Source of the DNA: Streptomyces sp. NBC_01445
Lineage (GTDB): Bacteria > Actinomycetota > Actinomycetes > Streptomycetales > Streptomycetaceae
Length of the DNA stretch: 64,000 nt
Reading direction: 5' to 3'
Assembly: GCF_035918235.1 (NCBI RefSeq)
Contig: NZ_CP109485.1
Location: 3,658,001-3,722,000, forward strand
Shown here: positions 1 to 64,000 of the stretch, piece by piece
How positions within the stretch are numbered: the stretch's first letter is position 1
Layout of the letters: every line of letters starts with the position of its first letter
The notes under the pieces: generated by a model
The model's database searches: none
Told to the model about the DNA's origin: nothing
The model's input: only the letters and a program-made list of their open reading frames with translations
Program-made: the position numbers and the translations under genes

Positions 1-1659
1 GAGGATCCGCGACGCGTCGGCGTGCCCGCGTTCGGGCAGGTCGATGCGGACGCGTACGGGGCGGTCGAGGGCGCGCAGCGAGAACGGCCTGCCCCGGCCC
101 GTCGTGTCGAAGAACGAGGCGAAGGCGGGCCGGTCGAGGAGGGCCACCCGGTCGGCGAGCACCGCGCCCACGTCCCCAGGGTGCCCCAACTGCCGCTCGC
201 GCGCGTCGAGTTCGCGGAGCATCGCCTCGTGGCCCGAGTCGGTGAGCGCCTGACGCAGCGCGGCGAGCGGCTCCGGGGCGCCGTCCAGGAGGCGGCGCAG
301 CTCGGGCACGGAGGGGAAGCGGCCGTGGACGGCGTGGTACGGCCCGATGAGCTGGGCGATGACGGTGGTGGAGCGCCGGCTGTCGCCGCCGGGGTGCGGG
401 TCGGCGAGGTCCCCGACGAGCGCCTCGGCGAGCATCGCCGCGGCCTCGTCGGGGTCGCTCGTGCCGCCGTACAGGTCCAGGTCGTGGACGGACTCCGGGT
501 GACCGATGCGGATGACGACGTCATAGCTGTCGGCGGCGCCGAGGCCTGCCCCGGCGGGGCCGACGACCACGACGACGGCGCGGCCGGCCAACGCGCCCAG
601 GCACAGGGACTCGGCGATCGGCCAGACGACGCTGCCGGTCTTGCCGGCGCCCGCGGGGCCGACGGCGAGCAGCGAGGTGCCGAGCAGATCGGGCCCGAAG
701 GCGAGGCCCGCGCCGCGGTAGGCGTAGGGGTTGCGGACGTCGTCGGCGCTCGTGCCGATCCTGACCTGGGCGGTGGCGAGGTCATGGCGGGCGGCGCGGG
801 CAGGGAGGTCGCGCGCGCCGGAGGGGTGCAGGCAGGCGCCGGCGCCGTCCTTCACGACGGCCGCGCTGAACGAGGCGAGGGGGTGGCTGCCTCGGCGCAC
901 GCCCTGCCAGGCGCGGGCGATCCGGGCCTGGTCGACGTCGCACATCAGCCCGGCGCGGGCGTCGGCGGCGAGCCGGTCGGCGGCGTCGGCGGCGCCCGCG
1001 GCCCGCAGCTGGGGCCAGCGCGCGGGGTCCTCCTCGGGCGCGGGCGGGCGCTCCTGGGCCACGGGTACGGCCTTGCGCCAAGCCGGCAGCCCGTAGCGGC
1101 GCCAGACCTCACCCCAACGGCCGAGCCGGCCGACGGCGATCATGATGCCGACGGCGAACACGGCGTAGTACAGGTAGACCACGACGACCGAGCCGACGGA
1201 GTGCGGCTGGGCCCAGGAGTCGGGGACCATCGCGTACAGCGGGAGCAGCCACCAGCCGCCGAGGTAGCCGTTCCAGAGCAGGGACCAGACGAGCCACCCC
1301 ACCAGGAAGGCGATCACCGCTCCGCCGAGCAGCTGCCGGGCCGGGACGACCTCGGGCTCCTGCGCGGGCCTCGGCCGGTGCGCGAACCGCCAGATGCCCG
1401 GCTCGGCGGCGGGCCGCGGGGCCCGCAGCCACCCGAGGAAGGCGGCCCCGGCGGCCCCGGCGGACGCTCCGGCGGCGCCGGGGGCGTGCGTGGGGCGGGG
1501 CGGCGGGGTGCCGGGGCGCGCGGGCGAACCGCTGCGCGCTCCCCGGTCGGCCGACACCGCCGGAGGATTCGGTGGCCCCGCAGGGCGCGGCACCGGTGTG
1601 GCGTGTGTGCCGCGAGCGTCGTGCGTGCCGCCAGCGCCCTGCGTGCCGTCGGTGTCCAT
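1..1659 (-). CDS. FtsK/TraG-like ATP/GTP-binding membrane protein (partial, 3' end outside window)
   Basis: The reading frame is open from an ATG at 1659 to the window edge, giving 553 residues without a stop. The first ~90 residues are rich in Pro, Gly and Ala. Two or three hydrophobic segments follow (around residues 110-170), and then a soluble part with a Walker A motif (VGPAGAGKTGSVVW). This layout fits the membrane-anchored ATPases annotated in Streptomyces next to gabT, possibly related to conjugation or type IV coupling proteins. That function is inferred from the fold only. The gene is divergent from gabT, with about 230 bp between the two starts; a short GC-rich inverted repeat (CCCC-GCAT-GGGG) lies in the gap near 1712-1723. 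The SD is weak and G-rich. The C-terminus, with the Walker B region, is not visible. Confidence 0.75.
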   Translation of the reverse strand, partial: MDTDGTQGAGGTHDARGTHATPVPRPAGPPNPPAVSADRGARSGSPARPGTPPPRPTHAPGAAGASAGAAGAAFLGWLRAPRPAAEPGIWRFAHRPRPAQEPEVVPARQLLGGAVIAFLVGWLVWSLLWNGYLGGWWLLPLYAMVPDSWAQPHSVGSVVVVYLYYAVFAVGIMIAVGRLGRWGEVWRRYGLPAWRKAVPVAQERPPAPEEDPARWPQLRAAGAADAADRLAADARAGLMCDVDQARIARAWQGVRRGSHPLASFSAAVVKDGAGACLHPSGARDLPARAARHDLATAQVRIGTSADDVRNPYAYRGAGLAFGPDLLGTSLLAVGPAGAGKTGSVVWPIAESLCLGALAGRAVVVVVGPAGAGLGAADSYDVVIRIGHPESVHDLDLYGGTSDPDEAAAMLAEALVGDLADPHPGGDSRRSTTVIAQLIGPYHAVHGRFPSVPELRRLLDGAPEPLAALRQALTDSGHEAMLRELDARERQLGHPGDVGAVLADRVALLDRPAFASFFDTTGRGRPFSLRALDRPVRVRIDLPERGHADASRIL

Positions 1660-1888
1660 TGCCCCTGCCCCCTGACCTGCCGGTCTGCGTGTCCGCGGGT
1701 CAATCTAGTGCCCCCGCATGGGGAGTTCACCGGTTACGCGCCCGGACCTGCGGCGATCCCCGTGGAGCGGCCGTATGTCCACGACGGACAACGCAAACCG
1801 CGAACCGCGCCCGGATGGAGCATGCCCCACCCCGCCCCTCGCCCCTAACCTGCGAAGAAAGCACCCGAAACACCCCCAGGAGCCCCGC

Positions 1889-3223
1889 ATGAGCGCAGTC
1901 CCGCAGGAGCGCCGCGTCGTCACCGCCATCCCCGGTCCGAAGTCGCAGGAGCTGCAGGCCCGACGTACCGCCGTGGTCGCGGCCGGCGTGGGCTCCACGC
2001 TGCCGGTCTTCACCGCCCGCGCGGGCGGCGGCATCATCGAGGACGTCGACGGCAACCGCCTGATCGACTTCGGTTCCGGCATCGCCGTGACCTCGGTCGG
2101 CGCCTCCGCCGAGGCCGTCGTGCGCCGCGCCTCCGCCCAGCTGCAGGACTTCACCCACACCTGTTTCATGGTCACGCCGTACGAGGGCTACGTCGCCGTC
2201 GCCGAGGCGCTGGCCGAGCTGACGCCGGGTGACCACGCCAAGAAGTCCGCGCTGTTCAACTCGGGCGCCGAGGCCGTCGAGAACGCCGTCAAGATCGCCC
2301 GTGCGTACACCAAGCGCCAGGCCGTCGTCGTCTTCGACCACGGCTACCACGGCCGTACGAACCTGACGATGGCGCTGACCAGCAAGAACATGCCGTACAA
2401 GAACGGCTTCGGCCCGTTCGCGCCCGAGGTCTACCGCGTGCCGGTGGCCTACGGCTACCGCTGGCTGACCGGCGCGGAGAACGCGGGCGCCGAGGCCTCC
2501 GCCCAGGCGATCGACCAGATCACCAAGCAGATCGGCGCCGACAACGTCGCCGCGATCATCATCGAGCCGGTCCTCGGCGAGGGCGGCTTCATCGAGCCGG
2601 CGAAGGGCTTCCTGCCCGCGATCCGCCAGTTCGCCGCGGACAACGGCATCGTCTTCGTCGCGGACGAGATCCAGTCCGGCTTCTGCCGCACCGGCCAGTG
2701 GTTCGCGTGCGAGGACGAGGGCATCGTCCCCGACCTGATCACGACCGCCAAGGGCATCGCGGGCGGTCTGCCGCTCGCCGCCGTGACGGGCCGCGCCGAG
2801 ATCATGGACGCCGCGCACGCGGGCGGCCTCGGCGGCACCTACGGCGGCAACCCGGTGGCCTGCGCCGGTGCGCTCGGCGCCATCGAGACCATGAAGGAGC
2901 TCGACCTCAACGCCAAGGCGAAGAACATCGAGGCCATCATGAAGGCCCGCCTCGCCACCATGGCCGAGAAGTTCGACATCATCGGCGACATCCGTGGCCG
3001 CGGCGCGATGATCGCCATCGAGCTCGTCAAGGACAAGGCCACCAAGGAGCCGCACCCGGCCGCCGCCGCCGCGCTCGCCAAGGCCTGCCACGCCGAGGGT
3101 CTGCTGGTCCTCACCTGTGGCACCTACGGCAACGTGCTGCGCTTCCTTCCCCCGCTCGTCATCGGTGACGACCTGCTCAACGAGGGCCTGGACATCATCG
3201 AGACCGCGTTCGCGGGCGTCTGA
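1889..3223 (+). CDS. gabT: 4-aminobutyrate aminotransferase
   Basis: This is a class III PLP aminotransferase of 444 residues. It transfers the amino group of GABA to 2-oxoglutarate, giving succinic semialdehyde and glutamate. Visible features are the PLP-phosphate region (FNSGAEAVENAVKIAR), the conserved FVADEIQSGFCRTG segment with the PLP-pyridine Asp, and the Schiff-base Lys in TTAKGIAGGLPLAAVTG. The length fits the family. The ATG at 1889 has an AGGAG about 7 bases upstream; the frame is open further upstream but without a ribosome site. It stands next to the polyamine import and oxidation operon, consistent with GABA being the end product of putrescine breakdown. Confidence 0.95.
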   Translation: MSAVPQERRVVTAIPGPKSQELQARRTAVVAAGVGSTLPVFTARAGGGIIEDVDGNRLIDFGSGIAVTSVGASAEAVVRRASAQLQDFTHTCFMVTPYEGYVAVAEALAELTPGDHAKKSALFNSGAEAVENAVKIARAYTKRQAVVVFDHGYHGRTNLTMALTSKNMPYKNGFGPFAPEVYRVPVAYGYRWLTGAENAGAEASAQAIDQITKQIGADNVAAIIIEPVLGEGGFIEPAKGFLPAIRQFAADNGIVFVADEIQSGFCRTGQWFACEDEGIVPDLITTAKGIAGGLPLAAVTGRAEIMDAAHAGGLGGTYGGNPVACAGALGAIETMKELDLNAKAKNIEAIMKARLATMAEKFDIIGDIRGRGAMIAIELVKDKATKEPHPAAAAALAKACHAEGLLVLTCGTYGNVLRFLPPLVIGDDLLNEGLDIIETAFAGV

Positions 3224-3248
3224 GCCGCTCCGGCGACTTCAGGCAAGG

Positions 3249-3323
3249 GGCAGGGCGTGTGAAGAACGTGTGCGGGGCCGATGACGGGTTGCTGTTCCCG
3301 CTGTCGGACACCCACGCCCTGCC
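3249..3323. terminator. Long inverted repeat downstream of gabT
   Basis: GGCAGGGCGTG at 3249-3259 is repeated perfectly inverted at 3313-3323, and a smaller hairpin (CGGG...CCCG) lies in the 53-nt loop. It starts 26 bp after the gabT stop and has no U-tract. Its place fits a terminator or an mRNA-stabilising structure; the function is inferred. Confidence 0.5.
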
Positions 3324-3338
3324 GTACGGTTTCTGCAG

Positions 3339-4175
3339 ATGAGAGAAACACCCCGCCCACAGGGGACTGTGGGCGAAACCGGGACGGAGCCTCCCCAGCC
3401 CCGCCCTGGTCGTGCCCTCGCGCACACACCCGGAGCTTCCGGCTCCGGAACTCCTCACCGATCGGATGGCCGCCCGCCCCAAACCCCCCGGGGCGTGCGG
3501 CAAACCGATCAGATCGGCCGCCTCGGAACTACCCCCCCTGTTCCGGGGCGGCCGACCATTTTCCGCTGGGCCGCCGTTCTGAGCGCCCTGCTCTTCCTCT
3601 TCCTCACCTGGCAGATCGCCGTCGGCGGTGCGCTGCGCCGCGCGGACGAACGCCTCGGTGACGCGATCGGATCCAGCCGCCTGCCGAACCGGGCCGCCGA
3701 ACTCCTCGCCGACCTCGGCAACATCGCCGTCGCGCTCCCGGTCCTCACCGCCGTCCTCGGCTACGCCGCCTGGCGCGCCCGTCGCGACGGCGTGCCCCGC
3801 TGGTGGAAGCCCCCCGTCATCGCCGCGCTGACGATGGCCGCCGTCCCGCTCCTGGTCGTCCCGGTCAAGGAGACCGTCGCCCGGACGGGCCCGGCCGTGA
3901 TGGGCCCCGGCACCGGCTTCTACCCGTCGGGCCACGCGACGACGGCGGCGGTCGCGTACGGCGCCTGCCTGCTCCTCCTGCTGCCGTACGTGCGTGGCGC
4001 CTACGCGCGCCGCGAACTCGTCATCGGCTACACGGTCCTGAACGCGGCCGTCGGCCTCGGTCTGATGCGGCGCGGCTACCACTGGCCGCTGGACGTCGTC
4101 GGCGGCTGGTGCCTCTCGGTGGTCCTGCTGTACGTCATGTGCGCGGTGTGGGCGGGCCGGGCGCCCCGCGGCTGA
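3339..4175 (+). CDS. PAP2-family membrane phosphatase
   Basis: This is a type 2 phosphatidic acid phosphatase-like protein of 278 residues. The three phosphatase motifs are present in degenerate but recognisable form: KETVARTGP (motif 1), YPSGHATT (motif 2, with the catalytic His) and RRGYHWPLDVVGGW (motif 3, with the second His and Asp). Five or six hydrophobic segments surround them, so it should be an integral membrane enzyme acting on lipid or isoprenoid phosphates; the substrate is unknown. The first ~75 residues are Pro/Arg-rich and unstructured. The ATG at 3339 has no good SD, and a GTG at 3369 preceded by AGGGG is an alternative start. It converges with the next gene, with only 18 bp between the stops. 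Confidence 0.8.
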   Translation: MRETPRPQGTVGETGTEPPQPRPGRALAHTPGASGSGTPHRSDGRPPQTPRGVRQTDQIGRLGTTPPVPGRPTIFRWAAVLSALLFLFLTWQIAVGGALRRADERLGDAIGSSRLPNRAAELLADLGNIAVALPVLTAVLGYAAWRARRDGVPRWWKPPVIAALTMAAVPLLVVPVKETVARTGPAVMGPGTGFYPSGHATTAAVAYGACLLLLLPYVRGAYARRELVIGYTVLNAAVGLGLMRRGYHWPLDVVGGWCLSVVLLYVMCAVWAGRAPRG

Positions 4176-4193
4176 CCCGGCCGGCCCATCGGG

Positions 4194-4661
4194 CTACTCG
4201 TGGATGTCGTCCCGGGCGAGCTGCGCGGCTGCCTCGTGCATCGCCAGTTCCAGGACGGTCGGGTCGGTGAGGGTGCCCGAGCCGTCGGGCGGGATCAGCC
4301 AGCGGACTCCGCCGGCGGCACGGCCGGGAAGGGGATGCGGCACGACGATCCAGGTGCCACGGCCCGCGCCGCGCACCCCCGTGCCGAGCCAGCGGGTGGC
4401 CGTGCCGGAAGGTACGAAGAAGCCCATGCGGGCGTCACCGAAGTCGGCGAGCACGGGGCCCGGCCGGTCGATGACACGGGTGAGCACGTCGAGCGTCGGA
4501 TACCCCAGCTCGCCGGGCAGTATCAGTACGTCCCAGAGCCTGCCCGCGGGAAGGAGCGCGACCCCGAGGGGGTTGCGCTCCCATTCCCAGCGGCAGGCGT
4601 CCGGATCAGGTGCCACGGACGCCAGCCACTCGACCGCCGACTTCGCCCCCGAGCCAGTCAT
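4194..4661 (-). CDS. Conserved hypothetical protein, primase/polymerase-like annotation in Streptomyces
   Basis: The product has 155 residues and starts at an ATG with a very strong SD (GGAGGT at the right distance), which outranks an upstream in-frame ATG. It is rich in Trp, Gly and Pro (RLWDVLILPGELGYPT, GDARMGFFVPSGTATRW). Relatives in Streptomyces are usually labelled as related to the N-terminal half of bifunctional DNA primase/polymerases. No clear catalytic carboxylate triad is visible, so enzyme activity should not be assumed. It lies alone between the PAP2 gene and the polyamine operon. Acidic Asp/Glu residues cluster at the C-terminus. Confidence 0.7.
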   Translation of the reverse strand: MTGSGAKSAVEWLASVAPDPDACRWEWERNPLGVALLPAGRLWDVLILPGELGYPTLDVLTRVIDRPGPVLADFGDARMGFFVPSGTATRWLGTGVRGAGRGTWIVVPHPLPGRAAGGVRWLIPPDGSGTLTDPTVLELAMHEAAAQLARDDIHE

Positions 4662-4803
4662 GGCGGGACCTCCTCTTCCTGGTACGCAGTTGCCGAAAGC
4701 TGTGCGTGTCACCAGGGAGAGGAGGCCGGGCCGCGAGCATTACGCGGGTTCTGCCCACGAGTTGTTCCGGACTTGCCGATCCGGACCGGTGGTTCGGGAC
4801 TTG

Positions 4804-6231
4804 TCAGCTGTCGAAGCCGAGGCCCGCCTTGTCCATGGCCTTCAGCCACAGGTTGCGCCGGCCGCCGTTGTCGTCGGCGCGCGCCAGGGACCACTTGGTG
4901 AGCGCGATCCCGGTGTAGGCGAACGGCTCGGGCGGGAAGGGCAGCGGCTTCGTGCGGACCATCTCCAGCTCCGTACGCTCCGTTCGCTCACCGGAGAGCA
5001 GGTCGAGCATCACGTCCGCGCCGAAGCGGGTCGCGCCCACGCCGAGGCCGGTGTACCCGGCGGCGTACGCGACGCGGCCCTTGTGGGCCGTGCCGAAGAA
5101 CGCCGAGAAGCGTGAGCAGGTATCGATGGCGCCGCCCCACGCGTGGCTGAAGCGCACCCCCTCCAGCTGCGGGAAGCAGGCGAAGAACTGGCCGGCGAGC
5201 TTCGCGTACGTCTCGGGCCTGTGGTCGTACTCGGCGCGCACCCGGCCGCCGTAGGGATAGATCGCGTCGTAGCCGCCCCACAGGATCCGGTTGTCCGCGG
5301 AGAGCCGGAAGTAGTGGAACTGGTTGGCCGAGTCGCCGAGGCCCTGGCGGTTCTTCCAGCCGATGGAGGCCAGCTGGTCGTCGGTCAGGGGCTCGGTCAT
5401 CAGCGCGTAGTCGTAGACCGGGACGGTGTACGAGCGCACGCGCTTGACCAGGGACGGGAAGACGTTCGTGCCGAGCGCGACGTGCTGGGCGAAGACGCGC
5501 CCGTAGGGGGTGCGGACCGCGGTCCCGGCGCCGGACGAGGAGAGTTCGAGCGCCGGGGTGTGCTCGTAGAAGCGCACGCCGAGGTCGAGGCAGGCCTGCT
5601 TGAGGCCCCAGGCGAGCTTGGCGGGGTGCAGCATCGCGACACCGCGCCGGTCGTACAGGGCGCCGAGGAAGGTCGGCGAGTCGACCTGTTCGCGGGTCGC
5701 GTCGGCGTCGAGCAGCTCGGTGCCGTCCGCGAGGCCCGTCTCGGTCAACTCCTGGTGGAATTCCTGGAGTTCGGTGACCTGATGCGGCTCGGTGGCCACG
5801 TCCAGTTCGCCGGTGCGCTCGAAGTCGCAGTCGATGGAGTAGCGGGCGACCGCCTCCTCGATCGCGTCGAGGTTGCGGTTGCCGAGCTCCTCCAGCTTCG
5901 CGATCTCGCCGGGCCAGCGGGCCAGCCCGTTCGCGACGCCGTGTGTCAGGGAGGCGGCGCAGAATCCTCCGTTGCGGCCGGAAGCCGCCCAGCCCACCTC
6001 CTGCCCTTCGAGCAGGACCACGTCGCGCCCGGGGTCGCGCTCCTTGGCGAGGAGCGCGGTCCACAGGCCGCTGTAGCCGCCGCCGACGACGAGCAGGTCG
6101 CAGCGTTCGTCGCCGGTCAGCGCCGGCTGGGCCTGCGGCTTGCCGGGGTCGTCCAGCCAGTAGGACAGCGGCTTGGCGTCCGCCAGTGACTTGATCCAGT
6201 CGGTACCACGGTTCATGGCACGTGCGGCCAT
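4804..6231 (-). CDS. FAD-dependent amine oxidase, gamma-glutamyl-putrescine oxidase type
   Basis: This is a DAO-family flavoenzyme of 475 residues. The FAD-binding Rossmann motif is DLLVVGGGYSGLWTALLAKE, and it is followed by the GRNGGF segment typical of the PuuB/YgaF group. It probably oxidises a gamma-glutamylated di- or polyamine to the aldehyde, releasing H2O2 and an amine; the substrate is inferred from context. It is the last gene of a minus-strand operon with the polyamine-type ABC transporter and an aldehyde dehydrogenase, and starts 13 bp after the second permease. The ATG is preceded by GAGGGAG. The downstream gap (4662-4803) contains two TCCGGA palindromes (4766-4771, 4780-4785) that could form a weak terminator. 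Confidence 0.88.
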   Translation of the reverse strand: MAARAMNRGTDWIKSLADAKPLSYWLDDPGKPQAQPALTGDERCDLLVVGGGYSGLWTALLAKERDPGRDVVLLEGQEVGWAASGRNGGFCAASLTHGVANGLARWPGEIAKLEELGNRNLDAIEEAVARYSIDCDFERTGELDVATEPHQVTELQEFHQELTETGLADGTELLDADATREQVDSPTFLGALYDRRGVAMLHPAKLAWGLKQACLDLGVRFYEHTPALELSSSGAGTAVRTPYGRVFAQHVALGTNVFPSLVKRVRSYTVPVYDYALMTEPLTDDQLASIGWKNRQGLGDSANQFHYFRLSADNRILWGGYDAIYPYGGRVRAEYDHRPETYAKLAGQFFACFPQLEGVRFSHAWGGAIDTCSRFSAFFGTAHKGRVAYAAGYTGLGVGATRFGADVMLDLLSGERTERTELEMVRTKPLPFPPEPFAYTGIALTKWSLARADDNGGRRNLWLKAMDKAGLGFDS

Positions 6232-6244
6232 GATTTCAACTCCC

Positions 6245-7042
6245 TCAAACTGCCTTGTTCTTTCGCTTGCCGATCAGCATTGCGGCAAGGACCAGCAGCA
6301 CGGCGACGATGAACATCGCCGTACCGATGACATTGATCTGAACGGGCGTACCGCGCTGCGCCGATCCCCAGACGAACATGGGAAAGGTCACGGTCGAGCC
6401 CGCGTTGAAGTTGGTGATGATGAAGTCGTCGAAGGAGAGCGCGAAGGCGAGCAGCGCGCCCGCGGCGATGCCCGGCGCGGCGATCGGCAGGGTGACCCGT
6501 ACGAAGGTCTGGACGGGACCGGCGTAGAGGTCCTGGGCGGCCTGTTCGAGGCGCGGGTCCATCGACATGACGCGCGCCTTGACGGCCGTCACGACGAAGC
6601 TGAGGCAGAACATGATGTGGGCGATGAGGATCGTCCAGAAGCCGAGCTGCGCGCCCATGTTGAGGAAGAGCGTGAGCAGCGAGGCGGCCATGACGACCTC
6701 GGGCATCGCCATCGGCAGGAAGATCAGCGAGTTCACGGCGCCGCGGGCCCGGAAGCGGTAGCGCACCAGGGCGAAGGCGATCATCGTGCCGAGGACGGTG
6801 GCGCCGATCGTCGCCCACAGGGCGATCTGGAGGCTCAGGGACAGCGAGCCGCACATGTCGGCGACGCCGCACGGGTTCGTCCACGCGTCGAGGGAGAACT
6901 GCTGCCACTCGTAATTGAAGCGCCCCTTCGGCTTGTTGAAGGAGAACACCGTCACGATGACGTTGGGCAGGAGCAGATAGCCGAGGGTGACCAGACCCGC
7001 GATGACGACGAGATTGCGGCGCAGCCAGCGTACGAAGGGCAT
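6245..7042 (-). CDS. Polyamine-type ABC transporter permease (PotC-like)
   Basis: This binding-protein-dependent permease has 265 residues and about six membrane spans. The first span is near residues 10-35. The cytoplasmic EAA loop, which docks to the ATPase, is visible as EQAAQDLYAGPVQTFVRVTL followed by PIAAPGIAAG. Its partners are the permease encoded just upstream (1-nt overlap) and the ATPase before that. The order ATPase, PotB-like, PotC-like is the usual spermidine/putrescine arrangement. Substrate assignment rests on the neighbouring oxidase, aldehyde dehydrogenase and PotD-like protein. Confidence 0.9.
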   Translation of the reverse strand: MPFVRWLRRNLVVIAGLVTLGYLLLPNVIVTVFSFNKPKGRFNYEWQQFSLDAWTNPCGVADMCGSLSLSLQIALWATIGATVLGTMIAFALVRYRFRARGAVNSLIFLPMAMPEVVMAASLLTLFLNMGAQLGFWTILIAHIMFCLSFVVTAVKARVMSMDPRLEQAAQDLYAGPVQTFVRVTLPIAAPGIAAGALLAFALSFDDFIITNFNAGSTVTFPMFVWGSAQRGTPVQINVIGTAMFIVAVLLVLAAMLIGKRKNKAV

Positions 7043-7965
7043 CAGACCAAGTCCTCCGTTCCGGACCGGCGGATATAGACGGTGACCATGATCAGGATCG
7101 CGGCCATCAGGATGAAGGAGAGCGCCGCCGCCGTCGGGTAGTCCAGGATGCGCAGGAACTGCGTCTGGATGACGTTGCCGACCATGCGGGTGTCGGTGGA
7201 GCCGAGCAGGTCCGCGTTGACGTAGTCACCGGCGGCGGGGATGAAGGTGAGCAGCGTGCCGGAGACGACACCCGGCATGGAGAGCGGGAACGTCACCTTG
7301 CGGAAGGTGGTGGCGGGCGAGGCGTACAGGTCGCCCGCCGCCTCGTGCAGCCGGCCGTCGATGCGCTCCAGCGAGGTGTAGAGCGGCAGGATCATGAACG
7401 GCAGGAAGTTGTACGTGAGTCCGCAGATCACGGCGAGCGGGGTCGCGAGGACGCGGTCGCCGTCCGTCATGCCGATCCAGCTCGTGACGTCCAGGATGTG
7501 CAGGGCGTTCAGCGTGCTGACGACCGGGCCGCTGTCGGAAAGGATCGTCTTCCAGGCCAGCGTGCGGATCAGGAAGCTGGTGAAGAACGGCGCGATGACG
7601 AGGATGAGGACGACGTTGCGCCAGCGTCCCGCGCGGAAGGCGATGAGGTAGGCCAGCGGGTAGCCGAGCGCCAGGCACAGGATCGTGGCGGCGCCCGCGT
7701 AGAGCACCGAGCGCAGGAACTGCGGCCAGTAGTCGGCGAGCGCGTCCCAGTAGGTCGCGAAGTGCCAGGTGACCTTGAAGCCGTCCTCCAGGGAACCCGT
7801 CTGGATCGACGTGGACGCCTGGTAGACCATCGGCAGGGCGAAGAAGACGACCAGCCACAGCAAGCCGGGCAGCAGCAGCCAGTACGGGACGAGGCGGCCG
7901 CGCTTGCGCGGCGGGCGCGCGGTCTTGCCGGCCGGCGCCGCGGGAGTGTCGGTGACGGTCGTCAT
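7042..7965 (-). CDS. Polyamine-type ABC transporter permease (PotB-like)
   Basis: The protein has 307 residues. A basic cytoplasmic N-terminus (PRKRGRLVPYW) is followed by a first membrane span and about five more. The EAA motif is EAAGDLYASPATTFRKVTFP, near residue 225. It forms the heterodimeric channel with the downstream permease. The start codon overlaps the stop of the ATPase gene (ATGA, 7962-7965), and the stop overlaps the next permease start by one base, so translation of the three is probably coupled. Confidence 0.9.
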   Translation of the reverse strand: MTTVTDTPAAPAGKTARPPRKRGRLVPYWLLLPGLLWLVVFFALPMVYQASTSIQTGSLEDGFKVTWHFATYWDALADYWPQFLRSVLYAGAATILCLALGYPLAYLIAFRAGRWRNVVLILVIAPFFTSFLIRTLAWKTILSDSGPVVSTLNALHILDVTSWIGMTDGDRVLATPLAVICGLTYNFLPFMILPLYTSLERIDGRLHEAAGDLYASPATTFRKVTFPLSMPGVVSGTLLTFIPAAGDYVNADLLGSTDTRMVGNVIQTQFLRILDYPTAAALSFILMAAILIMVTVYIRRSGTEDLV

Positions 7966-9116
7966 GCGGCGGCGTCCTCCTCGACCTTCGCGGCGCCCGC
8001 CTCGATGTCCTGGGCGGCGTCGAGGCCGAACGTGTGCGCGGGGTTCCAGTGCAGGACGACCTCGGCGCCGGGGGTGAGCCGGGTGTCGCGTTCGATGTTC
8101 TGGGCGTAGACCTCGAAGGCGTCGCAGAGCGGGCTGTCGACGACGTACTGCGTGGAGACGCCGATGAAGCTGCTGTCGGCGACGCGGCCGGTGATGCGGT
8201 TGCGGCCGTCGGGTATGGAGCCCGCGTCATCGGCGTGGGTGAGGGAGATCTTCTCGGGGCGCACACCGACGAGGACCTTCCCGCCGGTGGTGGTGGCGGC
8301 CGTACAGCGGGCGGCGGGCAGGACGAGCTTGCCGTCGCCGGCCTTCAGGGTGAGGTCCTCGCCGCTGCGGCCGGCGACCTCGGCCTCGATGAAGTTGGAC
8401 GTGCCGAGGAAGTTGGCGACGAACGTGGACCCCGGGTTCTCGTACAGGTCCGCCGGAGCGCCCAGCTGTTCGACGCGGCCCGCGTTCATCACGGCGACCG
8501 TGTCGGCCATGGTCATGGCCTCCTCCTGGTCGTGCGTGACGTGGATGAACGTGATGCCCACCTCGGTCTGGATGCGCTTGAGTTCGAGCTGCATCTGGCG
8601 GCGCAGCTTGAGGTCGAGGGCGCCGAGCGGCTCGTCGAGGAGCAGCACCTTGGGGTGGTTGATCAGGGCGCGCGCCACGGCGACGCGCTGCTGCTGGCCG
8701 CCGGAGAGCTGGTGCGGCTTCTTGCGGGCCTGCTCGCCGAGCTGGACCAGGTCGAGCATCTCCCCGACCTGCTTCTTCACGGACTTGATGCCGCGGCGGC
8801 GCAGGCCGAAGGCGACGTTCTCGAAGATGTCGAGGTGCGGGAAGAGCGCGTACGACTGGAAGACGGTGTTCACCGGGCGCTTGTAGGGGGGCAGCGCGGT
8901 GACGTCCTGGTCGCCGAGCAGGACCGTGCCGGAGCTGGGCTCCTCGAGCCCGGCGATCATCCGCAGGGTCGTGGTCTTGCCGCAGCCCGAGGCGCCGAGG
9001 AGGGCGAAGAAGGAGCCCTGCGGCACGGTCAGGTCCAGCGGCTGGACGGCGGTGAAGGAGCCGTAGGTCTTGCTGATCCCGGCAAGGCGGACGTCGCCGC
9101 CGTTTTCTGTCGTCAT
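7962..9116 (-). CDS. Polyamine-type ABC transporter ATP-binding protein (PotA-like)
   Basis: This ATPase subunit has 384 residues. Visible motifs are Walker [10 protein letters not shown] (residues 41-49), a Q-loop ([13 protein letters not shown]), the intact signature [15 protein letters not shown], Walker [13 protein letters not shown] and the switch His (HVTHDQEEA). A ~130-residue C-terminal TOBE-type regulatory domain follows, as in the MalK/PotA group. The ATG at 9116 has no strong SD (TTGGAC about 8 bases upstream). It lies 47 bp after the binding-protein gene. The same frame stays open far upstream, but that is GC-driven and not part of this protein. Confidence 0.92.
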
Positions 9117-9163
9117 GGTGCAGTCCAAGGAGTCGAGGGGCAGGGGGCTCGGTGCTGCGGGTC

Positions 9164-10411
9164 TCACGCGCCGGTGAGCTGGGCGAACTTCTCTTCGAAC
9201 GCCTTCTCTTCCTTGGAGGTGAGAGAGCGGAAACCGTGCGCCTTGGCACCCATGGTCTTGTCGGGAACGATCAGCGGGTCGTTCGCGATGCTCTTGTCGA
9301 TCTTGGCCAGTTCGGGCTTCACTCCGTCGACGGGCGTCACGTAGTTGATCCAGGCGGCGAGTTCGGCGGCGACCGGCAGCTCGTAGTAGTAGTCCATGAG
9401 CTTCTCGGCGTTCGTCTTGTGACGGGCCCTGTTGGGGATCAGCATGTTGTCCGTCGACGAGATGTAACCGGCGTCGGGGATATGGAACTTGACGTCCGGG
9501 TTGTCCGCCTGGAGCTGGACGATGTCGCCCGCCCAGGCGAGACAGGCCGCGAGGTCCCCCTTGCTCAGGTCGGCGATGTAGTCGTTGCCGGTGAAGCGGC
9601 GGACCTGCTTGCTGTCGACACCCTTCTGCATCCGGGCTATCGCCGCGTCGAAGTCGTCGGACGTGAAGGTGCCCGGGTCCTTGCCCATGTCGAGCAGGGT
9701 CATGCCGACGCTGTCGCGCATCTCGGAGAGCAGGCCGACCCTGCCCTTGAGCTTGGGGTCGTCGAGCAGCTGCGAGACGGAGGTGACCTCCCTGCCGTTC
9801 GTGGCCTTGGCGTTGTACGCGATGACCGTGGCGATGCCCTGCCACGGGTACGAGTAGGCACGGCCCGGGTCCCAGTCGGGGCTGCGGAACTGGGCGGACA
9901 GATTCGCGTACGCATGGGGCAGGTTGGCCGGGTCGAGCTTCTGCACCCAGCCGAAGCGGATCAGCCGCGAGGCCAGCCAGTCGGTGAGGACGATGATGTC
10001 CCGGCCGGTGTCCTGGCCCGCCGCGAGCTGCGGCTTGATCTTGCCGAAGAACTCGACGTTGTCGTTGATGTCCTCGGTGTACTTGACCCTGATCCCGGTG
10101 CGCTTGGTGAACGCGTCCAGGGAGGGCCGGTGCTTCTCGTCGTCGCTGAGGTCGATGTACTCCGTCCAGTTGGAGAAGTTGACGACCTGCTCCTTGGCCG
10201 AGTGGTCCTCCGACGAGACGCCGCCCTGGCCCTTGCTCGCCGCGGGAATGCCGCAGGCGCTCAGCGACCCGATCCCGCCGACGGCTAGCGCGCCGCCCGC
10301 GGAGGCGCGCAGCAGCGAGCGGCGGGTCATGGCTGCCCTGCCGTTGCGGAAACTGCGCCGCATTGCGGCGAGTTGTGCCGAGGACAGGCTTTCGGGCTCG
10401 TACTGCTCCAT
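9164..10411 (-). CDS. Polyamine-type extracellular binding lipoprotein (PotD-like, first copy)
   Basis: The protein has 415 residues. A twin-arginine motif (TRRSLLRAS, residues 29-37) and a lipobox (SLSAC, Cys 53) suggest Tat export and lipid anchoring to the outer face of the membrane. The mature part resembles PotD/PotF proteins (NFSNWTEYIDLSDDEKHRP; RRFTGNDYIADLSKGD). It delivers substrate to the permease pair encoded downstream in the same operon. An AAAGGG lies about 11 bases before the ATG. A second binding protein with matching segments is encoded at 17645-18853, without its own permeases. Confidence 0.9.
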   Translation of the reverse strand: MEQYEPESLSSAQLAAMRRSFRNGRAAMTRRSLLRASAGGALAVGGIGSLSACGIPAASKGQGGVSSEDHSAKEQVVNFSNWTEYIDLSDDEKHRPSLDAFTKRTGIRVKYTEDINDNVEFFGKIKPQLAAGQDTGRDIIVLTDWLASRLIRFGWVQKLDPANLPHAYANLSAQFRSPDWDPGRAYSYPWQGIATVIAYNAKATNGREVTSVSQLLDDPKLKGRVGLLSEMRDSVGMTLLDMGKDPGTFTSDDFDAAIARMQKGVDSKQVRRFTGNDYIADLSKGDLAACLAWAGDIVQLQADNPDVKFHIPDAGYISSTDNMLIPNRARHKTNAEKLMDYYYELPVAAELAAWINYVTPVDGVKPELAKIDKSIANDPLIVPDKTMGAKAHGFRSLTSKEEKAFEEKFAQLTGA

Positions 10412-10471
10412 GCGCGTGGGTGCCCTTTCGGGAGAGATGGCCGCCCTCGCGGGCGGCCGGCCGGCTGACTA

Positions 10472-11998
10472 TCAGTCCCCGAAGATCGTGCGGTGCCAGG
10501 CCTTGCGGGCGACCGCGGTGTTGTCGAACATGACGTGCTTGATCTGCGTGTACTCCTCGAAGGAGTAGGCAGACATGTCCTTGCCGAAGCCGGACGCCTT
10601 GTAACCGCCGTGCGGCATCTCGCTGAGGATCGGGATGTGGTCGTTGACCCAGACACAGCCCGCCTTGATGTCGCGGGTGGCGCGGTTGGCACGGAACACG
10701 TCCCTGGTCCAGGCCGACGCGGCCAGGCCGTAGGGGGTGTCGTTGGCGAGGCGGATGCCCTCGTCGTCGCTGTCGAAGGGCAGGACCACGAGCACCGGGC
10801 CGAAGATCTCGGCCTGGACGATCTCGCTGTCCTGGGCGGCGTCCGCGACGAGGGTCGGCCGGTAGTACGCGCCCTGCTCGAGGTCGCCCCGGGGGATGAC
10901 GCCGCCGGCGACCACGCGCGCGTAGGAGCGGGCCCGGTCGACGAATCCTGCGACGCGGTCGCGCTGGGCGTGCGAGATCAGCGGGCCGAGATCGGTGTCC
11001 GGCGCGAACGGGTCGCCGACCCGGACGCTCTCCATGAGGTCCGCCACGCCCTGCACGAAGGCGTCGTAGAGGGGGCGCTGCACGTACGCGCGCGTGGCGG
11101 CGGTGCAGTCCTGGCCCGTGTTGATCAGGGCGCCCGCGACCGCGCCGTGCACGGCGGCCTCCAGGTCGGCGTCGTCGAAGACGACGAACGGCGCCTTGCC
11201 GCCGAGCTCCAGATGCAGCCGCTTCACGGTGGAGGTGGCGATCTCGGCGACGCGCTTGCCGACGCCCGTCGACCCGGTGAAGGAGGTCATGGCGACGTCG
11301 GGGTGCCCGACGAGGTGCTCGCCGGCGTCCCTGCCCGCGCCCGTGACGATGTTGACGACACCGTCGGGGATGCCCGCCTCGGTCGCGGCCTGCGCGAACA
11401 GGAGGGAGGTGAGCGGGGTCAGCTCGGCGGGCTTGAGCACGATGGTGTTGCCCGCGGCGATCGCCGGAAGGACCTTCCAGGCGGCCATCTGGAGCGGGTA
11501 GTTCCAGGGAGCGATGGACCCGACGACACCGATGGGCTCGCGCCGCACGTACGAGGTGTGGTCGCCGCTGTACTCGCCGGCGGACTGGCCCTGGAGGTGC
11601 CGGGCGGCGCCCGCGAAGAACGCGGTGTTGTCGACGGTCCCGGGGACGTCGAACTCGCGGCTCAGCTTGAGGGGCTTGCCGCACTGCAGGGACTCGGCCT
11701 GGGCGAGGTCCTCGGCGCGCTCGGCCAGGACGCCCGCGAAGCGGTGCATCGCGTCGGAACGCTCGCCCGGCGTGGCGCCGGCCCAGCCGGGGAAGGCCTC
11801 GCGGGCCGCGGTCACGGCGGCGTCGACGTCTTCGGTGCCGGCCAGCTCGTACGTGTAGACGTCCTGGCCCGTGGCCGGGTCGACGACTGCGTGGGTGCGA
11901 CCGGATGTGCCCTTGGTGAGGCGGCCCGCGATGTACTGGGCGCCTTCGGCGAACCGGTCCTGGGCCTGGAAGCGGGTGCTGTTGCCAGGGTTGTGCAT
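10472..11998 (-). CDS. Aldehyde dehydrogenase, gamma-aminobutyraldehyde type
   Basis: This NAD(P)-dependent aldehyde dehydrogenase has 508 residues. The catalytic Cys is in NTGQDCTAATRAYV and the general-base Glu in LHLELGGKAPFVVF. The cofactor region (PWNYPLQMAAWKVLPAIAAG) is intact. By context it oxidises 4-aminobutanal or its gamma-glutamyl form to the acid, between the FAD oxidase and GabT. It is the first gene of the polyamine operon. The ATG at 11998 has GGAGGAGA upstream. It resembles the product of 19036-20475, especially around the active site. Confidence 0.92.
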   Translation of the reverse strand: MHNPGNSTRFQAQDRFAEGAQYIAGRLTKGTSGRTHAVVDPATGQDVYTYELAGTEDVDAAVTAAREAFPGWAGATPGERSDAMHRFAGVLAERAEDLAQAESLQCGKPLKLSREFDVPGTVDNTAFFAGAARHLQGQSAGEYSGDHTSYVRREPIGVVGSIAPWNYPLQMAAWKVLPAIAAGNTIVLKPAELTPLTSLLFAQAATEAGIPDGVVNIVTGAGRDAGEHLVGHPDVAMTSFTGSTGVGKRVAEIATSTVKRLHLELGGKAPFVVFDDADLEAAVHGAVAGALINTGQDCTAATRAYVQRPLYDAFVQGVADLMESVRVGDPFAPDTDLGPLISHAQRDRVAGFVDRARSYARVVAGGVIPRGDLEQGAYYRPTLVADAAQDSEIVQAEIFGPVLVVLPFDSDDEGIRLANDTPYGLAASAWTRDVFRANRATRDIKAGCVWVNDHIPILSEMPHGGYKASGFGKDMSAYSFEEYTQIKHVMFDNTAVARKAWHRTIFGD

Positions 11999-12065
11999 TA
12001 TCGCTCTCCTCCGCCGGAGCCCCGTCCTGCGGGGCCGGCGTAGCTCCAGCTCGATTTGAGTGCCG

Positions 12066-12110
12066 ATCCTGACAGAGGCGATGTACCGCAACAAGTGATT
12101 CCGTTGTTGC
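12066..12110 (-). promoter_or_regulatory. Putative promoter and palindromic operator of the polyamine operon
   Basis: Reading the minus strand, TTGTTG (12094-12089) and CAGGAT (12071-12066) are separated by 17 bp, a good housekeeping-type promoter for the aldehyde dehydrogenase at 11998. The -35 overlaps a perfect inverted repeat, GCAACAA (12088-12094) N9 TTGTTGC (12104-12110). Its position suits a repressor that blocks RNA polymerase. The regulator is not known; the Lrp protein at 20657 is one candidate. Confidence 0.5.
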
Positions 12111-12204
12111 CTTTTGGTTACGCGACGGAATCTGTCGACCAGGTGTCGAGTCCCCCTGAAAAACCCAGGACGGAGTGTCCGTGGTGCGTGCCAGACTCGC
12201 GTGC

Positions 12205-12831
12205 ATGGGGAAGATCGACAAGCTTGAGGGGAACGCGCCCATCCGCGATCGGGACTCGCTGGTCAGGGCGGTGGAAGCGGGTGTACGGGTCAAGTACCTG
12301 CACTTCTGGGGGCACACACCGCGGGCCGACGGCACGGTCGGGGCGAGCTGCCTCAGTCAGTGGTGGGTCGCGCCGTTCACGGTGGACGGGGTCGAGTACG
12401 CGACGGCCGAGCACTGGATGATGGCCGCGAAGGCCCGGCTGTTCGGTGATGCCGAGGCCGAGCGCAGAGCCGTCGGGGCGGCGCATCCCTCGCAGGCCAA
12501 GAAAGCGGGGCGCCTCGTGCGCGGCTTCGACGAGGACGTCTGGGCGCGCGAGCGGTTCGGGATCGTCGTCGAGGGCAGCGTGCACAAGTTCGCGGCGCAC
12601 GCGGATCTGCGGGAGTTCCTGCTCGGAACGGGCGAGCGAAGCGAGATGGGGGTCCCCCCGGCCGAAGGCTGGGGGAGCGTCCTGGTCGAGGCCAGCCCGC
12701 TCGACCGCGTGTGGGGCATCGGCCTCGCGGCCGACGCGGAGGCGGCCGCCGATCCGAGACGGTGGCGTGGCCCCAATCTGCTGGGGTTCGCGCTGATGGC
12801 GGCGCGTGAGCGGCTGGCGGACCGGGCCTGA
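12205..12831 (+). CDS. NADAR-family (DUF1768) protein
   Basis: This protein of 208 residues belongs to the NADAR/YbiA group, which hydrolyses N-glycosidic bonds of riboflavin intermediates or ADP-ribosyl adducts. Family features are FWGHTP near the N-terminus, CLSQWW, the TAEHWMMAAKARLFGD segment and the WxxxRFGIVVEGSVHKF block. It is divergent from the polyamine operon. The ATG at 12205 has no SD; a GTG at 12181 or 12184, with GGA just upstream, would add seven or eight residues. Residues around GERSEMGVPPAEGWGSV are encoded by a palindromic repeat (12646-12676) that looks like an in-frame insertion. Confidence 0.82.
   Translation: MGKIDKLEGNAPIRDRDSLVRAVEAGVRVKYLHFWGHTPRADGTVGASCLSQWWVAPFTVDGVEYATAEHWMMAAKARLFGDAEAERRAVGAAHPSQAKKAGRLVRGFDEDVWARERFGIVVEGSVHKFAAHADLREFLLGTGERSEMGVPPAEGWGSVLVEASPLDRVWGIGLAADAEAAADPRRWRGPNLLGFALMAARERLADRA
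12646..12676. repeat. Palindromic repeat, copy A, inside the NADAR gene
   Basis: The unit begins ATGGGGGTCCCCCC and ends GGCTGGGGGAG; the C-run and the G-run can pair. Related units occur at 28799-28840, 40588-40628 and 40667-40710. Here it lies within a reading frame without breaking it. Confidence 0.7.
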
Positions 12832-12856
12832 CGGCCCGGCCCCCGTTGGCGGTGTC

Positions 12857-13852
12857 CTACAGGGCGGCGGAGTAGCCGCTGTCGTCGCTGCTGTCGCTGC
12901 CGCTCGACGAGTCGCTGGATGCGATGACGAAGAACATCATGACCAGCGCGAGCACCAGACCGCCGATGCCGCAGATCAGTCCGGCCAGGGCCTGGCCACG
13001 GTTGGTGGCCTCGCCCCGGCTCGCCTTCGCGCGGCCGATCGCGCCGAAGATGATGGCGAGGATGCCGACGATGATCGCGATCGGCCACAGGATGAAGGCG
13101 GCGGCCGAGATGATCCCGAGCGTCAGAGCGGCGACGCCCATGCCGTTGGCGGGTTGCGGCTGCATCCCGGGCCAGCCGTAGCCGGGAACGCCGTGGGCCA
13201 TCGAGGCCGGGCCGGTCGCCGCGTGCCGGCCGTAGCCGTAGTTGTAGCCGTACGGGGCGGCCGGGTAGCCGTACTGCATCTGCCCCGGCCCGTCGGGCGA
13301 GACGGGCGGCGGGGGCACGGGCTCACCGGGCGGCGCGAACGGGTTGGCCCCCGGTGCCCAGGGGGCCCCGGCCTGCGCCGCCGGATAGCCGGGGGGCATG
13401 CCGTAGGGGGCACCCGGCGGCTGGGCGTGCGGGTGCGGATGCGGGTGTTGCGCTTGGTGTGGCTGTTGAGGCTGTTGTGACCAGCGGCCGGGGGCCGTCG
13501 CGGCGCCCGGGGAGGGCGGGGCGAACGGGTTGTACGGCTCGCTGGGCGAGGCGGGTGCGGAGGGCGCGGCGAAGGGGTCCACCTGGGTTTCGGCGTGGGA
13601 CGGCGGCGCGAACGGGCGCACCGGCGCCGGAGCAACCGGCCCGGCCTCCCCCTGTGCCGCGTCCCGCGGCACGGCGTCCCGCGGGCCCGTCTCCGCCGGA
13701 GCCGCCCACGGGTCCGGTTCCCGCTTCCCCAGGGACACCCTGCCCCCAGGCTGATCCCCCGACCCCCGCTCCGGCGCAGCCGCCGAACCGTGGCCGCCCT
13801 CAATGCTCTCGGCGCTCTCGGCGCCCTCTCTGCCCTCTGTGTCCTCGGACAT
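12857..13852 (-). CDS. DUF4190-type proline-rich membrane protein
   Basis: The protein has 331 residues. The first ~220 are disordered and very rich in Pro, Ala, Gly and Gln, with Tyr-rich stretches (YPAAPYGYNYGYGRHA). Two hydrophobic spans follow (LTLGIISAAAFILWPIAIIV and LICGIGGLVLALVMMFFVIA) around a short basic loop containing GRAKASRGEATNRG, the hallmark of the DUF4190 family. It ends in a Ser/Asp-rich tail. Members are common actinobacterial membrane proteins of unknown role. The gene is convergent with the NADAR gene and divergent from the deaminase. Confidence 0.8.
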   Translation of the reverse strand: MSEDTEGREGAESAESIEGGHGSAAAPERGSGDQPGGRVSLGKREPDPWAAPAETGPRDAVPRDAAQGEAGPVAPAPVRPFAPPSHAETQVDPFAAPSAPASPSEPYNPFAPPSPGAATAPGRWSQQPQQPHQAQHPHPHPHAQPPGAPYGMPPGYPAAQAGAPWAPGANPFAPPGEPVPPPPVSPDGPGQMQYGYPAAPYGYNYGYGRHAATGPASMAHGVPGYGWPGMQPQPANGMGVAALTLGIISAAAFILWPIAIIVGILAIIFGAIGRAKASRGEATNRGQALAGLICGIGGLVLALVMMFFVIASSDSSSGSDSSDDSGYSAAL

Positions 13853-13989
13853 CGCTCGCTCGTCCCCCTTCTTCTCCCACCCGGACGTCCCGACATGCTA
13901 CGGCCGCCGCCAGGTCGCGGCCGTGGCACGCCTACGATGACTGCGACCCACCCGATCAGCCGATCATCCAAGTTCCTGGGGAGGAATCC

Positions 13990-15024
13990 GTGACCGATCT
14001 GCATGCCTTTATCGCCGGACTGCCAAAGGCAGAGCTGCATGTGCACCATGTCGGCTCGGCGTCCCCCCGGATCGTCTCCACGCTCGCGGCCCGCCACGCG
14101 GACTCCAAGGTCCCGACGGACCCCGAGGCGCTGGCCGACTACTTCACGTTCACGGACTTCGCGCACTTCATCGACGTATACCTCTCGGTCGTCGACCTCG
14201 TGCGCACGCCGGAGGACGTCCGCCTCCTCACGTTCGAGGTCGCGCGGGACATGGCCCGGCAGAACGTGCGTTACGCCGAGCTGACCATCACCCCGTACTC
14301 CTCCGTCCGCCGCGGCATCGACGAGTACGGCTTCATGGAGGCGATCGAGGACGCCCGCAAGGCGGCCGAGGCCGAGTTCGGCACCATCCTGCGCTGGTGC
14401 TTCGACATCCCCGGCGAGGCGGGGCTCGAGTCCGCCGCGGAGACCGTGCGGCTCGCGACCACCGACACGATCCGTCCGGAGGGCCTCGTCTCCTTCGGGC
14501 TCGGCGGGCCCGAAATCGGCGTGCCGCGGCCCCAGTTCAAGCCGTACTTCGACCGGGCGATCGCCGCGGGCCTGCACTCCGTGCCGCACGCCGGCGAGAC
14601 CACGGGCCCCGGAACGGTCTGGGACGCCCTGGTCCACCTCGGCGCCGAACGCATCGGGCACGGCACGACGTCCGTCCAGGACCCGAAGCTCCTCGCCCAC
14701 CTCGCCGAGCACCGCATCCCGCTCGAGGTCTGCCCGACGTCGAACATCGCGACGCGCGCCGTGAAGACCCTCGAGGATCACCCCATCAAGCAGTTCGTCG
14801 ACGCCGGGGTCGTCGTCACCGTCAACTCCGACGACCCGCCGATGTTCGGCACGGACCTCAACAACGAGTACGCCGTCGCCGCCCGCCTCCTCGACCTCGA
14901 CGAGCGGGGCGTGGCCGCGCTCGCCAGGAACGCGGTGGACGCGTCGTTCCTCGACGAGCCGGGTAAGGCCCGTATCGCCGCGGAGATCGACACGTACACG
15001 GACACGTGGCTCGCCGGGGCCTGA
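13990..15024 (+). CDS. Adenosine deaminase-family enzyme, probable 6-aminodeoxyfutalosine deaminase
   Basis: This metal-dependent deaminase has 344 residues. The metal ligands appear as LHVHHVGS (His17, His19), a His in SVPHAGE followed by the catalytic Glu region, and SDDPPMFGT with the Asp pair. The HHVGS motif differs from the HLDG of true adenosine deaminases. From memory, the S. coelicolor member of this subgroup deaminates 6-aminodeoxyfutalosine in the futalosine route to menaquinone. The GTG at 13990 has a GGGGAGGAA ribosome site. The downstream GDPD gene begins 21 bp after the stop. Confidence 0.85.
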   Translation: MTDLHAFIAGLPKAELHVHHVGSASPRIVSTLAARHADSKVPTDPEALADYFTFTDFAHFIDVYLSVVDLVRTPEDVRLLTFEVARDMARQNVRYAELTITPYSSVRRGIDEYGFMEAIEDARKAAEAEFGTILRWCFDIPGEAGLESAAETVRLATTDTIRPEGLVSFGLGGPEIGVPRPQFKPYFDRAIAAGLHSVPHAGETTGPGTVWDALVHLGAERIGHGTTSVQDPKLLAHLAEHRIPLEVCPTSNIATRAVKTLEDHPIKQFVDAGVVVTVNSDDPPMFGTDLNNEYAVAARLLDLDERGVAALARNAVDASFLDEPGKARIAAEIDTYTDTWLAGA

Positions 15025-15045
15025 CCGGCTGACCACAATGGGGCC

Positions 15046-15726
15046 ATGCGTACCGTGACTGCCGTGGCCCACCGGGGCGACCCCTACCGCGTCCGTGAGA
15101 ACACCCTCGCCTCCCTGCGCTCCGCGCTGGAGCAAGGGGCGGACGCGGTCGAGATCGACGTCCGTCTGACGCGCGACGGCGTGCCCGTGCTGCTGCACGA
15201 CTCCACTCTCAAGCGGCTGTGGGACCACGACCGCCCGCTCTCCGCGCTCTCGTACGACGAGGTGCGCGGCCTCACCGCGGGCGGCGTGCCCACCCTCGAA
15301 CAGGCCATGGAGGTACTGGCCGAGCGGCGGGTGATGGTGGACCTGCCGGGCGCGGACGCGCGCGTGGTCCGTACGGTCATCGGGGTCGTCCGGGACTGCG
15401 GCGCCGACGAGCGTGCCTACTACTGCGCGGGCGCGGAGACGATGCTGGCGGTGCGGCGCGCGGACCCGGCCGCCGAGATCGCGCTGACGTGGACGACGCT
15501 GGCCCCGCCGCGGCCCGGGGTGCTCGAAGCGGTCAGGCCGGCCTGGCTCAACTATCGTTTCCCGCTGGTCAGTCGGGAGCTGGCGGCCCATGTGCACCGC
15601 CAGGGCCTGCTGGTCTCCGCGTGGACCCCGGACACGAAGTCGGCGATGCGCCGCCTCCTCGGCCTCGGCGTCGACTCGATCACGACGAACCGCATCGACG
15701 TGCTGTGCGGGCTGCGCGGCAACTGA
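15046..15726 (+). CDS. Glycerophosphodiester phosphodiesterase family protein
   Basis: This 226-residue TIM-barrel phosphodiesterase hydrolyses glycerophosphodiesters to glycerol-3-phosphate and an alcohol. GDPD signatures are AHRGDPYRVRENT at the N-terminus (catalytic HR and the E-N pair), VEIDVRLTRDG and VLLHDSTL (second catalytic His). No signal peptide is visible, so it should be cytoplasmic. The length is on the short side of the family. It is probably co-transcribed with the upstream deaminase gene. Confidence 0.9.
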   Translation: MRTVTAVAHRGDPYRVRENTLASLRSALEQGADAVEIDVRLTRDGVPVLLHDSTLKRLWDHDRPLSALSYDEVRGLTAGGVPTLEQAMEVLAERRVMVDLPGADARVVRTVIGVVRDCGADERAYYCAGAETMLAVRRADPAAEIALTWTTLAPPRPGVLEAVRPAWLNYRFPLVSRELAAHVHRQGLLVSAWTPDTKSAMRRLLGLGVDSITTNRIDVLCGLRGN

Positions 15727-15900
15727 CCGCCCGACCCGCCGCCCCTTAGGGGTGAACCCCGACAACTTCCCCTGATCCGGGGCCAGTTGACCCTGGCCGG
15801 CTCCAGGGAAGGCGCCCTCCTCACCGACGATCCGGGGCTCTCCGGGCTCCCGCAGGATGGTCGTGTCCGCAGGACCGCCTCACCTCACCCGGAGCGCCGC

Positions 15901-17043
15901 ATGCCCGCACGCACCCGCCGTACCGTCCTTGCCTCCGCCCTCGTCCTCGGCCTCGCCGCGGGCCCGCTCGCCGTACCGGCCCTGGCGGACGCACCCGCCC
16001 GGGCGTCGGCCACGGCGGACCGCCCGGACGGAGCCGCGCTGCGCGAGGCGATCTCCGGGCTGCCGGACGCGGACGCCACTGCCGCGCTCGTGCGCGTCGG
16101 CGGCACGGACGGCGCGTGGCGCGGCAGCTCCGGCGTGCGTGACCTGGCCTCGGGCCGTGCCGCGCTCGACGGCGGCCGGTTCCGCGCGGGCTCGACGACG
16201 AAGGTCGTCACGGCGGCGGTCGTGCTCCAGCTCGCCGCCGAGCGCCGCGTGAATCTGGACGCGCCGGTGCAGCACTATCTGCCGGACCTCTTCAAGGGGA
16301 AGGGCTTCCGGCCCATATCCGTACGCCAGTTGCTGAACCACACCAGCGGCATCCAGGCCGGTGACGGCTTCGGCGACGACTTCGAGGACGCCTACGCGCA
16401 CCGCTTCGACACCCTCACCCCGCAGGCCGTCGTGGCGTCGGCACTCGCGAAGGGGCCGTCGTTCGACCCGGGCGGGCAACAGGAGTACCTCAACATCAAC
16501 TACACGGTTCTCGGCATGCTGATCGAGAAGGTCACGGGCCACACGTACGCGGACGAGGCCACCCGGCGCGTCCTGCGTCCCGCCGGGATGCGCGCCACGT
16601 CGTTCCCCGGCGCCGACCCCGTGATCCACGGCCCGCACAACCGCGGCTACCAGCTGGACGGCGGCCGGTTCGTCGACGTGACCGAGTGGAACCAGTCCGA
16701 CCGCTGGGCGGCCGGCGACATGATCTCCACGACGGCGGACCTGGAGCGGCTGCTGCGGGCGCTCTTCGGCGGCCGCCTCGTGCCCGGGCCCCAGCTCAAG
16801 GAGATGTTCACGGTGCCGTCGGACGTGCCGGGGGCGACCATGAGCGCGGGCCTCCAGCGCCTCGAGGCCGGCGGCTCGGTGTACTGGGGCAAGTCCGGAT
16901 CCCGCTACGGGTACGTGACCGGGGTCGCAGCGACCCGCGATCTGTCACGGACCGTGGTCTACTCCGTCGGCGCGACGGACGCCAAGGGCGACGCGATGAA
17001 CCCCGTCGCCGAGCGCATCATCATGGCGGCGGTCAAGGGCTGA
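15901..17043 (+). CDS. Secreted serine hydrolase, beta-lactamase/D-Ala-D-Ala carboxypeptidase fold
   Basis: The 380-residue protein begins with a Sec signal peptide (basic MPARTRR, hydrophobic core to about residue 28, Ala-rich cleavage region). The penicillin-binding motifs are GSTTK (catalytic Ser98, Lys101), YLN in EYLNINYTVLG (Tyr-Leu-Asn in place of the usual Tyr-Ser-Asn) and KSGSRYG. This is the class C beta-lactamase/DD-peptidase family, acting on cell-wall peptides or related esters outside the cell. The ATG at 15901 is preceded by GGAG at a good distance; the frame is open further upstream but lacks a start signal. Confidence 0.88.
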   Translation: MPARTRRTVLASALVLGLAAGPLAVPALADAPARASATADRPDGAALREAISGLPDADATAALVRVGGTDGAWRGSSGVRDLASGRAALDGGRFRAGSTTKVVTAAVVLQLAAERRVNLDAPVQHYLPDLFKGKGFRPISVRQLLNHTSGIQAGDGFGDDFEDAYAHRFDTLTPQAVVASALAKGPSFDPGGQQEYLNINYTVLGMLIEKVTGHTYADEATRRVLRPAGMRATSFPGADPVIHGPHNRGYQLDGGRFVDVTEWNQSDRWAAGDMISTTADLERLLRALFGGRLVPGPQLKEMFTVPSDVPGATMSAGLQRLEAGGSVYWGKSGSRYGYVTGVAATRDLSRTVVYSVGATDAKGDAMNPVAERIIMAAVKG

Positions 17044-17167
17044 CGGGCCCGCCAGTACTCCGTCCGTGCGGTGCTAGCCCGTTCGAGTGGCGCATCTCAC
17101 GGGACCCCTTTAGCGTCGGAACGAGCACTACGGGGCCCAGGGCCCCCCGACCGGCCGGGAGGGTACT

Positions 17168-17620
17168 TTGCGGAGCAAAACACTGAAGACGACGCTCACA
17201 CTCTGTGCAGCCGCGTCCCTCGCAGCAGCCATGGTTCCGGCCTCCGCCTCCGCCGCGGCGCCGAAGCCGCAGCAGAAGCACGCCGACACCGTGCTCGTCG
17301 ACTGCACCTGGAAGCCACAGGTGCGGCCCACCGACTTCATGCTCGCGTGCGGGGACGGCAACAGCCTCCTCACCTCGCTCAAGTGGTCGCATTGGGGCCC
17401 GTCCACGGCGGTGGCCACGGGCACGAGCCTGGTCAACGACTGCAAGCCGTACTGCGCGGCGGGCAAGTTCCGCTCGTACCGCGTCACGGTGCGCCTCGAC
17501 CGGCCGCAGTCCTGGACCAAGCACCAGGACCGCCGGCACTACTCGCGCATCACGCTCACCTATCCGCAGGGCCACCCGGACGCGTTCCACCGGGTCGTGA
17601 CCACGCCGCTGTGGAACTGA
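17168..17620 (+). CDS. Small secreted protein with four cysteines
   Basis: The 150-residue product has a signal peptide (RSKTLKTTLTLCAAASLAAA, cleavage near ASAAA). The mature part has Cys residues in DCTWKP, LACGDG and DCKPYC, likely two disulphides, and conserved-looking Trp residues (LKWSHWGP). The start is TTG at 17168, with GGGAGGG 4 bases upstream and no better in-frame start. Similar small secreted proteins are common in Streptomyces; no function is known to me. It converges with the second polyamine-binding-protein gene, 24 bp between stops. Confidence 0.8.
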   Translation: MRSKTLKTTLTLCAAASLAAAMVPASASAAAPKPQQKHADTVLVDCTWKPQVRPTDFMLACGDGNSLLTSLKWSHWGPSTAVATGTSLVNDCKPYCAAGKFRSYRVTVRLDRPQSWTKHQDRRHYSRITLTYPQGHPDAFHRVVTTPLWN

Positions 17621-17644
17621 CCGCGCCGGAACCGGCCGGCCCCC

Positions 17645-18853
17645 TCACAGCCCCGCGATCGCGTTCCACCGCTTGGCGAATTCCGGGCGTTCCTTCGACG
17701 TGATGTCGCGCGCGATGGCGAGCCGCGCGCGCATCGTGTCGTCGGGGAAGATCAGCGGGTCCTCGGCGAGGGCCGCGGTGTCCTTGTCCTTGGAGTCGGC
17801 GAGGATCTCGCGGGCGGCCGGCACGGGGCTCACGTAGTTGACCCAGGTGGCCAGCTCGGCGGCGACCTCCGGCCGGTAGTAGAAGTCGATGAGGCGCTCG
17901 GCGTTGCGCTTGTGGTCGGCGAGGTTGGGGATCATCAGCGACTCGGCCCACAGCTCGCCGCCCTCCTCCGGCACGACGAACTCGATGTCCGGGTCGTCGG
18001 CCTGGAGCTGGATGACGTCACCGCTGTAGGCCTGGCAGGCGAGGACGTCGCCGCTGGAGAGGTCCTTGATGTAGTCGTTGCCGGTGAAGCGGCGGATGTG
18101 GTGGCTCTTGACGAGCTTCTCGACCTGGTCGCACACGCGGTGGAAGTCGTCCGGGGTCCACCGGGTGATGTCGGCGCCGTTGCCCTGCATGAGCAGCGCG
18201 AACGACTCGTCGAGCCCGGACAACAGCGTGACCTTGCCCTTGAGGTCGGCCGCCCACAGATCGGACACGTGCTTGATCTCGCGCCCGACCCTGCGCTTGT
18301 TGTACGCGATGCCGGTGATGCCGGACTGCCACGGCACGGTGTACTTGCGGCCGGGGTCGAAGTGCGGTGAACGCAGCAGCGGGTCGAGGTACTTGGTGAC
18401 GTGCGGCTGACGGGCGCGGTCCATCTCCTGGACCCAGCCGAGCGTCACGAACTTGGCGCACATCCAGTCGCTGATGACGATGAGGTCCCGGCCGGTCTTC
18501 TGGTGGTTCATCAGGGACGGGCTGATCTTGCCGAAGAACTCGTCGTTGTCGTTGATCTCTTCGGTGTACTTGACGTCGATCCCGGTCTGCTTCTGGAAGG
18601 CGTCGAGCGTGGGCCGCTTCGACGGATCGTCGTCGTCCACGTCGATGTAGAGCGGCCAGTTGGCGAAGACGAGCCGCTTGTCGCTGCCGGACCGGTCGGT
18701 CGCGGCGCGGTCCCCCGGCGCGACGTAGGCGGCGGGCACACCGCACCCCGAGGCGAGCGCGCCGACCGCGGCGGCCGCGGCGCCACCGCCCAGGGCGCGC
18801 ATCAGGGACCGGCGGGACAGGGACGGCTTGGGGTTCCTCGGGGTCGCTCGCAC
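17645..18853 (-). CDS. Polyamine-type extracellular binding protein (PotD-like, second copy)
   Basis: The protein has 402 residues from a GTG at 18853 (a GTG at 18868 is also possible). The twin-arginine motif SRRSLMRAL is followed by an Ala-rich stretch and a lipobox-like ALASGC, so a Tat-exported lipoprotein is likely. The mature part matches the first copy in several blocks (FANWPLYIDVDD, RRFTGNDYIKDLSSGD, QLQADDPDIEF). No permease or ATPase gene lies beside it, so it probably feeds the transporter encoded at 6245-9116. It is downstream of, and in the same direction as, the second aldehyde dehydrogenase, after a 182-bp gap. Neither GTG has a strong SD. Confidence 0.87.
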   Translation of the reverse strand: MRATPRNPKPSLSRRSLMRALGGGAAAAAVGALASGCGVPAAYVAPGDRAATDRSGSDKRLVFANWPLYIDVDDDDPSKRPTLDAFQKQTGIDVKYTEEINDNDEFFGKISPSLMNHQKTGRDLIVISDWMCAKFVTLGWVQEMDRARQPHVTKYLDPLLRSPHFDPGRKYTVPWQSGITGIAYNKRRVGREIKHVSDLWAADLKGKVTLLSGLDESFALLMQGNGADITRWTPDDFHRVCDQVEKLVKSHHIRRFTGNDYIKDLSSGDVLACQAYSGDVIQLQADDPDIEFVVPEEGGELWAESLMIPNLADHKRNAERLIDFYYRPEVAAELATWVNYVSPVPAAREILADSKDKDTAALAEDPLIFPDDTMRARLAIARDITSKERPEFAKRWNAIAGL

Positions 18854-19035
18854 CTGTGCAGGATGCACGCGCCCAGCGGGCCCGGACAATGGACGCTGCG
18901 TCAAGCCGACGGGGTGAGAGCCGACACACTGTCGATCACCCGGCGCCCGCCGTGCGGCAGCGCTCCCCGGACATGCCACCGCCCCCGCGCGGCCGGAGCC
19001 ACGCGGGGGCGGACAGAGCGGATCGGTGCCGCTGA

Positions 19036-20475
19036 TCAGCCCTCGATCGACGTCATGACGTGCTTGATGCGCGTGTAGTCGTCGAAGCCGTACGCCGACA
19101 GGTCCTTGCCGTAGCCGGACTTCTTGAAGCCGCCGTGGGGCATCTCGGCGACCAGCGGGATGTGGGTGTTGATCCACACACAGCCGAAGTCGAGGATCTT
19201 GGACATGCGCATCGCGCGCGCGTGGTCCTTCGTCCAGACGGAGGAGGCCAGCGCGTACTCCACGCCGTTCGCCCACTCGACGGCCTGCGCCTCGTCCGCG
19301 AAGGACTGGACGGTGATGACCGGTCCGAAGACCTCGTTCTGGATGATCTCGTCGTCCTGCTTGACGCCCGAGACGACGGTCGGGGCGTAGAAGTAGCCCT
19401 TGTCGCCGACGCGGTGGCCGCCGGCCTCGACCTTGGCGTGCGCCGGGAGGCGCTCGATGAAGCCGGTGACCTGGGCGAGCTGGTTCGGGTTGTTGAGGGG
19501 CCCGTAGAGCACGTCCTCGTCGTCCGGCTGGCCCGTCTTCGTGTCGGCCGCCGCCTTGGCGAGGGCCTGGACGAACTCGTCGTGGATGGACTCGTGGACG
19601 AGGACGCGGGTGGCCGCGGTGCAGTCCTGGCCCGCGTTGAAGAAGCCCGCCACCGAGATGTCCTCGACGGCCTTGGCGATGTCGGTGTCCTCGAAGACGA
19701 CGACCGGCGCCTTGCCGCCGAGCTCCAGGTGGACGCGCTTGACGTCCTTGGCGGCGGACTCGGCGACCGAGATGCCGGCGCGCACGGAGCCGGTGATGGA
19801 GGCCATCGCCGGGGTCTTGTGCTCGACCATCGCGCGGCCGGTCTCGCGGTCACCGCAGATGACGTTGAAGACGCCCTTGGGGACGATGGAGCCGATGATC
19901 TCGGCGATCAGGACCGTGGACGCCGGGGTGGTGTCCGACGGCTTCAGGACGACCGTGTTGCCCGCGGCGAGCGCCGGGGCGAACTTCCAAACGGCCATCA
20001 TCATCGGGTAGTTCCACGGCGCGACCTGGGCGCAGACGCCGATGGGCTCGCGGCGGATGATCGAGGTCAGGCCCTCCATGTACTCGCCGGCCGAGCGGCC
20101 CTCGAGCATGCGCGCCGCACCCGCGAAGAAGCGGATCTGGTCGACCATGGGCGGGATTTCCTCGGACCGGGTCAGGCCGGTCGGCTTGCCGGTGTTCTCG
20201 ACCTCGGCGGCGATGAGCTCCTCGGCCCGCTCCTCGAACGCGTCCGCGATCTTGAGGAGGGCCTTCTGGCGCTCGCTGGGCGTGAGGTCGCGCCAGGCCG
20301 GGAACGCGGCCGCGGCGGCGGCCATGGCGGCGTCCACATCGGCGTCGCCGGACAGCGGGGCGGTCGCGTACGCCTCACCGTTGGCCGGGTTGACCACCTC
20401 GGTGGTCCGTCCGTCGGCGGCGTCCCGGAACTCACCGTCGATGTAATTGCGCAGACGACGCAGCTCGCTGGTCAC
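19036..20475 (-). CDS. Gamma-aminobutyraldehyde dehydrogenase
   Basis: This aldehyde dehydrogenase has 479 residues. The catalytic Cys is in GFFNAGQDCTAATRVLV and the Glu in VHLELGGKAPVVVF; PWNYPMMMAVWKFAPALAAG lines the cofactor site. It belongs to the PatD/PuuC-like group that converts 4-aminobutanal to GABA. The start is GTG at 20475 with AGGAGGG upstream. It is divergent from the Lrp regulator and the aminotransferase, which together suggest a putrescine transaminase plus dehydrogenase branch parallel to the oxidase branch at 4.8-12 kb. Confidence 0.93.
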   Translation of the reverse strand: MTSELRRLRNYIDGEFRDAADGRTTEVVNPANGEAYATAPLSGDADVDAAMAAAAAAFPAWRDLTPSERQKALLKIADAFEERAEELIAAEVENTGKPTGLTRSEEIPPMVDQIRFFAGAARMLEGRSAGEYMEGLTSIIRREPIGVCAQVAPWNYPMMMAVWKFAPALAAGNTVVLKPSDTTPASTVLIAEIIGSIVPKGVFNVICGDRETGRAMVEHKTPAMASITGSVRAGISVAESAAKDVKRVHLELGGKAPVVVFEDTDIAKAVEDISVAGFFNAGQDCTAATRVLVHESIHDEFVQALAKAAADTKTGQPDDEDVLYGPLNNPNQLAQVTGFIERLPAHAKVEAGGHRVGDKGYFYAPTVVSGVKQDDEIIQNEVFGPVITVQSFADEAQAVEWANGVEYALASSVWTKDHARAMRMSKILDFGCVWINTHIPLVAEMPHGGFKKSGYGKDLSAYGFDDYTRIKHVMTSIEG

Positions 20476-20517
20476 TGAGGCGGCCCTCCTGGTCGGATGT
20501 CCATTGGATGAGATACC

Positions 20518-20545
20518 ACCCTAATCCGTAGTCCGACGCTTTCAA
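20518..20545 (-). promoter_or_regulatory. Putative promoter of the aminobutyraldehyde dehydrogenase gene
   Basis: On the minus strand, TTGAAA (20545-20540) and TAGGGT (20523-20518) are 16 bp apart, placing the transcription start about 35 bp before the GTG at 20475. It lies in the 181-bp gap shared with the divergent Lrp gene, a usual place for Lrp autoregulation; no clear operator palindrome was found. Confidence 0.45.
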
Positions 20546-20656
20546 CACCCCCCTGGGCGCCAGATCTGCGAAATCCGTGAACTTCGAGCCCTCAAACAAC
20601 GAATTTCATCGATCCGGGCTTGCGGAACTGTCGACTCCTCGTGCATGGTGGGGCAC

Positions 20657-21154
20657 GTGGCCAGTCGCAGCGCAGACCCAAAAGGATCGAGGAACGGCAC
20701 CGGCACCCCGCCGCTCGACGCCGTTTCCCTCGCCATCATCGAACAGCTCCAGGAAGACGGCCGTAGGCCGTACGCAGCTATCGGCAAGGCCGTCGGCCTC
20801 TCCGAAGCGGCCGTGCGACAGCGCGTCCAGAAGCTGCTCGACCAGGGCGTGATGCAGATCGTCGCCGTCACGGACCCACTCACCGTGGGCTTCCGACGCC
20901 AGGCGATGGTCGGCATCAACGCGGAGGGTGACCTCGATCCCGTCGCCGAAGCGCTGACGGCCATGCCGGAAGTCGAGTACGTGGTCATGACCGCGGGCTC
21001 GTTCGACCTCCTCGCGGAGGTCGTGTGTGAGGACGACGACCAGCTCCTGGACGTCATCAACAAACGCATCCGGACCCTTCCCGGCGTGCGCTCCACCGAG
21101 AGCTTCGTCTACCTCAAGCTCAAGAAGCAGACCTATATGTGGGGAACCCGATAG
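20657..21154 (+). CDS. Lrp/AsnC-family transcriptional regulator
   Basis: The 165-residue protein has an N-terminal helix-turn-helix (AIIEQLQEDGRRPYAAIGKA followed by VGLSEAAVRQRVQKL) and a C-terminal RAM/effector domain (GSFDLLAEVVCEDDDQLLDV). Lrp-type proteins bind as octamers or dimers and sense amino acids. Lying between the divergent dehydrogenase and the aminotransferase, it probably controls both and responds to a polyamine or amino-acid signal; this is inferred. The GTG at 20657 has GGTGGGG upstream; an in-frame ATG at 20645 would add four residues. The aminotransferase gene starts 2 bp after its stop. Confidence 0.9.
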   Translation: MASRSADPKGSRNGTGTPPLDAVSLAIIEQLQEDGRRPYAAIGKAVGLSEAAVRQRVQKLLDQGVMQIVAVTDPLTVGFRRQAMVGINAEGDLDPVAEALTAMPEVEYVVMTAGSFDLLAEVVCEDDDQLLDVINKRIRTLPGVRSTESFVYLKLKKQTYMWGTR

Positions 21155-21156
21155 CC

Positions 21157-22518
21157 GTGAGCAAGGACCTCAGCCGAACCGCGTACGACCACCTGTGGAT
21201 GCACTTCACCCGCATGTCGTCGTACGAGAACGCGCCCGTTCCCACCATCGTGCGTGGCGAGGGCACCTACATCTACGACGACCAGGGCAAGAAGTACCTC
21301 GACGGGCTCTCCGGCCTGTTCGTGGTGCAGGCCGGCCACGGACGCAGGGAGCTCGCCGAGGTCGCCGCCAAGCAGGCGACCGAGCTGGCCTTCTTCCCCG
21401 TGTGGTCGTACGCCCACCCGAAGGCTGTGGAGCTGGCCGAGCGCCTCGCCCACTACGCCCCGGGTGACCTCAACAAGGTCTTCTTCTCCACCGGTGGTGG
21501 CGAGGCCGTCGAGACCGCCTGGAAGCTTGCGAAGCAGTACCACAAGCTCAACGGCAACCACACCAAGTACAAGGTCATCTCCCGCGCGGTCGCCTACCAC
21601 GGCACCCCGCAGGGCGCCCTGTCGATCACCGGCCTGCCGGCCCTGAAGGCCCCCTTCGAGCCGCTGGTCCCCGGCGCGCACAAGGTGCCGAACACCAACA
21701 TCTACCGCGCCCCGATCCACGGCGACGACCCCGAGGCCTTCGGCCGCTGGGCCGCCGACCAGATCGAGCAGGAGATCCTCTTCGAGGGCCCCGAGACCGT
21801 CGCCGCGGTCTTCCTCGAGCCCGTGCAGAACGCCGGTGGCTGCTTCCCGCCGCCGCCCGGCTACTTCCAGCGCGTGCGCGAGATCTGCGACCAGTACGAC
21901 GTGCTGCTCGTGTCGGACGAGGTCATCTGCGCCTTCGGCCGCCTCGGCACGATGTTCGCCTGTGACAAGTTCGGCTACATCCCGGACATCATCACCTGCG
22001 CCAAGGGCATGACCTCGGGCTACTCCCCGATCGGTGCGACCATCGTCTCCGACCGGATCGCGGCGCCGTTCTACAAGGGTGACAACACCTTCCTGCACGG
22101 CTACACCTTCGGCGGCCACCCGGTCTCCTCGGCCGTGGCGCTCGCCAACCTCGACCTGTTCGAGCGCGAGGGTCTCAACCAGCACGTGCTCGACAACGAG
22201 GCCAACTTCCTCAAGACGCTGCAGAAGCTGCACGACCTGCCGATCGTCGGCGACGTCCGCGGCAACGGCTTCTTCTACGGCATCGAGCTCGTCAAGGACA
22301 AGGACACCAAGGAGTCCTTCACGGACGAGGAGTCGGAGCGCGTGCTCTACGGCTTCGTGTCCAAGAAGCTCTACGAGTACGGCCTGTACTGCCGCGCCGA
22401 CGACCGTGGTGACCCGGTCATCCAGCTGTCGCCGCCGCTGATCTCGGACCAGTCCACGTTCGACGAGATCGAGGGCATCATCCGCCAGGTCCTCACGGAG
22501 GCCTGGAGCAAGATCTGA
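21157..22518 (+). CDS. Class III aminotransferase, putrescine/omega-amine type
   Basis: This PLP enzyme has 453 residues. The Schiff-base Lys is in ITCAKGMTSGYSPIGATIV, and the Asp that binds PLP is in LLVSDEVICAFGRLG. Its sequence style (DHLWMHFTRMSSYENAPVPT) fits the aspartate-aminotransferase-family/omega-amino acid:pyruvate group annotated as putrescine or GABA:pyruvate aminotransferases. With the neighbouring aldehyde dehydrogenase it could convert putrescine to GABA. The GTG at 21157 is chosen because the Lrp gene ends 2 bp before it; a GTG at 21139 would overlap that gene. A strong terminator follows. Confidence 0.9.
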   Translation: MSKDLSRTAYDHLWMHFTRMSSYENAPVPTIVRGEGTYIYDDQGKKYLDGLSGLFVVQAGHGRRELAEVAAKQATELAFFPVWSYAHPKAVELAERLAHYAPGDLNKVFFSTGGGEAVETAWKLAKQYHKLNGNHTKYKVISRAVAYHGTPQGALSITGLPALKAPFEPLVPGAHKVPNTNIYRAPIHGDDPEAFGRWAADQIEQEILFEGPETVAAVFLEPVQNAGGCFPPPPGYFQRVREICDQYDVLLVSDEVICAFGRLGTMFACDKFGYIPDIITCAKGMTSGYSPIGATIVSDRIAAPFYKGDNTFLHGYTFGGHPVSSAVALANLDLFEREGLNQHVLDNEANFLKTLQKLHDLPIVGDVRGNGFFYGIELVKDKDTKESFTDEESERVLYGFVSKKLYEYGLYCRADDRGDPVIQLSPPLISDQSTFDEIEGIIRQVLTEAWSKI

Positions 22519-22531
22519 GCCTGACGGCTCC

Positions 22532-22576
22532 CGGCCCGGCTGCGCCCATCCGAGTGAGATGGGGGCGGCCGGGCCG
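22532..22576 (+). terminator. Strong stem-loop terminator after the aminotransferase
   Basis: Two 19-nt arms (22532-22550 and 22558-22576) pair with only two mismatches around a 7-nt loop (CGAGTGA). A short T-containing tail (CGTCATTTCCC) follows. It closes the Lrp-aminotransferase unit. Confidence 0.75.
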
Positions 22577-22643
22577 CGTCATTTCCCGACCCGCGCCGGC
22601 GAATACCTAGCGTGCCCAGTGACCGATCGGCCCTGCCTTCGTT

Positions 22644-22673
22644 CCCCCGTAAGGGGGACGGCTCGTCTTACGG
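22644..22673 (+). promoter_or_regulatory. Mutually exclusive leader hairpins before the ABC ATPase gene
   Basis: CCCCC-GTAA-GGGGG (22644-22657) forms one compact hairpin. CCGTAAG (22647-22653) can instead pair with CTTACGG (22667-22673). The two share bases, so only one can form. They lie 38-67 bp upstream of the ATG at 22711, in a place suited to an attenuator or a translational switch. No known riboswitch class was recognised. Confidence 0.4.
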
Positions 22674-22710
22674 CATTTCTGATCTGCAGTCTCTGAACGA
22701 GGTGTTCGCC

Positions 22711-23457
22711 ATGGTGGCCCCGCCGGACAACGACGTGCTCTGGGCACGCGCCCTGCACTTCTCCCACAACGGCTCGCCCGCGCTCACCGGCGTTTCGCTC
22801 GGTGTCCGCGAGAGCGAGATCCTCGCCGTCACAGGACCGCGCGGCAGCGGCAAGACGACGCTCCTGCAGTGCCTCTCCGGCCAGCTCCTGCCCCAGCAGG
22901 GCGAGGTCTGGTTCAACAGCACCCCCGTGCACACCATGGGCCCGCTCGTCAGGGAACGGCTGCGCCGCGACCGCTTCGCCTGGATCGACCCCGAGCCGCA
23001 CCTCGTGCCCGAGCTGAACGCCTGGGAGAACACGGCGCTCGCCCTGATGATGCGCGGCGGCAGCCGCCGCGCCGCCAAGGCCTCCGCCCTGGAGTGGCTG
23101 GAGCGACTCGACATCGGCATGTGCGCCCGCAAGCGCCCGCACGCCCTGCTCCAGTCGGAGCGCCAGCGCGTAGCCATCGCCCGCGCCCTGGTCACCGCGC
23201 CCTCCGTGCTCTTCGCCGACGAGCCCACGGCGCCGCTGCACCGCGCCGACCGCGCCCACGTCCTGCGCACCCTGATGGCCGCGTCCCGCTCGCACGGCAT
23301 CACGGTCGTCCTCGCCACGCACGACACCGAGGTGGCCGCCCTGGCCGACCGTTCGATGTCGCTCCTCGACGGGCGCCGCGTGAACACGGTCCATCTGCCC
23401 GGGGTACCCGGCGGCACCGACGCGGAAGGCCGGGCCGCGTGCTCGCTCTCCGTCTAG
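22711..23457 (+). CDS. ABC transporter ATP-binding protein with degenerate signature motif
   Basis: The ATPase has 248 residues. Walker A is GPRGSGKTTLLQCLSG, Walker B SVLFADEPTAPLHR, and the switch His is in LATHDTEVA. The signature normally reading LSGGQ is here LLQSERQRVAIARAL, so the two glycines are missing, which should weaken or asymmetrically restrict ATP hydrolysis. The order and family resemble LolD/MacB-type exporters. The ATG at 22711 has GAGGTG 7 bases upstream; the frame is open to 22612. The permease gene overlaps its end by 19 bp, so the two proteins likely form one complex. Confidence 0.85.
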   Translation: MVAPPDNDVLWARALHFSHNGSPALTGVSLGVRESEILAVTGPRGSGKTTLLQCLSGQLLPQQGEVWFNSTPVHTMGPLVRERLRRDRFAWIDPEPHLVPELNAWENTALALMMRGGSRRAAKASALEWLERLDIGMCARKRPHALLQSERQRVAIARALVTAPSVLFADEPTAPLHRADRAHVLRTLMAASRSHGITVVLATHDTEVAALADRSMSLLDGRRVNTVHLPGVPGGTDAEGRAACSLSV

Positions 23458-24605
23458 CCCGCGGGGGCCGGCCCGTCGTCCAGCTCCGCAGGCTCCTGGT
23501 GGCGGCCGCCTCCGCCGGCACCGGTTTCCTCCTGCTGTGCACGCTCGGCTACGCGATGGGCCACCCCGACGCCTCCACCGGATCCGTACTGCGCCTCGCC
23601 TGGTGCCTGGTGCCGATCGCCGCGACCGTCCACCTCGCCGTCGCCGTCGCCCGCACCGACCCGGGTACCCGGCCGCGTCCCGGCCTGTCCGCGGTCGGTC
23701 TGGGGCCTGCGCGCCTCACCCTCATCTCGGCGATCTCCACCGCGGTCGCCTGCACGCTCGGCTCGATGCTGGCGCTGCTGTTCTTCCTGCACCTGCGCGG
23801 CGACCTCTCCGGGCTGCCCTTCGACGGCTCCGCCCGCGGCCTCCTCGCCGCCGACCGGCCCCTGCCCCTGGCCGCCACGCTGACCCTGCTCGCCCTGGTC
23901 CCGCTCGCCGCGTCCGCCGCCTCCGCCGTCGTGCTGCGGCCGCGCGCCGTCAAGGCCGGCGAGCCGCAGCCGGATCCGCGCGATCCCGCCGCCCCGGTGC
24001 CCGCGCCGACCGGTCTGCCCTGGGGCGTGGCCCTGCTGGCCGGGGGCCTCGCAGTGGAGACGTATGCCTCCCGCGCGCCCGGCACCGCGGGGTTCCCCAT
24101 GCCGGGCGGTCTGGGCGGCAGCCCGGCGGGGGTGCTGGCCGGCTGGATGCTGACGGCCCTCGGCCTCGCGCTCGCGGGTCCCGGGCTCACGTACCAGTGC
24201 GGCCGGGCTCTCCAGGCGGTGCGGCCCGGAGCGGCGCGGCTCCTGGCGGGCCGGGTGCTCCAGGAGGAGGCCCGCCGTATCGGCCGCCCCCTGGGCGTGG
24301 TCTGCGCCGTGGCCTCCGGCGCGTACGCGGGACTCACTCTCTGGTCGGGACGTCAGCCCGACCTCGGTCCGCTGTCCGCGCTCGGCGCCGTCCTCGTCAT
24401 GGGCTGTACGGTCGCCACGCTCCTCACGGCCGCGATCGAGGCCAAGCACGCCCGCTCCGACACCACGGCCGCCCTGCTCCGGCTCGGCGCCCCCGCGAGT
24501 CTCCTGCGGGGTGCGGCCGGGCTGCGCGCGGCGGCACTGCTCTCCGTGTTCGGGCCGCTGACATGGGTGGTCGCGGAACTGGCGGCGCTCCCGCTCGCCA
24601 GCTGA
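23439..24605 (+). CDS. Probable ABC permease / polytopic membrane protein
   Basis: The 388-residue protein has about eight to ten hydrophobic segments, mostly Ala/Leu/Val. These include VAAASAGTGFLLLCTLGYAM near the N-terminus and AALLSVFGPLTWVVAELAAL at the C-terminus, and a soluble Pro-rich loop lies in the middle (GEPQPDPRDPAAPVPAPT). No FtsX/MacB extracellular domain is recognisable. The GTG at 23439 has GGAAGG 9 bases upstream and overlaps the ATPase gene, the main reason to call it the permease of that system. The substrate is unknown. Confidence 0.75.
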   Translation: MLALRLARGGRPVVQLRRLLVAAASAGTGFLLLCTLGYAMGHPDASTGSVLRLAWCLVPIAATVHLAVAVARTDPGTRPRPGLSAVGLGPARLTLISAISTAVACTLGSMLALLFFLHLRGDLSGLPFDGSARGLLAADRPLPLAATLTLLALVPLAASAASAVVLRPRAVKAGEPQPDPRDPAAPVPAPTGLPWGVALLAGGLAVETYASRAPGTAGFPMPGGLGGSPAGVLAGWMLTALGLALAGPGLTYQCGRALQAVRPGAARLLAGRVLQEEARRIGRPLGVVCAVASGAYAGLTLWSGRQPDLGPLSALGAVLVMGCTVATLLTAAIEAKHARSDTTAALLRLGAPASLLRGAAGLRAAALLSVFGPLTWVVAELAALPLAS

Positions 24606-24756
24606 GCGGGGCCCGCACCACCTCTGGCGGGCCCCCGAAAGTGATCGAAGGAAAGTGGGCGGCGGGCGATGAGTTACGGGCGGGCTGCCCGTCTAACTCT
24701 GCGTACGGCACAGCGACGCCGCGCCGACACCAGCGAACGAAAGAGACGGACCCGCC

Positions 24757-25164
24757 ATGTACCAGCAGATGATCTTCCCGAACCTCGCCGTGAACGACCT
24801 CGACGCGTCGAAGAAGTTCTTCACCGAACTCGGGTACTCGATCAACCCGCAGTTCTCCGACGAGACCTGCGCCTCCGTGGTGGTCAGCGAGCACATCGTG
24901 GTCATGCTGCTCACCAAGGAGAAGTACGCCGGCTTCACGAAGAAGACGATCGTCGACTCGACCAAGAGCACCGAGGTGCTGCTGTGTCTGAGCGCCGAGA
25001 GCCGCGAGAAGGTCGACGAGCTCGTCGACAAGGCGATCGCCGCGGGCGGCACCGAGACCGGCGAGAAGCAGGACCACGGCTTCATGTACGGCCGCGCCTT
25101 CGACGACCCGGACGGCCACACCTGGGAGATCATGTGGATGGACCCGGCGGCCGTCCAGGGCTGA
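24757..25164 (+). CDS. VOC (glyoxalase/dioxygenase) superfamily protein
   Basis: The 135-residue protein has the paired beta-alpha-beta-beta-beta repeats of the vicinal oxygen chelate fold (MIFPNLAVNDLDASKKFFTE; a second half ending RAFDDPDGHTWEIMWMDP). It resembles the YdeN/PhnB-like lactoylglutathione lyase relatives with no fixed substrate. The metal-ligand pattern is incomplete, so catalysis is uncertain. SD-like AGAGACGGA lies before the ATG. It stands alone between the ABC system and the LOG-family gene. Confidence 0.85.
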   Translation: MYQQMIFPNLAVNDLDASKKFFTELGYSINPQFSDETCASVVVSEHIVVMLLTKEKYAGFTKKTIVDSTKSTEVLLCLSAESREKVDELVDKAIAAGGTETGEKQDHGFMYGRAFDDPDGHTWEIMWMDPAAVQG

Positions 25165-25196
25165 TGGTCGGAGGTACCGCGGCCTAGCATGGGCGG

Positions 25197-26336
25197 GTGC
25201 AGACCCCTGAACCCGCCCCGCGCAGGCCCGCGATCCCCCACACGGACGCCGGCCGTGAGATCGAGACGCTCGACGAGTTCGACGAGGTCGTGGCCGCGCA
25301 CGGCTCGCTCGCCGGACGCCGCGTGCAGGCCGTCGACCTGACGGAGCGTACGGACGAGCTGCTCGCTCTGGACGCCGAGGGCGCCGTCTTCCTCGGCTGT
25401 CCGATGGGCCCCGACGCCGCGGCCCGGATCCGCGCCACCGGCGCCCTGGTCTTCCCGCCGGTCCCCGGCCTCCCCTTCGACCCGTACCGGGGCCATCTGT
25501 ACTCCCCCGCCGAGCTGTTCGAGGGTCTCGCGGAGGGTGGCTACGAGTCGACGCCGGACGCCCGCGCGTACGAGTGGTTCCAGCAGACCAAGGCCGACCA
25601 CGACATCTTCGCGTCGATGCTGCGGGCCGTGCACGACGACTCCGTGTCCGACGCCCTCGACGAACTCCTCGCCGGCGCGAGGGTGGTGGGGGTCATGGGC
25701 GGTCACGCGATGGCGCGCGGCACGGACGGGTACGCGGGCGCGGCGCGGCTCGGCAGGACGCTCGCCAGGTCCGGGGTCACCGTCGCCACGGGCGGCGGTC
25801 CGGGCGCGATGGAGGCGGCGAACCTGGGCGCGTACGCGGCACGGTTCGACGACGCAATGCTGACCGGGGCGCTCCAACTCCTGTCCGCCGCACCCTCGTT
25901 CACCCCGTCGGTCACGGCATGGGCGTCGGCCGCCTTCACGGTGCGCTCGCGCTGGCCCGACGGCGGCGACTCGGTCGGCATCCCGACCTGGTTCTACGGC
26001 CACGAGCCGCCGAACGCCTTCGCCGGGCACATCGCGAAGTACTTCGCGAACGCCACTCGCGAGGACGGCCTCCTGGCCCGCTCGAACGCGGGCGTGGTCT
26101 TCCTGCCGGGCGCGGCCGGCACCGTCCAGGAGATATTCGACAACGCGACGCCGAACTACTACGAGTCCCGGGGCGAGCCCACCCCCATGGTCCTCGTCGG
26201 CCGCGCCCACTGGACGGAGCGCCTGCCGGCCTGGCCGCTGCTCACGGCCCTGGCCCGGGAACGGTCGATGGACGCACGGATCGCGCTGGTGGACACGGTG
26301 GAGGAAGCGGCGGACGCGCTCGCGAAGCTGGGCTGA
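25197..26336 (+). CDS. LOG/Rossmann-fold nucleotide-binding family protein
   Basis: The product has 379 residues. The C-terminal two-thirds carries the LOG-type fold: VVGVMGGHAMARG, then ATGGGPGAMEAANLGAYA and FLPGAAGTVQEIFDNATPNY. The usual PGGxGTxxE motif is altered to PGAAGTVQE (Ala for the second Gly), but the Glu is kept. Small LOG proteins release cytokinin bases from nucleotides; long members with N-terminal extensions such as this have no assigned reaction. The start is GTG at 25197, 32 bp after the VOC gene, without a strong SD. Confidence 0.8.
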   Translation: MQTPEPAPRRPAIPHTDAGREIETLDEFDEVVAAHGSLAGRRVQAVDLTERTDELLALDAEGAVFLGCPMGPDAAARIRATGALVFPPVPGLPFDPYRGHLYSPAELFEGLAEGGYESTPDARAYEWFQQTKADHDIFASMLRAVHDDSVSDALDELLAGARVVGVMGGHAMARGTDGYAGAARLGRTLARSGVTVATGGGPGAMEAANLGAYAARFDDAMLTGALQLLSAAPSFTPSVTAWASAAFTVRSRWPDGGDSVGIPTWFYGHEPPNAFAGHIAKYFANATREDGLLARSNAGVVFLPGAAGTVQEIFDNATPNYYESRGEPTPMVLVGRAHWTERLPAWPLLTALARERSMDARIALVDTVEEAADALAKLG

Positions 26337-26391
26337 GCGCGGCTTTTGCCGGGCTGAACTCTTTGATGAGCTTGCCGGAGCCAGGCCTCGG

Positions 26392-27201
26392 CTACCCGAA
26401 CGTCGCCCACTCCAGCCAGAAGTCCAGCAGCTCCCGCTCCCCGAGCACCTCCACGCGTCCGCCGTCGAGGGGCGCGCGCCGGTAGAACGCGAGCAGTACG
26501 TCGGTCAGCGGCCCCCGCAGAGCGACGGTCGCCTTCTCGTGGCCGCGGCGCCACGTGAAGCCGTCCTCGCCCAGCTCGACCAGCCATTCGGCGTTCAGCT
26601 CCGGCGGTGTGCCGGTGGCGTGGAGGTGCAGGCTGCGCCCGCCGCCGCGCAGCTGCGCCGCGCTGTCGGACAGGTCGGACCGCTGGGCGTAGGCGACGAT
26701 CTGCAGCCACTCGTCGATCGCGTCGGCGGCGAGCTCGGGCGCCACCTCGTACGCGGCCTGCGCCGTGAGCGCCGCGTCCGCCCGGTGGATCACCGTCTCG
26801 TGCGTCATGCGGCGGGCCCAGAAAGCGGTGGTGCGATCCCAGGACCAGGTCCACAGGCGCGTGTCGGGGCCCGCGGCGCGCAACGCCCGCGCGGTCAGCT
26901 CGGCGCCTTCCATGAGCCAGGCCGCGAGCGCGGCCGGGTCGTCGCTCCCGGGCCCGTCGAAGCCCGGCACCTTCTCGTCGGGAACCTCCTCGGTGGCCCC
27001 GGTCCGCACGATCGTCCCGACCCAGCGGTGCGCGCCGCCGAGGTGCACGACGAGGTCGCGCAGGGTCCAGTCGGGGCAGGTCGGCACGGTGGCCGTGAGG
27101 TCGGCACCGGCGAGATGCCCCACCAACAGAGCGGTCTGCTCCACGACTTCGTCGCAGTAGCGGTCATGGGCGAGCTGTCCGGGTGCCGCGGTCTCCGTCA
27201 T
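26392..27201 (-). CDS. Maleylpyruvate isomerase/DinB-like mycothiol-dependent family protein
   Basis: The 269-residue protein has the N-terminal MDMPI/DinB four-helix bundle (VEQTALLVGHLAGADLTATV, PTCPDWTLRDLVVHLGGAHRW) with metal-binding His positions (including VIHRADA), and a smaller C-terminal domain. Members of this actinobacterial family use mycothiol or have unknown substrates. The ATG at 27201 lies 10 bp after the thiQ-like stop, so it is probably the last gene of the TPP-controlled operon; a link to thiamine is only contextual. Confidence 0.82.
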   Translation of the reverse strand: MTETAAPGQLAHDRYCDEVVEQTALLVGHLAGADLTATVPTCPDWTLRDLVVHLGGAHRWVGTIVRTGATEEVPDEKVPGFDGPGSDDPAALAAWLMEGAELTARALRAAGPDTRLWTWSWDRTTAFWARRMTHETVIHRADAALTAQAAYEVAPELAADAIDEWLQIVAYAQRSDLSDSAAQLRGGGRSLHLHATGTPPELNAEWLVELGEDGFTWRRGHEKATVALRGPLTDVLLAFYRRAPLDGGRVEVLGERELLDFWLEWATFG

Positions 27202-27211
27202 ACGGCGGACC

Positions 27212-28264
27212 CTATGCGGCGGACGCGCCGTCCAGCACCACGATTTCGCCCGCGTCGAACGCCACCCCGACCTCGCCCCCCGGCTCCGGCGCGTCCCGCA
27301 GCGCGCAGGCCGCTTCGAGGCGGGGCGCTTCCCCGGCCTGAAGGTGTATGGCGACATGCGTGCCGCGGAAGGTGCGCGCGGTGACCGTGCACGTCAACTG
27401 GGCCTCGGCGGCGGGCACAAGGCGTACACCCGCGGGCCGGACCAGAATCCGGCCCGGGCCCTGCGGGGAGCCCGCGGGGACGGGGACCTTGCCCCACGGC
27501 GTGTCCGCGGCCTCGCCGGCGACCGTGGCCTCGACCACGTTGTCGAAGCCGAGGAAGCGCGCCACGAACTCGTCGGCAGGGTGCTGCCACACCTCAAGTG
27601 GCGTACCGGACTGGGCGATCCGTCCGTCGCGCATCACCACGACGCGGTCGGCGAGCGCGAAGGCCTCGCCCTGGTCGTGCGTCACGGCGAGCACGGTCGT
27701 GCCCAACTCGCCGAAGAGTTCCCTGAGTTCGACGACCAGGCGCTCCCGCAGCGAGCGGTCGAGCTGACCGAGCGGCTCGTCGAGCATGAGCAGACGAGGG
27801 CGGGGAGCGAGCGCTCGGGCGAGAGCGACGCGCTGCTGCTCGCCGCCGGACAGCGAGGCGACGGCGCGCCGCCAGGCTCCGGGCAGCCCGACAAGCTCCA
27901 GCAGCTCCCGTACACGGTCCTGCTGTTCGGAGCGGGAGGCACCGTGCATCCGCAGCCCGAAGGCGACGTTGCCGCCCACGTCGCGCTGCGGGAACAGCTG
28001 GTGGTCCTGGAACATGAGGCCGACGCCCCTCCGGTGCGCGGGCACACCCGCCTGGTCGCGGCCGTCGAGGAACACGCGGCCCCCGTCGAGCCCCTGGAGC
28101 CCGGCCACGACCCGCAGCAGCGTCGACTTGCCGCTGCCGCTGGGGCCGAGCACGCACACGATCTCGTGCTCCGCGACCTCCAGACCGACCCGGTCGAGCG
28201 CCGCATGCGCCGTTTTGAACGGGCCGAACCGCACGGTCGCGTCGTCCAGAGTGAGCAGGGCCAT
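27212..28264 (-). CDS. thiQ: Thiamine-type ABC transporter ATP-binding protein
   Basis: This 350-residue ATPase has Walker A GPSGSGKSTLL, the Q-loop (GLMFQDHQLFPQRDV), signature LSGGEQQRVALARAL, Walker B LLMLDEPLGQLDR and the switch His in AVTHDQGEA. A C-terminal TOBE-like domain extends it beyond the ~230 residues of enteric ThiQ, so the symbol rests on the operon and its riboswitch rather than on close identity. The ATG at 28264 overlaps the permease stop by one base and has GGAG upstream. It powers the permease encoded just before it. Confidence 0.88.
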   Translation of the reverse strand: MALLTLDDATVRFGPFKTAHAALDRVGLEVAEHEIVCVLGPSGSGKSTLLRVVAGLQGLDGGRVFLDGRDQAGVPAHRRGVGLMFQDHQLFPQRDVGGNVAFGLRMHGASRSEQQDRVRELLELVGLPGAWRRAVASLSGGEQQRVALARALAPRPRLLMLDEPLGQLDRSLRERLVVELRELFGELGTTVLAVTHDQGEAFALADRVVVMRDGRIAQSGTPLEVWQHPADEFVARFLGFDNVVEATVAGEAADTPWGKVPVPAGSPQGPGRILVRPAGVRLVPAAEAQLTCTVTARTFRGTHVAIHLQAGEAPRLEAACALRDAPEPGGEVGVAFDAGEIVVLDGASAA

Positions 28265-30051
28265 CAGAACTCCCCCGTCGTACGGTCCGTGCGGATGCGT
28301 TCGAGCAGCAGCAGCGACACCGCGCACACCACCATGAGAATCGTCGAAAGGGCCATCGCCTGGCCGTAGTTGAGGTCACCGGCGCGCCCGAGGAGCCGCG
28401 CCACGGCCACCGGCAGAGTGGGGTTGTCCGGGCGGGCGATGAACACGGTCGCCCCGAACTCGCCGAGCGACACGGCGAACGTGAACCCGGCCGCGATCAG
28501 CAGCGCCCTGCGCACCATCGGCAGATCGACCTCGCGCCAGGCCCGCAGCGGCGAGGCGCCGAGGACGGCGGCGGCCTCGCGCAGCCGCCCGTCGACCGCG
28601 CGCAGGACCGGCAGCATCGTGCGCACGACGAAGGGCACCCCGACGAGGGCCTGGGCCAGCGGCACCAGGATCCACGCGCCGCGCAGGTCGAGGGGCGGCT
28701 TGTCCAGGGTGATCAGGAATCCGAAGCCGACGGTGACGGCGGAGACGCCGAGCGGCAGCATGAGGAGCGCGTCGAAGCCCCGTACGAGACGGCCGGCCAT
28801 GGGGGTCCCCCCGCTCGAGCGGAGCCGAGAGTGGGGGAGGGTCAGGGCCGCGGCGGCGAGTCCGCCGATCACGACGGCGATGGCGGTCGCGGCGAGCGCG
28901 TACGTGAGGGAGTTACCGACGGCCTCGATCGGAGGCACCAGGAACACGCCGCTGTCTGACGAGGTCAGTGCCTTGTAGTAGGCGAACCCGAAGCCGTCGG
29001 GACCGTCGAACGAGCGCTGGATGAGCACGCCGAGCGGCAGCAGGATCAGCACCGCGACCGTGGCGACCACTCCGGCGAGCAGCGCCCACTGGCCCGCGCC
29101 GCGCGGGCGCCGGGCGGTGTGCGCCGCGTCGACGAGGCGCAGCGCGCTCTCCCGGCGGCGCACGCTCCAGGCGTGCACGGCGAGGATGATCCCGACGGCG
29201 GCGAACTGCACGATCGTGAGGACGGCCGCCGTGGAGAGGTCGAAGATCTGCGCGGTCTGCCGGTAGATCTCCACTTCGAGGGTGGAGAAGGTCGGCCCGC
29301 CGAGGATCTGGACCACGCCGAACGACGTGAACGTGAAGAGGAAGACCATCAGTGCGGCGGCCGCGACGGCCGGTCCGAGCGCGGGCAGCGTCACCGTCCG
29401 CCAGGCCGTCCAGCGGGAGGCGCCCAGCATCCGGGCGGCCTCCTCCTGCCGCGGGTCGAGCTGTGACCACAGTCCGCCGACGGTGCGGACGACTACGGCG
29501 TAGTTGAAGAAGACATGGGCGAGCAGGATCGCCCACACGGTGGTGTCGAGGCGTACGCCCCACAGGCTGTCGAGCAGCCCGCCGCGGCCCACCAGCGCCA
29601 GGAACGCCGTGCCGACGACGACGGTCGGTAGCACGAACGGCACGGTGACGGCGGCCTTCAGGACCTGCTTGCCCCTGAACTCGAAGCGCGCGAAGACGTA
29701 CGCGCCGGGGAGGGCGATCAGCAGCGTGAGCGCCGTCGACGCGAGCGCCTGCCAGGTCGTGAACCACAGGACATGCCGGATGTCGGGCTGCCCCAGCACA
29801 TCGGCGATCCGCCCCAACTGCCAGTGCCCGCCCGCCTTCAGGCCGCGGGAGACGATCGCCGCGACCGGATAGGCGAAGAACAGCGCGAAGAACGCGACGG
29901 GCACGGCCATCAGGCCGAGCCGCGCCGCGCTCCCGCGCCCCTTAACGGTCTTCGCCGAGGGCTTCACCGGGGGCTTGACCGGTTGCTTGACCGGTTGCTT
30001 GACCGGTTGCTTGACCGGTTGCTTGACCGGAGGCCCTGCGGGCGGCGTCAC
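28264..30051 (-). CDS. thiP: Thiamine-type ABC transporter permease (double-length)
   Basis: The 595-residue permease carries two fused membrane halves of about six spans each, as in ThiP/FbpB proteins. EAA loops are seen in both halves (EEAARMLGASRWTAWRTVTL; REAAAVLGASPLRAWREVDL). The GTG at 30051 overlaps the thiB stop as GTGA; another GTG at 30072 is possible. The N-terminus has a repeated Val-Lys-Gln-Pro tract coded by 12-bp DNA repeats. A loop between the halves (PHSRLRSSGGTPM) is encoded by a palindromic repeat that appears inserted in frame. It imports thiamine or a precursor with the flanking proteins. Confidence 0.87.
   Translation of the reverse strand: MTPPAGPPVKQPVKQPVKQPVKQPVKPPVKPSAKTVKGRGSAARLGLMAVPVAFFALFFAYPVAAIVSRGLKAGGHWQLGRIADVLGQPDIRHVLWFTTWQALASTALTLLIALPGAYVFARFEFRGKQVLKAAVTVPFVLPTVVVGTAFLALVGRGGLLDSLWGVRLDTTVWAILLAHVFFNYAVVVRTVGGLWSQLDPRQEEAARMLGASRWTAWRTVTLPALGPAVAAAALMVFLFTFTSFGVVQILGGPTFSTLEVEIYRQTAQIFDLSTAAVLTIVQFAAVGIILAVHAWSVRRRESALRLVDAAHTARRPRGAGQWALLAGVVATVAVLILLPLGVLIQRSFDGPDGFGFAYYKALTSSDSGVFLVPPIEAVGNSLTYALAATAIAVVIGGLAAAALTLPHSRLRSSGGTPMAGRLVRGFDALLMLPLGVSAVTVGFGFLITLDKPPLDLRGAWILVPLAQALVGVPFVVRTMLPVLRAVDGRLREAAAVLGASPLRAWREVDLPMVRRALLIAAGFTFAVSLGEFGATVFIARPDNPTLPVAVARLLGRAGDLNYGQAMALSTILMVVCAVSLLLLERIRTDRTTGEF
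28799..28840. repeat. Palindromic repeat, copy B, inside the thiP-like gene
   Basis: This unit begins ATGGGGGTCCCCCC, contains the core GCTCGAGCGGAGCCGAGAG and ends TGGGGGAGG. It is the fullest match to the units at 40588-40628 and 40667-40710. It lies in the coding sequence of the permease and keeps the frame. Confidence 0.75.
29960..30031. repeat. 12-bp tandem repeat coding for Val-Lys-Gln-Pro
   Basis: Six consecutive 12-bp units follow the pattern TGCTTGACCGGT. The four central ones are almost identical, while the outer ones are diverged. They encode the N-terminal VKQP repeats of the permease. Such a tract is prone to length change by slippage. Confidence 0.85.
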
Positions 30052-31133
30052 TTCAGTACGAGCGAGGTCCACGACTTGACCCAGGCGTCACGGTTGTCGG
30101 CGATCTTCTTCGGCGCCATCGTCTTCGGTGCGTCGACCTTGATGTCGTACTTCGCGTAGTCGGCGGGCAGGGCCGCGTCCTTCGTCACCGGGTCCACGAA
30201 CATGTTCAGCGGCATGTCCTGCTGGAACTCCTTCGCGATCAGGAAGTCGAGGAGCGCCTTGCCGCCCTTCTCGTTCTTCGCGTTGCTCAGCAGGCCCGCG
30301 AACTCGGTCTGGCGGAAGCAGGTGCCGGTCGCGACCCCGGTCGGGGCGGTCTTCGGCTGCGGGTCCGAGTAGATCGCCTCGGCCGGCGGCGACGACGCGT
30401 ACGACACGACGAGCGGCCGGTCGCCGCCCGCCTTCCTGCCACCGGCCGAGCCCGAGAACTCCTCGTTGTACGCCTGCTCCCAGCCGTCGACGACCTTCAC
30501 GCCATTGGCCTTGAGCTTCTTCCAGTAGCTCTGCCAGCCTTCGTCGCCGTACTGCGCGGCGCTGCCGAGCAGGAAGCCGAGACCGGGCGACGACGTCGAC
30601 ACGTTCTCCGTGACCAGCAGGTTCTTGTACGCGGGCTTGGCGAGGTCGTCGAACGAAGCGGGCGGCGTCAGCTTGTGATCGGCGAAGTACTTCTTGTCGT
30701 AGTTGACGCAGATGTCGCCGGTGTCGATCGGGGTGACGCGGTGCTTGTCCCCGTCGAGCTGGTACTCGGGGCGGACCTGGTCCAGGCCCTGGGCCTCGTA
30801 CGGCTGGAAGAGACCGTTGTCGAGGGCTCGCGACAGGAGCGTGTTGTCGACGCCGAAGAGGACGTCGCCCTGCGGATTGTCCTTGGACAGGATGGCCTTG
30901 TTCACGGCCTCTCCCGCGTCACCGTCCTTCAGGACGGTGACCTTGTAGCCGGAGCGCTTCTCGAAGTCCTTGAGCACGCTCTTGGAGACGGCCCACGAGT
31001 CATGGCTGACGAGGGTGACGGTCTTGGACTCCGCAGAGTCCTGGCCGGACCCGGATCCCCCGCACGCGGAGAGCGCGACGAGTCCGAGACCGGCCGCCAT
31101 GGCGACGGCCGTGGCCTTGATGGTGGTGCTCAC
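30048..31133 (-). CDS. thiB: Thiamine-type ABC transporter substrate-binding lipoprotein
   Basis: The 361-residue protein has a lipoprotein signal (basic start, hydrophobic core, LSAC with Cys24). The mature part is a ThiB/TbpA-type periplasmic binding fold (VTLVSHDSWAVSKSVLKDFE, GDVLFGVDNTLLSRALDNGL, PIDTGDICVNYDKKYF). It captures thiamine or its phosphates outside the membrane. The GTG at 31133 has AGGAGG upstream, and that SD can be masked by a leader hairpin. The upstream TPP riboswitch is the strongest evidence for the substrate. Confidence 0.92.
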   Translation of the reverse strand: MSTTIKATAVAMAAGLGLVALSACGGSGSGQDSAESKTVTLVSHDSWAVSKSVLKDFEKRSGYKVTVLKDGDAGEAVNKAILSKDNPQGDVLFGVDNTLLSRALDNGLFQPYEAQGLDQVRPEYQLDGDKHRVTPIDTGDICVNYDKKYFADHKLTPPASFDDLAKPAYKNLLVTENVSTSSPGLGFLLGSAAQYGDEGWQSYWKKLKANGVKVVDGWEQAYNEEFSGSAGGRKAGGDRPLVVSYASSPPAEAIYSDPQPKTAPTGVATGTCFRQTEFAGLLSNAKNEKGGKALLDFLIAKEFQQDMPLNMFVDPVTKDAALPADYAKYDIKVDAPKTMAPKKIADNRDAWVKSWTSLVLK

Positions 31134-31143
31134 TTAAGTTCCC

Positions 31144-31200
31144 TCCTGGGTGACCAGGAAGAGACGCGGCCCCGCCCGGGATCGCGGACGATTCCCGGGC
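31144..31200 (-). promoter_or_regulatory. Expression platform of the TPP riboswitch
   Basis: Two hairpins lie between the aptamer and thiB. The distal one pairs GCCCGGGA (31174-31181) with TCCCGGGC (31193-31200), with no U-tract. The proximal one pairs TCCTGG (31144-31149) with CCAGGA (31154-31159); its arm covers the start of the AGGAGG ribosome site of thiB. This suggests control at translation initiation. Confidence 0.55.
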
Positions 31201-31219
31201 AGGGCGCAACAGCTTGAGT

Positions 31220-31312
31220 GGCGACCGAACTTCCTACCCAGAATGACCTGGGCAAGGTTCAGAGGGTCTGCGGCCGATGCCGCACTCTCAGCGCTGTGGC
31301 GCTCCCCTGTCG
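31220..31312 (-). ncRNA. TPP riboswitch (THI element)
   Basis: On the minus strand the conserved aptamer parts occur in order: GGGGAGC, GCTGAGAGTGCGG, GCAGACCCTCTGAACCT and, at the end, GGGTAGGAAG. These are the hallmark P2-P5 segments of thiamine pyrophosphate riboswitches. It begins about 30 bp after the rlmN stop and leads into thiB. Binding of TPP should turn the transporter operon off. Confidence 0.95.
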
Positions 31313-31342
31313 GAATATGAAGATGTACGTACGCCAGTCAGG

Positions 31343-32449
31343 TTACCGCTCGGTGGCGGCGAGCTGGCCGCACGCCCCGTCGATCTCCTGGCCACGGGTG
31401 TCGCGGACGGTGACCGGCACGCCGTGGGCCGCGATGGCCTCGACGAAGGCCTTCTCGTCCTCGGGGCGCGAGGCCGTCCACTTCGAGCCCGGCGTCGGGT
31501 TCAGCGGGATCAGGTTGACGTGGACCCGCTTGCCCTTGAGCAGACGGCCGAGCCGGTCACCGCGCCAGGCCTGGTCGTTGATGTCGCGGATGAGCGCGTA
31601 CTCGATGGAGATGCGGCGGCCCGACTTCTCGGAGTACTCCCACGCCGCGTCGAGGACCTCGCGGACCTTCCAGCGCGTGTTGACCGGGACGAGGGTGTCG
31701 CGCAGTTCGTCGTCGGGGGCGTGCAGCGAGACGGCGAGACGGCACTTGAGGCCCTCGTCGGCGAGCCGGTGCATGGCGGGGACCAGACCGACGGTCGAGA
31801 CGGTGATCCCGCGCTGCGAGAGGCCGACGCCGTCGGGCTCGGGGTCGGTGAGCGCGCGGATGGCGCCGACGACCCGCTTGTAGTTGGCCAGGGGCTCGCC
31901 CATGCCCATAAAGACGATGTTGCTCAGGCGGGCCGGGCCGCCCGGGATCTCGCCGTCGCGCAGCGCGCGCATGCCGTCGACGATCTGGTGCACGATCTCG
32001 CCCGTCGACAGGTTCCGGTCGAGGCCGGCCTGTCCCGTGGCGCAGAACGGGCAGTTCATTCCGCAGCCCGCCTGCGAGCTGATGCACATGGTGACCCGGT
32101 CCGGGTAGCGCATCAGGACGGACTCGACGAGCGTGCCGTCGAAGAGCCGCCACAGGGTCTTGCGGGTGGTGTCCTGGTCCGTCGACAGATGCCGGACGAC
32201 CGTCATCAGCTCCGGAAGCAGCGCCTCCTGCAGCTTGCCGCGCGAACCGGCGGGGATGTCGGTCCACTCCGCGGGGTCGTGCGCGAACCGCGAGAAGTAG
32301 TGCTGCGACAGCTGCTTGGCGCGGAACGGCTTCTCACCGATCGCGGCAACGGCCTCCTTCCGCTCGGCGGGCGAGAGGTCGGCGAGGTGCCGCGGCGGCT
32401 TCTTGGCTCCGCGCGGGGCGACGAAAGTGAGTTCTCCGGGCTTAGGCAT
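31343..32449 (-). CDS. rlmN: 23S rRNA (adenine-2503-C2)-methyltransferase
   Basis: This 368-residue radical-SAM enzyme methylates A2503 of 23S rRNA (and A37 of some tRNAs). The CxxxCxxC cluster is C129-G-M-N-C133-P-F-C136. The glycine-rich SAM region ([12 protein letters not shown]) and the C-terminal Cys for the methyl-transfer cycle ([17 protein letters not shown]) are present. The ATG at 32449 and its GGAAGGG ribosome site both lie inside a 28-bp sequence repeated at 34637-34664. In many Streptomyces rlmN directly follows cdsA; here 2.2 kb separates them, so its original promoter region has been displaced. Confidence 0.95.
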
Positions 32450-32468
32450 AACCCTTCCAGTGTCGCAG
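32441..32468. repeat. Left direct repeat (att-like) over the rlmN start
   Basis: The 28-bp sequence starting CTTAGGCATAACCCTTCCAG is found again at 34637-34664 with a single difference (T at 32461, C at 34661). It covers the first three codons and the ribosome site of rlmN. Confidence 0.85.
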
Positions 32469-32867
32469 ATCCATTTGTGTGACCTGGGCTCACAGAGATG
32501 AGCGGTAGTCGTCACTGGCCGTCATGGGTCGTCGCGGGCCCTCCTCCGACGGCCCGCAGACGGCCCGGCCCGCCCCTCCTGCGGAAGGATCCATGCAGGT
32601 GGGCACGCTGATCGGCAACTGATGTCACGGGTCACCCGTCTGTCGTGGGCGACGGTTGAGCCCGCCGGCAGCCCGGGGCGATGCGAGTGATCGCCGGGAG
32701 CCTGTTCCGGCTCATCGCTCGGCCCACGTCCGCCGCGTCCGGGACAGATCGCCCCACTACCCGACTTCTTGTACTGAGCATTTGACACAAGATCCCGGGT
32801 GGGCCATCTTGCTACCTACGGTTTGTATCTATGACTTGACACAAGTGCACACATCGGGGGTCCCCTC
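32450..32867. other. 418-bp non-coding left arm of the element
   Basis: No convincing gene is seen; frames on both strands lack codon bias and start signals. The first part is GC-rich. The last ~100 bp are AT-richer and hold two TTGACACAAG copies (32782-32791, 32836-32845) just upstream of the membrane-protein gene, giving -35-like and operator-like features. Confidence 0.5.
32782..32846 (+). promoter_or_regulatory. Two TTGACACAAG boxes, putative GntR operator/promoter
   Basis: The boxes lie 54 bp apart. The second is a perfect short palindrome, ACTTG-ACA-CAAGT (32834-32846); the first keeps the TTG-ACA-CAA core. The first also matches a -35 hexamer. The two lie 22 and 77 bp upstream of the ATG at 32868, whose operon encodes a GntR regulator, so autoregulation is likely. 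No certain -10 was identified. Confidence 0.45.
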
Positions 32868-33614
32868 ATGCTCGACACCGTTCCGCCTCCGTCCCGCGCC
32901 CGCGCCGACCGCTACGCACGCTTCGGCGGCCTGACCGCCGGCGCCCTCCTCTCCCTCTATCTGATCGACAACTCCGGCGGGCTCGGGACTGGAGCCCTGA
33001 TCGCCATACCCGTGTTCGGCCTCTGCGCCGCGGCCGGTGTCCTGCTCGGCGAATACATCACTGCCCGCCCTCAAGGCGCCGTCCGCACTGCCGGGCTCGC
33101 CCCACGCCGGATCCGCGACTACGTTCCGCCCCAGCTGACGGTGGTACTGCTCATCGAGGCGGCCCTGCTCATCGCGCTCCTCGTCACCGCGACCGCGATC
33201 GGCTCCCCCGACGACATGGGCCGGGCGGGACGTGTGCTCACGATGGCCTGCTCTGGCGTGACCGAATCCCATGGCCCCTGGCCCGGGTCCTTCTACGCCG
33301 GTCCGGCCCTCGCCTCCCTGGCCCTCGGCACCGGCGCCTGCGGTCATGCCCTGCGGCACATCACCCGCCGCCCCGGCGATGATCAGGAGCGCCGCGACCG
33401 GGCGTCGGCCATCACCGCAGCGTGGGGCCTTCTGGTCGCCGCTCCCCTGGCCGGCACCGCGTGGAGTGCCGCCGGGTCGCTGCGCGGGCTGAGCTGCGAC
33501 GGCATGCTCGGCAGCGTGGCCGCCTGGACCCTCGTCCCCATCTGCCTGGTCTCCCTGAGCACCGCGATCTGGTGCCTGTTCACCGTCGTCTCGCCGAGGG
33601 CGGCCCAGCGGTGA
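32868..33614 (+). CDS. Polytopic membrane protein of the element, paired with a GntR regulator
   Basis: The 248-residue protein has about six hydrophobic spans (roughly residues 20-40, 43-62, 91-112, 140-160, 185-203 and 215-240), with basic segments between them (ITRRPGDDQERRDRAS). I recognise no enzyme or transporter motif. The ATG at 32868 follows a G-run (GGGGG). Its stop overlaps the GntR start as GTGA, so the two are coupled. Membrane protein plus small YtrA-like GntR pairs are frequent in actinobacteria, where the regulator often controls its partner. The function is unknown. Confidence 0.72.
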   Translation: MLDTVPPPSRARADRYARFGGLTAGALLSLYLIDNSGGLGTGALIAIPVFGLCAAAGVLLGEYITARPQGAVRTAGLAPRRIRDYVPPQLTVVLLIEAALLIALLVTATAIGSPDDMGRAGRVLTMACSGVTESHGPWPGSFYAGPALASLALGTGACGHALRHITRRPGDDQERRDRASAITAAWGLLVAAPLAGTAWSAAGSLRGLSCDGMLGSVAAWTLVPICLVSLSTAIWCLFTVVSPRAAQR

Positions 33615-33994
33615 CCGGCCCGGCCGTGCGGGTGGACACCGCCAGTCCCGTCCCGCCTTACGAGCAGATCCGTGCCCAGCTCGCGACCCTGATCTCCTCA
33701 GGGCGACTGCCGGAGGGCGAACGGCTGCCGACCATCCGGCAGCTGGCGTCCGATCTGGGGCTGGCTGCCGGCACGGTCGCCCGGGCCTACCGAGAGCTGG
33801 AGGGCGCGGGCCTGATCCGCGCCCGGCGTGGTGCGGGGACCCGGGTGGCGCCCCTGCCCCCTTCGGCCAAGCACCCTTCTCCTGAGGAACTCGCGCCCCT
33901 GGCCCGGCGATTCCGGGATGAAGCCCGGACGCTGGGCGCGGATGACGCGGCGATCACGCAAGCACTGCGTTCCGTACTGGCGGACGCAGACTGA
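33611..33994 (+). CDS. GntR-family (YtrA-like) transcriptional regulator
   Basis: The 127-residue protein consists of a winged helix-turn-helix (PPYEQIRAQLATLISSGRLP, then LPTIRQLASDLGLAAGTVAR and AYRELEGAGLIRARRGAGTR) and a short helical tail. There is no large effector domain, as in the YtrA subgroup. The start is GTG at 33611, overlapping the upstream stop. GntR-type repressors also occur as Kor proteins of Streptomyces integrative plasmids, but this short form is not specific to them. It probably binds the TTGACACAAG boxes upstream of the operon. Confidence 0.88.
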   Translation: MTGPAVRVDTASPVPPYEQIRAQLATLISSGRLPEGERLPTIRQLASDLGLAAGTVARAYRELEGAGLIRARRGAGTRVAPLPPSAKHPSPEELAPLARRFRDEARTLGADDAAITQALRSVLADAD

Positions 33995-34179
33995 GCCGAC
34001 TGGTCCGGAACCTCCGGGGCATGTCCCAGCCCGGCTCCGCCAGGACCGCCGCCCAGGATCGGCGGCAGTTCAGCCGGTCGCCCCAGGACACAGGTCCGGG
34101 CCGGGATCAGATCGTTCGAGATGGGACAAGGGGCGAGTCCGCTTGCAGACTAATTCGAACACGCGATCTAATTCACGGT

Positions 34180-34386
34180 ATGGACCACACCATCCCCAAC
34201 GACGCCGTGAATACACAGCGGGAGTGGACCGCGACCTACGAGCGACTGGCCAGGCAGCCCGGCCGCACCGCCCTGCGGCGTCGCTTGTACCGCCTCTCTG
34301 TGCGCTTGGCGGCGTATCCCCTCAGCCCCGCGGCGCGCGTGGAGCTCCGCCGCCGGGCCCGAGACGAGGAGGCCGGACGCGATTGA
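34180..34386 (+). CDS. Small basic protein of unknown function
   Basis: The 68-residue product (MDHTIPNDAVNTQREWTATY, then an Arg-rich helical part RRRLYRLSVRLAAYPL) has no family I recognise. The basic helical character would allow nucleic-acid binding, but this is a guess. The ATG at 34180 is preceded by two CTAATTC copies (34150-34156, 34168-34174) and no clear SD. The next small gene overlaps its stop. It sits in the 185-bp-spaced second half of the repeat-bounded element. Confidence 0.55.
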   Translation: MDHTIPNDAVNTQREWTATYERLARQPGRTALRRRLYRLSVRLAAYPLSPAARVELRRRARDEEAGRD

Positions 34387-34556
34387 CCAGCCGCGGTTCG
34401 ATGGACACCGTCCTCCCCACCGCCCAGACCCTGGCCCGCTGGGCCGATGCCAACGGCTACCGGCCGAACGGATACCCCCGCGAGGTCAACCTGGAGCGTC
34501 CCGAGAACGCTGACGGCCGGGTGACGGAATTGCAGGCACCGGTGACCCGGGCCTGA
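34383..34556 (+). CDS. Small protein of unknown function
   Basis: The 57-residue product from a TTG at 34383 includes the stretch TAQTLARWADANGYRPNGYP. The TTG overlaps the previous stop (TTGA) and has GAGGAGG about 11 bases upstream, better than the ATG at 34401, which has no SD. I do not recognise the family. It is the last gene before the right repeat and ends about 80 bp from it. Confidence 0.5.
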   Translation: MTSRGSMDTVLPTAQTLARWADANGYRPNGYPREVNLERPENADGRVTELQAPVTRA

Positions 34557-34636
34557 CCAATCGCAGCCGAGCCTGACCAGTGATCACGTTCGGGCGGCAT
34601 CATGCCGCATCACCAAAGCGCCACGTGAGACACCGT

Positions 34637-34664
34637 CTTAGGCATAACCCTTCCAGCGTCGCAG
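34637..34664. repeat. Right direct repeat (att-like)
   Basis: This is the second copy of the 28-bp sequence at 32441-32468, with one mismatch, lying 83 bp downstream of the cdsA stop. Sequence beyond it probably was the original leader of rlmN. A GC-rich inverted repeat (ACGGGC...GCCCGT, near 34674-34706) follows. Confidence 0.85.
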
Positions 34665-34747
34665 GCATACGACAACGGGCCCGCCGCCCTGTGGACAACG
34701 AGCCCGTCACCTGAATCCGCGCAGGTCAGGCGGGATGATCGGGCCGG

Positions 34748-36001
34748 TCAGCCGGCTCCGACGAAGATCACCAGGAGCAGCCAGACCACCGGCGCCGTCG
34801 GGAGCAGCGAGTCGAGGCGGTCCATGATCCCGCCGTGCCCGGGGAGGAGCGTGCCCATGTCCTTGATCCCCAGGTCGCGCTTGATCATCGACTCGCCGAG
34901 GTCGCCGAGCGTGGCGCTGGCCGCGACCGCGAGCCCGAGCAGCAGACCCTGCCACCAGGCACCGCCGTCGATCAGGAACTGCATGCACAGCGCGCCGGCG
35001 GCCATCGCGAACGTCACCGCGCCGACCAGCCCCTCGCGGGTCTTGCCGGGGCTGATGCGCGGGGCGAGCTTGTGCTTGCCGAAGCGCCAGCCGATCGCGT
35101 ACGCGCCGGTGTCGCTGACGACCGTCAGCAGCAGGAACGTCAGAACGCGCTGCGGCCCGTCGTCCGCGGTGAGCATGAGCGCCACGAAGGTCGCGAGGAA
35201 CGGCACGTAGAACGCTGCGAAGACACCCGCCGTGACGTCCCTGAGGTAGCCCTCGGGGGGCTCCGTCATGCGCCAGACCAGGACCGCGAGCGCGGTGAGC
35301 GCCATCGCCACCCAGGCGCCCTCGGTGCCGCGGACGTATCCGGCGACGACCATCGCCGCGCCGCCGATCGCGAGCGGCACGAGCGGCGCCTTGATGCCCT
35401 TGCGCTCCTCGAGCCGCGAGGTGAGCTCCCAGAGGCCGACGACGACGGCCACCGCTACCACGCCGACGAACACGGCCTTGACGATGAAGAGCGACGCGAC
35501 GATCACCGCGCCGAGCCCCACCCCGACTCCTATGGCGGCCCCGAGGTCACGGCCCGCGCTCTTCTTCGGCGGTGCGGGGGCGGGCTGTGCGGCGCTTGGC
35601 ATGGGCTCCTGCCGGCTCTCGTGCTGCGCCTCGTGCGGCGTCACATACGGCGTCTGGTGCTGCGTCGGGCGGTGTGTCTGATCCTGTGTCTGCTGCGGTT
35701 CGTGCTGTGTCTGATGCTGCGGTTCGTGCTGCCCCTCGCGAGGGTCCTCGTGCCCGCTCCCACCCTGCGACTCGTCGCGGAACAGGGGACCGCTCGGCCG
35801 AGCAGCCCCCCGATCGTCGTCCTGGTCACGACCACCGGCGGGTACCTCGGGCATTTCGGGCACGATGGGCATGGGCCGAGTCTCCTCAACCGCATGCTGT
35901 TCGTACGCGGGACCTGCCGGGGAAGCCCCCTGGGAGGGCCCCTGGTCGGGCGGCCCCCAGTAGCCGGCTCCGGTCGGCGCTCCCCAGGAAGAGTCGTTCA
36001 C
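34748..36001 (-). CDS. cdsA: Phosphatidate cytidylyltransferase (CDP-diglyceride synthase)
   Basis: The 417-residue membrane enzyme makes CDP-diacylglycerol from phosphatidate and CTP, the entry to phospholipid synthesis. The CDS signature is split between SPGKTREGLVGAVTFAMAAG and ESMIKRDLGIKDMGTLLPGH followed by GGIMDRLDSL. About eight membrane spans occupy residues 150-417. The first ~145 residues are soluble, with His/Gln-rich repeats (QHEPQHQTQHEPQQTQDQT), much longer than in other bacteria. It starts 8 bp after the frr stop, as the last gene of the rpsB-side cluster before the inserted element. Confidence 0.93.
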   Translation of the reverse strand: MNDSSWGAPTGAGYWGPPDQGPSQGASPAGPAYEQHAVEETRPMPIVPEMPEVPAGGRDQDDDRGAARPSGPLFRDESQGGSGHEDPREGQHEPQHQTQHEPQQTQDQTHRPTQHQTPYVTPHEAQHESRQEPMPSAAQPAPAPPKKSAGRDLGAAIGVGVGLGAVIVASLFIVKAVFVGVVAVAVVVGLWELTSRLEERKGIKAPLVPLAIGGAAMVVAGYVRGTEGAWVAMALTALAVLVWRMTEPPEGYLRDVTAGVFAAFYVPFLATFVALMLTADDGPQRVLTFLLLTVVSDTGAYAIGWRFGKHKLAPRISPGKTREGLVGAVTFAMAAGALCMQFLIDGGAWWQGLLLGLAVAASATLGDLGESMIKRDLGIKDMGTLLPGHGGIMDRLDSLLPTAPVVWLLLVIFVGAG

Positions 36002-36009
36002 GGAATTCC

Positions 36010-36567
36010 TCAGACCTCGAGCAGCTCGGCTTCCTTGTGCTTGAGCAGCTCGTCCACCTGGGCGACGTACTTCGCGGTGGTGTCGTCGAGCTCCTTCTCG
36101 GCGCGGCGGCCCTCGTCCTCGCCGACCTCGCCGTCCTTGACGAGCTTGTCGATCGTCTCCTTGGCCTTGCGGCGGATGGAGCGGATCGAGATCTTGGAGT
36201 CCTCGGCCTTGGTCTTGGCGACCTTGATGTACTCCTTGCGGCGGTCCTGGGTCAGCTCCGGGAACGTCACACGAATGATGTTGCCGTCGTTGCTCGGGTT
36301 GACGCCGAGGTCCGAGTCGCGGATCGCCTGCTCGATGTTGCGCAGCGCGCTCTTGTCGAACGGGGTCACCACGGCCATCCGCGGCTCGGGCACGGAGAAC
36401 GAGGCCAGCTGGTTGATCGGGGTCAGCGCGCCGTAGTAGTCCGCCACGATCTTGTTGAACATCGCCGGGTGCGCACGGCCGGTGCGGATCGCGGCGAAGT
36501 CCTCCTTGGCGACCACGACGGCCTTCTCCATCTTCTCCTCGGCCTCGAGGAGGGTCTCTTCGATCAC
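36010..36567 (-). CDS. frr: Ribosome recycling factor
   Basis: The 185-residue protein splits post-termination ribosomes with EF-G. Family features are [20 protein letters not shown] near the N-terminus, the hinge with [20 protein letters not shown], and a long basic helix at the C-terminus. The GTG at 36567 gives the usual length and has AGGAGC upstream; a GTG one codon earlier is equivalent. cdsA follows after 8 bp and pyrH precedes by 124 bp, the standard order. Confidence 0.96.
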
Positions 36568-36691
36568 CACTTGCTCCTGCGTGTCTTGAGTGAGGCCCGG
36601 CATGCGCCCAGGGCGGCCGGCTGCGTCGTGTGTCTTTCCTGCACGGTGTCCGACCGGCAGGACATTGTCCATCCCCTGGCGGGGGGTCGTG

Positions 36692-37462
36692 TCAGGCCCG
36701 CGTTCCGTGGTCGCCCACGAGCGTGCCGATCTTCTCACCCTTGACCGCTCGCGCGATATTGCCCTCGGCGAGCAGTTCGAAGACGAGGATGGGCAGCTTG
36801 TTGTCGCGGCACAGGGTGATCGCGGTCATGTCGGCGACCTTGAGGTCGCGGGTGATGACCTCGCCGTAGCTGAGCGCGTCGAACTTCACGGCCTCGGGGT
36901 TGGTCTTCGGGTCGGAGTCGTAGACCCCGTCCACCCCGTTCTTGCCCATGAGCAGCGCCTCGGCGTCGATCTCCAGGGCGCGCTGGGCGGCGGTCGTGTC
37001 GGTGGAGAAGTACGGCATGCCCATACCGGCGCCGAAGATGACGACGCGGCCCTTCTCCAGGTGGCGCACGGCGCGCAGCGGGATGTACGGCTCGGCGACC
37101 TGCCCCATGGTGATGGCGGTCTGCACGCGGCTGTCGATGCCCTCCTTCTCCAGGAAGTCCTGGAGCGCGAGGCAGTTCATGACGGTGCCGAGCATGCCCA
37201 TGTAGTCGGAGCGGGCCCGGTCCATGCCGCGCTGCTGGAGCTCGGCGCCGCGGAAGAAGTTGCCGCCGCCGATGACGACGGCGATCTGCGCGCCGTCGCG
37301 CACGACGGCCGCGATCTCACGGGCGATCTTGTGCACCACGTCGGGGTCGACGCCCAGACCCCCGCCACCGGCGAACGCCTCGCCGGACAGCTTCAGCAAA
37401 AAGCGCCCCGCGCCTTTGCCGTCGTCGCTCTTGTCGCCCTTGTCGGCCTTGGTGGTGGTCAT
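36692..37462 (-). CDS. pyrH: UMP kinase
   Basis: The 256-residue amino-acid-kinase-fold enzyme phosphorylates UMP to UDP. Motifs include [18 protein letters not shown] (nucleotide binding), [11 protein letters not shown] and the [20 protein letters not shown] segment. A Lys/Asp-rich 18-residue N-terminal tail precedes the core, as in other Streptomyces. The ATG at 37462 lies downstream of a terminator-like hairpin (37501-37548), so it may have its own promoter. Confidence 0.96.
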
Positions 37463-37500
37463 GGTGATCTCGCCTCTTTACTTGGCACACATACAAAGAA

Positions 37501-37548
37501 GGCCACTGCCGGTGGGGTGTTGTTCGCATCCCATACTCGGCAATGGCC
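37501..37548 (-). terminator. Terminator between tsf and pyrH
   Basis: GGCCACTGCCG (37501-37511) pairs with CGGCAATGGCC (37538-37548) with one mismatch. Read on the minus strand it is followed by TTCTTTGT, an unusually good U-tract for this GC content. It separates rpsB-tsf from pyrH-frr-cdsA. Confidence 0.75.
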
Positions 37549-37672
37549 TCCTCGTCACATCTGCGGTCGCCCGGCGCGGACGCGCGCGTGGCGGCGTACG
37601 CGGGAGACTGCTGTCGACCCTACTGGGATCTCGTCGACCCTAGCGGTGTCTTCCGGCTGTCGCGGTACGGAC

Positions 37673-38509
37673 TCAGATGCCGACCTTGATGCGCGAGAAG
37701 CGCTTCAGGGTGACACCGGCCTCGTCCAGGACCTTCTGCACGGACTTCTTGTTGTCCAGCGCGTACGGCTGGCCGAGGAGGGTGGCCTCCTTGAAGAAGC
37801 CGTTGACGCGACCCTCGACGATCTTCGGGAGAGCGGCCTCGGGCTTGCCCTCGGCGCGCGTGGTCTCCTCGGCGACGCGACGCTCGGACTCGACGACCTC
37901 GGCCGGGACGTCCTCACGGGAGAGGTACTTCGGCGCGAAGGCGGCGATGTGCTGCGCGATGCCCTTGGCGAGGTCGGCGTCGGCCTTGTCCAGCTCGACC
38001 AGAACACCGATCTGCGGGGGCAGGTCGGGCATGGTGCGGTGCATGTACGCGGTGACGTAGGCGCCGGAGAACTGCGCGAAGCGGTCGAGGACGATCTTCT
38101 CGCCGAGGTTGGCGTTGGCCTCGTCGACGTACGCCTGGACGGTCTTGCCGGGCTCGATCTCGGACGCGAGGAGCGCCGCGATGTCGGCCGGGTTCGTCTT
38201 GGCGGCGTGGGCGGCGAGGGAGTTCGCGACGGCCTGGAACTTCTCACCCTTGGCGACGAAGTCCGTCTCGCACTTCAGCTCGAGGATGACACCGGAGGTG
38301 TTGTCGTCGGCGATGAGGGAGACGACAGCGCCGTTCTCGGCGGAGCGGCCCTCGCGCTTGGCGACGCCCTTCTGGCCCTTGATGCGCAGGGCCTCGACGG
38401 CCTTGTCGACGCTGCCGTCGGCCTCGTCGAGCGCCTTCTTGCAGTCCATCATGCCGGCGCCCGTGAGCTCACGGAGCTTCTTGACGTCAGCGGCGGTGTA
38501 GTTCGCCAT
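37673..38509 (-). CDS. tsf: Translation elongation factor Ts
   Basis: The 278-residue guanine-nucleotide exchange factor for EF-Tu has the N-terminal UBA-like module (MANYTAADVKKLRELTGAGM, MDCKKALDEADG) and the core signature GVILELKCETDFVAKGEKF. The length matches actinobacterial EF-Ts. It is downstream of rpsB with a strong hairpin between them, the universal gene order. Confidence 0.97.
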   Translation of the reverse strand: MANYTAADVKKLRELTGAGMMDCKKALDEADGSVDKAVEALRIKGQKGVAKREGRSAENGAVVSLIADDNTSGVILELKCETDFVAKGEKFQAVANSLAAHAAKTNPADIAALLASEIEPGKTVQAYVDEANANLGEKIVLDRFAQFSGAYVTAYMHRTMPDLPPQIGVLVELDKADADLAKGIAQHIAAFAPKYLSREDVPAEVVESERRVAEETTRAEGKPEAALPKIVEGRVNGFFKEATLLGQPYALDNKKSVQKVLDEAGVTLKRFSRIKVGI

Positions 38510-38551
38510 GATCTGAAATTCTCTCTCGAAGTCTGAAAGATCTACGGGTGA

Positions 38552-38580
38552 ACGGCGGGGGCCGACTCGGCCCCCGCCGT
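38552..38580. terminator. Perfect hairpin between rpsB and tsf
   Basis: ACGGCGGGGGCC (38552-38563) and its exact complement (38569-38580) form a 12-bp stem with loop GACTC. Lacking a U-tract, it may attenuate rather than fully stop transcription, giving unequal rpsB and tsf expression. Confidence 0.7.
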
Positions 38581-38601
38581 CAACTACCGAACCGGTGAGG
38601 T

Positions 38602-39540
38602 TCAGGCCTGCTCGGCGTCCGCGGCCGGAGCCTCGGCGACAACCTCGGTGACGACCTCGGTGACGACCTCGGTGACGACCTCGGCCTCGGCGTCGGCGAC
38701 CTTCTCCGTCTCGGCGGAGGTCTGGACCTCAGCCTCGGCGGCCGGCTTCTCGTCGGCCTTCTTCTCGCCCTCGAGCAGGTCGCGCTCCCACTCGGCGAGC
38801 GGCTCGCCCGCGGCCTTCTCGCCCGGCTTCTGGTCGCCAGTGGCGGCACCGGAGCGGGCGATGAGGCCCTCGGCGACGGCGTCGGCGATCACGCGGGTGA
38901 GCAGGGTGACGGAGCGGATCGCGTCGTCGTTGCCCGGGATCTTGTAGTCGACCTCGTCGGGGTCGCAGTTGGTGTCGAGGATGGCGACGACCGGGATGTT
39001 GAGCTTCCGGGCCTCACCGACCGCGATGTGCTCCTTCTTGGTGTCCACGATCCAGACGGCGCTGGGCACCTTGGACATCTCGCGGATACCGCCGAGGGTC
39101 TTCTCCAGCTTGGCCTTCTCGCGGGAGAGGACGAGCAGCTCCTTCTTGGTGAGGCCGGACGCGGCCACATCCTCGAAGTCGATCTGCTCGAGCTCCTTGA
39201 GGCGCTGCAGACGCTTGTAGACGGTCGAGAAGTTGGTGAGCATGCCGCCCAGCCAGCGCTGGTTGACGTAGGGCATGCCGACGCGGGTCGCCTGCTCGGC
39301 GATCGCCTCCTGCGCCTGCTTCTTCGTACCGACGAACATGACCGTGCCGCCGTGGGCGACGGTCTCCTTGACGAACTCGTAGGCGCGGTCGATGTACGAC
39401 AGCGACTGGAGCAGGTCGATGATGTAGATGCCGTTGCGCTCGGTGAAGATGAAGCGCTTCATCTTCGGGTTCCAGCGACGGGTCTGGTGACCGAAGTGGA
39501 CGCCGCTTTCCAGCAGCTCCCGCATCGTGACGACGGCCAT
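38602..39540 (-). CDS. rpsB: 30S ribosomal protein S2
   Basis: The 312-residue protein has a complete S2 core ([60 protein letters not shown]). A C-terminal ~75-residue acidic extension rich in Glu, Ala, Val and Thr follows. The extension contains VVTE repeats coded by 12-bp units. The ATG at 39540 has AAGGAGT upstream. It is first in the rpsB-tsf unit; the 110-bp leader upstream may hold autoregulatory structure, but none was recognised. Confidence 0.97.
38638..38685. repeat. 12-bp tandem repeat in the 3' end of rpsB
   Basis: Four consecutive units close to GACGACCTCGGT encode the VVTE repeats in the acidic tail of S2. Confidence 0.85.
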
Positions 39541-39815
39541 GGCCGTACTCCTTGGGTTCTCGGTTGCCGCGACCGCAGGATTGCTGTCGCGCCTGACGCC
39601 CCGCGCGCTGTGCCACGAGGGACCGAGGAGCGCGGACACCGTCACGAATGACCTGGTGTTGGGGCGTGCGAAGTCGATCGGGTGACCCCGATCGCCATCA
39701 GAAGTGTACGGGACCCGCGAGGCGCCGGGTGACGCCGCTGTCCACAACCGGTCGGTAGTCCACAGTTCGGGTCCATGATCCCCGCGGATCGCGTCGGGAC
39801 GGGACCGTTCAGTGC

Positions 39816-40547
39816 ATGCGACTGATGCTGACGATGACCGCGGCGCTGGCGGGTCTCGTGCCGCCCCCGCCGGTACCGGCCGTGGGCGCCGCCTGGCCGG
39901 TGGGTACGCGGCCCCCGATCGTACGGGGCTGGGCCCCGCCGGCGACGGAGTACGGGGCGGGCCACCGCGGCGTGGACCTGGCCGCGCCGGTCGGCGCCTC
40001 GGTCAGAGCGGTGGCGCGGGGCCGGGTGTCGTTCGCGGGCCGCGTGGCGGGCAGAGGGGTGGTGGCGGTGGAACTGTCAGGCACGGGCGATCCACCCCTA
40101 CGGACTACGTATGAACCGGTGACGCCATCGGTGAAGGAGGGCGCCCGGGTAGCACCGGGCGAGGTACTGGGCGTGCTGGAACCCGCGACCAACCACTGCG
40201 GCCCGACGTCCTGCCTGCACTGGGGCTTGCTACGGGGTGACACCTACCTCGACCCACTGTCCCGGCTGTTGCGCCAGGGTTCGTCGCGACTCCTGCCGGT
40301 GCCGGGGGCGGGTGGCGCGGGGGCGGGGATGGGCGGCGCGCCCTGGGCCGACCCGCCGTCGCCGGTCCCGCTTCTTCCGGTCCCGCTTCTGCCGGTCCGG
40401 TCGGCCGTTCGTGCAGGTGCCGTGCTGGCCGGCGCACCGAGGACCTTCTCGCCTCTGCTGCCGGGCGGGGCGATGGCCAACGCCGGTACGGCGATGGGTG
40501 CCGCGCCGGGGCCGGTCCCGTTTGCGCTTGATCCCGCCGACCCCTAG
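39816..40547 (+). CDS. M23-family peptidase-like secreted protein
   Basis: The 243-residue protein has a hydrophobic, signal-like N-terminus and a LytM/M23 domain: [19 protein letters not shown] (metal-binding His and Asp) and [16 protein letters not shown]. In the second motif the usual HxH reads CxH, so the first (catalytic) His is replaced by Cys. The domain may therefore be an inactive or altered cell-wall binder. The last ~90 residues are Pro/Gly/Ala-rich. The ATG at 39816 has no strong SD. It is divergent from rpsB, and its stop lies within the left arm of a repeat element. Confidence 0.8.
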
Positions 40548-40790
40548 GGCCCTTCGTTTGGATCAGGCCGGATCAGGGAGCGGGGTCATGGGGGTCCCCT
40601 GCTCGAGCGAAGCCGAGAGCAGGTGGAGCATGCATCGCAAGGCGGAGGGAGGAGGGAGTCGACGCGATGGAGGTCCCCCCTCCTCGAACGCAGCCGAGAG
40701 CTTGGGGGAGTCGGCAACTGACGACAACGCCGCGAGGTGCGGCACCAGACCCCGCGAGCCCTGCATGATCCAAACGAAAGCCCCTAGGGC
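40541..40790. repeat. 250-bp inverted-repeat element between convergent genes
   Basis: The ends are 25-bp inverted repeats (40541-40565 and 40766-40790) with 22 matching positions, each holding CCCTAGGG and TTCGTTTGGATCA. The left arm supplies the TAG stop of the M23 gene; the right arm ends 12 bp before the tetR stop. Inside are two palindromic units (40588-40628, 40667-40710). There is no coding signal. It may be a MITE-like element that also acts as a two-way terminator. Confidence 0.65.
40588..40710. repeat. Palindromic repeats, copies C and D
   Basis: Copy C (40588-40628) begins ATGGGGGTCCCCTGCTCGAG and ends CCGAGAGCAGGTGGAG. Copy D (40667-40710) begins ATGGAGGTCCCCCC and ends AGCCGAGAGCTTGGGGGAG. 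Both share the layout of copies A and B. Confidence 0.75.
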
Positions 40791-40802
40791 TCGCGCCCTG
40801 GA

Positions 40803-41384
40803 TCAGCCGCTGACGCCCCGGAGGGCCATGCTCACGGCCGCTTCGGTGATGGCCGAGGGGTCTTCCGCCGCGCCCAGTTCGATGCGCCGGACCGCCGCGT
40901 CCACCACCCCCTGAAGGAGCATCGCCGCGAGGCGCGGTTCCGCGTGGCCCATGTCGGCGAGCGCCTCGACGATCATCGCGACCAGCCCGCCGTGGGCGGC
41001 GCGGATCTTCTCGCGCGCCCCTGAGTCGAGTTCGCTCGCCGAGATGGCCACGACGGCGCGGTGCCGGCGGTCGCCCACCAGCGAGAGCTGCTCCCGCACA
41101 TACGCCTCGACCTTGCCCTCGGGGGTCCCGGCGCGCTCCATCGCCGTGGAGACCTCCGCCGCCCAGACGGGGAAGTCGACCTCGCAGAGCTCTTCGACGA
41201 CCGCGGCCCGCGACCGGAAGTACTCGTACACGGAGGACCGGGCGAGCCCGGTGCGCTCGGCGAGCGCGGGGAAGGTCAGCGCCTCCGTCCCGCCCTCGGA
41301 CAACAGGGAACGCGCCGCGTCCAGAAGGGCGCCGCGCTGCATCGACCGGTGCTCGGCCACTGAGGCCGCTCGAATCCTTGGCAC
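40803..41384 (-). CDS. TetR-family transcriptional regulator
   Basis: The 193-residue protein has an N-terminal TetR helix-turn-helix (LTFPALAERTGLARSSVYEY FRSR) and an all-helical C-terminal ligand domain. Its target is not evident: it lies between the M23 gene (convergent) and whiG (same strand, 80 bp upstream). It starts at GTG 41384. The location next to whiG is conserved in Streptomyces from memory, but no role in sporulation is shown here. Confidence 0.88.
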   Translation of the reverse strand: MPRIRAASVAEHRSMQRGALLDAARSLLSEGGTEALTFPALAERTGLARSSVYEYFRSRAAVVEELCEVDFPVWAAEVSTAMERAGTPEGKVEAYVREQLSLVGDRRHRAVVAISASELDSGAREKIRAAHGGLVAMIVEALADMGHAEPRLAAMLLQGVVDAAVRRIELGAAEDPSAITEAAVSMALRGVSG

Positions 41385-41464
41385 GTCACCACTTTACGGA
41401 CGGGAGGCGCGCAGCGGGAGTCGTCCTGCCCCACGCACGGCCCGGCAGGGACGATTCCGCATCG

Positions 41465-42301
41465 TCAGCGCCGGAAGCCGGCCAGCTTCGCGCGAAGCTG
41501 GAGGACGGACTTGGTGTGGATCTGACTGACGCGGCTCTCGGTCACGCCGAGCACATTGCCGATCTCCGCGAGGGTGAGGCCCTCGTAGTAGTAGAGCGTC
41601 ACGACGGTCTTCTCGCGCTCCGGCAGCGTGTTGATCGCTCGCGCCAGATACCGCCGCAGCTCCCGGTCCTCGGCGACTTCGACCGGGTTGTCGGCGGCGT
41701 GGTCCTCGAGCGTGTCCATCAGGCTGAGCCGGTCGCCGCTCTCGCCACCGGCGTGCAGCAGCTCTTCCAGAGCCACCACGTTCGCGAGGGACAACTGGCT
41801 GAAGACCGCGTGCAGTTCCTCGACCCTGATGCCGAGCTCTGCGGCCACCTCGCTCTCCGACGGGGTCCGCCGCAGCTGCGCCTCGAGCGTGGCGTAGGCC
41901 CGCTCGACGTTGCGCGCCTTCTGCCGCACGGAGCGTGGAATCCAGTCGAGCGCCCGGAGTTCGTCGATCATGGCGCCGCGGATCCGGGTGATCGCGTACG
42001 TCTCGAACTTGATCTCGCGCTCGATGTCGAATTTCTCGATCGCGTCGATCAGTCCGAAGACCCCCGAGGACACGAAGTCGGCCTGTTCGACATTGGGCGG
42101 CAGCCCGACGCTGACGCGGCCCGCGACGTACTTGACCAGCGGCGAGTAGTGCAGGATGAGCTGCTCGCGCAATCGCCCGTCGCCCGTCGTCTTGTACGAC
42201 CTCCACAGCTCCTCGAGCGACGAGGGAGCAGGAGGCCGCACGCTGCCACGGGCAGCGGGGGGAACCGCAGCCCGGTCAGGCCCGGAGGTGTGCTGGGGCA
42301 T
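41465..42301 (-). CDS. whiG: Sporulation sigma factor WhiG
   Basis: This 278-residue sigma factor of the FliA/sigma-28 group directs early sporulation genes in aerial hyphae. Region 2 ([51 protein letters not shown]) and region 4 ([20 protein letters not shown], then [20 protein letters not shown]) are complete. The N-terminus MPQHTSG matches what I remember of S. coelicolor WhiG almost exactly. AAGG lies upstream of the ATG at 42301. In Streptomyces its activity is held by the anti-sigma RsiG with c-di-GMP; that partner is not in this window. Confidence 0.97.
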
Positions 42302-42648
42302 TCGTCGCCTTGTGCCGTTCTGCCGTGAACTGGGGATTTGTGCGCCTGGCGCCGGACTGAGGGTAAAGATCCGAAGTTGCCTGTCTGATGCTCGGTTGCC
42401 CATCTGATCGTGGTTGCTCTTCGTTGCCGGGCTGATTCGGGATTGAACCGAACGAGCCGGAATCCTGGTGAGCGTAGCGTGACTGGAGTGTCGCAGTGTG
42501 CGAAGGCTATTGGATCGCACGTGCGCAGATACGTTCCGTTGGGCGACTTGCGGGGTCACATCCGTCGCTGTACGTGACCGGGCCGAAACGCCAACGCCCC
42601 GTAACGCCAAGGGGTTCGGCCGTCATCCGGACGGCGCAACACCCTCCG
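42302..42648. other. 347-bp intergenic region, whiG leader/promoter
   Basis: No gene is seen. It should hold the whiG promoter. A direct repeat GTTGCC-NN-TCTGAT occurs at 42376-42389 and 42395-42408 (19 bp apart, two turns of helix less two bases), 75-107 bp before the whiG start; it could be a regulator site. The part next to dprA is GC-rich without a clear terminator. Confidence 0.45.
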
Positions 42649-43809
42649 TCACCGATCATCTCCTTCCGGCAAGACAGGCCGGATCGCCTGGCGTGTCAAC
42701 TGCCAGCCATCGCTGTGTCGTTCGACGAACCCCAGTGAGCGCAGTTCGTACAACCTCCCGATCGCGTCGTCGACTCCGGTGCCCGCGGCCCGGGCGATGT
42801 CCCCCGCCCCGACGGTTCCGCCGGCGGGCAGCGCCGCCAGGACCGCCGCGGCACCCGGCGCGAGCAGGTCGTGCGGCAGTACGGGTCCGCGGCGCGCCGG
42901 GGCGAGGTCCCCCATGTCCCCGACCAGCTCCATGACTTCCGCCGCGTCGGTGACGAGAACCGCTTCCCCTCGCAGCAGTTCGTGCACCCCTTCGGAGCAC
43001 GTACTCGTGACCGGCCCAGGAACCCCCATCGTGTGACGGCCGAGGCGCTGCGCCCACCGCGCCGTACCAAGAGCACCGCTGCGGTAGGCGGCCTCCACGA
43101 CGACGGTCCCCCGGGTGAGCGCGGCGATCACGCGGTTACGGAGGATGAATCTGCTCCGCGTCGGATGATCACCCGGCGGCAACTCCGCGATGACGAGCCC
43201 CTGTTCCGCGATCCGCTCGATCAACTGGACATGGCCGCGCGGATAGGGCCGGTCGACCCCGCAGGCCAGGACCGCCACGGTGGCACCGCTCGCACCGAGG
43301 GTCCCGCGATGGGCGGCCGCGTCCACCCCGTACGCCCCGCCCGACACAACGACGCTGCCGCGCTCCGCGAGCCCCGCACCGAGGCTCGCCGCCACCCGTG
43401 CCCCGTAGTCCGTGCAGGCCCGCGCCCCCACTACGCCGACGGACCGCAGCGCCCATATCCGCAGGGACGGCCGCCCCCGCACCCATAGGGCGACGGGCCG
43501 CGCGTCGCCGAGATCGTCCAGCTGGGCCGGCCACTCCGCGTCCCCGGGACACACGATCCGCGCGCCCGCGCCCGCCGCCAGTTCCAGGTCACGCTCGGGC
43601 AGCACGTCGGCCGCTCTGGCCCTCAGCCCCGCCCAGCGGCCCTCGCTCACCCCGGGCAGCCGCTCCCCGTCCTCGACGATGCGCCGCGCGACCTCCACCG
43701 CCCCGAACTCCCTCAGCCACCGCCCCGCCGTCTCGTCGCCGGGCTCGACGATCCTGGTGAGGGCGGCCCTCGCGAGCCGGATCCCGTCGGAGACCGCCGC
43801 TCCGCTCAT
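42649..43809 (-). CDS. dprA: DNA-processing protein DprA
   Basis: The 386-residue protein has the extended Rossmann fold of DprA: SVGVVGARACTDYGARVAAS, VVSGGAYGVDAAAHRGTL and ELPPGDHPTRSRFILRNRVI. A C-terminal winged-helix-like domain (ELRSLGFVERHSDGWQLT) follows. DprA binds ssDNA and loads RecA during transformation; in Streptomyces its role is unclear. The ATG at 43809 overlaps the yifB stop (ATGA). Confidence 0.93.
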   Translation of the reverse strand: MSGAAVSDGIRLARAALTRIVEPGDETAGRWLREFGAVEVARRIVEDGERLPGVSEGRWAGLRARAADVLPERDLELAAGAGARIVCPGDAEWPAQLDDLGDARPVALWVRGRPSLRIWALRSVGVVGARACTDYGARVAASLGAGLAERGSVVVSGGAYGVDAAAHRGTLGASGATVAVLACGVDRPYPRGHVQLIERIAEQGLVIAELPPGDHPTRSRFILRNRVIAALTRGTVVVEAAYRSGALGTARWAQRLGRHTMGVPGPVTSTCSEGVHELLRGEAVLVTDAAEVMELVGDMGDLAPARRGPVLPHDLLAPGAAAVLAALPAGGTVGAGDIARAAGTGVDDAIGRLYELRSLGFVERHSDGWQLTRQAIRPVLPEGDDR

Positions 43810-45425
43810 GCCGACCCCCCGAGGGCCATGGCCACGCCGCGCGAGATCCCGGTGCGCAGCTGAAGGGCGAGCGCCACGTCCTGTGCGCGTGGCCGGTCCC
43901 GGCCGCAGAGGTCCGCGACAGTCCACGCCACCCGCAGCACACGATCGACGCCCCGGGCGGTCAGGAAGCCGCGCTCCAGATCGGTCTCGACATCGTCCAT
44001 GGCCCCCGGCGCGGCGGGCCACCGAGTGCGCAGCGCGTGCCCGGGCACCTCGCTGTTCGTCCGCCAGGGCGTGTCCGCGAGCCGTGCCGCGCCCCTCTCG
44101 CGGGCAGCCCGCACCCGCTCGCGGACGACGGCGGTGGTCTCGCCCTGTGCGCCGCTCCCGGTCAGCTCCGCACGCGTGACGGGCTCCACGTCCACTCTGA
44201 GGTCGACCCGGTCGAGCAGCGGCCCGGAAAGGCGCGCCTGATAGCGGCGGACCGCAGCCGGCGGGCACTCGCAGCCGCCACCCACGAGCGAGTGGTTGCC
44301 ACACGGGCACGGATTGGCGGCCAGGGCCATCAGGAAGCGGGCGGGCAGGCGCACCACCCCGGCACTGCGGGCGATGACCACGTGGCCCGACTCCAGCGGC
44401 TGGCGCAGCGCGTCGAGTGCCTGGCCGCTGAATTCCGGCGCCTCGTCAAGAAAGAGCACCCCTCTGTGGGACAACGACGCGGCGCCCGGCCGCGGCATCC
44501 CCTGTCCGCCGCCGACGAGAGACTGCATCGTCGCCGAGTGGTGTGGCGCGCAGTAAGGGGCGGAGTCGACCATCGGTTTGCCCGGCGGCAGCATGCCCGC
44601 CACCGAGTGGATGGCCGTCACTTCGAGGGCTTCCTCGCGGGTGAGCGGCGGCATGACCAGCGGCAGCCGCTCGGCGAGCATGGTCTTTCCGGCACCTGGC
44701 GGTCCCTGGAGGAGGACGTGGTGGGCCCCGGCGGCGGCGACCTCGATCGCCGTGCGTGCGGCGCGCTGGCCGACGACATCGGCCAGATCGAGGATGTGGG
44801 CGTCGTGCGGCATCCCGGCGAGACCCACGCCGAGGCCCTGGCCCGGGATGCTCAGGCCCGCGAGCATCGGGTCGGGGCGTCCGGTCTCGTCAGGCGGCTC
44901 GTCCGGGACCGGCTCGTCCGTCAGGACCGCGATGAGCTGCCGCAGGCTCCGTACGCCGAGGACGGAGACGCCCGGGACTAGCGCGGCCTCGCCGGCCGAG
45001 CACTCCGGGACCACGACCTGTTCGTAGCCCGCGTCGGCCGCCGCGAGGACGGCCGGGAGCACCCCGCGAACGGGCCGTACGCGGCCGTCGAGTCCCAGCT
45101 CGCCGATCATCACGACCTCGGAGAGGACCCTCGGATCGATTCGCTCGGCCGCTCCCAGCACGGCGCTGGCGATGGCCAAGTCAAATCCGCTGCCGCTCTT
45201 CGGCACGGACGCCGGGCTGAGCCCCACCGTGAGTTTCTTCTGCGGCCACTCCCCGCCGGAGTTGACGACTGCCGCCCTGACCCGGTCGCGGCTCTCCGAC
45301 AGGCTCTTGTCGGGCAGTCCGACCAGCGTGAACGCGGCGACCCCGGGCTCCAGGTCGGCCTGGACCTCGACGACCACCCCCTCGACCCCGACGAGAGCCA
45401 CGGAGCATGTGCGCGCGAATCCCAT
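43806..45425 (-). CDS. YifB/ComM-like AAA+ (Mg-chelatase-like) ATPase
   Basis: The 539-residue protein has an N-terminal Lon-protease-like/S5 domain (VGLPDKSLSESRDRVRAAVV) and a Mg-chelatase AAA+ domain with Walker A LLQGPPGAGKTMLAERLP and a Walker B-like VLFLDEAPEFSG. A Cys cluster (PCPCGNHSLVGGGCECPP) matches the zinc site of this family. ComM is a helicase that aids branch migration in transformation of other bacteria. It overlaps yraN by one base and dprA by four, forming a tight unit. Confidence 0.93.
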   Translation of the reverse strand: MGFARTCSVALVGVEGVVVEVQADLEPGVAAFTLVGLPDKSLSESRDRVRAAVVNSGGEWPQKKLTVGLSPASVPKSGSGFDLAIASAVLGAAERIDPRVLSEVVMIGELGLDGRVRPVRGVLPAVLAAADAGYEQVVVPECSAGEAALVPGVSVLGVRSLRQLIAVLTDEPVPDEPPDETGRPDPMLAGLSIPGQGLGVGLAGMPHDAHILDLADVVGQRAARTAIEVAAAGAHHVLLQGPPGAGKTMLAERLPLVMPPLTREEALEVTAIHSVAGMLPPGKPMVDSAPYCAPHHSATMQSLVGGGQGMPRPGAASLSHRGVLFLDEAPEFSGQALDALRQPLESGHVVIARSAGVVRLPARFLMALAANPCPCGNHSLVGGGCECPPAAVRRYQARLSGPLLDRVDLRVDVEPVTRAELTGSGAQGETTAVVRERVRAARERGAARLADTPWRTNSEVPGHALRTRWPAAPGAMDDVETDLERGFLTARGVDRVLRVAWTVADLCGRDRPRAQDVALALQLRTGISRGVAMALGGSA

Positions 45426-45808
45426 CAGGCCACACCCCGCGCGTGCTCGACGACGGGGGCGCCGCGCTCCGGCAGGAGGACCCCGACCAGATCGATGCGT
45501 ACGCCGCCGGGTGGCGCTCCCCCGTGTTCCTGAACCCAGCGCTCCGCCAGGTCGCGCAGCCGCTGGGCCTTGACGGGGGTGACCCCGGCCATCGGATGCT
45601 CGAAGGACCCGGCGGGGCCGCCCGCCCTGCGGGTTTTCACCTCGCAGACGACGAGCGCGTCGCCCTCCCGGGCGACGATGTCGATCTCACCGGTCCGCCC
45701 CGCGCGCCAGTTGCGCTCGATGACCGTCATTCCGGACTCCGCCAGCCGCCGTGCGGCCAGCTCCTCGCCGTACTTTCCGAGTGCGCTGCGTGCCTTGGAC
45801 GCGTTCAT
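45425..45808 (-). CDS. YraN/UPF0102 nuclease-like protein
   Basis: The 127-residue protein has the endonuclease-fold core of UPF0102: [40 protein letters not shown] (Glu-Asp-Glu-Lys pattern). The activity is not established for the family. The ATG at 45808 has GGAGGTG upstream. It heads the yraN-yifB-dprA unit. Confidence 0.92.
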
Positions 45809-45922
45809 GTCGGCACCACCTCCGACGCCCACGCTGAGGCATGGACGCCGAAGAAGTGGATCTTGGTGAACTACTCACGCGTTGTGGATAACCCGGCCGC
45901 CCAATCCAGCGAAGTCACCCAC

Positions 45923-45988
45923 CCGAGAGCCTCGGATCGCCCGCCCGAGAGCCCCGGCTCACCCGCTCAGAAGCCCCGGCTCACCCGC
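45923..45988. repeat. Three 22-bp tandem repeats at the end of the DUF2469 gene
   Basis: Units at 45923-45944, 45945-45966 and 45967-45988 share AGAGCCCCGGCTCACCCGC, with a few changes in the first. The third spans the DUF2469 stop codon (45981-45983). No spacer structure suggests CRISPR. Confidence 0.75.
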
Positions 45989-46289
45989 CCGGCAGCTCCA
46001 GATCGGTCTTGTTCAGCTCCTCGATGTTCACGTCCTTGAACGTGAGCACCCGGACCTGCTTCACGAACCGTGCGGGCCTGTACATGTCCCACACCCAGGC
46101 ATCCGCCATGGATACCTCGAAGAAAACCTCACCCTGGACCGAGTGCACCTGCATCTCGTAGTCGTTGGTGAGATAGAAGCGCCGTTCGGTCTCGATCACG
46201 TATTTGAACAGACCGACGACGTCGCGGTACTCCCGGTAGAGCTTCAGCTCCATCTCGGTCTCGTACTTCTCGAGGTCCTCGGCGCTCAT
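45981..46289 (-). CDS. DUF2469-family protein
   Basis: The 102-residue protein (MSAEDLEKYETEMELKLYRE, VVGLFKYVIETERRFYLTND) is a highly conserved actinobacterial family with no known function, always near the sip/yraN region. It is acidic and aromatic-rich, with no membrane segment. The last residues (LELPGG) and the stop fall in the 22-bp tandem repeat. Confidence 0.92.
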   Translation of the reverse strand: MSAEDLEKYETEMELKLYREYRDVVGLFKYVIETERRFYLTNDYEMQVHSVQGEVFFEVSMADAWVWDMYRPARFVKQVRVLTFKDVNIEELNKTDLELPGG

Positions 46290-46344
46290 GGCATGTTCCC
46301 CTTCAGCCGTGCGTCCCCCTATTGTGCGTCAGCCCCGTACGCCT

Positions 46345-46866
46345 CTAGACGATTTCCGTGTCGAGGACTTCGGGACGACTCGGGGGACCCTCGTCGAGCA
46401 GCCGTTCCAGCAGCCCGGCGAGCCTGGTCGGATACACCGTCTCATGTGCCTCGGTCAGTTCCCGGCACGTCCACCAACGTGCTCCGGCGACGCTGCGCCG
46501 TTCCAGCTCGGTCAGGCCCGCCCCGGCGATCTCCGCCCCGGCCACCGCGGCCGTCGTCCGGGCCAGGAAGTACCACTCGTCCTGGTCCCAGCGCCGCCCG
46601 TCGAACGGGAAGGAGCAGGTGCGGCGCCACAGGACCGGGCCGAGCTCGACGTCCGTGATGCCGGTCTCCTCCGCGAGCTCGCGCAGCGCGGCCTGCTCAC
46701 GGGTCTCGTCGCCCTCCAGGCCGCCGCCCGGGGTGAACCACCAGTCGTCGGCGGTGTCCCCCGGCTCGTGCCCGTGCAGCAGCAGAATGCGGTCGTCGGG
46801 ATCGAGCAGTACGACCCGTGCGACCTTCCGCAGCTCCCGGCCGGCCCCGGGAGGCTCAGCCCGCAA
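46345..46866 (-). CDS. NUDIX hydrolase
   Basis: The 173-residue product carries a complete NUDIX box (GGGLEGDETREQAALRELAE ETGI), so it cleaves a nucleoside-diphosphate-linked substrate; which one is unknown. The start is uncertain: a TTG at 46866 overlaps the end of sipZ and has GGGGGAG about 7 bases upstream, while an ATG at 46944 would overlap sipZ by 89 bp. Either way it is translationally linked with the signal peptidase genes. Confidence 0.82.
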   Translation of the reverse strand: MRAEPPGAGRELRKVARVVLLDPDDRILLLHGHEPGDTADDWWFTPGGGLEGDETREQAALRELAEETGITDVELGPVLWRRTCSFPFDGRRWDQDEWYFLARTTAAVAGAEIAGAGLTELERRSVAGARWWTCRELTEAHETVYPTRLAGLLERLLDEGPPSRPEVLDTEIV

Positions 46867-47611
46867 GGGCCCGCTCCCCCGCCGACGCGCGCGACCGGCC
46901 GCGGCCCTTGCTCGCGCGCTTGGCGATCGGCCCGTACGCGGCACCGCCGAGCACCAGCACGGCGCCCGCGACCACGGCGGCCAGGACCAGCTTCAGGGGA
47001 CCCGGCTGGGAGAGTCCGCCCGGCAGCGTCTCGAAGCCGGTGGGTCGCGCGAGCATGCCGTCCATCGGCCAGGCCACGGCGTCGACCCGGGCGGCGACGG
47101 CGCTGCGCGGCACCGTTCCGTGGCTGGAGTCGCCGATGTGGACGCTGGAGTCGAGAGAGCCGCTGCGCTCGTCGCCGAGCAGGAAGAGGCGGCCCTCAGG
47201 GACCGTGGTGGTGGGGATGCCCGTGGCCGAGGGGCCCTGTCCCTTGGGGAGATACGGTTCAGCAATCTCCTTGCCGTTGACGGTCAGCTTGCCGGCCTCG
47301 CAGCAGGCGATCTTGTCGCCGCCGATGCCGACGACGCGCTTGACCATGGGCATGTCGCCCCACGCCGACTCCGTGAAGACGACGACGTCGCCGCGCTTGA
47401 CCTCACTGCCGTCGATCCGCTGCGCGAGGACCCGGTCGCCCGCGCCGATCGTCGGCGTCATCGACTCGGTGGGCACGGTGTACGGCTGGTACACGATGGC
47501 GCCCCACACGAACCCGCCCAGGAACAGCACACAGCCGAGGGCCACGGCCAACCCCGACAGCGTGCTGCCGAGCCGGCCATGGCCCTCGTCCGTACGACGT
47601 GTCCTGCTCAT
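46856..47611 (-). CDS. sipZ: Type I signal peptidase SipZ
   Basis: The 251-residue membrane protease removes Sec/Tat signal peptides. The catalytic Ser is in VPTESMTPTIGAGDRVL and the Lys in PMVKRVVGIGGD. There is an N-terminal span (near residues 18-40) and a C-terminal span (LVLAAVVAGAVLVLGGAAYG). It is last of four consecutive sip genes. The name follows Streptomyces usage by position. Confidence 0.93.
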   Translation of the reverse strand: MSRTRRTDEGHGRLGSTLSGLAVALGCVLFLGGFVWGAIVYQPYTVPTESMTPTIGAGDRVLAQRIDGSEVKRGDVVVFTESAWGDMPMVKRVVGIGGDKIACCEAGKLTVNGKEIAEPYLPKGQGPSATGIPTTTVPEGRLFLLGDERSGSLDSSVHIGDSSHGTVPRSAVAARVDAVAWPMDGMLARPTGFETLPGGLSQPGPLKLVLAAVVAGAVLVLGGAAYGPIAKRASKGRGRSRASAGERALAG

Positions 47612-47670
47612 CCCAGTTGCTCCCCGCCTCGGAGACTCGCCGTGGAAGATCGGCGATCTGGGACGGCACC

Positions 47671-48666
47671 CTACCCGGCGGTCTTCGCCTCAGAAACCCT
47701 GGTGTTCCCCTGGGTAAGCCGACGCCTGCGCCACAGCACGAGTGGTGCGGCGCCCGCGAGCCCGAGCGCGCCCGGAGCCGCTCCCATCGCCGCGCTGAGG
47801 CCCGGCTGGTCGAACGTGTCCGGCACCGGCAGGGTCGTCCAGCGGGTGGGCGGCCAGGCGACCACGATCGCGCGGCCCACGACGTTGTCCACGGGCACGA
47901 AGCCCTGGTTGCTGTCCTGCTGGTGGTACCGGGAGTCCATGGAGTCCTGGCGGTGGTCACCCATGACCCAAACTTTGCCAATGGGTACGGTGACCTTGAA
48001 CTTGCCGCCCACATTGTCGTCGCTGCACGGGGTGTTCCCCGGATAGACGTACGGCTCGTTCAGCGCCTTGCCGTTGACCTCGAGCGGGCCCGTCCCGTTG
48101 CACTCGATCGTGTCACCGCCGACGCCGATGACGCGCTTGATGAGGTCCTTCTCGTTGGTGGACGGCATCAGGCCGATCCAGCCGAGGAGGCGCTGCACCG
48201 GATTCGGCTCGGCCGTCGGCTCGTCCCTCAGCCAGCCGTCCGGGTCGTGGAAGACGATGACCTCGCCGCGCCCGGGCTCGGAGCCGAACCACGGCGTCAG
48301 CTTGTCGACGAGCACGCGGTCGCCGATCTGCAGGGTGTTCTCCATCGACGCCGACGGAATCGAGAACGCCTGCACCAGGAACGTCTTGATCACCAGCGCC
48401 AGGACCAGCGCGATGACGATCAGGAGCGGAAGCTCCTTCCAGAAGGAGCGGGGCTTCTTCGCCCGGCCTCCCGCCCTGCCGCCGTCACCGTGGCCGTCAC
48501 CAGGGCCGTCGCCCCGTCCACCACCGTGCCCGTCGCCGTTCGCGGCGCCATTGTCGAGGTTCACGGCGCCCGTAGCGGCCGATGCCGCTCCGTCGTCGGA
48601 TCGCCCGGGCTGCTCGTCGGGCCCTTGCCCTGACCGTGCGCCGACCGCCAAGTCCCCCACATCCAC
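47671..48666 (-). CDS. sipY: Type I signal peptidase SipY
   Basis: The 331-residue enzyme has the catalytic Ser in SIPSASMENTLQIGDRVL and the Lys in DLIKRVIGVGGD. The N-terminal 65 residues are Gly/Asp/His-rich and disordered; a membrane span precedes the Ser and a second lies near the C-terminus. The start is GTG at 48666, so its first 170 bp overlap the 3' end of sipX. A later GTG (48564) would lessen but not remove the overlap. Confidence 0.9.
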   Translation of the reverse strand: MDVGDLAVGARSGQGPDEQPGRSDDGAASAATGAVNLDNGAANGDGHGGGRGDGPGDGHGDGGRAGGRAKKPRSFWKELPLLIVIALVLALVIKTFLVQAFSIPSASMENTLQIGDRVLVDKLTPWFGSEPGRGEVIVFHDPDGWLRDEPTAEPNPVQRLLGWIGLMPSTNEKDLIKRVIGVGGDTIECNGTGPLEVNGKALNEPYVYPGNTPCSDDNVGGKFKVTVPIGKVWVMGDHRQDSMDSRYHQQDSNQGFVPVDNVVGRAIVVAWPPTRWTTLPVPDTFDQPGLSAAMGAAPGALGLAGAAPLVLWRRRRLTQGNTRVSEAKTAG

Positions 48667-49639
48667 TCCTCACTCCGTGCCGCTGCCTGTCGTCCCATAC
48701 GCGATGCAGGCCCACCACTCCCATAACGAGCGGGAGTTCCGCAGGGCTCGGGAGAGGGATCATTCCGTTCAGATCCTCGGAGGCCACCCTATGCGACGGT
48801 TGCCGGGCCGCGGCCGATCTGCTCTGCGCGGCGGCCACCGTCGCGTAGGTGTCCGGCTCCGGGAGCGTGGTCCAGTGACCGACCGGCCAGGCGATGACGC
48901 GGGCGCGGCCGACGACCGACTTCTCCGAGACGGTGCCGCTGAACGGCTCGGTGCGGTGGAAGCGCGAGTCGGCCGAGTTGGAGCGGTGGTCACCCATCAC
49001 GAACAGGCGCCCCTTGGGCACCTTGACCTCGAATTCGAACTTCGACGGCACGTCTCCGGGGTGGATGTACGGCTCGTTCAGGGGCGTCCCGTTGACCGTC
49101 ACGCGGCCCTGCTTGTCGCAGCACTTGACGGTGTCACCGCCGACCGCGATGACCCTCTTGATGAGGTCGCGCTCGTCGTCGGAGGGCAGAAGGCCGATCC
49201 AGGTGAGGCCTTCTTTCACCTGTTTGACGCCGACGGGGGCGTCCTTCTTCGCGCCCTGTTCCTGTTCCAGCCACTTGCCGGGGTCCTTGAAGACGACGAC
49301 GTCGCCGCGGTGCGGCTTCGCGCCGAACCACGGGGTGAGCTTGTCGACCAGGACCCGGTCGCCGATCCTGATCGTCTGCTCCATGGAGCCCGACGGGATC
49401 ACGAAGGCCTGGACGAGGAACGTCTTCAGGACGAGCGCTATGAGCAGCGCCACGCCTATGAGGAGCGGGATCTCCTTGAGCGCGGAGCGCTGTCGGCGTC
49501 GCTTGACCTTGCGCGCCAGCCTGCGCCGCTCGGCACGGCCCGGCAGTGGCGGGGTGCCGGCGCGGCGCGTCCCGGTGGGCAGGCGGGTGTCGCCGCCGCC
49601 CCTGCGCGAGTGGGAGCGTCCGCGGTTACCCATGGGCAC
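48497..49639 (-). CDS. sipX: Type I signal peptidase SipX with extended C-terminus
   Basis: The 380-residue frame has the catalytic Ser in VIPSGSMEQTIRIGDRVLVD and the Lys in DLIKRVIAVGGD, plus two membrane spans (near residues 55-75 and 285-305). From memory, SipX of S. lividans is about 320 residues. The extra ~60 here are Arg/Gly-rich and overlap sipY in another frame, as if an original stop near 48680 was lost. The start overlaps the sipW stop by 14 bp (an internal ATG at 49633 is also possible). Confidence 0.88.
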   Translation of the reverse strand: MPMGNRGRSHSRRGGGDTRLPTGTRRAGTPPLPGRAERRRLARKVKRRRQRSALKEIPLLIGVALLIALVLKTFLVQAFVIPSGSMEQTIRIGDRVLVDKLTPWFGAKPHRGDVVVFKDPGKWLEQEQGAKKDAPVGVKQVKEGLTWIGLLPSDDERDLIKRVIAVGGDTVKCCDKQGRVTVNGTPLNEPYIHPGDVPSKFEFEVKVPKGRLFVMGDHRSNSADSRFHRTEPFSGTVSEKSVVGRARVIAWPVGHWTTLPEPDTYATVAAAQSRSAAARQPSHRVASEDLNGMIPLPSPAELPLVMGVVGLHRVWDDRQRHGVRSGCGGLGGRRTVRARARRAARAIRRRSGIGRYGRREPRQWRRERRRARWWTGRRPW

Positions 49640-50324
49640 CGCCGGGTCCGGGCACGCGCGCGTAGACGTCGTTACGGGACAGGGAGCCCCAGTGGCCCGT
49701 CGGCCAGGCGATCCACTGGGCTCTGCCGATCACTTCGCCCACGGGGACCATGCCGCCGCCGGGCGCGCCCAGGTAGTCGCGTGAGTCCCGGGAGTCGGCC
49801 CGGTGATCACCGAGCAGGAAGAGGGTGCCGTCGGGCACGACGAGGTCGAAGGGGACCTTCGAGGGGGTGTTCCCGGGGTACAGGAACGAACTCTCGTCCA
49901 CCGGTTCGCCGTTCACCCCGATCCTCCCCTTGCTGTCGCAGCAGACCACATGGTCTCCCCCCACGCCCACGACTCGCTTGATGTAGTCGGCGTCACCGAA
50001 GTACCCGGTCCCGTCGAAGACCACGACGTCGCCCCGCTGCGGCTCAGCACCGAAACGGTACGCCAACTTGTTTACGAGCACGCGGTCCCCGACTCTCAAT
50101 GCGGGCTCCATGGAACCGCTGGGGATCTGGAAGGGCTGCATCACGAAGATGCTCAGCACGAGCAGCAGAACAAGGCAGAGCAGCGCCGACAGGGTCAGGC
50201 GGCCGCCGGGGAGCCAGGACGCGGCCCACGGCACAAACGCGAAACGCGACCGCTCCTCCTCGCCCTCGTGTACGGAGGGTTGGGAGGCGCGATCGCGTTC
50301 CGTTGTCTGTGCTTCGGTGTCCAT
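49626..50324 (-). CDS. sipW: Type I signal peptidase SipW
   Basis: The 232-residue enzyme has an acidic N-terminus, one clear membrane span (LSALLCLVLLLVLSIFVM), then the catalytic Ser in QIPSGSMEPALRVGDRVLVN and the Lys in YIKRVVGVGGD. Unlike the other three it has no C-terminal span, as known for Streptomyces SipW. It is first in the sip cluster, 45 bp after rplS. Confidence 0.93.
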   Translation of the reverse strand: MDTEAQTTERDRASQPSVHEGEEERSRFAFVPWAASWLPGGRLTLSALLCLVLLLVLSIFVMQPFQIPSGSMEPALRVGDRVLVNKLAYRFGAEPQRGDVVVFDGTGYFGDADYIKRVVGVGGDHVVCCDSKGRIGVNGEPVDESSFLYPGNTPSKVPFDLVVPDGTLFLLGDHRADSRDSRDYLGAPGGGMVPVGEVIGRAQWIAWPTGHWGSLSRNDVYARVPGPGGAHG

Positions 50325-50369
50325 CGAGGCCAGATGCTATCCGGCCCGGCTGTGACCCCGTGCGCGAGC

Positions 50370-50720
50370 TCAGTTGTCGCGCTTCTCCTTGATCTTCGCG
50401 GCCTTGCCGCGCAGGTCGCGCAGGTAGTAGAGCTTCGCGCGACGCACGTCACCGCGGGTGACGAGCTCGATCTTCTCGACGATCGGGGTGTGCACCGGGA
50501 ACGTGCGCTCGACGCCGACGGAGAAGGAGACCTTGCGGACCGTGAAGGTCTCGCGGACACCGGCGCCCTGGCGGCGGATGACTACGCCCTTGAACTGCTG
50601 CACACGGGAGCGGTTGCCCTCGATGACGCGGACGTGGACGTTGACGGTGTCACCCGGGCGGAAGGCCGGGATGTCGCTGCGCAGCGACGCGCTGTCGACG
50701 GAGTCGAGCAGGTGAGACAT
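50370..50720 (-). CDS. rplS: 50S ribosomal protein L19
   Basis: The 116-residue protein carries the L19 core ([30 protein letters not shown] and [16 protein letters not shown] segment). It lies at the 30S-50S interface. A 133-bp gap separates it from trmD and contains small hairpins (for example CCGATG...CATCGG, 50739-50758) that may set its separate expression. Confidence 0.97.
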
Positions 50721-50853
50721 GATCGTCTGCTTTCTTCACCGATGCCACAGGTCATCGGCGGGAGTGTTCGAAATGAGGATTCGGTAGCTGATCGCGTCGG
50801 GCGGGCGTCGTTCCCCCTGTGGCAGGGGCGCACGCTGGACGTACAGCAGCGGC

Positions 50854-51675
50854 CTATTCTTCCACGGCTTCGGGGTCTCGCCCAAATCGGCCGTCCGGGC
50901 CCGGCCGCCACCCCAGGATGGAGAGCATCTCGCGGTCCTTCTTGTCGAAGACCGAGGGGTCGCAACGCTCCACGAGATCGGGCCTGTTGCGGGTGGTGCG
51001 CCGCAGCGCCTCGTCCCTGCGCCAGCGCGCGATCTTGCCGTGGTGGCCGCTGAGCAGCACGTCAGGGATGCCCTGTCCGCGCCACTCGGGGGGCTTGGTG
51101 TAAACGGGCCCTTCGAGGAGGTTGGCCATGGCGCCGGGCGCGAAGGAGTCGTCCCGGTGGGACTCGGCGTTGCCGAGGACTCCGGGCAGCAGTCGCGCGA
51201 CGGCCTCCGTGACGACGAGTACGGCGGCCTCTCCGCCGGCGAGCACGTAGTCGCCGATGGAGACCTCGTAGACCGGCATCCGGGTCGCGTACTCGTCGAT
51301 GACGCGGCGGTCGATGCCCTCGTAGCGCGCGGGCGTGAAGACCAGCCACGGGCGCTCGGAGAGCTCGACGGCGAGCTCCTGGGTGAAGGGGCGTCCGCTG
51401 GGCGTGGGGACGACGAGGGCGGGGCCGTGAGACCCGGTCTCGTAGCCTTCGGCGAGCACGTCGTCGAGGGCGTCGCCCCAGGGGCCGGTCTTCATGACCA
51501 TGCCGGGGCCGCCGCCGTAGGGGGTGTCGTCGACCGTGTTGTGCCGGTCGTACGTCCACTCCCTGAGGTCGTGCACTCGTACGTCGAGCTGCCCGCGCGC
51601 GCGGGCCTTGCCGACGAGGGAGACGTTCAGCGGGTCGAGGTACTCGGGGAAGATCGTGACGACGTCGAGCCGCAT
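50854..51675 (-). CDS. trmD: tRNA (guanine-37-N1)-methyltransferase
   Basis: The 273-residue SPOUT enzyme methylates G37 of tRNAs to keep the reading frame. Motifs include [20 protein letters not shown] and the trefoil-knot SAM site VYEVSIGDYVLAGGEAAVLV; the catalytic Asp region (ESHRDDSFAPG) is present. Its ATG overlaps the rimM stop by one base. Confidence 0.97.
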   Translation of the reverse strand: MRLDVVTIFPEYLDPLNVSLVGKARARGQLDVRVHDLREWTYDRHNTVDDTPYGGGPGMVMKTGPWGDALDDVLAEGYETGSHGPALVVPTPSGRPFTQELAVELSERPWLVFTPARYEGIDRRVIDEYATRMPVYEVSIGDYVLAGGEAAVLVVTEAVARLLPGVLGNAESHRDDSFAPGAMANLLEGPVYTKPPEWRGQGIPDVLLSGHHGKIARWRRDEALRRTTRNRPDLVERCDPSVFDKKDREMLSILGWRPGPDGRFGRDPEAVEE

Positions 51676-52265
51676 CAGGCGCCGCCCGCCTCGGAGCCCT
51701 TGCCGGAGTCCTCGTCAGAGCCCTCGTCGGCGTCGCGGCTGGAGGCGATCTCGGCACGGTCGTCGATGAGTCCGGGCGGCGGGTCGATGATCGCCCGCTG
51801 CTCCTCGAGGTCGATCTCGGTGACGATCTCCTCGACGAAGGGGATCATCACCTCGCTGCCGTCGGGGCGCTCCACGATGAACAGGTCCTGCGAGGGCAGG
51901 TGCGAGATCTCGGTGATCCGGCCGACCTCGACGCCGTCCGTGGTGACCACGTCCAGGTCCATCAGCTGGTGGTCGTAGAACTCGTCCTCGTCCTCCGGCA
52001 GCTCCTCCGGGTCGACCTCGGCGATCAGGAGCGTGTTGCGCAGGGCCTCGGCGGCCGTACGGTCGCGTACGCCCTCGAAGCGCAGCAGGAGGCGGCCGCT
52101 GTGCACGCGGCCGGTCTCGATCGTCAGCGGCCCCGCGGAGGCGGGGGCGGTGGCGAGCACGGCACCGGGGCCGAGCCGCAGCTCGGGCTCGTCGGTGCGT
52201 ACCTCGACGGTGACCTCGCCCTTGATGCCGTGGGCGCGGCCGATGCGCGCGACTACCAGCTGCAC
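51675..52265 (-). CDS. rimM: 16S rRNA processing protein RimM
   Basis: The 196-residue protein has the N-terminal RimM domain ([20 protein letters not shown]) and the C-terminal PRC-barrel ([20 protein letters not shown]), ending in an acidic Asp/Ser/Gly tail longer than usual. It helps mature the 30S head near S19. The GTG at 52265 has AGGAGA upstream. A strong hairpin lies between it and khpA. Confidence 0.96.
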
Positions 52266-52293
52266 GTGAACAACTCTCCTGTCATACGGCCAC

Positions 52294-52327
52294 GGGCCGG
52301 GGACGGCCCTGAGGCCCTCCCCGGCCC
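52294..52327. terminator. Hairpin between khpA and rimM
   Basis: GGGCCGGGG (52294-52302) and CCCCGGCCC (52319-52327) form a 9-bp perfect stem with a 16-nt loop and no U-tract, a likely attenuator within the operon. Confidence 0.6.
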
Positions 52328-52366
52328 GAGCCGGTGCTTCATTTGTCGCCGAACCGTTGGTCCGGC

Positions 52367-52606
52367 TCAGCGAACCTGGTCCACGTCGACGAGGTCGACG
52401 CGGACACCGCGGCCGCCGATGGCGCCCACGACGGTACGCAGGGCACGCGCGGTGCGGCCGTTACGGCCGATCACCTTGCCGAGGTCATCGGGGTGAACCC
52501 GGACCTCGAGTACGCGCCCACGGCGCAGGTTGCGCGAGGCGACCTGCACATCGTCGGGGTTGTCGACGATGCCCTTCACGAGGTGCTCAAGAGCCTCCTC
52601 GAGCAT
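52367..52606 (-). CDS. khpA: KH-domain RNA-binding protein
   Basis: The 79-residue protein is a single KH domain with the GxxG loop in [17 protein letters not shown]. KhpA-type proteins bind RNA broadly and are always next to rpsP. It starts 2 bp after the rpsP stop. Confidence 0.95.
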
Positions 52607-52608
52607 GC

Positions 52609-53046
52609 TCAGGCCTCGGTGGACTCGGTGGACTCGGCCGGGGCCTCGTCCGCCTTCTTGTCAGCCTTCTTGGCCTTCGGGGTGATGGCCTCACCCTTGG
52701 CGTCGTCGCCCTCGAGACCCTTGGTGAAGGCCTCGAACGCGGCGCGCTTGTCCTTGGGCTCCGCGACGAGCAGCGGCGCGGGGGCCGGGAGGCCCTTGTG
52801 CTTCTGCCAGTCACCGGTGAGCTTCAGGATGGCCATGACCGGCTCGGTCGGCTGGGCGCCGACGGACAGCCAGTACTGGGCACGCTCCGAGTTGACCTCG
52901 ATGCGCGAGGGGTTCTGTACCGGGTGGTACAGGCCGATCTCCTCGATGGCCCGGCCGTCACGGCGGGTACGGGAGTCGGCGACGACGATGCGGTAGTGAG
53001 GCGAACGGATCTTGCCCAGACGCTTCAGCTTGATCTTGACTGCCAC
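52609..53046 (-). CDS. rpsP: 30S ribosomal protein S16
   Basis: The 145-residue protein has a full S16 core ([30 protein letters not shown]) and a ~50-residue Lys/Ala/Glu-rich tail ([20 protein letters not shown]) usual in Streptomyces. The start is GTG at 53046 with AGGAGA upstream. It leads the rpsP-khpA-rimM-trmD-rplS cluster. Confidence 0.96.
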
Positions 53047-53267
53047 TGGAGTGGTGTCTCCTGGTCTTGACGTGGTTGGGCACAACGGGATGCCACGTGG
53101 GGTTGCGGTACTCGGAGTGCCCGATGGACGCGTCAGCCGGAGGCGAGAGGGTTCCTGTGCGGCTGTCGAGTACAGCTAGCCATTGTGCCATACGCCGGCG
53201 GGGCGGCCGAATCCGGTCTGGGCGCCCCGCAGCAGGTCGCACACCCTCACCGAAGATCAGCTGGAGA

Positions 53268-53864
53268 TCACCCGACGCCCGCGCCGACGGCCTCCGGGAT
53301 GCGGAACGGCTTGCCGCAGCCGCCGCAGACGATCGGGGCCTGGGCGAGGACCGAGGGCACCACGCGCACATTGCGCCCGCAGTCGCAGACCGCCTTGACG
53401 CGGACGCCGCCCCCGGAGGAGCCGTGCCGCGCGGCCGGGCCGCGGAAGCTGCGCTTGGTGTCCGCGGCCGTGGCCACGGTGTGCGCCTTGAGGGCGTTCT
53501 TGAGCCGCTCGATCGTCGGCCGGTAACGCTGCTTCGCCTCGGGGTTGAGCGTCACCAGCGAGAAGCCGCTGCTGGGGTGCGGCTCCTCGGGGTGGTCGAG
53601 GCCCAGCTCTTCGGCGATGGCGAGGAATCTGCGGTTGTGGTACCGGCCGGCGCGGGAGGTGTCGCGTACTCCTCGGGCGGCGGCGATGCCATGGACTGCC
53701 TCATGGAGGAGTCGCTCGAAGGAGAGCTCGTGTCCGCAGGCGGACGACGACTCCCCGATCAGGGATTCGGGCGCGGCTAGATCTGGCAGCTCGGGGTGGT
53801 GCCGCTGAATGTCGGCCCACGCCTGTGCCAGCTCTGCGGCGAGAACAGGTGGTGTCGTGCTCAC
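53268..53864 (-). CDS. SprT-like putative metallopeptidase
   Basis: The 198-residue protein has an HExxH zinc motif (RLLHEAVHGIAAARG, His54, Glu55, His58) and a second His in AGRYHNRRF. A C-terminal zinc ribbon (CDCGRNVRVVP, CGGCGKPF) is also present. This layout fits SprT-like/Spartan-type proteins, which in higher organisms cut DNA-protein crosslinks; bacterial roles are open. The GTG at 53864 has no SD. It lies alone between rpsP and proS, in a region I do not recall as part of the core order. Confidence 0.8.
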   Translation of the reverse strand: MSTTPPVLAAELAQAWADIQRHHPELPDLAAPESLIGESSSACGHELSFERLLHEAVHGIAAARGVRDTSRAGRYHNRRFLAIAEELGLDHPEEPHPSSGFSLVTLNPEAKQRYRPTIERLKNALKAHTVATAADTKRSFRGPAARHGSSGGGVRVKAVCDCGRNVRVVPSVLAQAPIVCGGCGKPFRIPEAVGAGVG

Positions 53865-54028
53865 GTCGTGACAACGAGCCGGGATGCCTCTGTGTTCCTA
53901 TTCCGGGGCATCCCAAATAATTTGCACGTACCAGTCAGTTGCCGCTCATGCGTCCGGACGAGGGCGGGTGCGCTGATCTGCGGAGAAGCCTCACAGCTCA
54001 CACCAAGGTGGTGCGTAGGCGTACGTAC

Positions 54029-54104
54029 GCCCCGGCGCGTAGACGATGTCCGCACGCCGGGGCGACTGTGTCCCTCTGATGCGCAAGGGGCCTTTCGGCC
54101 TTCT
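54029..54104. terminator. Two hairpins downstream of proS
   Basis: GCCCCGGCG (54029-54037) pairs with CGCCGGGGC (54055-54063). Nearer to proS, GGCC-TTTC-GGCC (54089-54100; GAAA loop on the minus strand) with flanking AAGG/CCTT forms a compact stem. Both lie in the 269-bp gap between proS and the SprT-like gene. Confidence 0.65.
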
Positions 54105-54133
54105 CGCGCCGCTCGCTTCGCAGGTGCGGTGGC

Positions 54134-55549
54134 TCAGTACGCGCGCGCCACGACGGCGACGTTACCCGCCGCGTCGTCCGCGTCCGGCACCGCCCCGTCC
54201 TCGGTGACCAGACACCGTACGGAGACGGAGTGCTCGGCCAGTTCGGCCTCGCCCGCCTCGCCGAGGGTGGCCCACGGGATGCGGGCCCAGCCGCCCGATG
54301 TGGCGGCCTCGACGGCTTCGTCGACCGTCGTCACATCGGTCGTACGGGACTCACGGCGCTCGCGGGCCTGCTTGAGGAGCAGCGCCTGGTCCTCCTCGAG
54401 GACGGTGGGCAGCAGTGCGGCGAGCGCCTCGACGGCGACCGGCTCCTTGCCGCCGGGGATGCGCCTGGCCAGCATCGCCGTGCCGTTCTCGAGGTCGCGC
54501 GGGCCGATCTCGACGCGCACGGGCACTCCCTTGAGTTCCCAGTCGACGGCTCGGCGGCCGAACGGGGTGTCCGTGCGGTCGTCGACATGGACGCGGATGC
54601 CCGCCGCCTCGAGGGCGTCGCCGATCTCGTGGACCTTGGCCAGAACGGCTTCGTCCCCCTTGATGGCGAGCACCACGACCTGGGTGGGGGCGAGCCGGGG
54701 CGGGATCCGCAGACCGTTGTCGTCGCCGTGCATCATCACGAGGGCGCCGATCATGCGGGTGGTCGAGCCCCAGGAGGTCTGCCAGACCAGCTCCTGCTTG
54801 CCCTCCTTGGACAGGTACTGGGTGTGGAAGGCCCTGGCGAAGTTCTGGCCGAGTTCGTGGCTGGTGCCCAGCTGGAGGGCCTTGCCGTCGCCCATCATGC
54901 CTTCGAGCGTGAGGGTGTTGATGGCGCCGGCGAAGCGCTCCTTGGCGGTCTTGCGGCCGAGGACGACGTCCATCGCGAGGACGTCCTGCATGAAGTCCGC
55001 GTACACGTGCCGGTGGATGCGGGCCGCGAAGTCGCGGGCCTCCTCGTACGTGGCGTGCGCGGTGTGGCCCTCCTGCCAGAGGAACTCCGTGGTCCGCAGG
55101 AAGAGGCGGGGCCGCAGTTCCCAGCGGACGACGTTCGCCCACTGATTGATGAGGAGGGGCAGGTCGCGGTAGCTCTGCACCCACTTCGCGAAGTACTCGT
55201 TGATGATCATCTCGGAGGTGGGGCGGACGACGGCGGGCTCTTCCAGCTCCTTGCCGCCGCCGTGCGTGACCACGGCGAGTTCGGGCGCGAACCCCTCGAC
55301 GTGCTCGGCCTCCTTGTGGAGGTACGACTGCGGGATCAGGAGCGGGAAGTACGCGTTCTGGGTGCCCGTCTCCTTGATGCGGGCGTCCATGTCCTGCTGC
55401 ATCCGCTCCCACAGGCCGTAGCCGTACGGTCGGATGACCATCGTGCCGCGCACTGGACCGTTGTCGGCCAGTTCGGCCTTGTTGACGATGTCCTGGTACC
55501 AGCGCGGGAAGTCCTCGGCCTGAGGCGTGAGAACGGGTGTCTTGGCCAT
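54134..55549 (-). CDS. proS: Prolyl-tRNA synthetase, archaeal/eukaryotic type
   Basis: The 471-residue class II synthetase charges tRNA-Pro. It starts TPQAEDFPRWYQDIVNKAEL and has motif 2 RTTEFLWQEGHTAH and motif 3 HGDDNGLRIPPRLAPTQVVV; the C-terminal zinc-like domain ends in VARAY. It lacks the editing insertion of the longer bacterial type (about 570 residues), so the genome may also encode that one elsewhere. No SD precedes the ATG at 55549; a -10-like TAGCAT ends 7 bases before it, so the mRNA may be leaderless. Confidence 0.92.
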   Translation of the reverse strand: MAKTPVLTPQAEDFPRWYQDIVNKAELADNGPVRGTMVIRPYGYGLWERMQQDMDARIKETGTQNAYFPLLIPQSYLHKEAEHVEGFAPELAVVTHGGGKELEEPAVVRPTSEMIINEYFAKWVQSYRDLPLLINQWANVVRWELRPRLFLRTTEFLWQEGHTAHATYEEARDFAARIHRHVYADFMQDVLAMDVVLGRKTAKERFAGAINTLTLEGMMGDGKALQLGTSHELGQNFARAFHTQYLSKEGKQELVWQTSWGSTTRMIGALVMMHGDDNGLRIPPRLAPTQVVVLAIKGDEAVLAKVHEIGDALEAAGIRVHVDDRTDTPFGRRAVDWELKGVPVRVEIGPRDLENGTAMLARRIPGGKEPVAVEALAALLPTVLEEDQALLLKQARERRESRTTDVTTVDEAVEAATSGGWARIPWATLGEAGEAELAEHSVSVRCLVTEDGAVPDADDAAGNVAVVARAY

Positions 55550-55782
55550 GGCGCGCATGCTACGGCGCGATGACGCCCGCATGGCAATGCAATTTCCCCC
55601 GTACGGCCGCGCACCGCGGGAACGCGCGCGGCGACCGAAGGCCCTTGGGAACACCCCCTAGACGTGACGACGGATGCGGAGTTCTCTGGCATACGGGGGA
55701 ACTGCGAGCGCACATGTACGGGGCGGGATGAACCGCAGGAACACGCCACAGCAGTAACTCTCGGCGGATTGGGGCGCTTTCG

Positions 55783-56646
55783 ATGACACCTACGCTCGTG
55801 CAGCGGCACCTCCCCCACGCGGGGCGCGTGCCCCGCGTGGACCTGTGCGCACGCGCGCGTGACTGGGCGGAGATACAGGAACGGATGCTGGTCCCGCTCT
55901 ACGAAGCGGTCTACGAACGACTGGAGGTCGGCGATAGCGCCGGCACCCGGCTTCTCGGCCTCGGCTGCGGCTCGGGGCTCGCCCTTTTGATGGCGGCGTC
56001 GCGAGGCGCGGCGGTCACGGGCGTCGAGGCGGCCGCGCCGGAGCGGCTCGCACTGGCCAGAGAGCGTCTCCAGGGCGAGACGCGGGGCACGCGCGCGCGT
56101 GGCGACACGCGACTGACCGAAGGGGGCCCCGAGGACGCGGCACAGCCGGACGATCCGCCGTACAACCTGATCACCGCGTTCCAGCCGATCGGCTGCACGG
56201 CAGGTGACTCCGAGGGGCTCGGCGCGCTCCTGGAGTCGGCGTCGCCGTTCGCCGAGCGGGGCACTCCCGTGGTGCTGGCCGGCTGGGGTCCGCCGGAGCG
56301 GTGCGCGACGTCGTCGGTCCTGCGGGTCGCGACGAAGCTCGCCGATCCGCTGCGCAGTACGGGCAGTTGGCGGCCCGCGCTCCGCGACGACCTGGAGGAG
56401 GTCATACACCGGGCGGGGCTCAGGCCGGACGGCTCCGGCCGGGTCGCCTGTCCGTTCGGCTACGCGGACGTGGACAGCGCCGTGCGCGGGTTGCTGTCGA
56501 CAGGGCTGTTCGACGCGGCGATCGGCGCGACGGACCGGTCCCAGGTCGAGAAGGAGATGACGGAGGCGCTGCATCCGCATCAGCGGCGGGACGGGACGGT
56601 GTGGATGCCGAACGTGTTCCGCTACGTGATCGCGCGCACCCCGTGA
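55783..56646 (+). CDS. Class I SAM-dependent methyltransferase-like protein
   Basis: The 287-residue protein has a Rossmann SAM motif (RLLGLGCGSGLALLMAASRG, then VTGVEAAAPERLALARERL) and a post-motif (NLITAFQPIGC). The substrate is unknown; the C-terminal half (RPDGSGRVACPFGYADVDSA) is family-specific. It is divergent from proS and convergent with the FtsH-like gene, with 6 bp between the stops. The SD is weak (GGGG). Confidence 0.8.
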   Translation: MTPTLVQRHLPHAGRVPRVDLCARARDWAEIQERMLVPLYEAVYERLEVGDSAGTRLLGLGCGSGLALLMAASRGAAVTGVEAAAPERLALARERLQGETRGTRARGDTRLTEGGPEDAAQPDDPPYNLITAFQPIGCTAGDSEGLGALLESASPFAERGTPVVLAGWGPPERCATSSVLRVATKLADPLRSTGSWRPALRDDLEEVIHRAGLRPDGSGRVACPFGYADVDSAVRGLLSTGLFDAAIGATDRSQVEKEMTEALHPHQRRDGTVWMPNVFRYVIARTP

Positions 56647-56652
56647 CGGGCC

Positions 56653-58671
56653 TTACTGGTCCGTCGCCGTCTCCTGGCCGTCCGTGTCCTGGGTCCCCTG
56701 AATCCCCTGAGTCCCCTGCGCCTCCTCGTCCTTGGTGAGGCGGATGACGCCGGCGACGCGGTAGGCCTCCGCCTCGTCGAGGGTCTCGTTCGCGAGGAGC
56801 GCCGCGGCCAGGGCGTCCAACTGGCCGCGGTGGTCGCGGAGTTTGGTGCAGGCCTCCTCGTAGCACTCGTCGACGATGCGGCGCATCTCGTGGTCGATGG
56901 TGTCGAGGGTGTGCGGCGCGGCGGAGAGCCCGTACGCCTGCTGGGCGTCGCTCGGCAGGGCGGAGAGGCGGCCGATGCGGTCGCTCATGCCCCAGCGGGC
57001 GACCATGCCGCGCGCGATGTTCGTGACCTGTTCGAGGTCGTTCTCGGCGCCGGTGGTGACCACCCCGTATACGACGTGTTCGGCCGCCATGCCGCCGAGC
57101 GCGCCGATGATGCGGCCCCGCAGGTACTCCTCCGTGTAGGCGTACCTGTCGGCGTCGGGCGTGGAGAGGGTGACGCCGAGCGCGCGGCCGCGCGGCACGA
57201 TGGTGATCTTGCGGACGGGGTCGGCGCCGGGCTGGAGCATGCCGAGCAGGGCGTGGCCGCTCTCGTGGTAGGCGGTGCGGCGGCGCTCCTCGGCCGGCAT
57301 GACGAGGGGCCGTTCGGCGCCGAGCTGGACCTTTTCCAGCGCCTGGGAGAGGTCGGTCTGCGTGACGGCTTTCTGCTGGCGTTTGACGGCGAGGAGGGCA
57401 GCCTCGTTGGTGAGGTTGGCGAGGTCGGCGCCGGTCATGCCCGGGGTCGTGCGGGCGACCTGCAGCAGGTCCACGTCCGGGGCGAGCGGGATCTGCCGGG
57501 TGTGGATCTTGAGGATCGCCTCGCGGCCGCCGCGGTCGGGCGGGCTGACCGTCACGACGCGGTCGAAGCGGCCGGGGCGGGTGAGGGCCGGGTCGAGGAC
57601 GTCCGCGCGGTTGGTGGCCGCGATGACGATGACGCCCTCGGATCCCGAGAAGCCGTCCATCTCGGTGAGGATCTGATTGAGAGTCTGCTCGCGTTCGTCG
57701 TGGCCACCCATGGCGGAGCCGCCGCCGCGGGCCCGGCCGATGGTGTCGATCTCGTCGATGAAGATGATCGAGGGCGCCACCTTGCGGGCCTCGGCGAAGA
57801 GTTCGCGTACGCGCGAGGCGCCGACTCCGACGATCATCTCGATGAACTCGGAGGCGGACGCGGAGAAGAACGGGACACCGGCCTCGCCCGCGACGGCCCG
57901 GGCCAGGAGCGTCTTGCCGGTTCCCGGCGGGCCCGACAGGAGGACGCCGCGGGGCATCTTCGCGCCCATCTCGCGGTAGGCGTCAGGGTTCTTGAGGAAG
58001 TCGACGACGTCACTGAGCTCACCCTGGACCTCGTCGATGCCGGCGACGTCCGCGAACGTGGTGCGCTCCGTGCCGGGCTCGAGCTCGACCGGCTTGGGCG
58101 GCTGCTTGCGCCCGAGCATGCCTCCTGCCATGCCGCCGCCCATGCCCTGCCGCATCCGCCGCGAGATGAAGATCCACAGCGCGACGAGCAGGAACATCGG
58201 GGCGAGCGAGATGAGGAGGTTGGCGAGGAAGCTGCGCTCCTGGACGACCGGTGAGGCCGTCACGGTGACGTCGTGCTTCTCCAGATTCGCCCAGAGGTCG
58301 TCGTCCGCGAAGGACGGCCGCTGAGTCTTGAACTTGGTGTAGTTCTTGCTCGAGCTGTCACTGCCGCCGGGCGTGGGCTGCTCCTTCTTGAGCTGGCCCT
58401 GGATCGCGTCGCCCTTGGAGTAGATCTTGGTGACGTTGTTGTCGGCGACCTGCTTGCTGAACTCGGTGTACGAGATCGTCGGCTCGTCGCCCTTGTTGAA
58501 GAACGACAGCACGAGGTTGGCGATGACGTAGACGATCAGGGCAGTGAGAATGAGGCCGCCCCAGCCGCCCGGCATCTTCTTCCTGGGCGGCTTCGCGGGC
58601 TGTGGAGGCGGGGCCCCCTCGGAGCGCCACGGCTGGTCGGTGCGGTCGCGCGGGGGTACGGGGTTGGCCAC
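56653..58671 (-). CDS. FtsH-like AAA+ zinc metalloprotease (second-type paralog)
   Basis: The 672-residue membrane protease has two N-terminal spans (near residues 37-57 and 143-165) flanking a small extracytoplasmic domain. The AAA+ module has Walker [15 protein letters not shown], Walker [14 protein letters not shown] and the second region of homology (TRPGRFDR); the zinc site is [12 protein letters not shown]. The C-terminus has a Gly-Thr-Gln/Asp-rich tail. From memory, the main ftsH of Streptomyces lies elsewhere (near folE), so this is probably a paralog. The GTG at 58671 has AGGAGGAGA upstream; longer starts run into other genes. Confidence 0.92.
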
Positions 58672-58728
58672 GCCTGCTCTCCTCCTGCCGTCACGCCTCC
58701 CGCCCATGACCGCACACATCCGGGACCC

Positions 58729-58758
58729 TTGCCAGTATCCAGAATCCTGGTTACTGTC
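58729..58758 (+). promoter_or_regulatory. yhfZ promoter with CCAG-N4-CTGG box, leaderless
   Basis: TTGCCA (58729-58734) and TACTGT (58752-58757) are 17 bp apart. The -10 ends 7 bases before the GTG of yhfZ, so transcription should start at or next to the start codon. Between them lies CCAG-AATC-CTGG (58739-58750), part of a 23-bp box (58736-58758) repeated at 59754-59776. Confidence 0.6.
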
Positions 58759-58764
58759 CGATCT

Positions 58765-59703
58765 GTGAACGGTTTCGACGAGCGCTTCCTTACGCGCAAC
58801 GGCCTCGCGGCCCGCCAGCTCGCGGTCCTGCTGCTCAACCACGAGCCCGACACACGGCTGCCCCGGATCCGCGACTTCGCCGAGGAACTGGGATGCGGAA
58901 ACGGCACGGTCCAGGCCGCCCTGCGGCTCCTGGAGGAGTCCGGCGCCATCGAGACCGCCGCGCGCGGCCACCTCGGCACCTTCCTGGTCCGCTCCGAGCG
59001 CTCCATACTGTGGCGCCTCTCCGGCCTCGGCACCCTGCTGGCCGCGATGCCCCTCCCCTACTCGCGCCGCTACGAGGGCCTGGCCACCGGCCTGCGTGCG
59101 GCCTTCGAGGAGGCGGGCACCCCCTTCGCGATCACGTTCATGCGTGGCGCGGGCGCCCGGACCACCGCCCTGCTCGAAGGCAAGGTCGACCTCGTGATTC
59201 TCTCGCGGTTCGCCGCCGACCGGCTGATCGAGGAGCATCCGGTGGAGCTGGTCGCCGATCTGGGCCCGGCCACGTACGTCGGAGCGCACGGGCTGCTGCT
59301 GCGCGAGGGCGCCTCGCTCGACGCGCCCGGCCTGCGGGTCGCCGTGGACCACACCTCCGAGGACCAGCGGATGCTCGCCGAGCGCGCGTTCGCCAGGCGC
59401 ACCGATATCGAGTGGGTCGAGTCCTCGTACATGCAGCTGCGGGATCTGTTCGCGCAGAACCTGGCCGACGCGACCGTCTGGAATCTCGACGAGGTGCAGG
59501 GCCGGATAGGGATGGGCGGGGAGGTGTTGCCGCTGGGCGACGAGGTCACCCGCGATCTGTCCCTGCGCAACTCCAGCGCGGCGATCATCGGCAGGACCGA
59601 GGGCGCGAAGGCACTCTCCGCCGTACGGAACGCGGTCGACCTGTCGACCGTGACGTCACTGCAGGCCGAGGTGTTGCGGGGCGAGCGCGTGCCGTCGTAC
59701 TGA
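58765..59703 (+). CDS. yhfZ: YhfZ-family transcriptional regulator
   Basis: The 312-residue protein has an N-terminal winged helix of GntR type (TRLPRIRDFAEELGCGNGTV QAALRLLEESGAI) and a C-terminal domain resembling periplasmic-binding/LysR effector domains (AMPLPYSRRYEGLATGLRAA, ATYVGAHGLLLREGAS). It ends ERVPSY. These segments match E. coli YhfZ as I recall it closely. The GTG at 58765 has no SD but sits at the predicted transcription start. It is divergent from the FtsH-like gene and leads the yhf operon, which it probably controls. Confidence 0.85.
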   Translation: MNGFDERFLTRNGLAARQLAVLLLNHEPDTRLPRIRDFAEELGCGNGTVQAALRLLEESGAIETAARGHLGTFLVRSERSILWRLSGLGTLLAAMPLPYSRRYEGLATGLRAAFEEAGTPFAITFMRGAGARTTALLEGKVDLVILSRFAADRLIEEHPVELVADLGPATYVGAHGLLLREGASLDAPGLRVAVDHTSEDQRMLAERAFARRTDIEWVESSYMQLRDLFAQNLADATVWNLDEVQGRIGMGGEVLPLGDEVTRDLSLRNSSAAIIGRTEGAKALSAVRNAVDLSTVTSLQAEVLRGERVPSY

Positions 59704-59753
59704 ACCGGCGGGGGTGGCGCATAAGGGATTCGGCCACCCCCTCCCGACCTGAA

Positions 59754-59776
59754 TATCCAGAATCCTGATTATTGTC
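59754..59776 (+). promoter_or_regulatory. Second copy of the yhf box, before yhfY
   Basis: This 23-bp sequence differs from 58736-58758 at two positions. It contains CCAG-AATC-CTGA and a -10-like TATTGT (59770-59775). No good -35 lies upstream, so activation may be needed. The start codon of yhfY is 31 bp downstream. Confidence 0.6.
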
Positions 59777-59807
59777 GAATTGCCAATGGAGCCAGGAAGG
59801 AGACCCC

Positions 59808-60209
59808 ATGGACGACCAACTCGCCCTCCGCATCCAGCTGTTCCGCGAAGGCGGCCAGGTCAGGCCCGAGGTCGCCGACTTCGTGACCGCCGAGCTCACC
59901 GCCCTCGCGGAACGCGGGAACGAGGTCACCGAGCAGACCGCCGGCATGCTCACCAGCCACCTGATGATGGCGCTGACCCGGCTCGTCGACGGGGAGCCGA
60001 TCGAGCAGTTCCTCACCGACGAGCAGGTGGCCGCGGAACTGGCCGGCCACCCCCGGGCCGTGGCCGGCGCCCGCGAGGTCGCCGCCCGCGCCCGCGAACA
60101 GCTCGGCGCCACCCTGCCCGACTCCGAAGTCAACTTCCTGGCCATGCATCTTGCGGTGCTGGCGGGACATCCATCACCCGACTCCCAACCCCCAAGGACC
60201 ACTCCATGA
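59808..60209 (+). CDS. yhfY: YhfY-like PRD-domain protein
   Basis: The 133-residue protein is a single PTS-regulation domain. Conserved His residues lie in GMLTSHLMMALTRLVDGEPI and NFLAMHLAVLAGH. PRD domains are normally phosphorylated by PTS proteins and attached to antiterminators or activators; here it stands alone, as in the E. coli yhf operon. The ATG at 59808 has AAGGAG upstream. Its stop overlaps the yhfU start (ATGA). Confidence 0.8.
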   Translation: MDDQLALRIQLFREGGQVRPEVADFVTAELTALAERGNEVTEQTAGMLTSHLMMALTRLVDGEPIEQFLTDEQVAAELAGHPRAVAGAREVAARAREQLGATLPDSEVNFLAMHLAVLAGHPSPDSQPPRTTP

Positions 60210-60562
60210 CAAAGATCCTCACCGGCGGCGTAGGCAAGGTCGAGGTCGCCGGGACCGTCAAGGCGCTCGCCCTCGACGGCGTCGACATCGTCGTCTCCAG
60301 CGACATGGACGCCGCGATGAAGCTCCGCGTGGGCCAGGCCGACTTCTACCTCGGCACCTGTCACACCGGCGCCGGCGCCTCGCTCGGCGTCCTCGTCGGG
60401 CTCATGGGACAGCCCGCCTGCCACACCTTCGGGCGTTCCGTACCGACCGAGGACGAGGTCGACTCCCTGCTCGACCAGGGCAAGAAGGTCTTCGGCTTCT
60501 CCATGGACCAGATCGACGTCATCGCTCCGCTGATCGCCCGCGCCATCGCCGCGCGCGCCTGA
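60206..60562 (+). CDS. yhfU: YhfU-like DUF2620 protein
   Basis: The 118-residue protein has the DUF2620 core (MDAAMKLRVGQADFYLGTCH TGAGASLGVLVGLMG), close in length and sequence to E. coli YhfU. The Gly-Thr-Cys-His region could be a ligand or metal site; the function is unknown. The conserved pairing with yhfT suggests a soluble partner of the membrane protein, comparable to a PTS EIIB subunit in size, but without known chemistry. Confidence 0.85.
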   Translation: MTKILTGGVGKVEVAGTVKALALDGVDIVVSSDMDAAMKLRVGQADFYLGTCHTGAGASLGVLVGLMGQPACHTFGRSVPTEDEVDSLLDQGKKVFGFSMDQIDVIAPLIARAIAARA

Positions 60563-60602
60563 CCACACCAGGCACCTCCGCCCCGGGCACGAAGGAGATC
60601 CC

Positions 60603-61952
60603 GTGAGCCCCGTGAACACCACACTCGCCGCCGGCGCGAACCTCGACTTCTCTCTGGCGCAGCAGTTGACCGTGATCGCGCTCTGCGCGCTGACCGCGTT
60701 CATCTCGCACATGGCACTGGCCGTCTTCAACGACGGTGTACGCCCGTTCATGCTGGACTTCATCCAGGGCCGGTCGACCCGCAGCGCCACCACCGCGGTC
60801 TCCTTCGGGCTCTCCGCCGGGTTCATCTTCGGGCTCGGCGCGCCGATGGCCCTGTCCACCGGGGTGCTCAACCCGTGGCTGCTGTTCCTGCCCACGGACA
60901 TCCTCGGGCTGCTCGCGCCGAAGAAGTGGATCGCGCCGATCCTGGGCGGCGCTTGGGGCGCCGTCGTCGTGTTCGGTCTGAACGGCGCGAACAACGTGGC
61001 CCACGACCTGCCGGTCGACTTCCTGACGGCGATGCAGCAGATGTCGACGCCGATCCTGTTCCTGTTCACGCTGTTCCCGGTGCTGGCGATCACCAAGCAG
61101 TTCGGGCGCAAGTGGGGCGGCGTCGCGGGCGTCCTCGAACTGGCCCTGGTCGTGATGACCATGAAGATCTGGCCGAACATGTTCGCGGGCGCGCTCGCCA
61201 TGGCAGTCGGTGTCCTGATGCTCATCGGCCTCGCCATCGCCAAGGACGTCCGGGCGCGCAAGGCCGAGCGGGCCGAGGGCGGCGGCGTCGAGGAAGTGGT
61301 CCTCGCGGACGACCCGATGGCGTCGCTGTTCAGCTCCAGCGCGGCGAGACTGCGCAAGTTCCTGCCGCTGTTCATGGTGCTCGGCGCGGGTGTCTGCGTG
61401 CTCGCACAGATGCACATATTCGGCGGTGGTGAGGCCACCAGCTTCCTGATCGCGAAGGGGCACTACAGCGAGGCCGCCCAGGTGGACTTCTACCGGGTGT
61501 TCGGCTTCATCCCGCTGATCGCGACGACCGCGCTCGCCTCGGGGGCGTACGGCATCGCGGGTTTCACGCTCGTCTACCCCATCGGCTATCTGCTGCCGAA
61601 CCCGTTCCTCGCGGCCATCGTCGGCGCGGCCGTCTTCGCCGTCGAGGTGCTCGCCCTCTCCTACATCGGCAAGTTCCTCGGCAAGCTGCCGAGCGTGCGC
61701 GACTCGTCGGAGCACCTGCGCAGCGCCATCACCGACACGCTCCAGCTGGCGATCCTCTTCGGTTCCCTGATGGCCGCCAACGCCATGGGCGCCGGTCTCG
61801 GCATCCTCGTCGTCGGCGGGCTCTATCTGCTGAACGAGGCGATGGGCCGGCCGGTCGTACGGATGGCGGCCGCTCCCGCCGCGGTGATCGTCGGCGGCAT
61901 CCTGCTCAACCTCCTGTACTGGCTCGACCTGTTCACCCCGATCAAGAGCTGA
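60603..61952 (+). CDS. yhfT: YhfT-like polytopic membrane protein
   Basis: The 449-residue protein has about ten to twelve hydrophobic spans and family blocks such as VFNDGVRPFMLDFIQGRSTR and WIAPILGGAWGAVVVFGLNG. E. coli YhfT is of similar size and has no known substrate; a transporter is likely. The GTG at 60603 has AAGGAG. With yhfU it may form an uptake system for the compound handled by PHP and YhfS. Confidence 0.85.
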   Translation: MSPVNTTLAAGANLDFSLAQQLTVIALCALTAFISHMALAVFNDGVRPFMLDFIQGRSTRSATTAVSFGLSAGFIFGLGAPMALSTGVLNPWLLFLPTDILGLLAPKKWIAPILGGAWGAVVVFGLNGANNVAHDLPVDFLTAMQQMSTPILFLFTLFPVLAITKQFGRKWGGVAGVLELALVVMTMKIWPNMFAGALAMAVGVLMLIGLAIAKDVRARKAERAEGGGVEEVVLADDPMASLFSSSAARLRKFLPLFMVLGAGVCVLAQMHIFGGGEATSFLIAKGHYSEAAQVDFYRVFGFIPLIATTALASGAYGIAGFTLVYPIGYLLPNPFLAAIVGAAVFAVEVLALSYIGKFLGKLPSVRDSSEHLRSAITDTLQLAILFGSLMAANAMGAGLGILVVGGLYLLNEAMGRPVVRMAAAPAAVIVGGILLNLLYWLDLFTPIKS

Positions 61953-61990
61953 GGCCGGGTACGTACGCCAGGAAGGAAACCCCCCACACC

Positions 61991-62941
61991 ATGCACACCC
62001 CGCCCCTCATCCACACCGTCACCGACCCGCTCCCCGCGGCCGCCGTACGTGGCCCGGCCCTGGCCCACGAGCATCTGGTGCTCGACCTCGACCGGCGCGG
62101 CGACGGCAGCGCGGTCCTCGACGCCGAGGCACACGGGCCGGCCGTCACGGCCGAACTGGCCGCCCTGCGCGAGGAGTTCGGCCTCGCCCTGGTGATCGAG
62201 CTGACCTGCCGCGGCATGGGGCGCGACCCGCGCGCCCTGGCCCGGATCTCCCGGGACGCGCAGGTCGCCGTCGTCGCGGCCACCGGCTGGTACTACGAGC
62301 CGTTCCACACGCCCGAGCTGGCCGGCGCGGAGGTCGGGCATCTGGCCGACACGCTGGTCCGCGAGATCGACGGCGGTCTCGGCGCAAGCGGCATCCGGCC
62401 GGGCGTGCTCGGCGAGGTCGGCAGCCACGGTGACGTGCCCAGCGAGCCGGAGTCGCGTGCGCTGCGGGCGGCGGCGCGGGCCGCCGTCGCCACCGGCCTG
62501 TCGGTCGCCACGCACGCGCAGCTCGGCCGCGGCGGGCTCGCCCAGCTGGAGCTGCTCACCGGCGAGGGCCTCGCCCCGCACCGGATCTCGGTCGGCCACC
62601 AGGACCTCCTCGACGATCCGGCCGTGCACAAGGAGCTGGCCGCGAGCGGCGCGTACGTCGCGTTCGACACGGTCGGCAAGGAGAGCTACCAGAGCGACGA
62701 CATCCGGCTGCGGCTGCTGCTCGCCCTCCTGGAGGCCGGCTACGCCGACCGTGTCCTGCTCAGCTGCGACATCTCGCGCCACGGCTATCTGGAGCGCGAG
62801 GGCGGTCAGGGTTACGGGCATCTGTTCCGGTCGTTCCTGCCCCGCGCCCGTGCCGCGGGCGTGGACGACGGCCTGATGGACCTGATGACGCGCCGCAATC
62901 CGCTGCGCTTCCTGACCGGCGCGAGCGTGGAGGAGATCTGA
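61991..62941 (+). CDS. php: Phosphotriesterase homology protein (YhfV/PHP)
   Basis: This 316-residue amidohydrolase-superfamily protein has the metal ligands His26 and His28 (LAHEHLVLD), Glu142 (GVLGEVGSHGD), His175 (ATHAQLGRGG), His203 (VGHQDL) and Asp260 (LLSCDISRHG). Glu142 takes the place of the carbamylated Lys of true phosphotriesterases; the same replacement and ligand spacing are known for E. coli PHP. That makes lactone, ester or amide hydrolysis more likely than phosphotriester cleavage. The next gene starts 2 bp after its stop. Confidence 0.9.
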   Translation: MHTPPLIHTVTDPLPAAAVRGPALAHEHLVLDLDRRGDGSAVLDAEAHGPAVTAELAALREEFGLALVIELTCRGMGRDPRALARISRDAQVAVVAATGWYYEPFHTPELAGAEVGHLADTLVREIDGGLGASGIRPGVLGEVGSHGDVPSEPESRALRAAARAAVATGLSVATHAQLGRGGLAQLELLTGEGLAPHRISVGHQDLLDDPAVHKELAASGAYVAFDTVGKESYQSDDIRLRLLLALLEAGYADRVLLSCDISRHGYLEREGGQGYGHLFRSFLPRARAAGVDDGLMDLMTRRNPLRFLTGASVEEI

Positions 62942-62943
62942 CG

Positions 62944-64000
62944 ATGACGCCCACACACTCGGCCGCACCCGCGCTCCCCGAGACCTTTCCGCTCGCCACG
63001 ATCCCGGTCGACGAGGCGATGGCCCGGCAGTTCCGGCTGATCGAGTGCACCGCCGCGCACTTCGCCGGCGAGGAGCTGTTCAGCGCCGACGCGGGCGTCG
63101 TGCCGGGGCTCGGCCGGCCCCGCACGACCGCCAAGGCCGAGGCGGTGCTCGCCGGCTTCTTCGGGGCCGAGGACGCCGCGTTCGTCCAGGGCGCGGGCAC
63201 CGGAGCGATCCGTGCCGCGCTGAACGCCGCGGTGAGCGCGGGTGACCCGCTGCTGATCCACCGGGCGCCGGTGTACCGGACCACCGAGGTCACGCTGCGC
63301 GGCATCGGCGTACGCACCGAAGAGGTCGACTTCAACGACCTGGGCGCGCTGCGCGAGGCCCTCGCGTCGGGGCGCTTCCGGTGGGCGTACGTCCAGCACA
63401 CCCGGCAGCGGCTCGGCGACTCGTACGACCCGGGCGAGGTGCTCGCCGCCTGCCGGGCGGCCGGAGTGCGCACCATCGTCGACGACAACTACGCCGTGCT
63501 GCGTGTGCCCGCGTCGGGCGTCGAACTCGGCGCGGACGCCTCCTGTTTCTCGCTGTTCAAACTGCACGGGCCCGAGGGCGTGGGCATCGTCGTCGGGGCG
63601 CGTGACCTTGTCGAGCGGGTCCGCGCGGACAACTACTCGGGCGGCGGTCAGGTCCAGGGTCATCAGGCGCTGGACGTGCTGCGCGCCCTGACGCACGTGC
63701 CGGTGATGTGGGCGGTGCAGTCGCGGGTGGGCGCCCAGGTCGCGGAGCGGCTCGCCGCCGGTGAGGTGCCCGGGGTCGCCGAGGTGCGGCTCGCGAACGC
63801 GCAGGACCGGTGCCTGCTGGTACGCCTGGACCGGCCCGTGGCGCGCCAACTCCCCGCTGTCGCCGCCCGGTTCGGCGCCGCGCCCTATCCCGTCGGCTCC
63901 AACTCCCGTTATGAGATCGCGCCGCTCTTCTACCGCATGTCCAGCTCGTCCCTCGACGACTCCCCCGGACTCGCGGACTGGACGGTGCGGATCAATCCGA
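62944..64000 (+). CDS. yhfS: YhfS-like PLP-dependent enzyme (partial, 3' end outside window)
   Basis: Visible are 352 residues of a fold-type I PLP enzyme. The probable Schiff-base Lys206 is in SCFSLFKLHGPEGVGIVVG and the Asp pairing with the pyridine N in VDDNYAVLRV. The N-terminal FVQGAGTGAIRAAL block fits the phosphate-binding region. It belongs to the YhfS family in E. coli, related to cystathionine or selenocysteine-synthase-like folds; its reaction is unknown. It directly follows php. The homologues of yhfX and yhfW would be expected beyond the edge. Confidence 0.82.
   Translation, partial: MTPTHSAAPALPETFPLATIPVDEAMARQFRLIECTAAHFAGEELFSADAGVVPGLGRPRTTAKAEAVLAGFFGAEDAAFVQGAGTGAIRAALNAAVSAGDPLLIHRAPVYRTTEVTLRGIGVRTEEVDFNDLGALREALASGRFRWAYVQHTRQRLGDSYDPGEVLAACRAAGVRTIVDDNYAVLRVPASGVELGADASCFSLFKLHGPEGVGIVVGARDLVERVRADNYSGGGQVQGHQALDVLRALTHVPVMWAVQSRVGAQVAERLAAGEVPGVAEVRLANAQDRCLLVRLDRPVARQLPAVAARFGAAPYPVGSNSRYEIAPLFYRMSSSSLDDSPGLADWTVRINP

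Follow-up and report, generated by a model that had tools for sequence, protein, structure and literature searches.

The final 5.2 kb of the window, a 64,000-nucleotide stretch of DNA from Streptomyces sp. NBC_01445, holds yhfZ, yhfY, yhfU, yhfT, php and the start of yhfS, and the gene run continues beyond it. We read this Streptomyces operon as a complete, conserved yhf unit serving the catabolism or salvage of one small organic compound, with PTS-linked uptake followed by enzymatic steps, and put the probability of this reading at slightly under one half (0.48). Clues from relatives suggest that a nutrient is imported with the help of the PTS and then broken down.

Gene content and order

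All eight yhf families of E. coli are present and co-directional in the Streptomyces locus, which has the following features.

operator-like site 1, 58736..58757, + strand: TATCCAGAATCCTGGTTACTGT, begins 29 bp ahead of yhfZ
yhfZ, 58765..59703, + strand: GntR-like regulator with a GTG start; NF041241 345 bits (cut-off 260), PF14503, PF14502
operator-like site 2, 59754..59775, + strand: ahead of yhfY
yhfY, 59808..60209, + strand: stand-alone PRD domain protein; PF00874 28 bits (cut-off 23)
yhfU, 60206..60562, + strand: DUF2620; PF10941 138.7 bits on the full 118 aa; invariant Cys52
yhfT, 60603..61952, + strand: integral membrane protein family; PF10797 513 bits
php, 61991..62941, + strand: phosphotriesterase-family hydrolase; PF02126 188 bits
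yhfS, 62944..64146 (the window ends at 64000), + strand: fold-type I PLP enzyme family; PF22475
yhfX, 64149-65312, beyond the window: PF21279 and PF01168
yhfW, about 65309-66547, beyond the window: PF01676; NF009049 450.7 bits (cut-off 254)

The initial annotation had named the first six of these genes as one plus-strand run, and profile searches matched each protein to its own family; for yhfS, the PF22475 score was 124.8 bits on the in-window part and 145.5 bits on the full gene. Its expectation that yhfX and yhfW would lie past position 64000 was borne out, both being located after the end of yhfS and followed by a convergent ffh. The tight spacing it had described applies to yhfY and yhfU, which overlap by ATGA, and to php and yhfS, 2 bp apart, but not to the wider gaps of 104 bp (yhfZ-yhfY), 40 bp (yhfU-yhfT) and 38 bp (yhfT-php). 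A near-identical locus occurs in Streptomyces sp. CB01635 (L038).

The yhfS-yhfZ cluster of E. coli K-12 (b3376-b3383) likewise has all eight families on one strand, so that the gene set is shared, as had been proposed. Seven of the eight Streptomyces proteins are 31-48% identical to their E. coli namesakes (BLASTP). YhfY gave no BLASTP match to E. coli YhfY at E 1e-3, and its assignment therefore rests on the PRD domain together with gene position. The two clusters differ in order, which is Z Y X W php U T S in E. coli MG1655 and Z Y U T php S X W in Streptomyces. A search of the open-access literature found no function for the E. coli operon, in agreement with the earlier remark that it has no settled substrate.

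Distribution and conservation

The yhf operon is conserved across genomes as a unit. Related clusters were also found in Boudabousia, Chloroflexota, Cetobacterium and Vibrio, and the order Z-Y-U-T-php-S-X-W is common to Streptomyces, Boudabousia (L111) and a further Chloroflexota cluster with all eight genes (L159); the Cetobacterium cluster keeps it with one inserted amidase-family gene. YhfX was found in 81 of 84 loci, the misses (L041, L044, L049) being on short loci that end near the yhfX position. YhfW is absent from several Streptomyces and Thermogemmatispora-type loci, the Vibrio halioticoli cluster is without YhfS, and one Chloroflexota cluster (L138) is without php. The initial annotation had argued for a single pathway, and this stands insofar as a regulator, a membrane protein, a hydrolase and PLP enzymes are kept as a unit in both an actinobacterium and E. 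coli. Its linear scheme, running from YhfT/YhfU through PHP to YhfS, fares less well, since it omits the widely retained YhfX and passes through YhfS and PHP, whose genes some clusters lack.

Occurrence is patchy: YhfT scored over the cut-off in 26 of 199 Streptomyces genomes, and one of 236 genera sampled within the phylum was YhfT-bearing. The Chloroflexota sample gave 9 of 400 genomes with YhfT over the cut-off, most of them already known, and YhfT was present in one of the 7 genomes of the class to which the L138 genome belongs. The genes flanking the operon were considered as a clue to the substrate and set aside, the recurrent Streptomyces neighbours appearing generic. Each identified from one representative, they were a SpoIIE phosphatase, a PucR regulator, DUF4291, MASE1 and an Orn/DAP/Arg decarboxylase-type protein, found in 6-8 loci each among the 35 Streptomyces loci without an ffh/ftsH match.

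Enzymes of the operon

By its sequence PHP is a member of the phosphotriesterase family, with a putative lactonase or other activity. HxH, Glu, His, His and Asp are conserved among 10 aligned PHPs, and we take these residues to be metal ligands; the closest solved relatives are PDB 4lef and 1bf6. The closest PDB entries are 4j8l for YhfS and 4kbx for YhfX. YhfW falls under the DeoB equivalog cut-off (TIGR01696, 116.9 bits vs 341.2). In alignments, the catalytic motifs of PHP, YhfS and YhfW are kept across phyla.

A proposed PTS link

A PTS contribution had initially been surmised from the PRD domain of YhfY, and gene neighbourhoods strengthen this hint. The DNA of 87 yhf loci was scanned by tblastn (E 1e-4) with the HPr of L138 and two Enzyme I proteins, and PTS genes were found in or beside two loci. 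In L138, the yhf cluster itself contains an unbroken run of yhfY, HPr (after a 43-bp gap) and Enzyme I (after a 6-bp gap), and this HPr is the sole HPr match in that genome. In Streptomyces niphimycinicus (L085), yhfW is followed at a distance of 94 bp by a co-directional HPr gene (PF00381, 87 bits), a finding that slightly raises both the PTS-linked explanation and the reading as a new permease class given below. The first residues of a new ORF directly after this HPr look Enzyme I-like by eye; we claim no Enzyme I there, because the frame does not stay Enzyme I-like and a 35-residue piece matched no family; the contig comes to an end beyond the HPr gene. Neither HPr nor Enzyme I was found on the 19 kb of L159.

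At the genome level, HPr was present in all 16 yhf genomes searched, and Enzyme I scored over the cut-off in 8 of 9. The ninth is the window's own genome, whose apparent lack of Enzyme I was traced: with a relative's protein as query, a match of 99% identity covers residues 171-553, and the sequence beside it reads N. Among 201 sampled Chloroflexota genomes, Enzyme I was found in 7 of 7 with YhfT over the cut-off vs 78 of the 194 others.

YhfY, YhfU and YhfT

The residues that membership of a PTS permease requires, a phosphorylatable Cys in YhfU and a His in the PRD of YhfY, are retained. The first PRD His is conserved in 75/75 loci with a called yhfY, and the second is replaced in the E. coli, Vibrio and Cetobacterium proteins. 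The YhfU loop GxCx[TS]GxG has its Cys in all 229 relatives listed and is complete in 228, the relatives listed being the best 120 of 350 and the best 120 of 1082 matches. The genes yhfY, yhfU and yhfT are consecutive in Streptomyces. In Lactobacillus rhamnosus, an excerpt of PMC7513527 gives consecutive accessions to a PRD protein, a DUF2620 protein and a membrane protein.

An AF2 model of YhfU (pLDDT 94) predicts an RpiB/LacAB-like fold, RpiB ranking first and EIIB lower in the fold comparison; the structure model of YhfT was of poor quality. No PTS family was among the Pfam matches listed for 70 YhfU (25 of 27 families) and 7 YhfT sequences. Profile comparisons by hhalign against E. coli EIIC, EIIB, RpiB and controls were not significant, whether for YhfT, with SgcC first (P 0.076 and 0.071; controls YtfF 0.095 and FecC 0.088), or for YhfU, with SgcB (0.017) and RpiB (0.019) leading the control YtfH (0.041).

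Proposed pathway and alternatives

In the scheme that we infer, from each phosphotransfer step and the transport role through the nature of YhfT to the reaction order, the substrate and its class, HPr would donate phosphate to the PRD His of YhfY, and YhfY to the invariant Cys of YhfU, while YhfT would carry the compound through the membrane as it is phosphorylated. The three proteins would then occupy the roles of EIIA, EIIB and EIIC, perhaps in a non-canonical PTS. Inside the cell, PHP would open a lactone-like or ester bond, YhfX would epimerise an amino-bearing carbon and YhfS would perform an elimination, with the optional YhfW moving or removing phosphate. The best-fitting substrate class may be a hydroxylated amino acid, an amino-sugar acid, or a lactone of either. 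A more specific version, which we put forward tentatively, is that YhfY, YhfU and YhfT constitute a class of PTS permease not recognised before, with a stand-alone PRD as EIIA, the RpiB-fold YhfU with its phosphocysteine loop as EIIB and YhfT as EIIC. In E. coli, Streptomyces and two or more further phyla, this permease would supply a pathway of PLP enzymes acting on a substrate that resembles an amino-sugar acid.

On a somewhat less probable reading, YhfT would be an ordinary secondary transporter and YhfY would only relay PTS status to the regulation of the operon, YhfU being a small RpiB/LacAB-like enzyme or ligand-binder that would handle an imported (phospho)sugar-like compound together with a phosphopentomutase-like YhfW. 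RpiB binds and opens its phosphosugar with His and Arg, and neither residue is invariant among 70 YhfU sequences; their LacAB_rpiB matches lie under the Pfam cut-off and far from membership (best E 0.012). Furthermore, in 5 of 5 searched Streptomyces genomes that keep YhfU at a YhfW-less locus, YhfW is absent genome-wide, so that the two are no fixed pair, and the HPr and Enzyme I genes inside L138 and the HPr beside L085 would be left unexplained. An unlikely alternative is a PTS-fed sensor, in which YhfU and YhfY control the activity of YhfT or YhfZ and the substrate receives no phosphate. The PRD is a domain known chiefly for regulation, and in the clusters of Streptomyces, E. coli, Vibrio and Cetobacterium the yhfY gene adjoins that of the regulator YhfZ; yet YhfY has no Pfam domain apart from its PRD, and YhfU adjoins YhfT in the E. 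coli, Cetobacterium, Vibrio and Streptomyces loci, though not in L138.

Comparison with known systems

The PTS-linked uptake proposed here has a works-like parallel in the ula operon, where the L-ascorbate PTS UlaABC and the phospholactonase UlaG likewise place three uptake components by hydrolase and epimerase-type genes. UlaA, UlaB and UlaC are annotated as EIIC, EIIB and EIIA, whereas neither YhfT nor YhfU has a match among PTS families, YhfY being a PRD protein; UlaG is from a different hydrolase family than PHP, and the yhf enzymes use PLP.

Clusters of the EF_0829-EF_0839 type presumably combine a stand-alone PRD, a Gly-rich SFCGS protein, membrane proteins and a PLP enzyme, the membrane proteins and enzymes belonging, we assume, to families other than the yhf ones. 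YhfY matches TIGR03582 weakly (E 0.022), and the YhfU of L138 scores 22.4 bits against PF14272 (SFCGS; E 1.3e-4), below the cut-off of 27.3, with matches in 3 of 70 other YhfU members (best E 0.0098). SFCGS relatives were found in 0 of 119 genomes of the order of Boudabousia, and a plasmid collection held five yhfU relatives only.

Alphaproteobacterial YhfX units differ in taking up their substrate by an ABC transporter. They comprise a ROK regulator, an M20 hydrolase, a sugar-type ABC transporter and YhfX. The YhfX homologue (38-41% identity) was present in all six annotated loci inspected, out of 19 plasmid records matched, with domains checked for one locus; the annotated neighbours, in plasmid gene tables that are incomplete, included no yhfS, yhfT, yhfU or php.

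Candidate operators and YhfZ

YhfZ is probably the regulator of its own operon, working through a 22-bp site that is present twice, ahead of yhfZ and ahead of yhfY, and to which it would bind. With up to 6 mismatches allowed, the operator-like site occurs before yhfZ in 66/66 and before yhfY in 62/70 Streptomyces loci scored; the 22-base consensus was read from the same loci, so these counts are not an independent test of the discovery, a role that falls to the background count of 1 match per 2.78 million other positions. At this threshold, the second site is absent from five yhfZ-bearing loci (L056, L072, L085, L089 and L106). No yhfZ ORF is present, with the contig continuing, in four loci (L091, L101, L103 and L113), three of which are also without the site; L091 retains it with 3 mismatches, and co-loss of operator and regulator is thus only partial. 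No TATCCAG-type site was seen ahead of E. coli yhfZ, where there is only a weak palindrome.

The loss of yhfZ from these four loci and the patchy occurrence described above would fit a decaying foreign remnant without function, but this is very improbable for genes that are full-length, with conserved catalytic motifs, an operator-like site in every locus scored and YhfT identities of 74-99% among Streptomyces loci.

Significance

In E. coli K-12 the yhf operon stands as a metabolic cluster still to be explained: for three of its proteins, structures of close relatives have been solved and carry the yhf or php names, yet no function was found in the open-access literature. A PTS link makes for a direct question, namely whether PEP, by way of Enzyme I and HPr, phosphorylates YhfY and YhfU, and the operator-like sites provide a second handle, as an inducer could be found through YhfZ binding. 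If it does, YhfU (DUF2620) and YhfT (PF10797) would acquire functions, and the PRD, a class known for regulation, would gain a second role as a phosphocarrier.

The completed operon

The yhf operon of Streptomyces sp. NBC_01445 was correctly recognized in the initial annotation and is more complete than described there: yhfX and yhfW, both predicted to lie beyond the window, are present on the adjoining DNA.

from 58765, plus strand: yhfZ (GntR-like regulator), yhfY (stand-alone PRD protein), yhfU (DUF2620), yhfT (PF10797 membrane protein), php and yhfS, in the window
64146, plus strand: end of yhfS, past the window end
64149-65312, plus strand: yhfX, past the window end
about 65309-66547, plus strand: yhfW, past the window end

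In profile searches YhfW passes NF009049 (450.7 bits, cut-off 254) and falls below the DeoB equivalog cut-off (116.9 vs 341.2). Downstream of yhfW lies ffh, in opposite orientation. At the other end, an FtsH-type gene (window 56653-59352, minus strand) diverges from yhfZ; its listed start overlaps yhfZ, and the ORF has probably been called too long.

All eight genes recur in Escherichia coli MG1655, where frlABCDR are their neighbours. BLASTP identities to the E. coli proteins are 35% for YhfZ, 31% for YhfU, 40% for YhfT, 36% for PHP, 48% for YhfS and 39% for both YhfX and YhfW, while YhfY gave no match to its E. coli namesake at E 1e-3. The Streptomyces operon adds one more occurrence to a gene set that is known but unexplained.

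Distribution and gene order

Among 199 Streptomyces genomes, 26 have a YhfT above the PF10797 cut-off; phylum-wide the figure is 2/396, both from one genus. A scan of GTDB contigs yielded 87 relatives, from which 79 distinct loci were retained (74 from Streptomyces, with Boudabousia, three Thermogemmatispora and Ktedonosporobacter), and among these the gene order is almost invariant. The gene yhfW is missing from five Streptomyces loci, whose genomes have no YhfW match anywhere; it is likewise missing from the Thermogemmatispora and Ktedonosporobacter loci, where other parts of the genome hold only remoter relatives (31-33% identity, long matches). Two further Chloroflexota clusters differ in content: L159 has all eight genes in Streptomyces order, and the divergent L138 lacks yhfZ and php. 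Cetobacterium somerae has the order Z Y U T amidase php S X W, the amidase-family gene (L141:13294-14325; PF01425 21.3 bits, cut-off 27) lying between yhfT and php. A Vibrio halioticoli plasmid has Z Y php U T X W, without yhfS at that cluster. In Lactobacillus rhamnosus, PRD, DUF2620, membrane and YhfX proteins are listed with neighbouring accessions (PMC7513527).

Of the 62 Streptomyces loci with enough sequence (among L038-L116), 36 have ffh downstream within 5 kb and the others do not, which suggests an old site followed by relocation, or separate acquisitions. In Streptomyces varsoviensis (locus L070) a second yhfT-like stretch (from 7699, 54% identical) stands between yhfZ and yhfY, the normal yhfT being at 10001.

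Operator-like sites

The window holds two copies of TATCCAGAATCCTGRTTAYTGT, starting at 58736 and 59754. Scored with up to 6 mismatches against a consensus derived from these same loci, the site lies 28-29 bp upstream of yhfZ in 66/66 Streptomyces loci and upstream of yhfY in 62/70 (8 of the 74 loci were unscored for lack of a yhfZ ORF, 4 for lack of yhfY); the background is 1 match in 2,776,894 positions. Four loci are without yhfZ, and the yhfY site is absent in three of them and kept in one. Of six Chloroflexota loci scanned, five carry TATCCAGNATNCTGGATA directly upstream of yhfZ as the locus's only copy; at that position L159, the remaining one, and Boudabousia have related palindromes, and E. 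coli only a weak one. These patterns fit autoregulation by YhfZ, the putative binding protein, and a second, separate promoter driving yhfY onward.

Enzymes and suggested substrate class

In alignment, PHP retains the HxH, Glu, His, His and Asp positions; its nearest solved structures are 4lef and 1bf6, and its similarity to phospho-furanose lactonases is weak (45 bits, cut-off 630). The structures nearest to YhfS and YhfX, 4j8l and 4kbx, were deposited under these protein names; YhfS retains a Lys motif and YhfX a KQ.GRNP motif, which we take to contain the PLP lysines.

On alphaproteobacterial plasmids, a YhfX homologue accompanies a ROK regulator, an M20 hydrolase and a sugar-type ABC transporter in 6/6 annotated loci opened, among 19 records matched; two of the six represent an almost identical unit from Aminobacter, and domains were checked for one. 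No annotated yhfS, yhfT, yhfU or php lies beside the homologue in these six loci.

L143-L146, L148, L149: recurrent plasmid unit of ROK regulator, M20 hydrolase, one or two periplasmic binding proteins, ABC permease, YhfX-like enzyme and ABC ATPase

Such units imply that in YhfX pathways a hydrolase may first release an amino-bearing product. Together with the Cetobacterium amidase-family gene and the lactonase-type family of PHP, they suggest a substrate that is derived from a hydroxylated amino acid or an amino-sugar acid and is open to hydrolysis.

PTS genes and the proposed mechanism

Across 87 yhf loci scanned, Enzyme I was found only in L138, and HPr in L138 and in Streptomyces niphimycinicus (L085); the other 85, the window's own included, show neither.

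L138 5821-5369, minus strand: yhfY
L138 5325-5050, minus strand: HPr, 43 bp after yhfY
L138 5043-3334, minus strand: Enzyme I, 6 bp after HPr
L085 15945-16223, same strand as yhfW and 94 bp after it: HPr (PF00381, 87 bits)

The L138 cluster also has yhfU, yhfS, yhfT and yhfW, with yhfX reading in two pieces; its HPr is the genome's sole match, and a second Enzyme I lies elsewhere. Near this cluster (3334-7452) are a class III aminotransferase (704-2161), an SDR-like protein (7603-8337) and a SIS-domain protein (13630-14664). The L085 contig ends soon past HPr, where an ORF start resembles Enzyme I by eye only. Upstream of the Vibrio halioticoli plasmid cluster (L142:5435-7997) lie genes resembling, by eye, sugar-PTS EIIC and EIIA, and a DUF7916 protein.

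Genome-wide, HPr was found in 16/16 yhf genomes searched and Enzyme I above cut-off in 8/9; in the window's genome only Enzyme I residues 171-553 are readable because adjacent sequence reads N. Among 201 Chloroflexota genomes, Enzyme I occurs in all seven with YhfT over cut-off, six of which look closely related, vs 78 of the 194 others, which include three weak YhfT matches. Literature searches of open-access papers turned up no yhf-PTS link.

We favour a reading in which YhfY, YhfU and YhfT would carry out PTS-driven import, and PHP, YhfX and YhfS, plus YhfW where present, would then act on the imported compound. Two gene neighbourhoods and residue conservation support the PTS link. In this reading the system would work in a way comparable to the ula operon; since YhfU and YhfT match no PTS family by sequence, the likeness proposed is one of working and not of family membership. 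According to the main rival, YhfT is an ordinary carrier and YhfU an RpiB-like protein. The link between yhf and the PTS is directly testable.
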